From the NCBI RefSeq assembly GCF_020382885.2, contig NC_058506.1, positions 10,084,318 through 10,148,317 of the forward strand: a stretch of DNA of 64,000 nt, in the 5' to 3' direction. The notes beneath the pieces are model-generated. The model was given only the letters and a program-made list of their open reading frames with translations. It ran no database searches and was not told the origin of the DNA. Below are positions 1-64,000 of this stretch, piece by piece. The position numbers and the translations under genes were made by a program. This DNA comes from Scatophagus argus. Its lineage: Eukaryota; Chordata; Actinopteri; Scatophagidae. How positions within the stretch are numbered: position 1 is the stretch's first letter; the number at the start of each line of letters is the position of its first letter.

Positions 1-3000
1 TCTTTTGTCCTCTTTTAAAATGTTTGCTGCCAAGTTCTGAGTGCGTCACAGGTCAGAATTTTTGTTGCTAAATCAGCTCTGTAACAACAAATTAATATGT
101 ACATTACAAAGTTCTGATGTGTTTGCATTGTTCTGTCCTGGCAGGCACACGGATTGTTAGATTGGCATCTTTATTTTTTTATAAACTGTTTGAAAGGAGT
201 GTTGTTGTCAGTGCACTGTCATTTCATTTCATTTGACATGACATTTTGACGTTCTTCAGAATGCTGAAGATTTGAATGCATTTCCGATCAAACCTTTTAG
301 AGGACGTTATGGAACACTGATTCAACTAAAACGTGAAGCTTCAGGTTACATTTTGAACTGAAAGTGAACTGGCCTCAACAACAGCTGGCCCATCAGACAC
401 AGGGCACCGAATCACGTCTTTCTCTGAAGCTAAGACAATCAGCTTCTCAGGCTTGAATCAGCCCACTGCTGTAATTTCACGGGCATTTGCATTATTAGCA
501 AACGTTTTCTTTTCCTCCTTGCGGGTAACATAGTGAGTATTTTTTCTGAGAAACAAGTTGTGTTCTGCACCTTACTGTCTCAGCAGCAGCATTACAGATT
601 TTAACCCTATAGGCCTGACTTGTAAGTTAAGGTATCCAAGTTAAATCTTGTTTCGCTGGCAATGTGAAAGCGCATGTTGTCATACAGTGTTGTATAAACT
701 TCATGTACTTCCCTTTGTAGATTTGCACAAAGTGTTGCGAAATCAATGACGTTCATTTTTATGAAATTAAATTACACATTACACATTTTTGTGCAGTATT
801 TGCTCTTCAGATTTTTAATTCTGCCATTTTAGTTAGCAAAAATTACTACCATCATTAATGATTGTAGTTACTACAATCTGAGTGTAGTTTTAGAGGCCAG
901 GTTTTCATGTTGCAAAGAAAACAAAACGTAAATATGACAATAATTTGCAGAGAAAGCATATCCTATTATGTTTTTTATTTGTTGTTATGTATTTACATGT
1001 TTTGTGTTTGCAACTTGAAGACTGGGAGCCCATCCAAGAAAAAATTACAGCATGTGGTTATTTGGGTTTTATTTAACAATATTGTGCAGATGATTTGGTA
1101 ATCCTTTGTGCAACAGATCAGCCACAGATGTCTGACTTAACACTAAGCTCACATTTTTTACAATCTAACATATAACATGCCAAAAAATCTTTTAACAACA
1201 GAGCCATTTTTAATGGTAACTATTTAAAAAATTATTTAAGTATTAAAAATCAAAAAATTTAAAACCTGTGGCTGTACCCAGTTACAGAATTCGAGCGGCA
1301 TTAGCAATGAAATTTTGGTAAAATAATTCAGAAACACAGTTAAGCTCTGACAAAACAACAGCTGTAATTTGCCTTTGTGTTCCTGCGTCTCATAGTTTTT
1401 AGTGGTTTTCTAACATGGACGTACGTACAAGTTTTCTACAACTGAAGTGAAACAGCCGAAACTCTTCGTAGTGCGAAAAAATGCATAAACTCAAGGGTCG
1501 TACAATTGTTTTGGCACTAAAACTCATCTCTTCATGTTGAATTTTGCACTGATTTAACTTGTGGTAATCAAACTAGTTGAGTACATTTTTGCAGTTTAAG
1601 TTGATGTCTTACTTGTACCTCAACTCTCTTTGAATCAGTTTTCTGAGAAAATAAACTGTAAGTGAATAAAATGCCCCCTCTGTCAGGGAAGCTTTTCATT
1701 TTCTCTGAACCACAAGCTTATATCTGAATGTTTCTCTGTCTTTGAACGTTTTAATTGATTAAAAGTGGTTCCAGATTTGGTGGTCAGCTGTCAGTATTTG
1801 CTTGTAAGCTAATTTTACTGAAATGTTTTTTTGGGTGGAATTAGGTACAGGCATTGCAGACTTATAAAGCTCTGAAATGCGGTTTTGTTGGGCTGCCATA
1901 CCAGCTTTTTCACATTTTGCTCCCTTTCAAGTGTCCTGTATTCAGAAACTGCTCTGATACGTAACATGTAGCGAGCAATGGTTGGGTTCTGCCAATAGGT
2001 GTTCATGTTTTAGTTATCATTACAGCGTCTGTAAAGGGATTAGTAACCTACTTTGAAGGAAGTGGCGAGTCAGAAGTAAATCCTGTTCATAATGTTACTT
2101 TTGGTGTGTGGTACATTGGTATCTGTGAGTATTCGTTCATCACATGAATTCAGACCCGTTGCTGAGATATTCTGTATTGACATTACGAGGCTTACATGCT
2201 TGCATTCTTACGGTCGCTCACTAAAGACTTTCCTTCAGCAAATTCCTTTGAGAGGATATGATCAAGCAGCAAAAACCAATCCCAGTCTACAGGAAACAAG
2301 CTCAGACGACTGCAGGGAAAAACTAACCAGGGGAAGCTTGTAGAAACATTGGACAGGAGATTGAAATATCCACTGTTAATAGGAGAACCTGCTAGAAGAG
2401 CAACTTACCGTCAATCAGGCCTTAGAGGCTGTAAAAGTGAAATGCTTATGACATTCTGCTTAGAACTTGTATAATGACTCTTCATGGACTCTAAGAGCCT
2501 TAGGAATTATTCTCTGAGTTTATCATATCAAGTTCAACTCTTGACTGAATGTCAAATTAAAGCTAAAGTTCAGGTTCAGGTGGTGCTTATCACCTGGATG
2601 ATGCCATCATTCTGGGGGATCGAGGTGGCACCTGGCCTGAGAGACTGGTTAAGACCGAGGGAACAGTGAATAAAGACAGTGTTATTCGGAGTGCTCAGAC
2701 AAAAATTGAGGCAAAAATTCACCCTCTGGCATAAAAATGACCAGAATGATAGAGGAAGATACACTTAAACATTTGCACAAGTGAATGCCCCAGTTGTAAA
2801 TTTGTACTGTATACTAAATATTAATAATGAAATCAGGTCAAAGACCGTCTTCAGACCCAACATCCATGAGATTTTTACACACTTCTTTAATGATTGCTGA
2901 ATTCAATTAATTTGGGCCTAGAGTATCATGAAATTAACCTTCAGCTGCCCAAAAGCATATTCACACTACATGACATATGCTCATTTCTCTGCTCCGCACA

Positions 3001-3930
3001 CTGTGACACCTATCCTGTAATAACTCTGTGTTTTAAGCTGTTGCTGTCAGCTTTGTGAAGACAGACAGCCTTGTGTAAACAGGTTTGTGGGGGTTTACCC
3101 CTTTGTAGTTCGGTCACGCTGCGCTCTCTGAATAGCACAAAGATTCAGACCAGAGGACAATGCAGGACACAATGCAGTGGGTCGTGTTTACAAATTGCAT
3201 CCATGCCTTTAACACCTACGAGCCCAGGCCTGTGATCGACCATCTTCAGACCCTGGTTCAGAAAACTCTGTTGCAACAATCTGTGACCAGATTGATGGTC
3301 AAAAGTGTGGATCATACAGTTAGCTGGTTACTGGATGTCAGTGTTTTATGATTTATTTTCACAGGTTTTTTGGGGGGCTCATTATGAGGTGGGTATATTT
3401 GTTTTTATCTAACTGTCATGTTGCTTCCTTAAAAAACAAACAAACAAACAAAAAAATAAATAAAACCAAGCCGAACAAAGACGTTTGTTACAGTCACAGA
3501 CAGGCAGTCAGTGTGACAATGAATTTGCTTTGCAATCGTGACTGGTGGTTTGTGACGTTGTCCGTCTGTCCCAGACAATGTTGTCCAGACAGACAGAATG
3601 GTGAAATGACATAAACACAGACAAGAGACATAACACTTCATTCACAAAAGCTCAATTCCATCACAGCTGTTTGGGTCAGTCACTTGACCGTTATTGTCCC
3701 CCATCAGTACAGAGCTCAACTCAGTCTGCTTTTCATGCTGTTATTCCTCTAAGGTCAAGCCAAGTGGGTAGTGTGCTGCACATGGAAGTGTTAACGCTGC
3801 ATTTTAGATGTTTTTCAGATGGAAAGTGAAAGAACTGCTTTGCATAACATTTTGGACGGTATAACTAGAAAGCTGGTGGATGCTTATCCTGACTAAACAG
3901 CAACAAATCAAACTTGGGTAAACTGATGTT
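1..3930. other. Intergenic region, no gene recognised
   Basis: AT-rich non-coding DNA upstream of the window's first gene. The open frames in it are short and lack protein-like composition, paired splice sites or known motifs. I see no tRNA, CRISPR-like array or intact transposon. It may contain the tail of a gene outside the window or unrecognised conserved non-coding sequence, which cannot be judged from one sequence. Confidence 0.6.
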
Positions 3931-3936
3931 CATGCG

Positions 3937-3942
3937 TTTATT
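3937..3942 (-). terminator. Polyadenylation signal of the beta-defensin gene
   Basis: AATAAA on the minus strand, about 290 nt after the beta-defensin stop codon. It is the first canonical signal downstream, so it probably sets a 3' UTR of roughly 300 nt. Confidence 0.5.
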
Positions 3943-4233
3943 GGTGACACAGCATTTCACAAAGGATTTTTAATGAAACATGGGATGTAGGATCAGTTAC
4001 ACAAAGTTTGAGGCAATAGGATTACAGCTGCAGCTAACAGCTGCTCATATGAAGTCCACTTCAAAAGCACTCAGATCCCACAGCATGTTAGAAGTCCAAA
4101 AGAGATTGATTAAGTTGCCCGCAATGTTTTATCCAGAAGGATGCTGTGTCAGTTACCAGGATCCCTGCTGCCTGTGCTCAAGTTTTCAGCCCTCATGCTG
4201 CGGCGTCTTCCAGGGATCGGCAGATGGCAGGTG

Positions 4234-4850
4234 TTAAGACCGCGTAGCACAGCACCTGAAAATGAGCACAGCACAACTTCAGTTAACCTTACAGTAAGCA
4301 ATCATTTCACTTTACCTTAGATTTTTGTTTCATTATAGCCAGTTTGTAATAAATGTACAGTGATTACGAAGTTATGCACAGTTCTACTTTATGATCTTTG
4401 CAGGCCTACCTGTATCTTCGAGGACAGCCGTGATGCCCCACAATGTACTCCTGAGCATAGCAGAACCGTCTGCAGAGTCCTCTATACCCACATGTCCAGT
4501 ACTGCATTTCTGGATCATTGCCTGTATATAATTATGAAAGAGTTACAAATATGTTCTCATGTCCCTGATGAATATGGACTCAGCAATAAACTGCAGTGAC
4601 AATAAATCCTTTCATCTTTAAAAGAAGTTAACAAATTTAATTTCCTTAATAGTGAAGAAAGCTGGGATTTCACGCTTTCTTTTTCCTTCTCCTCAGAACC
4701 ACGCAAACAGGCTCAGTATGAGTCCGCTGTAGTTTCACCATTTGCTTGATTTGTTCTCACGCAGTCAGAAAGTGTGCATATTCAATGCTTACCCTCCCCG
4801 ACCGCGAGCATCAGGAGAAGCACAAGGAGAACCAAGCTCAGTCCCTTCAT
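4234..4850 (-). CDS. Beta-defensin (teleost type), secreted antimicrobial peptide
   Basis: Three coding exons: 4793-4850, 4410-4521 and 4234-4255, all with GT-AG borders and in frame (63 aa). Residues 1-19 form a Leu-rich signal peptide beginning MKGLSLVLLV. The rest is a short basic mature peptide with six cysteines spaced C-x5-C-x3-C-x11-C-x5-CC, the vertebrate beta-defensin signature. The exon plan (signal peptide, most of the mature peptide, terminal CC pair) is the usual one for fish beta-defensins. Family knowledge: these are cationic peptides with three disulfides that disrupt microbial membranes and are expressed in skin, gill and gut. The start codon was chosen because it opens the signal peptide and lies about 53 nt below a TATA box. 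The gene is divergent from spag7. Its specific fish orthologue name was not assigned. Confidence 0.95.
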
Positions 4851-4902
4851 GTCTGGGTACCAATAAGCTTTCAGACACTGTTGTGGACAGGCTGATGCTG
4901 CA

Positions 4903-4908
4903 TTTATA
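4903..4908 (-). promoter_or_regulatory. TATA box of the beta-defensin gene
   Basis: TATAAA on the minus strand, inside the palindromic-looking context GCTGTATAAATGCAGC, about 53 nt upstream of the defensin ATG. The spacing fits a 5' UTR of roughly 20-25 nt with the ATG in the first exon. Confidence 0.65.
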
Positions 4909-4974
4909 CAGCATTTCAACCACGGGGGAGGAGTCCGTCGTGCTCTGTCCAAATCACAATAACAAGTATCACTG

Positions 4975-6400
4975 AACGATGGCAGTCTGAGGGCTGACGG
5001 TCAGGACTGTCAGCTTACTCTGCTTAGTCAACATCTGCAGCTTCTTGAGAATTTGAATTTTTTTTTTTTTTAAAGAAGAAGAACAGTAATGTAATTTTCT
5101 GTGATCAATTTGCAAAACCATACTTCATTATTCAAATGATCTGTACTGTTCATCAACACAGAAATCCAAATGAAAAAGGAAAGTTCTTTGGTATTGTACT
5201 TACATACACCCCTATGACTGGACAGAGGAGTACACAAAGACCACAAAGGACTCCTGCAAAACAACAAGCCCTTCAAAAGTTATATTTACAGATGATGTAC
5301 TAACTAATCCTTTTGTTTTAGACACAGTTAGCAGTACAATTCTGTCTGCCCTGCTGTGTTTTTAATAGGCTGCCCTCTGTTCGGCCACTGGTCTGCCCAC
5401 ATCTCAATATGGCAGTAGTTCATGTGTTATTGCTGATGCTGTGAAACTGCAATCAAAGTGCACAAAACATGCTGCTCTGGTGACACAGGGGAGGATTGTT
5501 AACAAAACAATAACAACACACGGCATGGACACATAGACATGTATTTGTGCAGCATGCCCCCTAGTGCTAATGTAAGGATGCTTGTTTACTCTTGTCTCGC
5601 ACACATACAACAGATATTACCATATTAAAGGAAAAAGTTAGGATCTGATCTGATCTGTGATTAATTATTTAAAAGATATCTTTCTCAACCCTATCTTTTA
5701 TATATATATATATTTTTCTCTTTCAGAATCACAGTCAGCTTTACTGGCCAAGTATATGTCCACATCCAGGATATCAGACTCTGTTTTGTAGTTACTCTCA
5801 AAATACCTACATCTCCATGAACAATTTATACAAACTATACATACAACAAAACTAAATAAAGAAGGGTACAAAATAATTAACATAAAAATATTGTGTATAT
5901 GCATGTAAGTGAGAAAATATGTATATAATAAATAAAAATAAGAAGCAACAATGACCAACAATATTGTTGTCTATATTAGCCTACAGTTGGTATCTCTAAA
6001 TTGTAAACAAATAGTGCAAGGGTGTGGTGCAATAAATATGGAGTAATTCATGTCATAGGGTACTTTATATACACGAAGTAGGTGTATATATATGCACATG
6101 CATGTCTGTAGAGTATATACATTGTGCTTTGATTTATATTTGGCAATGATAAAGATATGTAAATGTTAGAAAGAGTGTTTATTTAATATGTAATTTATAA
6201 TTTGGATGTGGGATTCACAGAAATACTGGCGACAGACATGCGCCTTCTCTTTTACAAGTAAGAAAGATTTATCTATTTGATTGCACTGACTGAGTAACTT
6301 CCCAAATCAAAATAAATGGTACAGCGTAGCAATATTCTGGGACAGAAGGTGGCGATAGATATTTTACACCCCCGTTTTTCACACAACGAAGAAAAACTCT
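4975..6400. other. Divergent intergenic region between beta-defensin and spag7
   Basis: AT-rich, with short runs of (TA) near 5700-5712. No gene was recognised. It separates two head-to-head genes of very different promoter type: TATA-driven defensin and GC/NRF1-type spag7. Confidence 0.6.
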
Positions 6401-6407
6401 GACAATC

Positions 6408-6420
6408 TGCGCGTGCGCAG
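6408..6420 (+). promoter_or_regulatory. spag7: NRF1-like site in the spag7 promoter
   Basis: TGCGCGTGCGCAG matches the palindromic NRF1 consensus (GCGC-N2-GCGC type). It lies 57 nt upstream of the spag7 ATG. NRF1 sites at this distance are typical of TATA-less housekeeping promoters. Confidence 0.6.
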
Positions 6421-6471
6421 TCTATACAGCTGCAGACAATAACAACAGTCTGCGCAGATTGCCCTTTCATT

Positions 6472-6485
6472 CCAAGATGGCGGAT
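6472..6485 (+). promoter_or_regulatory. spag7: YY1-like motif overlapping the spag7 start codon
   Basis: CCAAGATGGCGGAT contains the AAGATGGCGG core of the YY1 consensus, with the motif's ATG being the translation start. Such overlap is common in vertebrate housekeeping genes with short 5' UTRs. Confidence 0.5.
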
Positions 6486-9400
6486 CTTCTAGGCTCAATC
6501 TTAAACTCGATGGAGAAGCCTCCAACAGTCGGCGACCAGGAAAGCCGACGAAAGGCTCGAGGTATTTACTATATTGCCTGAATAGTTGCTCATTTAATGC
6601 TTCTCTGGAAATGTTTAAATAAATATGATAAGGGATTTACATGTATGTGAAATTAAATGGACTGACGAAGAAAGCGTTCCTGGTGCTGTCATTGGCCAGT
6701 CGAGCTTTCAAGGTTTAGCACCACCTTAACGGAACACGCAGACCCGCAAACTTCCGCAGGCCAGCAGGTAGAGTCTGCACTAGTGACGGGCAAAACGAAG
6801 TTTTCTGAAGTACTGAATCACAAAGCAGTTGTCTTGAAAATGATTCGTTGTTTTGAAGCATTTGGTAATGTAAAAGTGGCGGTATCTACTGGCCAAATCT
6901 TTGGTATAGTATTTGGACGAATGTTTACATTAACACAAACCTGCTGATCTGCTGCAACCCCTGGATATTTACTAGGACGAGCTAAACCTGAGCATTCAAA
7001 GCGATCTGCCTGTAGAGATCAGTTTCTCATAACACTGAGCCCGTATTGTTTGCAGCCCTGAGCCGTTTTAGCTACCCTTTCTCTGCTGAGGAACCCACTT
7101 GGTGGTCTTTTCAGAAATCATTAATCTTGCTATTACCTCAGGCAGTGGGCATGTTAATGACTCTCAGCATATAATAACGAGTGGTAGAAGCTAAATTTGT
7201 ACGCTTGTGGTGACAAATTCCCTTGCATTTCATAGATGCTAGAAACTTTCATTTGAGACTTCCATTGTTACAAATATCAGCTTCCTTTCAGTTAGGCCCC
7301 ATCTAAATCTAATAACTGCAAAAACCTGTGCATGCACCTAATCTGCCACATGGGTCCCATAAAACATGGGAATACATTATAATAGTACCTAGTTCTAGAT
7401 CTAGATCTAGATGCCTAGATCTGATGTGAAAACTGTACCTCTCCACAATGTGACAATGGTGAGTGGAGTACAAATAAAGAACTTTTCCCACTTAAAACTT
7501 GTTGTGAAGACATAGCTACAAGGCAGCAGCAATAAAAAGTGGACAAAGCTGTTTCATTAACTGTTCTGAGTATGCCTACTAATAAAACATCAGAGACTGT
7601 TTGCATGTAGACACGTGCAACAAATAAGAGGCCTTGAGTCACCCTGTACACCAGCCCTAATAGGGAAATGTGGCTTTGGGATTTACAGCAAGTGTGTCTC
7701 TTCATTAGCCTTTTTTGTGACTTCAGCCTTAAAAACACTTTTATGCCAACTGTCGCTGTAAAACAGTGTTTACAACGGAAACTTTTAAAAGCTATTGGAA
7801 ATCAACAAACTCCACGAATTTCTCTCCTTTTAAGAGCAAGCAGCAAGACTCAAGAAGATGGAGGAAGAGGAGAAAAGAAAGAAAGCAGCATTCAGGAAGA
7901 AGGTGTGAGCTTCAGTGTCATCCAATACACATTGAAAGTACACTCATTGGCCACTCTGTTGGTTACACCTGTACAATCTAATGTAATCCAATACAACTAC
8001 AATACCCCCATAAACACCTTTATGATAGTGTCAATAAAACTCAACATTAGAGACATTTTAAAATAAGAATTTATGCATTTGATTACACAAGTGTACTTAT
8101 TAAAGTGGAAAGCTCCTGTGTCCTCCTGTCAGTATGTTGGTATTTTATCACGTCTTGTTTAGATGGAGAAAGAGGTGTCGGATTTCATTCAAGACAGTTC
8201 ACAACAGAAACGTAAATACAATCCTATGGGGAAGATTGAAAGGAGCATATTGTAAGTAGTCATTACTTCAGTTAATTACAATGAGTCTCTTTAGGAAGGA
8301 AACATGGCATGTTTTGTCATATGCTCACAGCCATTTACATTTCATTTCCTCCTGCCCTGTAGGCATGATGTTGCAGAAGTAGCCGGTCTGACTTCTTTTT
8401 CTTTCGGAGAGGACGAGGAGAGCCGTTATGTCATGCTTTTCAAGAAGGTCTGAAAACTTTGCTTTTGATCCAATGTTAGATGTTATTACTTCCACCAAAG
8501 AAGTTATGTTTTCCTGATAGCTGCACATGCAGGCTAAGCTTTTCTCAGACTAGGGTCTGGCTATGGAAATGTAAATACACACATCATGCAGCTAATTATA
8601 AATATTCTTTTTCCATTTGCAAATTTAAATTAGTCTGAAACTTTCTTCCTTGTTTTTCAGATTTTTGGAACCATTTTTGATAACAAGCAGCCTTCTTCAT
8701 TATGTTATTTGAGTCTGAGCATTTGATAGATGTACATATGTACATGATTATAACGCAAATAATAAATGTACAGCTGAGATGATGAGGCCTCAGCAGGACA
8801 CAAACATATTTTGACACAATTTTATCCAATTCTAGTTTTGGAAAGACACACAGATAAATACACTGGCTGCAGATTTGCATTTTATTAAAAACTGATCTGT
8901 TGTCCTTGGCGGAGGTTTGACTTCCCAGAATGATTTTCTATTAGTAGTAGTTGTTGTTGGTGGTATTTTTATCACTACCAGATATTAAAATAATGTGGGG
9001 ACGCGTGACAAATTTCTGCCTTGTGCTGTGGCAGGAATTTGCTCCATCAGACGAGGAGCTGGAAGCCTATCGTAAAGGAGAGGAATGGGATCCTCAGCTG
9101 GCAGAGCAACGGCGCAGACTAAAAGTATGACTCCTCAATAAGCAGCCTGGTCACTTTTACACAAAAAGTCACAACTGTAGTCTTACTAGATCAGACCTGT
9201 AACATTTACATATCACTTTTCAGTTAGAAACACTCTTCTCCCTTGCAATTATAAATTTTTTAAAACTCACCACTGCTCGCCCACAATTTATTGTGCAAGA
9301 TCAGAAATGTAAGTTCTTCTGTTAGTAAACAGGCTACCTTCTGCTGTCTGCATGTGTCTGCTACAGTTGTACTGTTTGCTTCTGTCTTTTTAAGTGTTAT

Positions 9401-10013
9401 CTGCTAGCCTCTGTAAAACCTGCAAGTTCTCATTGTTGTAACTGTGATTTATCTTGAGCTGTATCTCAAACTATGCCATGTCAGGTCCTTGAATTTCTAG
9501 TCCTGAAAACACCCACGAATTTGATGTTTGAGAAAATGTGGGAAACGATCAAACACATGTGGGTACAGCTCATGTACTTTTGGAGGATTTTTTTCTTGAC
9601 TTTCCATCACAGTATCTGACCTTTTTTTTCCCTCTCTGCAGGAACAGGCTGCATTGGAAGAAATAGCATCTAGTCAGACAAAGAAGCCGGAGACATGTCC
9701 CAACTCCAACTACAGAGACAAGTACAGTCACCTGATTGGCACCTCGGCAGCAAAAGATGCAGCACATACACTAGAGGCCAACAGGGCCTACGGCTGTGGT
9801 GAGTAAATGCTGTCACACACGCCTATCTTGCATCGCTTTTTCTCACCTAATATCTCCTCTTGGTTTACTCATTATGTTGGCATTTATTCTCTCCCAGTGC
9901 CGGTGGCCAACAAGAGGGACACTCGCTCCATAGAGGAAGCCATGAATGAAATCAGAGCGAAGAAACGGCAGAAGCAGGAGGACGACACAGGAGCACACAG
10001 CAGCAGCTCTTGA
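6477..10013 (+). CDS. spag7: Sperm-associated antigen 7, R3H-domain protein
   Basis: Seven coding exons: 6477-6561, 7835-7902, 8163-8251, 8363-8447, 9035-9124, 9642-9798 and 9898-10013. Together they give 229 aa, close to the 227 aa of human SPAG7. The N-terminus MADLLGSIL, a basic Glu/Lys-rich stretch (about 30-51) and the C-terminal [19 protein letters not shown] block are near identical to the vertebrate family. The R3H nucleic-acid-binding motif is R78-x3-H82 in IERSILH, followed by a conserved [11 protein letters not shown] segment. A KKRQK basic cluster near the C-terminus is a plausible nuclear localisation signal. Family knowledge: a conserved, broadly expressed nuclear protein, with R3H domains binding single-stranded nucleic acid; its molecular role is poorly defined. 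The start fits the alignment and the YY1-type context. The neighbour chrdl2 is on the same strand. Confidence 0.97.
6777..6985. repeat. Probable dispersed teleost repeat in spag7 intron 1
   Basis: Begins CTAGTGACGGGCAAAACGAA and runs through GAATCACAAAGCAGTTGTC to about TTTACTAGGACG. I recognise this from memory as resembling a non-autonomous element common in teleost genomes. No intact terminal repeats or coding sequence are visible, so the family is not assigned. Confidence 0.35.
7395..7422. repeat. (CTAGAT)n short tandem repeat
   Basis: Three perfect CTAGAT units and a fourth after a 2-nt break, in spag7 intron 1. The unit creates overlapping AGATCT palindromes. Confidence 0.7.
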
Positions 10014-10032
10014 GTCTCCATTTTTGTTTTCT

Positions 10033-10086
10033 GTGTACCGGTGTGTGTGAACGTGTGTTTGTGTGTGTGTGCGTGCGTGTGCACAC
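10033..10086 (+). repeat. (TG)n microsatellite in the spag7 3' UTR
   Basis: Imperfect TG/CG dinucleotide repeat starting about 20 nt after the spag7 stop codon, so it would be transcribed. Confidence 0.75.
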
Positions 10087-10932
10087 AGTATAATTCATCC
10101 TACAATGCAATATCTAGTACGTCAGACATTTAGAGTATAACTTATATGAATCTCGTACGTGTGCCGCTCTCTGACTGAGACTGTGCTGAAATCTTGGTGG
10201 AGGTACTCAGGTGTGTCTGATCCAGGAGGTGGATCACTATCCGTGTTTAACATTTGACCATGATGTTCTGTCAGCTGTCAAACTTGTCACACGTTCTAAT
10301 ATACTATACAGTATGAGAAACATGTTTTTCCAGTAGGTCTTTGGCAACCAAAAAGCAGCCATCATTTTTAAAGGAAACTTTGTGTCAGTGATTGACATTT
10401 TTGATGCAGTTGTACATTTACAGTCCTAATATTTTTTTATCAGTAAAGTATTGATAATTATGAGCTTTAACCAGGCTGGATGATGTCTTGAAAGCAAAGT
10501 TTTAGACAGAGCATGTGCTGACAGTGTTCCAAATATCTAGTGTACTTTTTAAAAGGCAAACGAATGCCATCTATAGACCAGCTTTTGGTTTGTTGGTTTC
10601 ATTCTCAACCCGTTTCAGAGCTTTGTAAAGTGGGAAGCATGTCATTTCCTCCATTTCGAGAGGAATCACATTTTAGAAAATACTTCTTTTGTGGATTTTA
10701 GGCCTCTGTGATCAAGTTATGTTCTTGTTTCTGAACATCTGCACTGTCTGTGAATGAAACTGTTAGTGCACACTAAATGTTTTATTATTGAGCCGTGTGA
10801 TGGCTTTCAAAAGGCGTCATAGGAGGGAGCTGATGTACCAGGCTCATTGTAGGGATATTTGTCAAGTATGTTTCTCTGCATCCTGATGTCTGTTTTAACA
10901 AGGTTGCACTGTTTTATCTCCCCATGTGTGTT

Positions 10933-10938
10933 AATAAA
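10933..10938 (+). terminator. spag7: Polyadenylation signal of spag7
   Basis: AATAAA in TTAATAAATGGAG, followed by a GT/T-rich stretch (CTGTGTATTTGTTGG). This gives a 3' UTR of about 940 nt. Confidence 0.6.
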
Positions 10939-10959
10939 TGGAGAACTGTGTATTTGTTG

Positions 10960-11657
10960 GCCCTTTGCATCTTTTAACTGCTTTTAGTATTTAATACAGG
11001 AAGGAGGAAACAGCGATGTGATCCAACACAGCAACACAAAATGTAGGCTCAAAAATGACCACATGAATCAGCATTATTCCGTGATGATTTCACTATGACT
11101 GAATGTAATAGAAGCTACCATAATGACTCGACCATAAGTGCACTCACTGGTTATCTGCTTACATAAAGTAAATAGTAATACAGTAATACATTTATTCACC
11201 TGATACTTTAGTTTTAACTCTTATTTCTGTACATTTTATAGGGAAATATTGTTTTTTCCTTCACTTTATTTGTCTCACAAATGTAGGAAGTAGTTCATGA
11301 ATTATAATGCACTGTTATAGATTAAACAAGTATGATATAAAGTTAAAATTTAAAGCAGATAAAACATTCTGTAAGTGAAAGACGTTTAGCTCACAATGCT
11401 TTTGCGTTTTTATCGGAAATTGATTTGAAAATTGAATATTGGTGTTAATCTATTTTAAGGCCATACGTTCACTCTGCTGTCATCCCTCCTTCGAGCTGGC
11501 ACTACCGCTTGTCTCCTGAAGGAGGAGCCATAGCTCAATCAAGAAAACGTTGGCTTTTTCTTTTTTCCTAATGCATGTTTCGCACTGTCCTGCAGTTTCT
11601 GTCTCGCAGAAACACATATATTGCGCGTTTAAGTCTCACTCACGCACATGTAAAAAA
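10960..11657. other. Intergenic region and promoter area of chrdl2
   Basis: No gene recognised. Close to the gene, an imperfect hairpin is formed by CTCCTTC (about 11486) and GAAGGAG (about 11518). No TATA box is evident at a convincing distance from the chrdl2 ATG. Confidence 0.5.
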
Positions 11658-14600
11658 ATGAAGTCAGCGTTTTTGTTCTGTTTTATCATTTGGTTTGCAG
11701 ATGCGGAGCTAAAACCCCGGAGAGGTAAGACCAAACCCTGTTGATGTTCATTCTGTCCTGATCTGAAAGTCTGGGACTTATAATAAGGAAAAGCATGAAA
11801 ATGTGACTCAAATGAGGAAAGTTTTGTCGGGCTTTGCCAAAACTGAGCGGATAGTTTAAGACTGACAGAATTTGTTGCTCTAAACATAACTTTGGTGTTT
11901 TGTGGTAAAACCTTTTCACCTCATTTTGCTACAGAAGCCACTAAAAGTTATTAGTCATGACTTCTGTTTGGCTGAACGTTTAGGATGTGCTGGATCAGTG
12001 CGGTTTTCCGTGTTTTCCTCTGGTTTGCATTACCTGGAACTGATTTGTCGCTTTGACAAAATGTCTCTGACAAATGTTTACAATAGTACTTCTCAGGGAA
12101 ATTCCTTTGTTTATGCTGTTCTGTTCATCTGCGCCATATGCGTTTCTCGGTAGCCGACTGTGGCTCATCCTCTTCATTTTTGACACCCAGGGTCCGGAGT
12201 GGTATGCACTTTCAAAGACAAGACATACAACCCAGGAGACAGCTGGCATCCCTATTTGGAGCCCTTCGGACTCATGTTCTGCATGCGCTGTGTCTGCACA
12301 GAGGTGCCTTTTAATATTTACTCACTTGATCCCTTCAGAGCAAACATCTAAAGGAATATTACACTAAATTCTCTTTGCTGGCTTAATGATTTAAAAGGTT
12401 AGCTTGTGCTTGTAAACTGTACCAATGCTGTCTCTTAGACAGGCCATGTGAAATGTAGCACAATCAAGTGTCCTGCCCTGCCGTGTGAAAACCCGGTAGC
12501 CGAGCCTCAGCAGTGTTGTCCGAGATGCACAGGTAGACTGTCCTCCAAACACCTTATGGGCTCTGAGCCTGCAGAGAGAAACCATCTTCATGTGACTTCC
12601 GTCCTGTGTGATGTGTTTCCCCCTCAGATGAGCCCAGGATTCCTGCAGGGTTGAGAGCTTCAGTGAAATCCTGCAGGTATAATGGGAGTATTTATCAGCC
12701 GGGGGAGACCTTCAATAAGCACGACCTCTTCCCATCCAAGCAAAGCAACCAGTGTGTTATGTGCACATGTTCTGTAAGTTTACAGTTTACTGCTTTTGTT
12801 CTTGTCTTTTGATCTAGTGAAAAATAAATAAATAATCAGATTCAAATTGCAAACAGTATGTATGTAGGTTTATGGTTTTAAGTGACATGTGACATGAAGT
12901 AGAACTCTAAATCTCAAACGGCATCATGTGGTTAAATAGGCAATAAAAATTGAGTAAGTACAAAGAAATAGAAGAGGGGGAAAAAAAACAGGAAAATGAC
13001 ATAATTTTCTACTTATATGATAAAACCTCAAGTCTTTTCAAGTCAGTTCTTTCTTCTTAAGCAAAGTATTTAAGCTCTGCCACCACAGCTTTATTGGGGT
13101 GAAAAATCTCTAAATGAATCAGCGTTGTATAAGGAAAAAAAGCACTTAACACAGTGTCTTTCTAACAACTAGAACACATGTTTATGCTCACCAAAATGCC
13201 TTTGTATTATAAATATTGCCGTGGCCCCTACATTAACACCACGTAAAGGCCACTTTTACAACATCCCCACAACTTACAGCAGTGACCTTTATGTTGTAAT
13301 GTCTTACATTTCATAGGCCAAAAATTCATTATATGTATGTTTGAGGTTTGTGTAATGTGTATCTGTGCCTGCTAACTTCTAGCTGCTAATGCTAATTTTA
13401 ATGAGACAATTAAATCCTGGAGCTTGTGAAAGCAGCTCGCTTTGGTTTGCATGTTGCCTCAGCACAAGAGTTTGGATTAAAGTTTTAAATTAGACCAAAC
13501 AAGGGGCAGATATCAGAGGGGAAAGTGGAAGTGAAGCCAAAATTGAAATCTCCCTGGAGTCCTCCTTTAAAAGGCCACATGATGTGATGTGAGAAGTTAA
13601 TTTTACGAGTTGCTAAGTGGTGTTTGTGAACACATGTTTCTAAATGTCCAAGGAGACAACACATAACACTATAACAATTGTTAGGATGATTTCTCCTAAT
13701 GCAGTTCCTTCATGTATGTCTTAGTAACTTGTTCCATTGTCACCACAGAGTAATCTGCTCCTAATTTCAAAATGGTTTAATAATCTGCAATTGTGATTTT
13801 TGTCGAGGCTTGCAAGAGCTGCTTGTCCTTTATTGGTAGTGTTGCTGGTTCAGGTGTCCTTTAATTGCTTTCAGTTAGCAGGACAGCATGGCATCGCAGC
13901 TACGTATGAGTGTGTCTGTGTGTGTGGAAAAAGAAAATTTAATATGGGTGAAAGCCAAATAAATGTAATGTCTCATTATGTTTCTGCTGGTATTTTATAA
14001 CATTAGAGCTCAGAAGACACTGTGATTATGTTGTTCGGACTTGTTTGTTATTCCGAGTGATATAAATTCTTTAACAGGTCTGAAGACCTGCAGGAACCTC
14101 TGAGAGCAGGAAATTTAAAAAGTAAGATTTTGCCTTCTTTTCTTTTCTCAGAATGGAAACATCTTCTGTGCTCTTAAAACGTGCCAACCAATCACCTGTT
14201 CCTCACCGGTCTCACTTCCAGATACCTGCTGTTTGGTGTGTAAAGGTAGACAAACTCCTCCAAACTGTGAAATGGCTTTGCTCTCTTTCCAATCTACAAT
14301 AATATATTTAACATGTAGATAAGGCCTGCATATGTGGCAAATAGATGCTAAATTAAATTTATATTCAAAAAATGTTCACTGCAATTCATTTTGTTTTGTT
14401 TTCATCGATAATATAATCATATCATCATGATTCCATTAAAAATTGTTATACAATAATTTTGAATTCCATCCCAGCCCTATTTTAAGTGGCTGCCGTATGT
14501 GTTAATCACATTCTCTTCACTCTTGGTTTTGGTCTTCTTCTCTTTGGTCTTTAGATCATGGCACCAGTGGGTCCTCATCAGTTGAGGATGGAAACCAGCA

Positions 14601-16708
14601 GCTGAACAGAGGCGTTGTATGTTCTTTCTGATTTATCAGAAAATGAACCCATCCTAGACTATGCTTTTGTATGAAACGTCCATATCTTTGGTAATATAGA
14701 GTGGAAAATTGCAAAGTTTTCAAATTTTTCCTCAAGATCCATGGACCATTCTTGGCCTGATATTAAGCCTAAACTGCACTGTTGTTCTGTTTGAATAGTT
14801 GAAAAAAATCTGTAATGTGGGCAGTGATTCATTATGATGCTCCTTCAGCTTGGGGAAAAGCTGTTAAACGCCAAAAGCTGACTAGATGAAAGATAACTGT
14901 GTTTTATTCTATCTGTGTTTACAAAAGAGGCATTCAGTGGACCAGTGTTCTGGAGAGCAGAGCAGGGCGCGGTCCGACCGTGCCACTCCACCCAGGGTCA
15001 GGACTTCTCCCAGAGGCCTGAGCCTCAGTAAACTTAACCTCAAAGGAGCTTCAGAGACCACCGTGAAGATTTTGTTGCAGAGGAAACACCAAAGAGGTGA
15101 GACTTTGTCAAAACAAAAAGATCCTGTATAGGTATTTGATTTTATGGACATGTTCCTCACAACTTCACAATCGTTTCCATGTGGAGCACAACACTCAGAT
15201 GTTTTCCATTTCTCGCAGCTTGTTTATACAATGGCAAGACGTACTCTCATGGAGACATGTGGCACCCAGTTTTGGGGAAGGTCCTGGAATGTATCCTGTG
15301 CACTTGTGCTGATGGCCTCCAGGACTGCAAACGCATCACGTGTCCCAGTCAGTACCCATGCCAGCATCCCCTTAAATCAGTGGGAAAGTGCTGTAAGACT
15401 TGTCCGGGTAATAAAACGTGCCTCACGACATGATGAATTGTTTAAACTAACATGAGGTAGATTGGCTGTTAACATCATTCATATAACTTCTGTGTGTTTT
15501 TTCTCTCTAGAGAGTAAAGCTGAAAGTAACCAGACTCAGTGCTATCCCGGGTATAAAAACAGCCTCTTGGTGTATAAAGTAGAATCTTCTTTGAAAGTTG
15601 ACCCACCCAACACAGTGAGGATCATTGCTGTTGAAAGACAAAGTACTGCTGAAGTTGAAGTGCAAGTATGGAAGACTGGAGAAGGTACTGTAGCTATATT
15701 AAAGGAATAGTTAAAACATTTTGGTAAATGCACTTAATCGCTTTCTGGTGGAGAGTTAGCTGAGAAATCAATCTGGTGTCTGATGGATATTAAGCTACAG
15801 CTCTCAGTTAGCTTAGCTTTAGTTTAACTAAGACATAGTCTAATGCATAAAGCCCCATGAAACGAGAACTTCTGCATAGTCCAGATGATATTTTTACGTT
15901 TGGACAAAACCAGGCTGTTTCCTACTGTCTCCAGTCCTTATGCTAAACTAATTGGCTGCTGACTGTAGCTTCATATTTATCACACAGGGGTTAGCGTGAA
16001 CATAGAAGAAATCAAAACAAAAACTGTGAAAACAAACCACTACATTCATAAAATAAAATGTAAAGGAGTTTTGATTCTTCATGTAAATCAATGGGACAAT
16101 GATAAAGTGTTTAAAATATTCTGCCAGTATTTTCTTGAATGTGCACCCAAACTCTTAAATCAAAAATAGAAAAAGTTTCCTGGCAGGTTGTTGGATCAAC
16201 CAGTCAGCTTTCTTGACATACTGAAAAGGTCAGAGTATCTCTGCAGATGCATGATTCTAGCTTTAAAAGAAACGCACACTTGGACACATGCATATTTTCC
16301 AAATATATTCATCTGTTCTTTAAGACAAATATTAAAGTATTACTGCACTAATGTGTGCCTCTCATCTTTATTTTTACAGGTGTTTTACAATTAATGGAAA
16401 TTGGTGATGTTCAAAGAAAAGATATAATGGATCATCCAGAGAATTACACATTACTTACAACACTTGATGAAGGTTTGTTTCATGATGCCCTTTTGTGAAG
16501 ATCTTCCAGAACTCTTTTAATATGACCATTTGCTTTCAGTGACAATTTTATATTAATTCAAGTTCATTTTCCAGAGACGTGGAGAAAATTTAAAGAGGAG
16601 GGAGAGAATCTGAGTAAAGCTTCCCAGACCACCATTTGTGAAGACGGCATTCGGGAGATGGTAACTTTCCTAAATCCCAAGCAGAAAGACGACTTGTGTT
16701 CACCGTAA
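11658..16708 (+). CDS. chrdl2: Chordin-like 2, secreted BMP antagonist
   Basis: Eleven coding exons: 11658-11724, 12191-12303, 12439-12532, 12628-12773, 14152-14245, 14555-14616, 14928-15096, 15219-15407, 15511-15684, 16380-16472 and 16575-16708 (444 aa). Residues 1-16 are a signal peptide. Three von Willebrand factor C domains lie at about 28-90, 107-171 and 250-311. Each has the family's CxxCxC and CCxxC cysteine patterns, with motifs such as [11 protein letters not shown] and [13 protein letters not shown] basic Ser/Arg-rich linker ending [12 protein letters not shown] precedes VWC3, as in chordin-like proteins. The C-terminal region carries the conserved EVQVWK segment. Family knowledge: it binds BMPs outside the cell and limits receptor access. 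Chrdl2 rather than chrdl1 is favoured by VWC1 similarity and by xrra1 and neu3 nearby. An in-frame upstream ATG at 11550 was rejected because it would bury the signal peptide. Confidence 0.93.
15701..15990. mobile_element. Non-autonomous dispersed element in chrdl2 intron 9
   Basis: Shows the teleost repeat hallmarks GGAATAGTTAAAAC at the left end, TTAATCGCTTTCT, an internal AGTTAGCTTAGCTTTAG, then GTCTCCAGTCCTTATGCTAA and TGACTGTAGCTTCATATTTA. A related copy lies at about 49118-49466. It starts only 16 nt after the exon 9 splice donor. The right end looks truncated. No coding capacity. Confidence 0.65.
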
Positions 16709-17067
16709 TACTTACTTACCTCCTTTGACACTCTTTATGTTCCCATGACTACATGGTTCAAATACAGTACATTCTGTATTCATACATGTGGCCTTGGATG
16801 AGGAATTTCTCATTTATACAATATTGTTTATTGGTCGATACATCGTTGTTCATCATGGTAAACTCATCACATCTTTTTATTGGTAAATTATTGAGTTACA
16901 AAACACGGACCATAGCAGTTTTTAACTAACTGTCATGGTCATAAACTGGCAGATAGTTCTTCCTTGTGTCATGGTTCAAACATTTAAGCAGATTTAGGTG
17001 CAAGACATGTCAATGTCAGTGTGCATCTGCCGAATTATCAAGGACATTTATGGAACAGTGTATCTCA

Positions 17068-17073
17068 AATAAA
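17068..17073 (+). terminator. chrdl2: Polyadenylation signal of chrdl2
   Basis: AATAAA in CAAATAAATCC, 360 nt after the stop codon and the first canonical signal on this strand. Confidence 0.55.
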
Positions 17074-17883
17074 TCCTTTGCTTTAATCATATGAAAATAA
17101 TTTGTGCTCTAGAATATTATGGGCAAAGGAGCCATTTTGTTCAGAATTAAAAAGTTTTTTTAAGGATGTTACATGATGTTAACATATTTATTGTAAATAC
17201 AAATAGAGGGTTTGTGTCCTTATTTAAAGTGTACTGATTCTGTGTATATACATCTGACTGTCTGAATGTTCTTTGCATGTAGCAGAAAAAGGTTGAATTG
17301 GGGATCAGTCTGCCGGTGAATGCGCAGCTGTGTCACAACTGTGTATTTGTTAGTGTGACAAAGTCAACATAGTCACAGGCTTTTGTTTGTTATCATAGCC
17401 TAATGATATTACAACTCCATATACCAGCGATATTTGTGTTTTAAAGTGGTCATAGTTGATGTGGATGACTGCAGTATGTATCTCTGCTCACAGTTAATCT
17501 ATAAAGTTTTTCAGTGTTTTACACCAGTAAATATTTTGTCTGATTTGTTTTAAGCTGTATGACCATAGCCCACATGTCATGGAATCGTTTGCATGGAGTC
17601 AAACACGGTAAGACAATGGGAATATGTGTCTGAGACAGGCTTAAGATGTGGCTCACAACAGTTGTTTTTGAAGGCGCTGTTTGAAAAGTTGCGGACTCCT
17701 TTAAGGTCCACATGCTGGCTGCAGCAGAGTGGCCCGAACACTGTCTCTGCCTGAAGGCTTCCATTAAATACAACTCCGGAAGGCTGGATAAACTGTTTTC
17801 CCGCTGGAGATGAAATGTTATCAGAGGCATGAAAATCAAAAGCAGAAGTTCAAACTTCCTTCACCCCTCCAAACTCTCTTTTT

Positions 17884-17884
<1 letters not shown>

Positions 17885-17919
<35 letters not shown>
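17885..17919. repeat. Compound (TC)n(AC)n microsatellite
   Basis: About 11 TC units pass directly into 7 AC units. Confidence 0.9.
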
Positions 17920-20900
17920 ATATTTTCCCGACACCAGTATTTATTCTCAAAAAAAAAATAAATAAATAAATAACTTGGTGTTACTTAAAGTACCTTGATG
18001 AGGGTAAGGGTCCGATGACTCGTTCTCTGCCTCTGTCTATTATACCTGTGTGGTCATTGGACATGTTCTTCAGAATCAAAGGATTAATTTGTAAGATTAA
18101 CTGACACCAGCTGCCTCATCCTGACACTTCCAAGTTGAATCTCTCCTCTTAGTAGTTAAAATTACTCAGGATAAAACATAGGTGTCAAAAACTCTTTATC
18201 TAACATGTTACATGGTAAAAAAGCAGTAATAACTTCCCACTTAATCCCATTATTGTCTGTATGAAACCATACTTTATATAGATATATATGATTTGCTGAG
18301 AGCCTTATATATTTTTACTTTCCCTACAACACGTTGGGGAAATTAATGTTAAAATTGGTTCACTCCCACGACTCTCTCATAGCATTGTTTCCAGCTGCAG
18401 TAGCATAATGCTACGCTACGTGCTCAGGACCAAACAGCAGAGAGACAAATTTAGCAACTAGCTAGCGAGCATAGCAGCTAAATAGACATAAGAGAAAGAT
18501 ATTTTGTTTAGGAGTTGGTGGAGCCCAAAAGAGGGCTAAAAGAGAGTAAATTTACTCATATTCACCACAACAGCATCAAATAAATGCTAATGTTTCTTCT
18601 CCTATGCAGGATGTGTAATTAAGCAACTGGCAGCTGAGATGCTCGCCATCTCAAATCAAATGGTGATTTTGGGTTCACAATGTAGGGATAAACTATAGCT
18701 TGCCCTATCAGTGCAATTCTGAAAAAGCTAACACAACACATAACTTTGCATAGCTGCGTGTTTGTGTCTTCCCTTTTTCCTAGCTAGACAATGGGCCATC
18801 TCATTGTAAACCACTACAGACTAATACGTCTATGTTAAAAAATTTCTAGTGAAGATTTCGTTATTGTCAGTGGATGAGATTTGTGCTACTTGATTTAAAT
18901 CTAGGCCGAGGAGCTGAAGGAGATCAGTCCTTCCAAAATACAGCATAAAGAAAGCAGATACTATGTTATTATTATTATCATTACATAGAACCACTAAAAC
19001 AAAACCAATTTTTTGAATAATCCTGCTTGTCAGTGTCATGACAATAATGAGCTCACTGGATCCCATGTGAGCATGTTCCATGAGAGCAGTCTCTTGGTTC
19101 AGCAGCACTGTGTGCAGTCCGTCCACGGGACCGTTTGATCAACAGGTGTAAAATGATCACTGTGGTTCCCATGACTCAGTCAGTGTGCAGCGGCAGACTG
19201 GGGAGACTGAGTGGGTGCTTCAAAATAATATTGCTTCCCTTCTCTGTGAACTCCCGACGTGCTTTCTCCGTCCCCTCCCCTTCCACAATGAGTCATTGTG
19301 TTTCTTTCACACTTTGCGCCAGACAGCTCTGTCTGTCTCGCACTAAAGGCATGAAACAATATTTTGAAACAGACGCACTTCCCCTGTATGCCTTCATTAC
19401 TCTCTCAAAAAGGCCGTCATATTTTTGTGTAAACTGTTAGACCTGGCAGTTTACGATTGTCTCTCCCTTAGTTGTCCAAAGAGCCTGTTTGAGTCAAAAG
19501 GGTGAGAATGAGGTGTTCCACTTAACTGCTGCCAACTTAAATTAGTAATTAACATTTTCACATGGTCATTTTGCCATGCGGGTCATTAAATGATGAGTAC
19601 AGTGCAGGTTTAAAACAAGTTTTATTTGCAATGAACTTGCTGTATCTAGCAGTTCATGATTCAATCTCTTTGTCTGTCATTTTTGATAGAAATCCTATCA
19701 GTCCTCATTTTGTGGATGTTTATGGATTTGTCTCATGGGCCCATTCAGCTATGCATGCTTAGCCTTGGCTCTGGCAATTGTAACAGCTGGGGGCAGTCAG
19801 TAGGTATAAATCATGCAGTTGGTCAGCTCTCTGTGTATGTGTACTCCACCCAGTTACCCATGTAACCCAGATTCAGTGAGAAGTGAAGAAAATGTGAGAC
19901 GAGGGGTCACAACTTGGCCCAGTCGTTGTTGTAATATAACAAAAATCTTATTCGCTTTCATTTTATATTTCACCTCAGTCGAAGAACATCAGTTCATGCA
20001 TGTCACAGGAAAGACATGCAAGTTCATACAGGATTTACTTTATTTTTCTAGCTCTGCAAGAACCATGCTGTCTTGCAAAGGAAAGCAGCTCAGTTGAACT
20101 AATTTCAAACGATTAAATAAAACATTTCTTCATGCGCTTCAGGCAAGCAGTTCCTCGCCGATGCATACAGTGTTTGTGAGGAACTGAAGCATTGCAAATC
20201 AATCAGGCAGTCTTTTGATTCAAAGGGAGCCAAATTGTGTTAAGTTAATTAAGTCTGATAGATGTGTTTGCTTTCATAGCTGATTAAGGCGCTCAGCAGA
20301 ACCCCTGAGTTTATACTTCATCAAAATACTTCCGAAATCTATCAAGGGCCCTGTTTTTTACACCCTTACCCTCTCGTTAATTAAGTTGGCCCTGATCATT
20401 TTAGCTGATGTTTGGAGTCCGGCCAAGAAAACATGAACAATACTGGGATACATGTCATGAACACTTTGGTCTTCATCCCCTTATCCTGAGAGGCTCGGTT
20501 TAAAGTTCAAAATTTTAAACACGTGCTTGTAATGACTGTAAACTATTAAAGGCAGACCACAGCGAGATCTTTTGTTTCACAGAATAAAGAAGACCAACAA
20601 CAACTTTACAGTTATGATCTGTAATTAACGATGGCCTCTTTTCAGATGTCAGCCAGAGTATCCGAAGCCTTTCCAGGATTACATGATAAGTGTGTTACAG
20701 TTCAATTGTCCATCAAAAGAACTAATGAATAGGTCCAGTCTGCAGTGAACTCATTTGGCACTTGAGTAATGAGGAGTGTTGATGAGGTATTCAGGCCTAT
20801 TCTGGTGTCTGCCAAATCTGGTGTCTGAGTCTCCACAGGGTTATTCTCAAAGCTAAACTGTTGGCCCTCAATTTGAGAGTCAAACAAACCTTACTCAAAT

Positions 20901-21642
20901 ATTTCTCAGGGCTGATTGCAGTGATGACTGCTCCAGATGTGAAAATGTGTTGAAATACGAAGAGAAAAAAAACCGCCACACATAGATACACAAAGATGTG
21001 TCTTGCTTCAGACATAGACCATCATGCTTTTCTTCGCCATGTCTTTTGTTATTTTTGCATTTGGACAGAGTATCATGCTCTCCTGCCAGATTCTGTTATA
21101 TCACCGAGAGCATGGATGAAAATGTGTTTTCAGTTAATAACCCACCTCATCAGTTTTTCATGGTAAGAACAAAAGAGGTTACAGAGGAAAAGCTAAACTG
21201 AGCCCTTTTTGTCTGTTTGTTTATTCTGCGTTGATGTTAACGTGAAGAAGAGTCCAATAAAACTAAAATGAGACGTTTCGCTTGGCTTCACCCGATAACA
21301 TAAAGTAAAACTTTAAATCTTTGTGCTTATCAGAATTAAACTTCTGGAATAACAATTAAGAACAGCAATTGTGAGAAATAAATTACAGATATGTATGTGG
21401 TGTGATTTATCTTCAGTCTTGAAGTGATTTGTCACATTAATAGATCATTTTCACTGCTTTAGGATGCATGCCTGCATGAGGTCAGTAAGAGTAAATCATC
21501 AATATTAGCAGGCCAGATGGTGCCTGTGGTGTGTTTGTGGTGTTGTTTGAAAAGTTAAACTGTCACACTATTAAAATAATAATAATGATAATATACAATT
21601 AGAAATCAGAACACGGATGAAAGTCATGATAACAACAAAATG

Positions 21643-21990
21643 TTAAAGGTGCAGTGGACAGATTGTACACATCAAGTTCGGTTTACTCTACATGGGGTAC
21701 TCAGACCTGTGAAAGCAGTTCATGTCTCGTGTGGCTCTGACGGGAGTGCTCTGAAATCTGGAAAACAACCCTGATGATGTCATAGTGATGTCATTAGGGT
21801 TATCTCATCTTGAGTTCACAGAAAAGGCTGCATTACTGATTTAGGATGTGTAGTTTGAATGCGATGTGGGCATTTATCAGACTGGCAGGTTCTTATGAAA
21901 GACGTATCAAGTTGCATCATGGGAAATGCGGGATCCATATTCAAGATGTCCCTGGTACAACAGTTTCGGCATTTCATGTTGGGCAATTGT
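21643..21990. repeat. Possible dispersed teleost repeat
   Basis: Begins TTAAAGGTGCAGTGGACAG, a left end shared by several teleost non-autonomous elements. It contains GATGATGTCATAGTGATGTCA and TTGCATCATGGGAAATGC. Family and right boundary are uncertain. Confidence 0.4.
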
Positions 21991-23862
21991 CTGTTTTGAA
22001 TCCCCCTATGAGGAAGTGCAATACATTACTGGAATAACAGAGTGATGCTACTCAAAAAGAAAGAAAGATTTGTTTGATTTGGAGTATTTAATCACAACAT
22101 AGTGTGAACTGCTGACTCATTTGTGATCATCTGATCAAACTGCTGTATTTACTCCTCTGACTTTTGTCCTGATGCTTCTAGTAAGGTTGAGGTCAAATGT
22201 GTGGCCAGGATTCACATGATTCCTATAAGACAAAGGTAATGCAAGCTATTTGTAGACAAAGGAAGGTGTATTTATCACAAAATAACTGGCAGAAAGCACA
22301 TTCATACTTTTCATCATCTTGAAAACCAGTTTCTGCTGAGCTCCTTGGGAGCTTTGTCTGTGATGAGGTCAGTGAATGCTGACTCTGTGCCTGGAATAAA
22401 GCAGCCTTTACTGTTCATTGCTCAACACTGTAGAAAACTAACGTGTATAAATTCAGCTCTTATGCAACCGTGGATGCTTGAAGTGCTAATCATTATCACT
22501 TCAAAATGACTTTGGAACAACATTCTGGTCAGGCAAAGTAAATTCATACCAGGGCCCCGTGGCTGAATAACAAACTCCATCCATCAAATTTTCAAGGACT
22601 TTTCCTTGAGTTCTAAAAGTTTCATATGGGAGAGGCTAGATCCTGCCCCAAATGACACTGGGTGAAAGGTGGGGTACACCTGTACACCCACACTAAATTT
22701 AATAATTAAGAAGCCCTTGCGGCTATTGTGAAACAAGTAAATATGATATGTTAGTATATATAGTAATAAATTAATGTAATGAATGTGATTTTAAAATGAA
22801 ATAAAATAGAAGCATGGCATCCCATGGAATATCTCCAGTGGAGTACCTATTGATTTATTCCACCTGGGCTGAAAGTGCATTCCACATCTGTAAGCTACTT
22901 GGAGGAAAAAATAATTGAAATCAGATGAAGGACAAGGGGACAAACAACAAAAACAGAGCATGAGTAGAAATGAAAATACATTCATTGTAAGACTGAAGGG
23001 ATGTCACACATATAACTCATCAACTTGCAGTGCTATAAGACGTTCATAATGAACTGTGGGGGTCTGTTCAAACTTACAAACCCTGACTATGACAACAGAT
23101 GATCTTTCTAATGCCTGAAACAGATGATCACAACCGGCTCAACTGAAAAGTGCCAGTCATGCCTCTACAGCTTAGCTTGTTTAAGTGGCAACGCTTTTTC
23201 CAAGAACTTTTCTAGGTCGTCACCTTTTCAAGGGGATGTTACCCTGATGTGCGAATATTTTCAGTTACCACAGGGCTCATTGTAGAATTCATTATGATAT
23301 TTTATACATAATTTTGCAAACTTTCTTCACTGGTCAGAAGGTGACAGATGAAATGAACAAAGTCAGAGCAGTCATGTATAATGTGGCGTTGTTTAATTGC
23401 TTCAGGACACTTTGGCAGGGTGGAGGCTCAATGATCACTACAGGCTGGGACACTCAAGGACATGTGTTTGGAAACAGGTTGGAGCAAAGGAATCACTGAA
23501 AACTGATAAAAAAAAAATGGACATAAACAATTTCAATTGACTTTCTCCTCCAGCTGTTTATTGTCTACTGGGAAACATTTCATGCATATGCATGCATGCA
23601 TGATGGATTCATTCTGGCTGTATAGCAGCGGTGCTGCAGCTGCTCCAAACCTTCACTCTGTCCTTGTCGTATAAATGCAGACATTCTCCCCACGCAGAGA
23701 ACACTGTGTGTCTAAACCTCCCGAAGATAACATCATAGAGGCTGAAGCTTCCGTATATCACAACATAATAATGACTGCTACAGGCAAGGCTGGGTTTCCT
23801 GTTGGTTAACTTCAAAATAAAGTTATGAGAAATCAGTCAACGTGCAAGATTCACTCACCACT

Positions 23863-23868
23863 TTTATT
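23863..23868 (-). terminator. xrra1: Polyadenylation signal of xrra1
   Basis: AATAAA on the minus strand, about 92 nt after the xrra1 stop codon. Confidence 0.6.
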
Positions 23869-23959
23869 TTTGACATAATGTTTTTCCATAAACTCCACTC
23901 ACACCAATTAATGTTCAAGACAAGTGGAAAACCGGTTTATGTAAGCACTTGAATATTAA

Positions 23960-26900
23960 TTAGAGCGTCTGCACAGGTGGAGTTTCAGCTCCGTTTTGGT
24001 TGGTTTTTCTGTGAGACTCAAAGCTGGCTGTTTGTTCCGCTGTTCTCTTACAGACCATCTTGTACTTTGCCTTCATATCTCTCAGCAGCAGGAGAGCTTC
24101 TTGCTTGCTAACGCCCGTGCTGTGTACGGCAGTGCCTGTACAGAAAACAAAGTGTTAGATAAATAAGGGTAAGATCCCAAAAGATACAGTTAGCTGACAT
24201 TCACTGGATCAGAAATGTGCATACTTAAAGAGACTTGTGTTATTGTTGTGCTCTCTTTGATTTCTCTGATCACTTCATCAACCCTTTCAGCCGGCTGCTT
24301 TACTGGTTTCAAAGGTGGAAGTTCTTTAATCTGTGAACAGAAAACTTTTTTTTTTTTTTTTTTGGAAGGTGATAACATTTTCCTTGTTCTTTATAGTTCT
24401 TGCTGTATTTATTAGACAGTTACATTGAGTGCGATTGCAAATGAATTTTGTGTTAGCAAAGAATTATACCTTCTTCTCTCTTTCTCTGTATGGTGTCTGG
24501 ATGCAATCAAGTTTTGGTTTCGAGTCACTGTAAACATTAAGGTTCCTCAGCGTGTGTTCCAGCATCTGAACAGCTGTTTGAATCCCTGTTGAAAGAAGAA
24601 AACATGTATTATATCAGCCATCACCACGGGGTGACTGTATAGACTTTAGTTTTTAAGGGCTTGAGTAAAATGTACAAAAATAAAGAGCTGCAGGTGAAAC
24701 AGCAGTCCTCACCAATGGGCTTCGCCGCATCAGGATTTGGTTTTGCATCCATCAAGATTTCATAATCTGTCAATTTTACGTGAATGGGATCAGTCTTGTT
24801 TTTGTCCTTTTTCTCAGCAGTTTCTTTCTCATCAGCCTGAAGGTCCAATTCCAGTGCCTGAACATGAAACAACATCCAGAAGGCCAAAGAGAAAAATATA
24901 CTTGAAATGTTGAGACGAAGAAACTGTGCAGGCTTCAACGGTGGAAAGTAACTAACTACATTTACTCAATACAGTACTTAAGTACCCATCTGAGGCACTT
25001 GTATTTGAACTCAGTCTATTCTTTTGATGCCACTTTCAGTTCAGAGGGAAATATTGAACTTTCTTACTTCAAGTCCTTGACAGCTTTAGTTATTAGTTAC
25101 AAGATTTTTACATACAAAATGTATTATTGTTCACTTTTAACAAACCAAGTCAATTGATCAATGGAGAACATAATCATTAGTTCTAGCTTGATGCAAAGAA
25201 AAGTTCAAAATGAGCTCCACTCCAACCAGCTGTAACAGTAAAACGCTGCTTTTATATTAATGCGTAACAATGTCATTACACTCATAAACAAATTATCTGT
25301 CACAAAGACACTTTTCTCTAGTAAGCACTTCAACTCCTAACACCTGAAGTACATTTTTCTGATTATATGTCCCATTGTGAATACAGGACTTTTCACAGTT
25401 TGGAATTACTTTTACTTAAGTAAAGGATCTGAATACTTCTACGCTGGTAGGATCTAATCCACTGTGGACTGTGTGAAAGGCATTTATAAATCTTTTATAA
25501 ACTATTACATGTAATACAGTTTATATTTCCCAGCTTAGAGCAGGAAAAGGAACATCCCACATGCCGGGCGTACCTGAGTAAGAAAGACACGCTCTGTATT
25601 TTCTTGCAGTGTGTCATCTCTGCTCTTCTTGCCTTCAGATTCTGCTGTGCACCTGACAGCTGGCTCATTTTTCTCAGCCTGGGCAGGACGAGGTGCGTCC
25701 ATCATCAACAACTTCTCTGAAGCCTTTGCGGTTCTTTCTTCGACCTGCCACGCAAATAAGTCAAATTCAAGATCAGTCGCTGATGTAACTGAGCTTAATA
25801 AAGCAAAATCTGGAGGACAATACAGAACACATCCAACCTTCCATTTTGGATCAGTGGACACCTTCATTTTGAGCTTCACCACTTCCTGCATCTTCTTACG
25901 CTTTATCGTTATTCCCAGCCTTTCTTGGAGGTAGTGGGTCAGTAAGGGAAGGTCTCCTAAGTTCAAAGACGTCAACGTGGCTTCAGCATTGAAAACTCAG
26001 AGCCAATCTTTAAAAATCAGCCTCTTATAGGAGAAGAGAAGGATGGTTACCACTTCTTTGGGTGGTCAGAGGGTTGGCGCAAATATCAATTTCTCGAAGC
26101 ATCGGGAAAAGAGTGGAAGCCATCAGAGCTTCTTCCTCAGCAATCTGAGGAGGAAACACAAATGAGACGTTTTAGCTCATTTTTCAAAAGGGGTTATGGT
26201 TGATTTTTTTTGTATAAATTATTCAACACACCTTGTTGTCAGCCAAATTGAGGAACTGAAGTTCCGGTAGTGGCCAACTGAATCCTTTGCCATTTTCCTC
26301 CCAGTTTTGCATGTAAAAGATCTTGGGAGGCCAATGCAATTTTAATGTAGATTTAAAATAAGAGCTATAAAAACACATCAATGACACACCTCAAACACCA
26401 GCCAGCAGGATGAACTACCTGTGACAGTCTCTTGACATGTTCAGCAGTGTCAGGATTTGGCTTGGTGGAGGCTGGATGGAGGGGATAAAACTGAAGAAAT
26501 CAATATTGTTCTGAAGATGTTGAGGTAACGCTGACATGGTGGACAACTGCAAAGTTATTCAGTATGAGTGAGTATTTACCAAGCCCTGCTTCTTCAGCTC
26601 GGTCTTCAGTAGAAGTCTGCAGAGGTTTTGAACTGCCAATCAGCTGCAGATATGGTATTTCTGAAATGCAGTTCCCCTGTAGGTTTAAACACTTCAGCCT
26701 GTAAGTGACAGTTATACATGCTTGATGAGTGCTCGTTTGCACATATTACATTATGCATTGCAATTCTGTCTTCAACAATAATTTGTTTTCAATATGATGA
26801 AATCACATCGTGACCTCTTGAAGTCTTTAAGGCTGATGAAGATTCCAGAGGACAGTTTGTTATCGTCAAGCTCCAGGACTTCCAGAGCTTTAAACAGTGC

Positions 26901-29704
26901 ATCTTCGTCTTTAGGCGGTCTGGACAAAACAGAACGAGAACAATTCATCTGCATTATGAAATCCACACTGACAGACACTGAATGTGTTTCATACAGCAGT
27001 TAAATCCACAAAGCTACAATAACACACCACATACAGTATGTGTGTAAAAACATTTCATACATGTGGCTGTAGAGCAGCAGGTGTATTGAATGTCATTATG
27101 GCTGCTTCAACCACAGTCAGAAGTGGGAATTTGAAACATTTGTGCGCCCCCTGTTGGCCAAGGTAAAAGCTGTTTCAAATGCATCTGCAGTTTGTGTTCT
27201 CCATTATCAACTGTTTTTGCAGTAGTTGTTATGTTCACTGGTGGAATGTAACTGAGTACATTTACCAAAGTACTGTACTTAAGTACAAATTCAGGGATCT
27301 TGCATGACTTTTTACTTCTACTCCACTAAATCTGACTAAATCTGAGGGGATTATTGTAGTTTTACTCCATTACATTTGACTGACAGCTGTCAAAGATTAA
27401 GAGTTCTTTTATGGGTTGAGAAAACAACCCTCTTGGGTTAGCTGAAAAATACATCATAGTATTTATACATGTTGTACAGTAGTTGAAATGAGCTATAAAA
27501 AAATATATTGAACTGAAAACACAACTATTCACTCTTTCTCATGAAATGCAACCATAAAGATGTGTTCATACTGTGTGAGAAAAATAATGCATTATGCACA
27601 CTGCCTGTTGAAGCACATCAATCAAAGATGTTTTCCACATTAATTATTGTAAGCAGCAGACTGGAGCCAGTGTCAGACTGCAGCTAGAGAACGAATTTGC
27701 ATTTTACTGTGGAAAACATGTGATGAAATAGATGAGTTATCTTTCATTCTACCAGCTCCTCCATGACTCATATCAAAGCTTTTTGTAATAACTTTTATAT
27801 GGAAAGTAGGCTTCCTGCCACCATCTCTCTGGCATACAGCCGTTACACAGATCAGTGCTTGACAGAACTGACCTGTGTTGGGATAGAAAAACAAGACCAC
27901 TCTCGCTAAATTAATCAATCATCTACTTATGTTGTTTTGTTATGTGTTCCCAGAACTAACTAACTAGCAAACATGTTAGAAAAGAAGTGGATTTTTGTTT
28001 CATAAATTTACATTAAATTAGTAATTGGTAAATAAATGAAATAAAACTCTGTGCCCAGTCACTCCTATACTGCTGCGTCATGAAAAAGGAGACACTGACA
28101 GCTGAGTGGCATCGTGGTTGGAAGAACCCAGATTAGGAGGAATATGACGAAGCTCATTTCCAGTAAGGTGAAGGACCTTTAGATGTGGAAGTTCACCAAT
28201 AGTCATGATATCATCAGCTGACAAACTGTTGTAGGACAAATCCAAAACCTGTGATGGTTTAAGTGGAGGGAGAGAGAAAAACACAAGACACAGATCAACA
28301 TGACGGAGCTGATACAGAAAAATTAGAGAAGTCATTGCTAGAAGCACAAAAATGACCAATGTTACACACTTAAAAACGCTTTTGATTGGCCACTTATCAA
28401 ACTTTAATTGATAGTATATGGTTTCTCTGTTTGTCACCAGTTAATATCAAAGGTTTTCTATTACGAAAGAAGCTGAAAATGCACCAAAAGGACAGAAAAG
28501 AAAGAAAGAAGGAAAGAAAAAGGTCATGTCAAGTTGTTCATTGCTCCTGTGACGTGTTTATAATACAAGCACACATCATTAAAACTAGTGATGAGACTGA
28601 TAAGTGTGTCAGAGTCAGTCATCTTACCTCAAGATGAGGGAAGTCAGCAGCATAAAACGTCAGGCTGCTCAGCCTGTTTAACGACAGATTGAGTTCTCTT
28701 AAAGACACAAAACTGCTGAAAGACTCTGTAGGAAAAAAAAACAGAAATTTTGCAAGAGGCAGAAAATATTACTGAAGGTAAATCTGCAGGATCCATGAAA
28801 ATATTCACCCAAAGAGAGGTAGTTGATGGATGCGTTGATGTAAGCCACATTCTCAAACACCTTCAGGTTTTCTGGTTTGACCTGTGTGCGGTTAAGAAAA
28901 AGTCTTGAGTTGTTTTTACGAATAAACCACCAAATCAACCTGGCAAAAAAAAAAAAATGTGAAAAGCGATTCTTACAGAATTCAGTTGCTGCTCACTAAT
29001 GTCAACAGAGCAGAGGTCGGACGGCTTATCAACACAATGCAGTCGGAGCTACAAAAGAAAAGTGAATGTTGAACATTTTCCCTGGATCTTCTTTTGTCAA
29101 ATAAGCACTTCTCAAATAAAAACATTGCAGTGCCTTACCAGGAGAGGTCCATCTAATGTGTTACCATGAGGAGCAGCAGCCCTCCTGTTATTCTCACATT
29201 TCCTGTAAGTGTTTCTTATTCTTTGATGCAAATTCCTGTATTTCAGCTGCTCTGCCTCTCTGTAAGCCACGAGCCAGTGACCAGCACCTTCAAAGTAAGT
29301 CAAATTTAATAAAAATAATATTAAATTAAAGTCATTTTCGTTACGAATAAATCTGACCATTACTTTCTAGTACCCTGTTTTGTTCCTATAAATAGTGAAA
29401 AATGGCCAAATTAATTTCAAACAGTCATGGCTGAGATTCAAAAATATTCATTGTTATAGGCCTCTTTATTATTTTTATCATCAAAATGATAAGGCTCATT
29501 GATTAATCAACTTTTTACAAAATACAATTAATTGCAGCCCTTTTCTCTATCAATATGTTACAATGTGCTTTAATTTGCGAGCTGTCCTTTTTTTAAATGG
29601 ACAATCAAGCTTAACCCACCTTCTTTTCTTCGGTGGAGTAATGTCCGGAAACATTTTGTGGGATTGCTCTGTCCGTAATCAAATTTATGAGATTCTGCAG
29701 TCAT
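23960..29704 (-). CDS. xrra1: X-ray radiation resistance-associated protein 1, leucine-rich repeat protein
   Basis: Seventeen coding exons: 29620-29704, 29139-29287, 28977-29048, 28809-28881, 28628-28725, 28100-28248, 26815-26919, 26580-26698, 26419-26471, 26232-26321, 26051-26144, 25838-25956, 25574-25744, 24713-24857, 24470-24585, 24225-24330 and 23960-24135. All phases agree (639 aa). Leucine-rich repeats run from about residue 135 to 355, for example LRELNLSLNRLSSL, VLDLSYNSL, VLHLTGNEL, LEVLELDDNKL, LKCLNLQGN and LQFLNLADNK. They are capped by LREIDICANPLTTQRSGDLP and HYLQERLGI, which match human XRRA1. The C-terminal third is Lys/Glu-rich and probably disordered. Family knowledge: named for a role in X-ray response; the biochemical function is not established. 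The ATG at 29704 fits the family length before GHWLV; an in-frame ATG at 29806 is less likely. The promoter is shared with neu3. Human XRRA1 (792 aa) is longer, so the C-terminal exons are less certain. Confidence 0.92.
24936..25448. mobile_element. Non-autonomous DNA transposon (MITE-like) in xrra1 intron 13
   Basis: The left end GGTGGAAAGTAACTAACTAC, with CAGTACTTAAGTAC, and the right end TTTTACTTAAGTAAAGGATC then TGAATACTTCTACGCTGG are characteristic of a very abundant teleost element. Its terminal inverted repeats read roughly CAGTGGTGGAAGTA. The ends are degenerate (CAACGGTGGAAAG / CCAGCGTAGAAGTA). No transposase frame is present. A second, shorter copy lies at 27236. Confidence 0.7.
27236..27480. 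mobile_element. Second copy of the MITE-like element, in xrra1 intron 6
   Basis: CACTGGTGGAATGTAACTGA then AAAGTACTGTACTTAAGTAC is the same left end as the copy at 24936. A TACTTCTACTCCACTAAATC body follows. The matching right end is not visible, so this copy seems 3' truncated. Confidence 0.65.
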
Positions 29705-29886
29705 TTTCGTTGCTTGTGAGCTCCATTTAAATAACTCTTTATTAAAGAGTTGATTATGCTTTTCACTAACTGCACAGCCACTTTCTAATATTGCTGGTCG
29801 AGTCACACTGTGGTGCTCTGTAGCCTAGCAACAGCATGTAAGACGAGAACTGTTCCTCCAGCCCAGTGGGGGGCGGTAAGACAAAC
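29705..29886. promoter_or_regulatory. Bidirectional promoter between xrra1 and neu3
   Basis: Only about 180 nt separate the xrra1 ATG from a candidate neu3 first exon reading the other way. The interval holds an RFX X-box (29820-29832) and a GGGGGGCGG Sp1-type box (29868-29876), and has no TATA box near either start. The head-to-head layout is read directly from the two gene models. Shared regulation is inferred. Confidence 0.6.
29820..29832. promoter_or_regulatory. X-box (RFX factor binding site)
   Basis: GTAGCCTAGCAAC matches the vertebrate X-box GTNRCC-N(0-3)-RGYAAC at every defined position, with a 1-nt spacer. It lies 116 nt upstream of the xrra1 ATG. X-boxes within about 200 nt of the start are the usual mark of RFX-driven ciliary genes. 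Confidence 0.65.
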
Positions 29887-29924
29887 ATGGATCTCCTCTT
29901 TACGGACGAAGGCGGAAGAAACCG
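29880..29924 (+). other. neu3: Candidate 5' untranslated first exon of neu3
   Basis: A strong splice donor (AACCG/GTGAGC) at 29924/29925 lies upstream of the acceptor TTCACAG/GAACTC at 30700/30701, 15 nt before the neu3 ATG. The 5' boundary is unknown. An alternative non-coding exon with donor GTGAAG/GTAAGG ends at 30512. Neither is proven without transcripts. Confidence 0.45.
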
Positions 29925-30715
29925 GTGAGCCGAGCTATTCAAAGATCGATTTCAGTGATAGGGTAGGATAGGGTATTTGTCCTCCTTGATGACCGACGGT
30001 ACGTTGAGACATAAGCGATCTGTTGTTAGGAGGATGCAGCAGATTTCCGTACATAACACAAGCTATCCAATCACTCGTCGCGACTGATTTACGTTCCACT
30101 GGTGTCGGTTTAAACTGTGAAGCTAGCTGTCATCTAATCCACTAGCGCATGCGTGAGGCAACATCCCAGAGATGCTTCAGGGTTATGATTACTCCTGCTC
30201 CCTAATAGTAGGTAGCCACCTCGTCTGCCATTCAGCTACTGTGCTAGCACAGTGAAGTGAGAAATTCTTGACCAAACTGAATTTTTGGCCATAACTGGTC
30301 AAACCCGTCTTCTACTTTAGTCGGAACGCGTCTAAGCGAAGGCGGAAGTCAGTGCATTGGTGTTTCTCGCTTCACTGCCGTCTTCTTTTCTGATGAACCC
30401 ATAGCATCAGTGTCGTGAACATCAGAGGCTCCTGGTGTGGCGTGAAATTTTGGGGTATGATGTCGTTCACGCAAACATCAAGGGTGCCAAATGTGAAGAG
30501 TGACAAGTGAAGGTAAGGGTTTTGCTATGCATGCACAGTAAACGTTTGATATCACTAGGAACAATGCAATTATATGTGACTGTGAGGAGCTGCTCAAGTG
30601 TGAACTCTCTGTGCTTTAAATGTTGCCATAACAAGAAGGTTGTTATAACAAGACTACAAAACAAGGTATTACTTGTCATATATTTGGAAAATATTCACAG
30701 GAACTCTAATCCACC

Positions 30716-32060
30716 ATGGGAAACACACCATCAAAGAGTGGCAGCGGAGAGGAGCCGGTCAAGACAACTTTGTTTGAAAAGGAACCAAGTGGGATAACAT
30801 ACAGAATTCCTGCTCTCATTTATCTGAGGCACAGTCACACCTTCCTCGCCTTTGCAGAGAAAAGATCTTCGCCCTGTGACCATGATGCCAAAATCCTTGT
30901 TATGAGAAGAGGAACATTGAAAGATGACGGATCTGTTCAGGTTATTATTCACACTTGATAACCAACAGATTATCTTCTTCTTCAGTGCTAATAACCGTCA
31001 ACATTACATGTACGCATCTTTTTAATTGCTCTCTTTTGTCATGTTTCTCCAGTGGTCATCCAGTCAGGAGCTGACAACAGCATGTGTACCAGATCATCGC
31101 ACAATGAGTCCTTGCCCTGTGTATGAAAAAAACAGCAAAATGCTGTTTTTGTTTTTTATCTGTGTCTGGCGAAACACCACAGAGATCAGGCAGGTCATCA
31201 CAGGTAAGAACAAGGCTCGTCTTTGCTGTGTTAGCAGCAGTGATGACGGGCAAACCTGGAGTCAAGTGAAAGACTTAACAGAAAACGTGATTGGTGAAGC
31301 TCTCCACAAGTGGGCCACATTCGCTGTTGGTCCAGGCCACGGCGTGCAGCTCGAGAACGGCAGATTGATCATCCCAGCATATGCCTATTATGTCCCATAC
31401 AGATGCTGTTCCTTCCCCATTCCTTTTACGGTCTACCCACGTGCACTTTCAATATATAGTGAGGACTTTGGCCAGACGTGGCATCTTGGTAAGATGCTTC
31501 GAAAAAAGTCATGCGAATGTGAAATGGCAGAGATCATAGATCATGAAGGCAGGAGTCATCTTTACTGCAATGCTCGCAACTCTGGCGGCCACAGATGTGA
31601 GGCCCTGAGTGAAAACAGCGGCGTGTATTTTGACAAACCCCACATTGCTCCAGAGCTCGTCGAACCCCCTTCAGGCTGTCAAGGCAGCGTCATCGGCTTT
31701 CCTGCCCCTGAGTTCGTCCCAAATGATGATGCTGAAAGCAAAGCCTGTGGCACATCGCTCTTGTCTCCAGACACACAAACCTGGCTCCTCTTCATCCACC
31801 CAACTAACAAGTCTAGTAGAAGGGACATGGGCGTGTATTTGAACCGATCTCCCCTGCACTCATCGGGATGGGACAGGCCCAGGATCATCCATAGGGGACC
31901 CAGTGGCTATTCAGACCTGGCCTACAATGGAGACAAGGATCAGTTTTCCTGCTTGATGGAGTGCGGTAAGGAGAGTGAATATGAGCAGATCGCATTCATG
32001 TCGTTTACGCTTAATGATGTCATGCAGACGGGCAGCAAGAAAGACAAGAAGATGCGCTGA
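30716..32060 (+). CDS. neu3: Sialidase 3 (ganglioside sialidase, plasma-membrane type)
   Basis: Two coding exons, 30716-30940 and 31053-32060, joined in phase 0 (410 aa). The enzyme removes terminal sialic acid, mainly from gangliosides, at the cell surface and endosomes (family knowledge). Seen: the YRIP motif at 29-32 with the first catalytic Arg; FAEKRSS at 46-52; two Asp boxes, SSDDGQTW (137-144) and SEDFGQTW (201-208); the HKWATFAVGPGHG block; and GPSGYSDLAY, with Tyr361 as the likely nucleophile. These follow the six-bladed propeller of glycoside hydrolase family 33 as in human NEU3. The intron position after VQ/W matches the human protein. The N-terminus MGNTPSKS fits an N-myristoylation signal. 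The donor of the single coding intron is the weaker GTTATT. The start is in good context (CCACCATGGG). Confidence 0.96.
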
Positions 32061-33162
32061 ATTGTGGTTGCTTTATTTCAGTATAAACAAAGCTCTCTAA
32101 CATTCTCGTGCAATCTAAAAGTCTAAGCAAAAGCCACTAAATATGCTGTGCAGTAACATCCGTCTGTGTTTACCGTTGTTCTACATTCTGGAGATGATAA
32201 TGCATGCATGAGTCGTGTGTTTCGTTGTCTCCTTGTTTACACAGAGTAAGTCAAGTCTTAATAGTATCAATATGCAAGCAGCCGTATAAGGAAGGAAACT
32301 ATTCGAAAAGGTTGGGTGGCTGAATTCAAGCACGCTGTGCTGGACTGTCAGTCCCTAAAACGGGCTTTGTGTGTAGCATGTTTGTCAAGTACTTCATACT
32401 CATTTCGGCATCTTATTAAACTGACAGTATTTTCGGAGCAGTGGAGAGAATTTGCCTACCTCTTTTTATTTTCATATGAAGATCATAGCAGGCCTTGTAA
32501 AGTGGAGCGTAGAGTTTCCTCCGTGCTCAGTCTCTCCTTTACATTTAGTACACTCTGATTCACATATGCCTTCTATTCCACTGTTAAAACTTAAGCTTTC
32601 AGTGCACAACCTTTTCTGTTGGTCACACGTGGGCACTACGAAGGTGGCAACAAGACTGGACAGAGAAGACAGACACTTGCTTTATATTTGCCACACCCAG
32701 CTTATCAACGAAGAGACCAGCCGAACTGTACGACAAACCACGTTTTTAAAACAAGCTGATGGATTAACAGAGTTATAATTATGTCAAAAGGACTGTGTAT
32801 TGTACACCGATTTTTATTACATTCATTTTAAAAAGCAATATCTCACTGGTTACATTATTTTCTTTCCAGTGCATGATTTTCTTAACAGCCCCCACGATGT
32901 TATTAATTAAGTTCAGCATCATGACCGTAAGTGACTGGCTGGCTGTTGGTTATCAAGTGAAAGCATGTAAGAGCAGATGATGACTCACCATTGACAAAGC
33001 CACTAGAAATTTGCACATCCAAAACCTTGTACTGAACGACCTAAAGTTCCCTCTTTGCCTGATGTTGTGAGGCCTCCAGATGGTTCTACACTAGTTTCAT
33101 CGTGTTTTTATTGACTGTTGTGAAAGTGACAAAACCTGCATGAAACATGTATTTTAGTAGAA

Positions 33163-33168
33163 AATAAA
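33163..33168 (+). terminator. neu3: Polyadenylation signal of neu3
   Basis: AATAAA in AGAAAATAAAAGTAACC, giving a 3' UTR of about 1.1 kb. Short open frames at 32316-32980 lie inside this UTR. Confidence 0.5.
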
Positions 33169-33189
33169 AGTAACCTGTGATCACCTGAC

Positions 33190-36100
33190 TTTGTGCATTT
33201 CTTCTCAATGTAGTGTAGTCACAGTAATCATTGCTGTTAACTCACTGTTGGGATAAGTAACTGAAAAAGGATAGGATAAGGATAATCACGTGTCAGAGAG
33301 GGGGTAAAAGAGCAGATGGGGCATGGGCGCGGTTTTAAAAGCAGCTAATAAAGAGCACTTTGTCAGCTGTAGGGAGTATTTCATTCCCTCAGCAGCTAAA
33401 GGGGGCTTAGGGCATGCTGAAATGTTGTGAGAGGCTGTTGTTGTTAAGGGACCTGTGGGGAGTTGAGTGTGATTCAGCAGATGTGCAGACAGCAGGCATG
33501 AATACAGGACCTGGAGGAGCGATTTAGTCGAGGACGGAATTCAGATATTCCGTATTTTTCACGTTTTCCAAATAATAGGAGGTTTACATTGTTAAGGGAG
33601 AGGTTGTTTTTTGACAAACTGCAGTGAACAAATGAACACAAGCTGTGTCATGACATGCCTTGTGAGCGTCAGGACAAATGAAAAGATAACAATGTAAAAA
33701 AAAAAAAAATCATGCATTTAATGCAGCTTGACAGCTGTTACTGACATCCTCAGTTCAAGGATAAGACTAATATCAGTATCAATTTCTGACAAGAAATCCA
33801 GCCAAAAAAAAGACTAAAAAGGTTAGTCTGTCTGCCCTTTTGACTGTCACGTAGCTCCAGCTGAAGATGTACATCAACAGATCACCAATACATGGTTAAA
33901 TTTTAAAAAAAGAAAGCTTTCTGAAACAGCTGAGCACTGTAAGTGTTTTTAAACACTACTCAAATGGGAATAAATATTGCATTGTATCAGGGACTATTTT
34001 CAGCAGGGGATTAATACACATTTACGACACCCGGTAAGATGGAGTGGCTCGTCGACATGGTTTTAATAGTTTTTGGCCAACACTGGAGGCCTGTAACCCA
34101 GAGGAATATAATGTATCAGGATTTGGCAGTAGATGAAGCGCCTGTTAGAAAATCACCACCAACCTTATCATTTAAGTCCACTTCTTCTCAATAACATGAT
34201 GACTGAAGAATTCTTTAGAGACCGTATTTAAATGTCACAAAACAGATGCAACTGCAGCAAATGGCACGAGCACTCAGCCCACACTGATGAGCATCTGTGC
34301 CCTTGGGTGCACAGCAGCAGCTACAGGCTACTTTGGACTTAAGTGCTCTGCCTGATCATTTAATATAATGACTGAACTGGCACAAAAGCAGCAACCAGTC
34401 AAGGTTTTGAGTGAACTTTGTCAGATGTGGGGGCTTGTATTTCTCAAATGTGCTCATTTGCTGACCGGCTACTTCCTTGGTTTCTGCTTTTCATCACCTT
34501 GTTCAACCAGCTTCTTCACAGGAGGGATGAATCATATGACGACACCTGCTTCTCTCTGACAGCGTTGGCGGTGACACATCCAACGTTTTCCAGTGCATAT
34601 GATAATCGTTATTGGAGGGTGGCATGCTGTAATACACACACATATGTTTCATCTCTCACTCTGATGACATTTGGGGGTCCACTAACAGACGGGCTGGCAG
34701 TGTCGGTGTCACAGATGTTTTTCTGTTTGTGGTAAGCATGTGTGTCATCCCAGCAGGCTCTGCTCTTTTAGCAGCATGTACACTGCTGGACACATGGCTG
34801 TCACGTTGTTCTTGTACCATCCATTTGAATGACCCAGCGGCCCAGATGTGAAGCGCTGCCAGACATTTAGGAGGACGACAGTCCACGTAGTCTGTAGTCT
34901 TTTTTTAAGCAGTGAAAACATGACAAGGTTAAGTAACTTTTAACTTCTTTTTTTACAGCTCCAGTGAATTATTTGCCTGTGAAAGTTGTCTTTTTCATCT
35001 TTTATGATTTTTGGAATTCATGTAAAACAGCCATTTTTTTTCCTTACATATGAATTAAAACCTTCTGATTCAGTAAATCAAATAATTATTTGCCAAACCT
35101 CAAAGTATATCCTATTGTAATATGCTAAAATGCAATTTGGCATCGCAGTATGCTTTGTATTTTAGAATGCAGTGGTATAGCTGTGTGTACGCGATAAAAC
35201 AGCAGGAAACAGGGCTGTTATTGCTGCAGCAAAACATTTAGAGCCTCGCTGTGTGCAGCAGCAACCAAACATGATCAGGGTTCAAGGGTTGAGTCAAAGC
35301 CTGATAAGCTTTGGAAGTACGTTTTATGGGGTATTTGTTTTTCTGCTGGTGTCTGTGCTTATTGGCTGTTTTTTTTTAGGGGCTGTTCGATCAAAGCGGG
35401 AAAAAGCTGCGGTTCAAGGAACTAACAAGGAACTGTTGCTTGTTTTACTTTCTGTCCACATAAAAATGTTGAAAAATCATAGTTGTGTAATTATAATTTT
35501 GTGCATCTAAGTGGGTCCATCAGAGGTATGTTGTATGATATGTACACAAGGAAACTGGAAACCATCATGGGAGCACACGTTAGAAAGGAGGTTGAAACTG
35601 CTGTCCTAAAACTCATTGCATTGTGGGTAATAGCGCATAATTCAGTTAGAGTTGTGTTCTAAATCGACTGTTTTAATATATTCTGTTCATTAATAACATA
35701 TATTTACATGGCAGGTTAGCTAAATTTAACATTCAACATAACTGCAGGTTAGCCTGGATGTTCAGGTTGTGAATAGGAAATACTTAAATAAATATAAGTA
35801 AATAAATAAATCTTTTCTGACTTTGTAGAAGCACATTCTGATATAGACTGGCATGTGTTCATGAAGCGCCTTCTGTCTGAATGCCAGTGTAAATGTCTGC
35901 ACGTGACAGCTCTGTGGGTTTTTGTGTAACACTAAAAGAAACTACCTTTAAAACACGTCATGTGCTTGATCCCTTTAGGTAAGACGGGTTGGAGCGACAG
36001 ACATGGTACATTCAGTGTGAGCAGTTTCTTCTCTTTTGGCTTCTCTTTGTTGCAAGACAGTAAAATATATAAGTTATGCAGGCAAGGTTACACTTTCAAA

Positions 36101-38017
36101 GTTTGATTGAAGAATCTATGTACACTGTAAGCTACACTCAGTCGAACTGTACATCATCACAGAGTCACAGAGGGGAGCAACGATTCAGTTGCTCCTTCAC
36201 CATTTCATGATTCACATATTTAACCTTTTATCTTGTTTTCTCACTGCCAAATAGCTAAGCCTATTTACAGTACAATGTAACCTCGTACCAACTAAAACAA
36301 CTTCATGTATCAAAACACCCACTGCTCTGGAGATTAGTGCTGTTTTCATGGGAAATCACAGAAGGAACAAATCCCCCCTTCACATTACAAAGTACTGAAA
36401 TCAATACAAAACTAAAGGGAATAGACATGAAATGCACAGTATAAAATGAGTTGTGCATGTGTGCAAGAATCAAGGGAACGAATTATACAGAGCACGAGAG
36501 AGAAAACTCCCAGAGAAATGAGCAGAGAAGCTATATTTTTAGGCTTCCACAAAAAATTACATTTGCTAAATCTTACCCCAAGTGACCTGTGGCAAGAGTA
36601 ATATCACATTTGATAAACTTGATTTTTCTTTTTTGTCCTATCATTTGAAAACTACTAGTTCACCACAGTGTGTCCAGATCTTTGTGTCAGATGCTCAGTG
36701 ACCTTTCCATGTAGTCCAACTGCCTCAAAACCTCTGATTTAGGAACAAAGATGCTCTCCACAAGAACGGCATCGTTGAACGTGATGTCAACATCTTTGAT
36801 ACAGTTTAGGACAATACAAAGATTAATATGTCAGATGGACACACAGCTGTGTCTTCAGAACGCAGAGAGTCTTTAAAGCAAGAGTGCCCACCAGCACAGA
36901 TCCTGGATCAAACTGCCAGACCATTTAGAGTAAAAAACAAACAAACAAAAAAACAATGGCTTACAAGGGCACTGCAAAATCTACATAAGCCATAAAAGCC
37001 ATGCCACATTTACACCCTGTTAGGGCTATTCTCTCTTAAAGGGACATGCGCACAGTTTACAAACAGAGGAGGCAAAAAGGCTGCTGAGAAAGAAGCAGGG
37101 TTGGGAAAGGTTACTTTCAAAATCTTACCCACTACTGAATCCTATTCTAATTGCCAGTTTTTACACTGCAATAACTAACATAATGCATATAATATAAAAG
37201 CCAATGTATTCACTGCAATATTTTCCCATTCATTTCAAGTAATATTTTGTCAAAATCAATCACTATTTCAGTGTGAATTAAAATGTGTTTGTGAAAAGCA
37301 TGTGATGTGTCCTTTTTTTTTTTTTTTTTCAAGTTATACCAGACTGGATTACGGTTATTTTTCTACAGTCGGGCCACATTAACAACTCTACAAGTAATCC
37401 ATTGTTCCCAACCCTGTAAAGCAGTGAGCGTGGCAGACCAGTCACATGCACACTATGGGAAATGTTAGGCTAGACACATGAGTACTAACCTTTGGCTCTC
37501 TGGCTGCTGGGTACTAAACATCATACAGAATAACAGGCAGCTGCGAGGGGAGCAGAATCAGACGTCCAATGAAAGCACCGTTCACGCAGTAAAGTTGCAT
37601 TTTAGCACAGAGGTGGAATATTTTTTTTTCCCCGCCACTTTATAACATTTGATTAACAAAGAGTCAAATCTGCTTTGACAGATCAACCTCTCTTGGTCTC
37701 TGTGTTTGGCAGAGACCTGTCACTCCAACCAGCTTTAGCTTCCCCCTCTGTAGAAATAATTAGTCTGTGAACAATCGGCAGTGAGTAATATATGACCTGT
37801 TTTTGTTTGTTTTTTGTTTTTTTCACAATTGAGAGATCTTTTTTTTCATACATGATATAATGTACTGTGCACAATGGATATGCGCACATACTGGAAGCAT
37901 AATGTTGCTGAGGACATGCAAGTTGTTGAGTATACAGCAGAGCATAAAGCGATGTTTCCCAATGTCATTGTCTTCCTCATCTTCTTCAATCTTCATCAGT
38001 CACTCGGATTTGCATCT
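33190..38017. other. Convergent intergenic region, neu3 to kcnab3, including the kcnab3 3' UTR
   Basis: No gene recognised. The part next to 38018 is probably the kcnab3 3' UTR on the minus strand, but I could not place its polyadenylation signal. Short A/T homopolymers occur at 33697-33709 and 37313-37329. The 85-residue open frame at 35253 has hydrophobic stretches but no splice or codon support. Confidence 0.5.
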
Positions 38018-41000
38018 TTAAGCACGCAGCTCTTTCTTTGAGTGTGGCTTATTTCCCAGCAGGGCATCAATCTCGGTAATGGTTTGAGGGGTCATTTGGG
38101 ATAAAATCTGCAAGGAGGAAGGAAGGATGGCAATTAGTTTTAAATATCACTCGTGACGCTTGGTACTGCATGCAAAATCTGTTGGTACAAACAACTGTGA
38201 TTCAGTATGTCAAGCAAAATCACTGATGTGGGAGGAAAAAAGGAAGGAAAAAATCTACCCGAAGGGCACCCAGGTTCTCAAGCAGCTGGTCTGTAGTAGA
38301 AACACCCAGAAGTACTGAGCTGACTCCCTCACTGCGTAGACACCAGGCTGTAAACAGAAAGCAAAGCAGTGAAACTGAGTGATGGCAGTCTAATGGCCTA
38401 AATAAACTTGCATTTATCAAAAATGGTTAAGCAGCTATTCTGACCTAAGAGCTGTTTACCAAATATGCTTGAAAACCTGTGTCATGACAGTGATCTCACA
38501 TCAGTACATTTCAATAATAGACAGGTAGGGTTACATGGTGGGCAAACCATGCTTTCTAAACAATACATCTGTGGTTGCATACTGGCACTAAGCACTCAGA
38601 TCTGGTGCCTAACTTCCCCTTTGTATGATCAATCAAAGCGTTTCTATCTTATGTGCAAAATAAGAGAACAAACATCAATAGTTTTATGACTCAGCGACAA
38701 AACATATGTGAGATTTGACAGAAATACAAATTTAAAACAGTTTAATCTCAACCTTTGGTCACACACCAATAACATAAACAAAGAACAAATCTCTGTGTGT
38801 CTGCACCGTACAGTCATGGGTCGTACCTATGGCTAACTGTGCAGCAGTGCAGCCCAGTCTGTCTGCCAGTAGATGGAGCTCCTTGATTTTAGCGAGCTGC
38901 CTGCGACCCTCCTCACTGTTCACTCGCTCCTTCAGCCACTGGTATCCCTTCACCAGGAGCAAAATGGAGAAAAGCATTGATACAGTACTGATTTCACACT
39001 GCAGTGCCCCACTGATCGGGGAGAAAATTACACTGAGGCTGATTTTCAGCAAGAAAAATCCCAGAGGAGGGCCGGGTAAATCAAACTGACCTTCATTGCT
39101 GCTCTGGAGCACTCTGGTACACCATCACTGTACTTCCCCGTGATTAATCCACAAGCAAGTGGAGACCAGGTCATTGCTCCAACACCTGAAAGAGTGGAAT
39201 AAGGATTGACATTGAAATGACATAAAATAAATGGAAAAAATAAAGATGAATATAGCTGTGAATATGAGGATGTCTGACCGATCTTGTGGTAGAGTTCAGG
39301 AAGCTGCACCTCAACTTTATCCCTCTGGAAATAGTGATACTCTGCCTGCTCACACACAGGTGGTATCAGGTTGAACTGCCGTGCCACAGAGTATGCCTCC
39401 TGGTGGCCAAACAGACAGAAACAAAATGCCAAGGTTACCAATCAGCATGTATACAGCAAGCTGACAACATTACCTTCATGAAGAGGGAGACTTTTTGAAT
39501 GAGAGATCAGCATTCACCATGATTTCCATGGCACTCCAGCGTGAGGTTCCCCAGTACATGGCCATCCCCTGGTTTATTACAAACGTCATGGCCCGTACAA
39601 TCTCTGCAACATCATATTTAAATTACATTTCTTTTATCACTCCAATGCAACTGTTTGTAGTTTTTTTTCATGTAGCAGACATAAAACATATCAACATATA
39701 TCCACACCTGATTACCACTGTGACTACCACATGATATGTGCATAATGATGTCAGAGGGCAGCAGACATCTTCAACTGACCTTCCATTGGACTGTTGACAT
39801 CATTTCTGTTGGCAAAGACGATGTCCACATAATCTAGTTGCAGTCTTGATAAGGATCCTCTTAAACCTGTCAAACAGTGGTCAATGATTAATCATCATCA
39901 TTGTCCGTTTGTTCTTTGTGGTGTGTTGTGACACAAACCTACAGACATGCTAGCAGCTCTATGAGGCTTCACTAAGGCTGTGCTTTGAACTAAATGCTAA
40001 CATGGTCACAAAGACAGTTCTAACATGCTGATGATTAGCATGCATGTTTGCCATGCTCACATTCAGTGTGTCAACATGTGGACATTTCTTAATTAGCACT
40101 AAAGACAGAGTACAATTACAGCTGATTGGAATGTTGCTTTGCAAATAAATGGCCATAAACCAAAGTGCTGGACTAATTGAAATTTTGCCAGATGAGAAGT
40201 TGATGTGGTGGCAGATTTGTGATGGCACTAGATGAAAAGCATCACCAAAGTCATCAGGATACATCTTCTCTGAATACCTGAACAAAACCTTATGAGAATC
40301 CACCTGAGTTGCTAAGATATTTTAGTTTGGACCAACGGACCATCACTGTCATTCATACAGTCAAACAGCTAGCATGGCTAAAAGTTGATTGCATGCAACA
40401 CAGCATGTTCCTGCAGAGTAAGATGGAGGTACTGTTCTTCAAATTTGATGCTAGATTTCCTACTTCTCAAACATTTTGGGTCAATATCTCCTGTTTTGCA
40501 ACTTTCCAACCTTGGCTATTTTAGCAATTCCATGCAGATGTTAAAACCACAAATGAAGTGAAATATGGAGCCCAAATATTAGAACCATCCGTCCACGTAG
40601 TTCATGTATTACGCAATGGCCTCAAATCAAAAGCCTCATGACAATGACAGTCAAACAGCCCTCTCAGTTCCTTCCTAAATGGTCACCTCAAGGCCGTACT
40701 GCTTACAAAACAAACAAAGAAGATGACCATATACGAGGCCATTAGCCTCTTAGCTTTCTTTAGCATTATTTTTGGGAAGGAAAGCTGATTAAATGACTGG
40801 AAAAATAATAAAGTACAGATGTTATTTGCACTGAGGCTTCCTCTCTGCATTCCCTCATCTGACCGCCTTTTGTTTTTCTTTGTCCCTGACTTCAGTTAGC
40901 ATGTTCATACTTCATACTTGAAATCATGCACCTCATTTCTTGCTAACGTATCTTCACAACTATGAACTCCTGCAAAGGAGTTTAGTTGTTTTTTTTCCTT

Positions 41001-44000
41001 TGCTGTTACGAAACACAGCCATTTATTTGATTTTAAGGCATGTTGATGTATTTACTGTGGGACTTGGCGTGGCTTTAACCGAGCGAGACAAACAGTGCTT
41101 GTCCTCATCACACTCATTGATCACAACTCGCAAATGTAAAAACTTGTGAACCTTATTTATTTACTCATCTTTAAGTGTATGTTCAGTGAATAAAAATAAA
41201 TTTATTTGACCTGTAATATTACATGAACTGAGTGGTGATCTCAAGCTTCATATCCTTCTCATGGTCAGCTATAATTCTCATACTCTACCTTCAATGATGT
41301 GTTTTCTAGAGAGTCCTCTCTCTGTCTCCGCTCTGTGGAGTGATGAAAATGCGTATTATTGATGTTAGGCCGAAATGACAAATGAAAACACGGACTCTGG
41401 TTGGAAAAAATAGTCTTCTTGTGTTGTTACTTACTGGCCTCCCCAGTAGATCTTTGTTGTGATGACAAAACTTGAGCGCCTGACAAGCAAACAAGAGGGT
41501 TAGGAGCAGAAAATCTTCAGTCTTCTAATGTCTACTTCCAATACTTTGTACAATATGAAAGCACAACAACACATAGTTTTCTTTTATTTATCCAAATAAA
41601 TATTTCTTCCAAATTAAAAACATCAACGATTTCCCGAATGTTCTTTGATGTGGGAGTTTATTTTCATATTTTTATAATTTTATGGTCTTTCTGAAGCTAA
41701 AGCTCCTCATGTATCAAAATAAATTGAAATATTTTAGAGGTATGCTTGTTCCAAAAGTAATAAAAACATGTAGAAATGCAGTGCATTTCAGAAAAGCAAG
41801 GTATTATTAGGGATTATTAAGATTTCCAAAACAATAATTTCAAAAGCTAATAGAGTCGGAAAGCTTTTCACATGAGTCACTTTGGAAAAATGAATAATAT
41901 CACCTCCATCCTTTCTTCTTGATGATGTTGCCTAAAGTGATTTCCGCTCTGTGGAGAAAAACATCCTTTACTGTGGTGGGTTGATGCTGACGTCAGGTGA
42001 GTGCACAACAATACTAAATCACACACTTAGTTGTTTATTGAGTGTATGAACACACAAACAAGAAGGACAACAGCAGCAAAAGTTTTAATCAGTGCTTCAA
42101 AGTCTGACCTTCCAGAGGCGTACACCTCTGCCGTGTCAAACAGGTTCACTCCATTCTCATAAGCTATGGTCATCAGGTTCGCAGCCATCTGGGGAAACAC
42201 AAAAACTGAGATTGAGAGAGGTAAACGAAAGATAAATTTCAATTACCCGCAGGTCATCCGTGAAGGGCACTACACAAGGAGGATACCACAGCAGATATAA
42301 TATCTCATATCTCACCATGCTACTGTAGTTTCCAGGAATCAGGTCTGTGGGATTTTGAAAAATGTCTATAATTGAAAATACTGAGATTTGAACTCATAGG
42401 GCAGCGTGTTTTCCACAAAAGCAACATGAGCGATCATGCTTGGTAATCGACTTCTCAGACAAACAGAGAGAAACAGAAGAATTCTCACCTCATCAGAGAT
42501 CTGTGATCCAAATGTCACCCAGGTGCCTGAACCAGAGCAGAGACAGAGACATTTGTTTTTGTATGAGGGGTTGAAACAGTGAGGAATATTTTCCTGCCTT
42601 CAAACCAACTCACCTAACCCGAGGCAGGAAACACGAAGGCCTGACTTCCCCAGGTTCCTGTGGAAAAAAAATAAATAAATAAAAAAAAAGGTCTATGAAG
42701 ATCAGAAATAAACAACGGGAAGAGACAGTATGATGGATGTGTGGGGACCTCGAGATGCATTTGTGCATTTGCACACTCAGTCACACACGAGATCCCATCT
42801 TACAGTACAAGTACACTGATGTGTGTGAGTGACAAGAAAAGAGCAGAATAACCCTTAATGATGAGAAGACTTCGTTACTTGTTTCCTTTTATGCTATTTT
42901 CTAAATTTCCGAGGCAAATATTGTTCTTTCTCCGCTGCAGTTACATGACTGTGGTTACTAGTTCATTTACAAATTAAGATTTTCTAAAAAGAAAATTGAT
43001 TATCTTTTAAAATAAGAAGCATCATTAACTTCCCTGGCTTGTAAAGTAGTTAAAAACATTCAAATGTCGTAGCAACATCGATAATACAATATACTGTATG
43101 TCTGAATAGTGCATTTACATAGAGTAGATTTTACAGCCAATACTTTGATACAGCAGTACTAAATCATTACAACAGTGTGGTGATGCTACTTTGACTCACA
43201 TTAAAGGAGTTTGGTTTTTAAGGATACTGACAACAAAAAATACTCAGTCTTACTTGGATCATTAACATGCGACGACAGAAAGTAAATATGATGTATGAAT
43301 ATGAAACAGTAAAGATAAAAACACTAACTTCTTTCTGTAGCGTTTGTGGACATGAATCCTTCCTACTCCACTGCTGCTGACTTAGTCTTTCTGGCCTGTA
43401 GTTAAATTACTGCCTGTGTCTAATTATTTCGGAACAATTGACCTTTTAATCCCTCCTGTGTTAACAGTTCACTGTATTACATTGGGTCAGTGAAACAGCC
43501 TGAGGGAACAGAGCTCAGCTCAGATATGGAGTCAAGGCAAAAGCTTCTCCGGTCTGCACGGTAAATGGCCCAAAATGTTCCATAAGCTAAAGAGGAGTCC
43601 ATTACCTAACATGCCACATCTGATTATCCAGACAACTGAATTTTGAAGGGCGAGCAGGGAACAGCAGAGAGTTGCATTTCTGACCACAGGAGCATGTACA
43701 GCTGAAAATGGTGCGGGCTTCATGCTCGCTCTCCTCCTCCATGCACGCTCTCCCCCATTCTAATTAGCCGGGGAGCCAGCTGGAGAGGCAGCAGAACTGC
43801 AGTGCAACTCGCTGCTCGCCGTCTTTTCATCTCCAGCGCCTCTCCCCTCTCTGCCTGTCTGCCTGCCCGCCTTCCTGTGTCCGCCACAAATAACCAAATG
43901 CAGAAAGACAGACTGTCAGAGCATTTCGACTCAGTCCAGCGAGTCCTGCTTTTATTTTGCCCAGTCTATTTATAATTCCTGACCTTAAACTATTTTTAGA

Positions 44001-47000
44001 TTCCTGCATATGTAAGCATTTGTGTCTGTGACAATGTGCAAGCGTTCGCTTTGTGGGGGAGTTCATGTGTGTGCTGCATGTTGGTGTGAGACGCATATTG
44101 TTTGTGTCATTTCTGTAAAGCTCTGTCAAAACAGCACACAGGTGGAAGGTCAGGAGGGAAAAAGTGTCAGTGGGTTTTGATGTTGATGGTTCCTTGTATA
44201 GTAATCTGGTTCTGGTTCACCGTTTGTCAACCAATGACAGCTCTGCCTTTTCTCACATGCTGACAGACACTTTGAACACTGGGAGTAAATATAAATGAGG
44301 CACATGGGAGAAAACACACTTCAGAGACTTTTTCTAAAGCCTTTTAAAAAACAAATCCTTTTTTTTTCTTCTTTTACTGGCATTTTTTTGGTGACATCCA
44401 TCAATTTATGCCTTTTTGACTCAACTTCAGTCAGAGGAAGTTCAAGGAAAATTTTTGTCCAACAGTGTTAAATGAGGTTGAACCAGTAACAGCATCCCAA
44501 AAATATTCCCTGCTCACTGAAACAGCTTTACTCAGCTTCCCAGCAGAAAGAGAGGCTTGAAATTCATCAAAAATAGCAGCATTTAGGGCTCAATATCACC
44601 TGCAAGATAACTACTGCGTCTGCACACTGAAAGCATACAAATGACGCAAATGCGCTTGTAAATTGGACCCTTTTTGAAGATGAATATTGCATTAAGTTTT
44701 AAAAAAAATCCCAATATATTCAGCAGACTGGATGTTTTACGTGTTTAGAACTGTGTATGAAAAGCCTGTTATTAGCCTGAGGCTATCTTGCACTGGTAAT
44801 AAATGTGAATTCATTGCATTAATAAAAGCCTAAATCTAACTGTGATTTTTTTTTTTTTCCACTTTAGTCACACGAGAGTACACCTTCTTTCCATACTTAA
44901 CCAATCGTACCATAACGAGAAAACGGAGAAAATGCAACAGCTAAACATGAGTCAGCATTAGGAGAATGTCAGGCTCCCACTAGCATCCACAACTGTTACA
45001 CAAATGCTCTCTTTCTGTTTCATCATGCTTATTTTCTCGGTGCTTTTTGAAGATGGAAAATAAGCTGACGGTAGCTGACAGACCAACAATTTCGAATGAC
45101 ACCACGTACGAGCACGTCGTAACAGGAGTAAATGGGGAACTTGAACGTTTTACTGAGTGAATTTCACGACTGCTTTGGCAAACAGAATACAGGTTGGATT
45201 TTCTGTTTTGTTTCTGGGCAATGGTGGATGTCATTGTTTCTCTGTGTGACAACTGGCCGCCCCCTCCCTGCTCTCAACTCCACCGCTCTCTGCAGTGCTG
45301 CAGTCTGCTAAATTACTATCAGTGAGTCTGGAGAGACACATGCTCTCTCTTTCCTCTCACTATCTCCTTCGTGACAGTCTCTCCCACTCTCTCTTTCTGC
45401 CTCTCTCTCTCACATGCGTGTATGCAGACGCTCGGCCTATATTTTATTTGACATGGATCCACCAGATCTAATGTGAAAACTGACTGAAATCTATATTGTG
45501 CGAGCTTAAGTGGGACTCGTCAATGCGTCCACGTGCATATTCACGCTTGATGGGAAATTAGACTCCAGCGAAGGCACAGATCTACATACGGTCATGCATG
45601 AATGCACTCGTGAGCTCACAGAAACACAGATGCTTTTCTGTAGCCTTTATGAGTGTGGCTGTTTTCTCTTTCTGCTCTCTCTTGCCATAAATCATGAACC
45701 CCAAACAAGACAATTATGCTTGGCCTGGCTGGCTTTCCAAACAATATTAATGGAGAAGAGAGACAAGGCACACAGGTGCTCTGTCATGGTGTAGTCAGCA
45801 TTTTAACCTGTGCTGACATTTACAGTTAGTTTTCACCTGAGATAGGAGGAACACACGATATACAGATGGTTAGGTGCAAATGATGAGTTTTTTTCCTGCA
45901 GTTGTCATAAAATGCCACACACATGCTGAGCAGGCCTTTCTCCAGGGGGAAGCACACCTAGATATTAATAACACTCAGTGCGTCTGTGTGTGTGTGTGTG
46001 TGTGGTCTCTTCTCTTCTGTTCTGTCTTTTCTCTTTCAATTACGCTGTATTCACCATTTCAGGGTTTTAAAGGGTCAGTTCAGCTCAACATTACAAAGAA
46101 CATATTTTCCTCACTCATGCAGATGTTTTCTGCCTCTTCCTCGACACAGTGGGGGTGAGTGGGTTTTTACTTGTGGTGCTTACAACACTGACAAAATACT
46201 TTCAAATTGAACACCCACATCTGTTTTCTATAAGACCTGTTAAGAGTTCTTGAAGGGGCTATTTGTTTGGTAGAAAGTTTCGGAACAGTGAGATCTGAAG
46301 AGTATCCAGAGTATCTGGGACGTCCTTTCTGCTGCTGAATTTAAAGAAGAAAATGAACTGTGAGAACCACAAACAAAATCCAATTCACTTCTATTGTATT
46401 GGGCTAGAGGCAGACCAACAAAACAAGAACCATCTGCAATACTCCACACCACCGTGAGAGAGAAAATGTATTTTCGTGTGAAGCGACTCTTTAACTCTGA
46501 GAGACAGCAGCCCAGCGAGCCCAGTGTGACTCTGACTGCGCTCTAATTCTCACTTCAGCTGTTATTAATGAATCAGGCTGAACAACAGATTTTTCATGTA
46601 ATGTGATGTTTTTAATTCAGTTATGTTAAAACAGTTAGGAAAGTGGGTCTGTTCTAATTATAAAATACGCATGCTGTGAGCGGAGCAAACAGGGTGTGTG
46701 TGCGTGTGTGCGTGTGACTCACAAACTCAGCTGCTCTCCTTCAATGTTGCGTACCGACAGCTTACACTCTAACAGTGGTCAGAGAGAGAGATCACACCAG
46801 CTGACATTAAGATGGTGAACCTTTATATATTTGTGTGAAGCGTCTGTTTTTATATTCAGCGTTTGGGCCTGGACATGACAATGTATGCTGGACTCCACTG
46901 GTTATGTTTTGAAGGGCTACTGTGTGTAAAATGTGACAAAACAATACAAGTTTGAACAGTTTGAACTTTGAGTTGTCTCGTCGTGTGCGGTTGGAAAGTG

Positions 47001-50000
47001 GTTGAAAAGGTCACTGCACTGCGCTGCTACCTGCTGACTTGTTTCTATGTCTGTTGAGAGAGGGATGAAGTTGAACTTTGGAGTGATATGTCAGGTTCCT
47101 GCTCTGATGCCTCATAAATAAAGACTAAAGAAAGTTTGAAATGATTAAATGCATTTGCTGAAATGTTCTTGAGTATCAATTTTCCTAGTTTTACTGATTT
47201 ACAATATCAACAACTTTGATCATTTGCAACAATGAATTACGTAGTAACTTTGTAAAGATACTAAAAATGACTTCTGGAGTGTTCACAGTTCCACCATTCG
47301 CCCAGTAGCAGGAATAAAATGCTGGCATTACAGGTTTCAGCAAAACACGAACATGTTGTACGTATCATGTGACCATTTCTTCAATACGCAGCAAATTATG
47401 CTCAGATTAGGATCACACTAGCTGACTTTTTCTACAGGAGGAGGAGGGATGGTCGTTGAGACGGAGACCACTCCAAAGCCAAATATTTTTCATGAGATGT
47501 CAAGACATTTTGCTGCTGACATCAAAACTGCATATTTTCAGGCAAAACATGATCTTTCCCTTATCACGCAATTTGCATGCATAAACCTAACCAGTCCTTA
47601 AGCACAGTGTTGTCACAACATAAAATATAAAATATATTTTAATATGATATAGTTTATAGTTTCAACATATCTGCGGTTTGCAAGGTACAATACCAACATT
47701 TGTTCTGCCAGTTGGGTTGTTTACAAGGAACCAAGACTCCAGAAACCTTTATGATTTTGAGATATTCTTAAAAGATCTTAAATTTATGTCATCTATTTAA
47801 TTATTCTGATACTTGTCCAGGACCTGTGGAGAATCTTGGCTGTGTTTCTGCTCTGTAGTAATGACATGCAAAGATGACTTTGTCTCCGCCAGAAGACAAT
47901 ATCAGACTTTGACTTTCAGGCTTAGACGGCCCATTCAGAAGACGTGACATGGATTTTCTGGCTCTGATTATGATGTTCACAGCTCGGAATGAGCAAAATA
48001 CTTCAAAATATCGACAAACGTAAGCCTCGTTAAACATCACTGACCCTGCAGTCAGTCCACATTTGGAAAAGATTAACTTGTCTGCCTTATGCACTTTTCT
48101 GCGCTCAGATTTTATAATCCATTGATGGTTTCCAACATGCAGGAGCACGAACAGTGATTGTTAAAATAATGTACTATTATGTAATTTATATTCATATATT
48201 AGTGAGTGGCAGATGAAACGGTATTTGTGAATTTTTGCAGCCAAAAACACACCACGCTTTGGATATATTTTGGTTATGAGCCAGAGTGAAATCAAGCAAG
48301 TGAAGCCGCAGCGTGACTTCGCCTAAAACTTCTTGCAGGACCTCAAAGTGATGCCAGTAATACGTTCAGTCAACTGGAAACTCAAAAATCCAGAGAGAGT
48401 GAGAGCGAGAGAGAGTTGAAGGTCAAGGTTGTTGCAGGATGCAGTCTTGTTCTCCTCCCTGCTATGCAAACTGTTTCCAGGGATTGTTTATCACGATAAC
48501 ACTATGAGGCCCAATTACTTAATTGTCACTTAATTATTATTCATCATGACTCCACTCTGTGAAGTCCATATTTTATCACTGTTTTGGGATTCATTACAAG
48601 TTAAATACATGTGACGTCCACAGGGCTTTACCAAAGTGGGAAGTACTTGCTAATTTTTCCACAGCTTTCCAGAGTTTAATGCATGAGGCAACTCCAAAAC
48701 CACATTACTTACAGTAAATAGTCTGGGTTCAAATTAACAAGCTGGGGCTGTGAAGTCACTGTGTGTAGAAAAGGGTAGCTATTACAATGGTCATATTATG
48801 AGAGTTATAAGACTGGGGCTGCATCACTGACTCACAGCAATAAAGGACCACAATATATCTATAAAACTGGACAGGGTTGTTCATCAGTACCAGCGACTCC
48901 ATCATCACTTCATCAGCTGCTGAGAGTTCAGGCTTTCGAAACTCACTGTTCAAGTGCACTCGGTTAGAGAGCAACACCTCTCTGCACAGCTGAATGTCAG
49001 GACACTTCAAACACTGGACATTTTTTCATTTGTTATTTGGTTTAACTGTCCAGTAAACAGTATATAAATAGTTTAAATACAGACCTGTTGGTCTACCTAA
49101 GGCCATTGAACTGTTAAGGGAGTAATTCGATGAGGCAACCACTGTCACATCTGTTCATTAAATATAAAGTGATCCGCAGCAGCCAGTTAGCTTAGCTTAA
49201 CATCAAGACCAGAAGCAGGGGTAGACAACAAGCCTTGATCTGTCCAATAAAATCCACCTATAGCTCGCAAATTCACATGTTACAGTTTGTCACTTCCAAC
49301 CAGCATCCTGGCACACACTCCCTGTTTCCTGTTTCTGTGCTAGGCTAACCGGCCATATGCTGTAGCTTCATATTTAGCATACGAACATGGACATAATCTT
49401 CTCATCTCACTCTCTGCCACAAAGCCAATAAATGTATTTCCAATCTGTCAAATGAACTATTGCTTTGACAGATTGTGGGGAAAAATCACGGCACAGAGCC
49501 AAAATGTTGGATTTAGAAACAGCAGGATGGCATTCACGTGTCGTCGTCCCCGAACTCATTCCTGTCTTTCCTGTTGTCACTGAAGTCGTTCTAGAAGCCA
49601 AGACCAAAATTTACTTAAATGTCTAGTTTCCCTAACATTTGCCTCCTGTCGCTCATGAATGAGACAGTTAACATCCAGTTGCCTGCAACTGACACAGTGT
49701 GTCTTGTGAACATTAGATTAAAAAAACTAAAAAACTTCCATGAGAAATGTCCAACAGAGCCACAATAATCTGTGCTGTAAATACACCTGACCTGCTGTTG
49801 GTGAACAGAGAGGGCCTGGTTGTCATAGAAATGGCCAATTTGCTGAGTGACAGAACTTTTCCTGTGTGGCTTCTCACAAAAAAACACGGTGTCACTGCTT
49901 TTTTCTTCTAAACGTTTAAAATATCCAACAGTTATATGAACAGAAATTGCGTGTTCAGGTTTAACTATATGCTACAGCTGTGCAATATGATGATACATAT

Positions 50001-52916
50001 CAAGTGACAACAGAAAAACGTTGTTTCATCGTTTCATGTTGTGCTCTATTGTTTATTTTGTCATGTCGCACTCTTTAAGGTACTATTTTTCAACATTTGG
50101 ACACACTTCAAGGTCTTCCGTACAGCACTGATGCAGGCAGGAAATTTGAATGAAGGCAACACTAACAAATACGGAGGCAACATGTCACAGTGCAGGGTAA
50201 ATCCAAACAGGAGAAAACTCCCACCTGTCGTACCTAAAAGCTTCTGCCACATGGACACGGTTTGAGTATGAAAAGTTTGACCAGAAAACTGCACTTTGCA
50301 AATAATTCCACAGACTCAACCGCTGACCTCTATTACCCGATTTACAGAAAATGTGTCATATTGTGATATGTATTATTACCTGGATATGAAATGTCACAAT
50401 ATATGAGATTTTGGTAGTATTGCGCAACCCTCCTATGTGCTTATGTGACTGTTTCAGTTGTCCTGGACAAATTGGTCCAAAGGTTTCACAGTTACTGTAA
50501 TCACACGCTGAGCAATCCAATATGTCAAAGGCTGAAAAACAATGTTGAAATATTGATACTGATGAATCAGGTTTTCTCTGGAGACACAAATTGCAGTAAA
50601 TGTAAAACATGCCTGACTGGCTCTTTTTCTGTTGTTTACATTGTTTGTACATTGATTACCTTGCACTTTTCCCCTTATCTTATAGACCGCACATACATTT
50701 TAAATGCTGCTGTAAGCATCAGTGTCCACTATGGCATTTTAAAGAAAATGAGCAGAAATTGAGAAGGTTTGATCAAAGAAGGGAGACCAAGGGAGAGAGA
50801 GCTGGGGCAGGGGGGTGACAGCAAAGGCCCATGGGAGCGATAACTGGCAGCAGATGCCATTGTCTGCGACCTGCCGGTGAGTGATGAATACTCAGGTTAA
50901 TGAGATAGCGGGAGGGATCAGAAAACATGCAGTCAGACAGGGAAAATAGTGGTAACGATAGGTGCCATGTGGAAAACGGAACACGGATGAAATCCAAATC
51001 ACTGCTCACTTCTGCTCCATTGTGGCATTCATTTGGCTTCAATCATCACTGTGTCAAGAAATCTCTGACATTCACGATACAGCATGTGGGCATGTTTTTT
51101 GAACGTTTCTGTTTCTTCCTGACAATCTGGCTGTGTCTGCAGTGTAAAATGGAGTATGTGTTACCACTGCGCTGCCATGATCACACTCTGTGGCCGGGTG
51201 GAGGGGCGTTGAGCAGACTCAGTTGCTGAAGGGACTGATAAGCGACGGCAGCATAGGCTGATTAGGAAAAAAGACGGACAAAAACTAAAGGCATTGCCTG
51301 GGGTGTTGCCCCTGGCGAATGGAGCTGGCCATATGCTGTATAGACTTATTGTGCTGCTGCACTCCTTATTAGTGACACTTTTCCTGAGGCAGCAAAGCAA
51401 CCAGAATAATCCCAACCAATCAGGAGTACGCATGCAGTTCTCAAGAAAGACCAAAAAAAAGGGTAGTGGAGATATCCAGGTTTCATCTTGTGCCTCATTC
51501 CCTTTTTAAACATCCTATTAAGAAAACTAAATTGACTGAAGAGAATGGCAGCAATTCAATCAACCTGATTACCAGGAAAACAGGTCATTAAAACTCTCCT
51601 CCTAGTTATTGCATTTGACTAAATGAACGACACAAGCGGTATGAGGTTGCAGTCTTAGACATCATGGATGGCGTTTCTCTGTAAATGCATATTTGCATCG
51701 ATGTGCATTGTTTTCCACAGCTCTGAGGACCCCTCTGTGAGTGCAGGCTGCATGCACAGCTGTCCTTGTCAAGCCGAAACTCTAATCCATCAAGGTGAAC
51801 TGACTGACTGATTCTGTGCCAGAAACTAAAAGAGAAAAAAAATCTTCTCCTTTCTTTTCTTGCTGTTTATCTGGTCTGTTTCCCCTCTACATTATGACTC
51901 AGATAGATACTGTGCTGCACCAATATATTATGAAAATTAAATGCTTTTAAAACCTCAAAGGGGATCTGGTGTGTCCTAAGGCACTTTTAGGTAAGCTGTT
52001 ATTGGAGGTTTTTCATTAATCTGTGGTGAAGGGCAACAGACCAGGGCAAAGTCTGCATAAAACATATGAGCTTATGGGAGATACTTCGATATGCATAATG
52101 TCTGTTATGCTGTGATAACATTGTGGCTGGTTGGTATGGATTATATAAGCATTTTTATATCCATCAGTGTAAGCATTTTTCGAGTAAATGTCAGATTTTT
52201 ACATTGTCAGTAAAATCACTGCTGTCTGTGCACTCACTGAGGTGCTTTTCAACCTTGTTAATGGGTATGTAGGCAGCCGGCACAGTACGTTACAGAATGC
52301 ACACTGGTGACAACTTAAGCTAACCTTAAGTTCACCTTGCATATAAACAAAACATATCGACAGAAACAGGAATAAAAGGAAGCCTGGCTGAGAGATGATG
52401 AGAGGGGGGCCGATCACATCACTTGAGCAGAGTTTGCCACAGATGCTCATTATGATAGTAATAGCTGTGAGACAATCTGGAGGTCAAAGGCCGTAATAAT
52501 CAAAGTGAAATGAAAACCATCCCTCTGATGGGAATTAACCCTCTGCCCCCTGAAGCTCAAGCTCCTGATCCCCATACTCACCTGTACTTCATATTGGTGT
52601 GGCGCCCGATGGCCTCCTTCATGTGGGCATGGCCCTGTGGGGCCTGACGGGAACCGGACCCCTCCCTGGTCTTGACTGAGCCTTGGGAGATGTAGTTGCC
52701 ATTACTACCTTGTCCACCACCACCACCTCCTCCACCACCACCTCCACTACCACCACCGCCACTTCCTCCTCCTCCTCCTCCTCCACCACCGCCACCTCCT
52801 CCTCCCCCTACTCCTCCACTGCTTCCTCCAGGAGGTGGAGCAGTGCGAAGGCCACAAAGTCGGTCCTCACTGCGACTCTTGAGGTTGTGCTCAGTGCAGG
52901 CAAAAGACACCTGCAT
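38018..52916 (-). CDS. kcnab3: Voltage-gated K+ channel beta-3 subunit, proximal-promoter isoform (aldo-keto reductase fold)
   Basis: Fourteen coding exons: 52582-52916, 42614-42657, 42489-42526, 42109-42188, 41904-41948, 41435-41479, 41289-41332, 39780-39866, 39518-39603, 39279-39399, 39091-39185, 38827-38947, 38259-38347 and 38018-38107 (439 aa). It is a cytoplasmic subunit that forms tetramers under Kv1 channels, binds NADPH and can block the pore. Residues 1-22 ([15 protein letters not shown]) match the Kv-beta-1.1/beta-3 inactivation peptide, including the redox-sensitive Cys7. A Gly-rich linker spans about 30-68 and the reductase core starts at [15 protein letters not shown] (113). The catalytic tetrad is present as D157, Y162, K190 and N230, with the same 5/28/40 spacing as in rat Kv-beta-2. 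The C-terminus, with LTPQT-like SQMTPQT and [10 protein letters not shown], favours KCNAB3 over KCNAB1/2. Intron 1 is about 9.9 kb. A second first exon lies at 57940. Confidence 0.95.
39943..40345. mobile_element. Dispersed teleost repeat in kcnab3 intron 7
   Basis: CAGACATGCTAGCAGCTCTA, AACTAAATGCTAACATGG, CTTAATTAGCACTAAAGACA, CATAAACCAAAGTGCTGGAC and a terminal GATATTTTAGTTTGGACCAA are, in this order, the segments of a widespread teleost repeat, possibly the 3' end of a LINE (family recalled, not checked). No reverse transcriptase frame is left. Confidence 0.65.
45985..46004. repeat. (TG)n microsatellite
   Basis: Ten uninterrupted TG units in kcnab3 intron 1. Confidence 0.85.
46071..46490. 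repeat. Possible dispersed teleost repeat
   Basis: AGGGTCAGTTCAGCTCAACA, followed by TTACAAAGAACATATTTTCC and ACTTGTGGTGCTTACAACA, resembles the left part of a teleost non-autonomous element (AGGGT-start, ATATTTTCCTC). Boundaries are approximate. Confidence 0.4.
49118..49466. mobile_element. Second copy of the element seen at 15701, in kcnab3 intron 1
   Basis: Has both ends: GGAGTAATTCGATGAGG on the left and CAATCTGTCAAATGAACTAT on the right, the latter an inverted relative of the left end. The interior holds CCAGTTAGCTTAGCTTAACA and GGCCATATGCTGTAGCTTCA. The inverted, self-similar layout suggests a palindromic MITE. Confidence 0.6.
52712..52830 (-). repeat. kcnab3: Trinucleotide repeat encoding polyglycine in kcnab3
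   Basis: An imperfect GGN tract inside coding exon 1, read on the minus strand as about 39 nearly pure glycines with a few Ser and one Val. GGA, GGT and GGC are mixed, so the run is not a single pure codon repeat. Human KCNAB3 also has a Gly-rich linker here but with many interruptions. Confidence 0.9.
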
Positions 52917-54148
52917 CCTGACCCTGGTTTCTGGTGTCTCTTACTTTGACAGAGACAGGGTAGGGGTGAGGGGGCTCTTTAGGAAGTCACACAAGCAATA
53001 AGGTCTGTAAACTGTTGGTGCTGCTTGATACTGTTTCCCCCGTTGTGCTCTTGTGGCAAAGCAGCGATGCTCATACAAAAGGCTCAGACAGGGCAGGTCA
53101 GAGCTTTTGGCTGAGAGTTGGAGGGAGCAGGCAAGAGTCCAGCATCTAACATGACACACACAGAGTTACCGTCTGCTCTGTCTCCTGTCTGTTGATGCAA
53201 ACCTGGCAAAAAGCTCTTAGAGTTTTCACACTCACAAGATGCATCAGGGCTGTTCTCCAAAAATCATCAGGAAGCTTGTAAGCTCGCAGCAGTCCTCAGA
53301 CGGGTTTGGGGATGTGGCAGATTTTGGGGAAAACCTCAGTGCAATAGATGGCCTCCCTGGAGGGTGTCAGCAGTTCGGCCTTTTCCACACATGCATGCAC
53401 GGACTCGTATGGCTTACGTTGGGTGGTAAAGCACCTGATAGCTTGCTGTCTCCTGTTCAGCTGAGGTTAGTTGTGTCTGCCTTGAGCTGAGGAGCTCCGG
53501 AGTGTGCCGCAGCAATGGCACAATCACAGCTACAGGCATCCTCGCACCTCGCGTTGAAATAAGGCATTTTGCTTCTTCTTTCTCTTTTTCTTCCCGTCAC
53601 AAGGTGTCTCAGCACAAACTGGCTTAATTGCTCGAATTCACATTGCCGAGGAGAGCAGTCCGAGCTGGGTAAACAGACTTGATGGGATGCGAATTCACAC
53701 AGTCAAACCCCACAGATGCATCATCGCCCAGCAGCCTCACGCAGCATCAAATTGATGCAACAGAAAGCGAGCGAGAGAGAAAGAGACAGGAGGGGGCAAA
53801 AGAAATAAATTCAAGCGCAAACACCGAGCCGTGTTTTTTTATTATTATTATTACCTTCAGCGTGTGAAGTCGTTCACGTACCGGCAGCAGCAGCAGCTGT
53901 GCAGGTCTCCTGTTATTCGGCAAAATCTCTCGGTGTTCGGATTTGAAAAAAATGCCGGCATACTGGCCCAAAAATCAGCTGCAGCGGACATTTCAAAACG
54001 CACGATGCCGCCTCTCGAGTCTCCTTCATCACATCGTGGTTTTTTTGTCAGATCGGACTTCCTTTTTGTTCTTTCTGGGTTTTTTTCCCACAACAGAAGC
54101 TCCAAAAAATCTTCACGACACACAAGCAATGTGGGGGTTTTCAAGATG

Positions 54149-54191
54149 CTCTCTCACTCTCTCTCTCTCCCTCTCTCTCTCTCTCTCACTC

Positions 54192-54245
<54 letters not shown>
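54149..54245. repeat. Long (CT)n microsatellite
   Basis: About 97 nt of CT units with a few CA or CC interruptions, and an uninterrupted run of more than 20 units at the right. On the kcnab3 strand it is a (GA)n tract just upstream of the presumed proximal promoter. Confidence 0.95.
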
Positions 54246-54247
<2 letters not shown>

Positions 54248-55302
54248 GTGTGATCTCTACATTTTTCATCACACTGGTGTACACACTTCTCATCACATCG
54301 TCACATTATGTTAGTGGAGCTTAAACACACGCTGTTGGGGTTTAACGTAATAATTGTAATTAAAAAATACAATTTCCACTTAATTCAGTTTCCACTTAAG
54401 GTCGACTTTAAACCGCCAGAGCTCCTGTTTCATGTGCAGGAATCCCTCTTATCTTTCTACCACACCCATGTTTTTCCACTGTATATCTGTATTGTCAATC
54501 ACCCAAACTGCAATACTGTATCTTCATCATCATCTCAAAACGAAGAGCAGATGCATGACTTCTCAGTCACCATCACATCATAACATAGCGTAGCATGGCA
54601 TATCATATCACAGTGCATCACATCACATCGTTTTGAAAGAAAGCTGATGTGTCATTTGGTGGTCAGGCAATGATGAGACTTCATTCAAGGCTGTGTTTAC
54701 AGTCTGAAGTCCTGCTGCCATATCCTTACAGAAGGCTGTCAATCCAACAAAAAAAGTTTCACACTACACAGCAGGACAATCTGCAAAATTACCTGCCTTG
54801 TACAAATAAAAAATGCAGACGTGCAAGCACACAAACATTCATCATTTCTGTCAATTTGCTCCCAGTGGTTGTGTCTAATTAAATCTTGCTTTACAGCACT
54901 CTGCACTCCCCGGGATGACTCCAGAGCAGATTGCATGGCAGTCAGCTGCCAGCAGAATGTAACTTCAAGTTGGCAATCAGCTCTTTCCTTTTTTTTTTTC
55001 AAAGAGCTATTCAGTGCAATTTGGGATGGGTAAGTTTCCAGTTGTATGGGCAGAAAGAAAACATGAATGCCACCTGCTGTGAAATTTGAAAAGAGAGCTT
55101 TAATGATCTCCCGTAAGTATAGTGAGTGCCTACACGGATATGTAAATGTTGTAGCCAAATTAGCCAAATGTTGTAGAGTTTTCATTTTATTGTGTTTTCT
55201 CTGATGAGTGAAAGAGGACAAATCTACACACTGGAAATCACTTTGACGAAAATCTTCATCTACACACACAGGCTTCACCTTTGTCATCATCCATGGTCCA
55301 GG

Positions 55303-55334
55303 TCCATCATCATCACCATCATCATCATCATCAG
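55303..55334. repeat. (CAT)n trinucleotide repeat
   Basis: About ten CAT units with one CAC interruption. Confidence 0.8.
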
Positions 55335-57939
55335 CACTTCAGAAGCCATACTGCACTAAAATCGATAGCTTCAGTGCATCAGCTCACTTCCACAGAGCGC
55401 CCGCTGCTCTGTCTTGATGTTCTGTATCATCAGAGAACTAAACTGCGAGTGTCTTTGGATACGTCTATTCACTTTTCTGCAAAAGAAGGAGGCTGCGTGA
55501 CATTGAAATGGGGAGATAGATGAGACAGACGCATTATACAGCAGATTGTATAGTGAGAATGTCCTTTAGAGGGTAGATGTTTTATACAACTCTGCCATCA
55601 GACTCTGCACCAAAGCTCGTTTCAAAGCGTGTCTCCTCTGATGGCCATCCTTTACAAACTGCCAACTCTCCATCCTACATGAAACGCTCAAGCTTTTTCA
55701 CGTCACGATGTTTGACAGACTGTTCTCTGCAACATTTACTAACAAGGTGCAGCCCACCTTCTTGATCCTCAACCCCTAATGTCATGATATGGAGGAGATC
55801 TTTTGTTTTAAGCGTGTGTCATCCATTTGCGGGAGTCATCATCTCATTCAGCTATAAAATTTCATTTAACTTAATAATTTGCAGTAACTTGTGATAAAAA
55901 TAATATTCTATGACACATAAAGCATTAGTTTCGAAAAGCATAAATGTTGTCAGTAGGAAGTGTAGATGGTGTGAAGAAACGTATCACCCACAGTGGCACA
56001 TTGTCATTGTTGTAGTAGCTGCAGAGATGCTAACAGCTGGTTCAGACTTGCTTGGACTGAAGCAGACATAAATAATGCTGAGAATTGTTTGTGGTCTGCC
56101 TCTACATGAAATGTGCTTGTAGTTCAGTAAAGCTGAAGGCCTTTTTTTCTCACGTTGGAATAGTCCCTCAGACATGTTTTTCTTGTGGTTTTGGTTCATC
56201 TTAAGAACGATTCTGCTTCACATTAAGTTTGTAAGAAAGAGGAGAGTCAGAGGACAGTTTTTAAATGCTTTTAGGAGAAGCACTTTTGCTTCAGTACATC
56301 GAAAATTCTGAATCCATTTGACAAATTGTAATATGTTTAAATGTCTAAACTTCAAGCTTTATTTTATCCAAAGAAAAGATTAGGCTCACAGCCCTCATAA
56401 TCTGTTTGTCAAAATGTAAATGTATGTCTCAGCCTCACAGACTCACTCTGCCTTCAGGAAACCACCGCAGGTGGAAAATTGTTGTTTCCAGCAAAATCAA
56501 CAAATTAGAGGGAACGCCAAGGTAGATTGTTAGCTGTAGTGTTGATTACAAGTAATCACTTTCAGTCATGAGGGAGTTCAGATCTGAAGCATCATTACAC
56601 AAATGAACCGAGGCTAACATATCACATGCAGTGAGACTGCTGCCATTACAGACAAGAAGTGTAAGAAGAAATTCACAAGCGCCAGCTCCAGTGATGGAAG
56701 CAGCACTGCCAAGGAGTTCAGATGCATTACACCCTGATATGTCACTCATTTATGAAATATGAACTGATACAAAATGCTCCAAATAGATCTGAGAGTTAAT
56801 GAGGCACGCATTCTGTCATTTGTCATTACAAGCAATACCCCTCCAGCGACAGATTTTGATCTTTTTTCTAATTGTCTGGTTTTGAGCCTTTGTGCCACCA
56901 CACCAGGGTGACACTGCCACCTAGAGGCAACTCTTCTGGAGTCTTACTGCCTGTGTGAGTGTGTATGGGATGTCATGCCTTATCGTGTGATGACAACTCT
57001 GTTTCATGAAAATTAGGTTTATACACTATTATTTTTCAACAGCCAATAAATCATGAGTGACATTCACAAACAGTGACACATGCACTCCAATGATAAAATA
57101 TGCAACAATATGCTCTTTGTCTCCTACGTTTCTGCATCACATTTTTCAGTGAAAATGGATTCATGGAAACCTTTTTATCCTAAAACAGCTAAGGTGAGCA
57201 CTCTCAACTGAGAGATACAAGCACTGTAACAACCAGCTGCCTGTCCCCTGCTGTCAAATCATGCATCATTAACCCCAAACTTATGCCCCACTGACGTTGA
57301 CCTATCGAGCAGTCTATCTGGGGCAGAAATTAGACAATGCTTGATGTACAAGTCCCATGTAAGCTACTGTATCTTCCATTAACATTAGGGATCCTCAGCG
57401 ACCAGCTGTTTTTGCAGTCCTGCCACATTTATTCAGCACTGCTGTGCTTTGAAATCTCATCAAATGGATGATATTTCTTTCTAGGTCACTGGTGGGGGGA
57501 AAAAAACTGCAAATATATTATTTTTTTCCACCCCTGAATGATGTCTCCACTCACTGCCTTCAATTGCAGTCCTCTTCAAACACTTGACTACATTCATGCA
57601 TTAGTAATATATGAGAAAAAATATTAATCATGTTGTTTAAATGGATTATCCACAGATGGCTGAGTGCTCAGGATGGTTTGACACACTCTCTCTTACTCTC
57701 TGAATCAAACCTCTTATTAAATCTGCAGATATGGCAGCTTTATGTATATATTTAGTTGTTATTTGCATCAATATCATACACAGTTATTTTCTCATTGTGA
57801 TCTCTTTAATGTGCAAATTGAAACAATTAATGAACAGAAGAGAGGGTTTAATTTTCAAGTGTTTTTCCAATACTAACATCTTTTTATTCATGAACATCTA
57901 ATTTTACATTAGACTTGTGCTATGCTTCTTCCCTCTTAC

Positions 57940-58235
57940 CTATATGTCATGGCAGAGCGCTCGGCCTCACACTCGGCCAGGGAGAGGCCACATTCCCTCA
58001 GGTAGAGCTCCAGCCGGCGTCGCTCCACGAGTCGGTGCGCCGCCTCCAGGATCTGAGAAGCCAGGGCCTCTGACTCGGTCTTCTGGTCCGTGGTCTTGCT
58101 GCTTCGGGCTCCAGATTTGGCCACAATACTCCCTGAGGAGGACGACGCCTTGGGCTTCTTACTGATGCCATAGAGGTCTTCCACTGAGTATTTCCCTCCT
58201 TTACCTCCTCCAGTCCCACCACGGCTGGCAAACAT
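57940..58235 (-). CDS. kcnab3: Alternative distal first coding exon of kcnab3 (Kv-beta-1.2-like N-terminus)
   Basis: An open exon of 296 nt starting at ATG 58235 and ending at a strong donor (ATATAG/GTAAGA). It encodes 98 residues plus two bases (AG). Spliced to the exon at 42657, whose first base is G, it rebuilds Arg and continues into [11 protein letters not shown], exactly as the proximal exon does; the resulting protein is 426 aa. The sequence MFASRGGTGGGKGG then GKYSVEDLYGISKKPKAS is unlike the proximal N-terminus. Its end, QILEAAHRLVERRRLELYLR then ECGLSLAECEAERSAMTYR, parallels the QLRARQLALLREVEMNWYLK region of Kv-beta-1.2 in position, length and helical character. A 5' acceptor (TTTGCAG/GGCTTG, exon from 58254) implies an upstream non-coding exon. 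It could instead belong to an unrelated gene, but the phase and homology argue against that. Confidence 0.82.
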
Positions 58236-60629
58236 TGTTACCTGCAGTCAAGCCCTGCAAACAGATGAAAATCGTTCTTTTCTTTTGCTTGGTTTTGCCT
58301 GCTACATCTATGCTGGGCAAAAGCTGCTTCTGAGTTAGACACAAAAGCACAAAGCAGTGCTATTTTGATAGAGATTCTCGAGGATTTAAAACATCCGGCC
58401 CGAGGATGTCAGACATCAAACTGTTGGAAACGAGAACTTGAAGCACCTGTAAAATATCAAAAAGTCTTGATTGCTCCTTTGTGGAGTCTAAATCCAAAAT
58501 AAAACAAAGCCAGTCCCAACATGTCAGCAACACCCAGTCACAAACAATGACTCCTGCTGATGTGAGGTGCTTCTTTGAGTAAAAACGGATAGGAAAAACA
58601 ATCAGCATCTTTCTCTCTTTATCTCTTAAAAGAGGGATTTGTGTTGAAGCCCAACCCCAGCTCACATGCTCAGATTAAGAGAGCGCCCAGATGAAGTATC
58701 TGTACTTCTATAATCTGACTCAGTGGAGGATGTGAGAGTTCACCTCTGTGACCTTTTCTACAAATCCTGAATAGTAATGCAGTTTATTTATTTATTTATT
58801 TTTTACCTTCATGGACAGTTATTAGTTGATCTGCAGGTGCAATGTCATCATAACAAACAGCCCCACTGCCTTCCAGCTTCTGTTGGCTCAAACAAAGACA
58901 GAGTGGCATCCTCCCAAAGCCTGGCACTGGCTTCAGGCCAGAGTGTTATTGTCAGGGTCTGGGTTAATGTGCAAGCCAAACCCCCAAATGTAAGTAAAAT
59001 CCCCGACCACTGATGTCAGGTTCATAAAAGACAGAGTGGAGCCATCATCTGTGTGCTAAAGTGAAATCAAATCAAAGGACACGGAGACAGACAGAAAATA
59101 ATGTGGAAAGCACATGAGGTTGCAGTTTACATGTTGAAGATTACTTCTCAACAGTATTATGCAAAGAAATCCACCTTCTAATCTCCTACATGCATAGCTG
59201 TCAAGTCTCAGTTTAAAGACCAATTGTGAGCACAAAAATGAATTTGTATCTTACATAAAAACAAATGCTTCGCTCTGTAAAGCAACTTCACAGCACTATA
59301 TTAACTCCCCAAGATAGATTTAAAAATTAAAACAGACGAGTCATGATTCATTGGTGAAGTTGGTGAAAATGTTTCATCCTCCCCACGTGACATGCTCTGC
59401 AGTGAGTTAAAGGTTGGATGCATAGGATTAAAAATCTTTCAGTGACTTAATCAATGGATGAGAGTGCATAAGTTCACAAATGTCAAGCCCATTGACTGTC
59501 CGGGAATCCCATTCATGCATCTGTCTGGGTCTTTTTGTCCCCTCATCTTCCAGCTGTCATGGCGACCAGGCAGTATCCCGAAGATACGGTCCTTCCTGTC
59601 TTCCTGCTGCAGTGGCTTTTAGAAGCAGAGATCATCTGGGATTATGCTGCTGTAATCGCTCTTTGGATTGACCACAGTCACACAAGGCAGCTGGAGGACG
59701 TCTGTCTTGATCCTCAGTGTAAATCACAACACTGAGTGTTTCTGGGCCACAGAGAGTGCATGATGGCCCCCAGCAGTGCTAAGTGCTGGGATTATTATGA
59801 TGAACGGCAGGAGAAGTGCTAGAAAAATATATGTCGTTTGTGCGAGCGATCTTGGTCTCTGCATTGTATAACTGTCAGAAATCTGGGTTAGAACAGTGGA
59901 GTTTGTTTTTAGGAATCTGTTGCATAACTGTGCAAAGATAGATTTAGTCAGTCTGACAATATAGTAACTCGGGAATATAGAGCACAAAACTGTGATGGAG
60001 TCAGGCTATTTTTTCCACCTTGTACATACTGTACAGGGATCAGAGGGTGGCGAGCTCGAATGTTTGAGAAAAGTGGGTATGGAGTCATTTCTGCCCATGT
60101 GTGGCAGAAAAAGCCAACAATCAGAATTCATGCCACTCCTGTTCAGGATTCTTACCTCAGCTTTAGTGTTACTCATCCACTGATACATTTAAATACTGCC
60201 ACCAAAGGGTGTCAGGCTCATTTTACTGTTACTATCAGAGTGGTGGAGCAGAGACAGTCTGTACAAGTCAAATCCCAAAACCACACTAAGATAAGAAAAT
60301 TGTAGTCAGCAGATTATGAAGTCCTCCAAATAAAATGAAGATATACAGCCTTTGTCCATTTTCTGATCTGACGACCAGAAGGATGACATTATGTGTCTGT
60401 AGCTTCGAAAGCTGCAACAAATCACTGTTAAAATAAAAACAATCTTACGCCGTGACAAACTATCAGTGGTCTCCTCTGGTCAAGTGTGATGATGTCTTGC
60501 TGAGCCATCCATCCATCCTGACCTCGTCTGTGCACGGACTTATATAATAATAATGACATAAAGATAGATGATGCGTTTCTGCTCCCTCCCACCGTTACAG
60601 AAGAGAGCTTCCATGTACAAAAATGTACA

Positions 60630-61028
60630 AAAGTGAAGCCAAAACATTTGGAGACAGAGTCTGCTCAGTAGCGATCGGGAGGTAAAGCCACATGTTTGAG
60701 ATCCCACCAATACACCCGTCTAACCCAGTCGAGAGCAGCAATCAGCTGTCAGTCATGGTGTTTCACCTCCTTTATATAACATCAAATGAACAAACTTAAC
60801 AAAAATGAGCACTTGACTATACATCCGCGTGATAAGAATTACCTAAAGTGACAGAAACCATCTTTGGAAAATTTTAATTTGACCTTTTATTTTACTTTTA
60901 GGTCTGGTCTGTGGCCTATCTGCCAACATGCATAGAGATGTTTATGACCTGTACTGCAGCGAGTCACCAGGGGGCGATAAAGAGGTTTTGGGGAGCACTC
61001 ATATCCATCTTTATATACAGTCAAGGTA
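60630..61028. mobile_element. Dispersed teleost repeat
   Basis: AAGTGAAGCCAAAACATTTG, GCTCAGTAGCGATCGGGAGG, TAAAGCCACATGTTTGAGAT and CAGTCGAGAGCAGCAATCAG at the left, then CACCAGGGGGCGATAAAGAG and ATCCATCTTTATATACAGTC at the right, are the ordered landmarks of a common teleost short repeat. No coding capacity. Confidence 0.65.
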
Positions 61029-61704
61029 CTATAATAATGTCACCCAATTTCCTCCTTCGCTCCTGCCACAGTTACCACTCAGCTAAAGCACTTTGTCACT
61101 TGAACATAAACTAATGATGCTGTCACTCCTCTTCTGTGGACAGTCTCACATTATACGCTGAGCATTTTGTTTCACTTTTTGTAAAGCAGTGTTCTCCCCA
61201 GTGTTAGAAATGCTTTATGTCACAAAGTATTAGAATAATGTGAGACTGGTGCTGTTCCACAGAGAGCTTTTAATCCTTGTGGGATCATTTTCATACAGCC
61301 AACAAATTGACACATTTTACTTACTTGCTATGGTTCCTATTTTTGTTAAGATACCCACCAAAGTAAGGGTGGGAGGGAAACTGCTGAAAAACGAGGTGCA
61401 CACACCCTGTTTCTAAACACTATAGGCCTCGCTCGGTTTTCACGCAATTAAATTCTACAAGAATCATTATTCATGTTTATGTTAGTAGCCCATAGCTCTT
61501 CACTGTGCTGCACTGATTTGGTGTGTTTGTAATTTAATGGGGAAGTGATGTTCTTATTTTCTCATTGGGTTGGCCTATTGTTTCGTGTTATGCATTAATT
61601 GTTTCTATTTCTGGAATTATGAAAAATATACCTAATGCGTCACGATAACGTAGGTATGAAAAAGAGAAAAATTATTGGTCGGTTTAGTTTAATACGATAC
61701 TTAC

Positions 61705-62060
61705 CTGTAAAAAGCACAGAATACATACAGAATATACACGCGTTTCTTCTTTTTCAAAACGTAGCCACTGAGTGCATGAATTTAAATCTTTGAGGAGGTG
61801 CTGAACCTCTCAGACCTCCACCTGTGGCCGCCCAAGTGAAACGTGACTCGGCTTTCCCTTCACGGTGCGACATGCCGTCGTCACCGCTAGGAGGCGACAA
61901 AGCCTCGCCACTGAAAGGTGGGCTACAGCAACTGATGTCCAGCAGACAAGTCAAAGTTAGCGTGTGGGAAGCATAAAAAGCTCAATCTCGACTCAGTTTG
62001 AGACACTAGACAGCCGCCCTGTGGTCGAGGAGACACTCACATCAATTGTTGAGATATTGA
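61705..62060 (-). other. kcnab3: Candidate non-coding first exon and CpG-rich promoter of the distal kcnab3 transcript
   Basis: A consensus donor (TTACAG/GTAAGTATC) on the minus strand ends at 61705 beside a CpG-rich patch. It would splice to the acceptor before 58254, giving a 3.4-kb 5' UTR intron. The 5' end is a guess. The support is splice-site quality and local composition only. Confidence 0.4.
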
Positions 62061-62166
62061 ACGCCTGACAAGCAATAACAAAAGCATGGATCCATCCTGT
62101 ATCTGACTTGACTTGTAAACATTACATATAAGAACTCCAGAGCCACTTCACTGCACACACGTTGCT

Positions 62167-62187
62167 CTCGCTCTCTCTCTCTCTCTC
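62167..62187. repeat. (CT)n microsatellite
   Basis: Ten CT units within the CpG-rich patch upstream of kcnab3. Confidence 0.85.
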
Positions 62188-62885
62188 GTGTGTATGCGTG
62201 TCTGATTTTGTCAATCCCGACATATGGAGGCAGTTGAGCGGGCTGCACACTGTGGCGGCAGTTTTGCGCAGCACGCTGTTGCATAAACAAAAAATATCCA
62301 GGCATTAAAATGTATGCGTGACACGGGCTTATCGATTCAGGCAGCATGGTTTTCTGAATGAAAAGTCTCGGATATGCTGAGACTCTGCACGCACGGCCCG
62401 ACTCTCTCTGCACAGACAGCAGCCCGCATCCATGTGTGACAAACAGATGCTGTGCGTGTATTCCTTATTTCAAGCGCCAAACAACTTTATCAACATAAAC
62501 GTGAAGAAAAACAAATATTATTTTGTCATTATTAGGAAAAACAGAGATTACAGTTTCTGCGCGCTAGAGGGCGCTTAAAACACAGAAAATGATGCCAGTC
62601 TCCTTTTGGGGTACATTTTCCTGTTTTGGATATGCTGTGTATTTGTAGAGCAGTGGTTTTAACTGCTATTTCATATAAAACTGTATGAAATTAGAGAGTA
62701 TGCCCAGGGTTGATTACAGTTGCTTTAATTCAGTAATCTGATTACATTCAACAGTGCACACATACACACTTAAACCTAGTTGTATTACATCCAGATGCTG
62801 GTTAAATCATAACCATATGCTCCTTCCTCAGATTTCTAAGTGGGCTCTGCACATAGTGAACAAAGGTGCACGGAGTCAGAAAGGA

Positions 62886-62940
62886 CCCCCCCCCCCCCCG
62901 CTCACCACAACCACCTCACCACACACACACACACACACAC
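62886..62940. repeat. Poly-C tract followed by (AC)n
   Basis: A run of 14 C, then CA-rich sequence, then ten AC units. The two parts lie on the same strand. Confidence 0.9.
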
Positions 62941-64000
62941 GATCCTCACTGCCCTGCAGATTTGTCACAATGTGAGCCCAGAAAACACGGTTTGCTCATG
63001 GGGTCACTAATAAACGTGAGCGGCCATGTTTTTACAGTATAATCAACACATGTGATGGATGTCAATTATCCAAACCACGCTGAAAGAGGGTGTAGGTTTG
63101 GGGGCCACAGGGGAACAGAGGAGCCGGGTGGGGGGTTGCTCTAATCCGTAGGCCTGCTGTGTGTGAGAAGCTTCATTCATGAAACTCGACAACTGAATTC
63201 AGAGCAAACTTAACATTATAGAGCAAAATCTGTTCTCAGTGCAGCCACTCACATGTGCATGATTGTTTATGTGAATACTCAGTGTTTACTGCTCATCTGC
63301 TTGGTAAACATGTATGAAAATAGCTAATTTAGGCTATTGGTTTCCAAGCTATAAACTCTGTAATTTAAATGTAGAAAAAGAAGGGGGAACATCAAGTTAA
63401 GGTAAACAGCTATGACCACTACACAAAGACCAGACTTCACTGTAATCATGAAAAACACAGCAAACAGACAAAGCTGGGGGTTTAACTGCTGCACAGAAAG
63501 CAGCCCTTGGACTTTTTAAACTGATGTTATTTCTCCTGAAAGATCTACAGACTTTGTCTGATTAAATCAAACCTCAAAAATGCCTAGTGGTAAGAAAAGG
63601 CTGTGTTTCCTACTGAGTTTGCGACAAGATGACTTTTGTTGGATACACATTTTTTGGCCGACGGTAAAGATTTATACTTGTGGGGTTCAGAGGTGTGGAG
63701 GAGTTAGGTTGAGTTAGGACATGAAGGTGAGATCTGTGTGAGAGGTTAAGCACAACACAAAGAGCAAACTCATCAATCTGAGTTCAGTAAACCGAGTTCA
63801 GAGAGGATCAGTCACACTGATCAGAAACATCTTTAACATGACATGTTTGCCATGTCTGATCAGGGTCTTATTATCAACTTTCCTCCACTTCAGACAAGCA
63901 CACTCACAATTCATCCTGTCACACAAAAAAAAAACCCCATCACTCCTTCTTCTTCTTCTGACTTTTAGAGCAATTTGATAGTTTTCCCCAACTTTTTAAT

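What the first reader, a model, noticed from the sequence alone, without database searches (positions are those of the whole stretch)
52582..58235. kcnab3 has two unrelated first coding exons with identical splice phase
Both exons (52582-52916 and 57940-58235) end in ...AG before GT and complete the same Arg codon with the G at 42657. The proximal one encodes the Cys7-containing inactivation peptide. The distal one encodes an N-terminus that aligns in position and helical character with Kv-beta-1.2, known as an alternative product of KCNAB1. Human KCNAB3 is usually described with the first type only. If real, the promoter choice seen in KCNAB1 predates the split of KCNAB1 and KCNAB3, and fish beta-3 would come with and without the classical ball.
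Basis: partly seen in the sequence, partly recalled or inferred. Interest (0 to 1): 0.8.

Follow-up and report, generated by a model that had tools for sequence, protein, structure and literature searches.

The report
Fish potassium-channel gene with two starts
This fish gene for a potassium-channel helper protein carries two alternative beginnings, each probably giving the protein a different pore-plugging tip, and sister genes in the same genome show a similar arrangement, which suggests it is older than the family's split into three genes.

Summary
Observation confirmed. Both exons are open, end ...AG|GT and complete the same AGG Arg codon with 42657; each gives an uninterrupted kcnab3 protein (426 and 439 aa). 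The host genome is held: a second kcnab3 copy (C23) has both exons in the same order with the same ending; its distal exon is 54% identical, dN/dS about 0.32. C23 exons 2-9 were not seen; a 5-kb run of N lies there.

Corrections. (1) Among KCNAB1 exons the distal one looks nearest to 1.3, not 1.2 (head MFAxR like MLAAR, profiles 75-78), though its tail alone resembles 1.2 and kcnab2 as much. (2) "Without the ball" is doubtful: Kvbeta1.3 inactivates through its own head, in which Arg5 matters, and Arg5 is kept. (3) "Unrelated" holds for the heads; several first-exon types share a faint tail.

Upstream-type exons were found at all six kcnab loci, so the layout probably predates the three KCNAB genes. 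A sturgeon Kcnab3 probe primer translates to GKFSVE, matching the distal exon's conserved block, with its partner in the core: a lead that this isoform is transcribed in electroreceptors. No RNA reads were available; tetrapods were not testable.

The parts
57940..58235 (-). distal first coding exon, probably Kvbeta1.3-type: MFASRGGTGGGKGGKYSVEDLYG...YLRECGLSLAECEAERSAMTYR
   Evidence: open frame, donor, shared Arg codon; paralogue copy on C23 E 9.8e-18; dN/dS about 0.32
58236..58254 (-). 19-nt leader between a strong acceptor (ATTTTCATCTGTTTGCAG|GG) and the distal ATG; suggests a noncoding exon further upstream
   Evidence: acceptor rank 69 of 8394 by a recalled weight matrix; inference
61400..62200 (-). 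candidate promoter / noncoding exon of the distal transcript: holds the highest CpG observed/expected among 500-base windows, with a consensus donor ACAG|GTAAGT ending at 61705
   Evidence: inference, no RNA evidence; other stretches (about 6.3 and 29.9 kb) are nearly as CpG-rich
52582..52916 (-). proximal first coding exon, Kvbeta1.1/Kvbeta3.1 type: [22 protein letters not shown]...poly-Gly...NMKYR, with Cys7
   Evidence: tblastn with recalled human KCNAB3 E 1e-14, without low-complexity filter, so inflated by Gly runs
53500..54300 (-). CpG-rich stretch upstream of the proximal exon, candidate proximal promoter / 5'UTR
   Evidence: CpG o/e 0.85-0.92 in 500-base windows starting 53501-53801, against window mean 0.39; inference
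42614..42657 (-). shared exon 2 ([14 protein letters not shown]...), acceptor CCACAG|G
   Evidence: acceptor rank 8 of 8394
38018..42526 (-). remaining 12 shared coding exons, to the stop codon: Kvbeta aldo-keto reductase core ending [13 protein letters not shown]
   Evidence: TIGR01293 Kv_beta E 9e-180; KCNAB3 clade

Best explanation
kcnab3 in this fish has two alternative first coding exons, probably each with its own promoter, spliced in the same phase to one aldo-keto-reductase core. The proximal exon encodes the Cys7 ball of the Kvbeta1.1/Kvbeta3.1 type. The distal exon is most likely the kcnab3 counterpart of KCNAB1 exon 1.3: a short glycine-rich head beginning M-F-A-S-R5, a flexible chain and a helix leading into the core. 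The likely mechanism is promoter choice that swaps one inactivation tip for another: a Cys7 tip open to redox and heme control, or a Cys/His-free Arg5 tip expected to be insensitive to them and perhaps PIP2-sensitive. The arrangement most likely existed before KCNAB1, KCNAB2 and KCNAB3 separated. Shown: exons, phase, conservation and selection in the paralogue, and upstream-type exons in all three gene families of this genome. Inferred: promoters, transcription in this fish, inactivation by the distal tip, one-to-one match to 1.3, and age.
Confidence: 0.78

Rival explanations
1. The distal exon is real but is a Kvbeta1.2 counterpart, or descends from the shared ancestor of 1.2 and 1.3, so that no one-to-one match to 1.3 exists.
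Confidence: 0.2
2. Independent origin: kcnab3, kcnab2 and kcnab1 each gained an upstream first exon on their own, and resemblance in the tail reflects the demands of the junction with exon 2.
For: Heads are short and low in complexity; between gene families the upstream-type exons share only 4 to 13 of the last 26 residues, and 1.1-type tails share some of them too.
Against: Same order, same phase, M[LF]A start in the kcnab1a 1.3, kcnab2a and both kcnab3 distal exons, and significant profile scores between families.
Confidence: 0.12
3. The distal open frame is a chance or relic exon not used in mRNA.
For: No transcripts could be examined in this species.
Against: Exon, frame, start and donor kept in the C23 paralogue with a synonymous excess; sturgeon primer match.
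Confidence: 0.03

Closest known systems
KCNAB1 alternative first exons 1.1, 1.2, 1.3 (Kvbeta1.1-1.3); mouse layout from PMC6509479 (passages read)
   Same: several first coding exons joined in one phase to a common core; the 1.3-type most upstream and the 1.1-type nearest exon 2; heads MQVS..C and M[LF]A.R
   Different: here in kcnab3 (and kcnab2); two first exons found rather than three, no 1.2-headed exon found in kcnab3; the distal exon is about 5 kb upstream of the proximal one, not 130-170 kb
Human KCNAB3 / Kvbeta3.1 (sequence recalled; function from PMC7239824, passages)
   Same: proximal exon ([19 protein letters not shown], Gly-rich) and core
   Different: the passages seen describe one N-terminus for KCNAB3, the Cys-bearing one; no distal exon is mentioned in them
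Kcnab3 of sterlet and paddlefish electroreceptors (PMC10982350, PMC11936418, PMC12456953, PMC5429088; passages read)
   Same: sterlet probe primer encodes the conserved block GK[FYL]SVE of the distal exon
   Different: the passages seen do not mention N-terminal isoforms; the transcript sequence itself was not seen

Membership tests
Kvbeta subunit (AKR6A) | Kv_beta aldo-keto reductase core | tested here: met
   TIGR01293 E 9e-180, bits 596.7 over cut-off 365.4; PDB Kvbeta2 E 5e-179
KCNAB3 orthologue | core groups with KCNAB3, not KCNAB1 or KCNAB2 | tested here: met
   C14+C23+human KCNAB3 (recalled) together at 0.994; C3+C8 (kcnab2 by recalled C-terminus and, on C3, recalled beta-2 first exons) at 0.995; no human KCNAB2 in the tree
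Kvbeta1.3-type first exon | most upstream first exon found, same splice phase | tested here: met
   gene order of mouse Kcnab1 from PMC6509479
Kvbeta1.3-type first exon | head M-[LF]-A-x-Arg5, no Cys or His in the ball | tested here: met
   MFASR (C14), MFAGR (C23) vs MLAAR (kcnab1a C5, recalled human); first His of the window's exon is residue 67, first Cys residue 82
Kvbeta1.3-type first exon | significant full-length similarity, better than to other types | tested here: inconclusive
Kvbeta1.3-type first exon | N-type inactivation of Kv1.5, Arg5-dependent PIP2 effect | not testable with these tools
   needs electrophysiology
Kvbeta1.2-type first exon | head M[YH]LxK..C.DIP.P | tested here: not met
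   head absent; 1.2-headed exons found in kcnab1a and kcnab1b
Kvbeta1.1/3.1-type first exon (proximal) | MQVS..C head with Cys7 | tested here: met
   MQVS..C7 in 5 of 6 kcnab genes of this genome
alternative promoter usage | transcripts from two start sites | not testable with these tools
   no RNA data; CpG-rich stretches near 53.5-54.3 and 61.4-62.2 kb only suggest them

The most novel reading that the evidence does not exclude
The common ancestor of KCNAB1, KCNAB2 and KCNAB3 already switched between a Cys7 (redox/heme-sensitive) ball and an Arg5 (1.3-type) ball by choice of first exon; all three descendants kept it in fish, even kcnab2, whose mammalian product is described as lacking an inactivation peptide, and the Kcnab3 used as the electroreceptor marker in sturgeons is the distal, 1.3-type isoform.
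Probability: 0.42. Interest if true: 0.7.

Novelty: new member of a known kind. Interest (0 to 1): 0.52.

Why it matters
It would turn a feature known from KCNAB1 into an ancestral rule for the Kvbeta family and makes a clear prediction: fish beta-3 comes with two different inactivation tips, one redox/heme-controlled and one not. It would also mean that probes and knockouts for Kcnab3 in electroreceptors should be read isoform by isoform, since the published sterlet probe appears to span the distal exon. And it raises the question whether mammals lost tips that fish beta-2 and beta-3 retain.

Tried and rejected
Rejected: chance open frame (paralogue, dN/dS). Not found: a third, 1.2-headed exon of kcnab3 in the window or 10 kb upstream (motif scan; it would miss a diverged ending). 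A PDB search with the distal exon and a Pfam search with both exons gave nothing useful. A DNA-level match of the sterlet primer is not significant (14 of 20, and a 15 of 20 match lies elsewhere in the window); only its translation is informative, and only two of its three forward frames were compared (the third begins with a stop). The proximal exon as query found, besides itself, one poly-Gly match with an internal stop on C22 and no other 1.1-type exon; recalled Kvbeta1.1 found those of kcnab1a, 1b and 2a. No 1.3-type exon was found for kcnab1b and no 1.1-type exon for kcnab2b: losses, divergence or limits of the search. hhalign with two-row alignments has little depth, so its E-values are rough. 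Paper searches for prior description: (10 of 10; most listings were capped at 10-20 rows of 18-106 papers, and I saw titles and abstract openings); no listed title or abstract opening describes alternative first exons for KCNAB3 or KCNAB2. Public genome annotation could not be looked up and may already list such isoforms.
Full report
What is there. The window holds kcnab3 on the minus strand. Thirteen shared coding exons run from 42657 down to the stop at 38018; either first coding exon, 52916-52582 or 58235-57940, joins them in phase and gives one open frame of 439 or 426 residues, with AG before all 13 and GT after the first 12. The protein is a Kvbeta subunit (TIGR01293, E 9e-180; Kvbeta2 structures, E 5e-179). 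It is a KCNAB3: the last exon is 79% identical to recalled human KCNAB3 over 28 residues and 47% to recalled KCNAB1 over 32, and in a tree of 8 sequences and 196 core positions (29 of them missing for C23) C14, C23 and human KCNAB3 group at 0.994 support.

Not chance. Both donors are strong for this window (51st and 2nd of 7624 GTs), the distal frame has an in-frame TGA 15 nt before its ATG, and the pattern Met-x-Tyr/His-Arg|GTR in this phase occurs only at these two places in 64 kb, both strands. The window's own genome is held (G000, 570.7 Mb in 48 contigs; window at C14:10084318-10148317). The distal exon finds one other match at E 0.001 or better: C23:15906763-15907002, E 9.8e-18. Read in full it is MFAGRASAAG...GGKGGKLSVEELYGFNKKPK...MERRRLEIYLKECDVTMEQSDMPYR|GTGAGA, 54% identical. 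C23 also has a proximal-type exon, MQVSIACN...HAHMKEALGRHGNMKYR|GTGAG, at 15903751 downwards, between the distal exon and the C-terminal core exons. Exons 2-9 of that copy were not found; a run of 5000 N lies at 15896251-15901250, where they would be, so the join in C23 is inferred from position, strand and phase. C14 and C23 are two copies of kcnab3, presumably from the teleost genome duplication (inference), and both kept both exons. Over 90 codons of the distal exon dN is 0.387 and dS 1.217: purifying selection, with dS high enough to make the ratio rough.

The family view. Six kcnab loci were found: kcnab1a/b (C5, C13), kcnab2a/b (C3, C8), kcnab3a/b (C14, C23). 1.1-type exons (MQVS..C) were found in 5 of 6 (not kcnab2b). 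Upstream-type exons were found in 6 of 6: 1.3 and 1.2 in kcnab1a, 1.2 only in kcnab1b, a distal type in kcnab2a (MFAGGYAGGPRGG...MEDFLKMNGLALEECVSYQTGMKYR|GTAAGA), its partner in kcnab2b without the MFA head, and the kcnab3 pair. Where both kinds occur (5 genes) the upstream type is always 5' of the 1.1 type. kcnab2a also has exons matching the recalled canonical beta-2 start further upstream. The simplest reading is that the ancestor of all three genes had this layout. Tails before the junction are related across several types (kcnab2 distal vs 1.2 E 8e-8, vs 1.1 1.8e-5, vs 1.3 1.5e-5; 1.1 vs 1.2 3.3e-4; 1.3 vs 1.2 2.3e-3), so the first exons may themselves descend from tandem copies; within kcnab3 the direct tail comparison, distal versus proximal, is weak (permutation p 0.006-0.036 for the four fish pairs). 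'Unrelated' fits the heads only.

Is it transcribed? No reads were available. One outside lead: the sterlet Kcnab3 riboprobe, used as the electroreceptor-specific marker (PMC11936418, PMC12456953, appendix passages), has forward primer GGTAAATTCAGCGTGGAGGA, which in frame 1 reads GKFSVE; window GKYSVE, C23 GKLSVE. Of 17 sequences compared, the two kcnab3 distal exons match 5 of 6 and the other 15 no more than 3. Its reverse primer reads KHIIEG, in the shared core. Passages of PMC10982350 say that Kcnab3 was cloned, and that probes came from cDNA fragments or from synthetic fragments based on transcriptome data; on either footing the distal exon would be spliced to the core in a non-teleost fish. 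Chance of such a match is about 0.2% per frame (455 of 200000) to 0.4% (88 of 20000). That paper's Supplementary Table S1 and the sequence were not seen.

How it probably works. Kvbeta1.1, 1.2 and 3.1 carry Cys or His in their tips and their inactivation is heme-sensitive; Kvbeta1.3 lacks both there and is heme-insensitive (PMC7239824, passages). Arg5 of Kvbeta1.3 was reported as critical for PIP2 binding that removes inactivation, though another group found Kv1.5/Kvbeta1.3 insensitive to PIP2 (both as told in PMC3456799, passages). The window's distal tip, MFASRGGTGGGKGGK, keeps Arg5 and has no Cys or His before residue 67. I therefore infer that promoter choice swaps a redox/heme-controlled ball for a 1.3-like one, not for none. 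AlphaFold2 gives residues 1-50 at pLDDT about 50 and helices 18-22, 48-81 and 86-95, compatible with a tether; this is weak evidence. A strong acceptor lies 19 nt before the distal ATG (69th of 8394), and the C23 copy has one 2 nt before its ATG; together with a CpG-rich stretch and a consensus donor ending at 61705 this suggests a noncoding first exon upstream. That is inference.

Verdict. A real, selected, alternative first coding exon of kcnab3, a new member of a known kind of arrangement (KCNAB1), with an unexpected extension to kcnab2. Public annotation may already list it; the listings of ten paper searches showed no description of it.

Noticed in passing
G000:C3:10275017-10275229 (L041): kcnab2a has a 1.1-type ball exon (MQVSLVCTDHRGGVSRNTEDRLNRQ...TGMKYR|GTACGA), although Kvbeta2 is described as lacking an inactivation peptide (PMC7239824 passages).
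   Followed up: partly
G000:C8:25149550-25149861 (L051): kcnab2b distal exon lacks the MFA head: its frame begins MPKPGGS directly after an acceptor-like TTCTAG, so it may be internal or headless.
   Followed up: partly
G000:C23:15896251-15901250 (L033): run of 5000 N inside the kcnab3b gene, where exons 2-9 would lie; assembly gap or withheld stretch.
   Followed up: no
window 52710-52830: the proximal exon holds a long poly-Gly run (GGVGGG...GGGQG) that is much shorter in the C23 paralogue; human KCNAB3 (recalled) is Gly-rich in the same place.
   Followed up: no
window 54150-54250: long GA microsatellite upstream of the proximal exon's 5' region.
   Followed up: no
window 61400-62200: highest CpG observed/expected of the window's 500-base stretches and a consensus donor ACAG|GTAAGT ending at 61705, possible distal promoter and noncoding exon.
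   Followed up: partly
window 15140-15430 (+), 28078-28437 (-), 31026-32060 (+): neighbouring genes: a von Willebrand C domain exon (chordin-like by recall), a leucine-rich-repeat exon (xrra1-like by recall) and a sialidase (neu3-like by recall); only the Pfam domains VWC, LRR and BNR were tested.
   Followed up: partly
PMC11936418 and PMC12456953, Kcnab3 riboprobe primers: the electroreceptor marker probe in sterlet seems to start in the distal exon, so published Kcnab3 patterns may be those of one isoform.
   Followed up: partly
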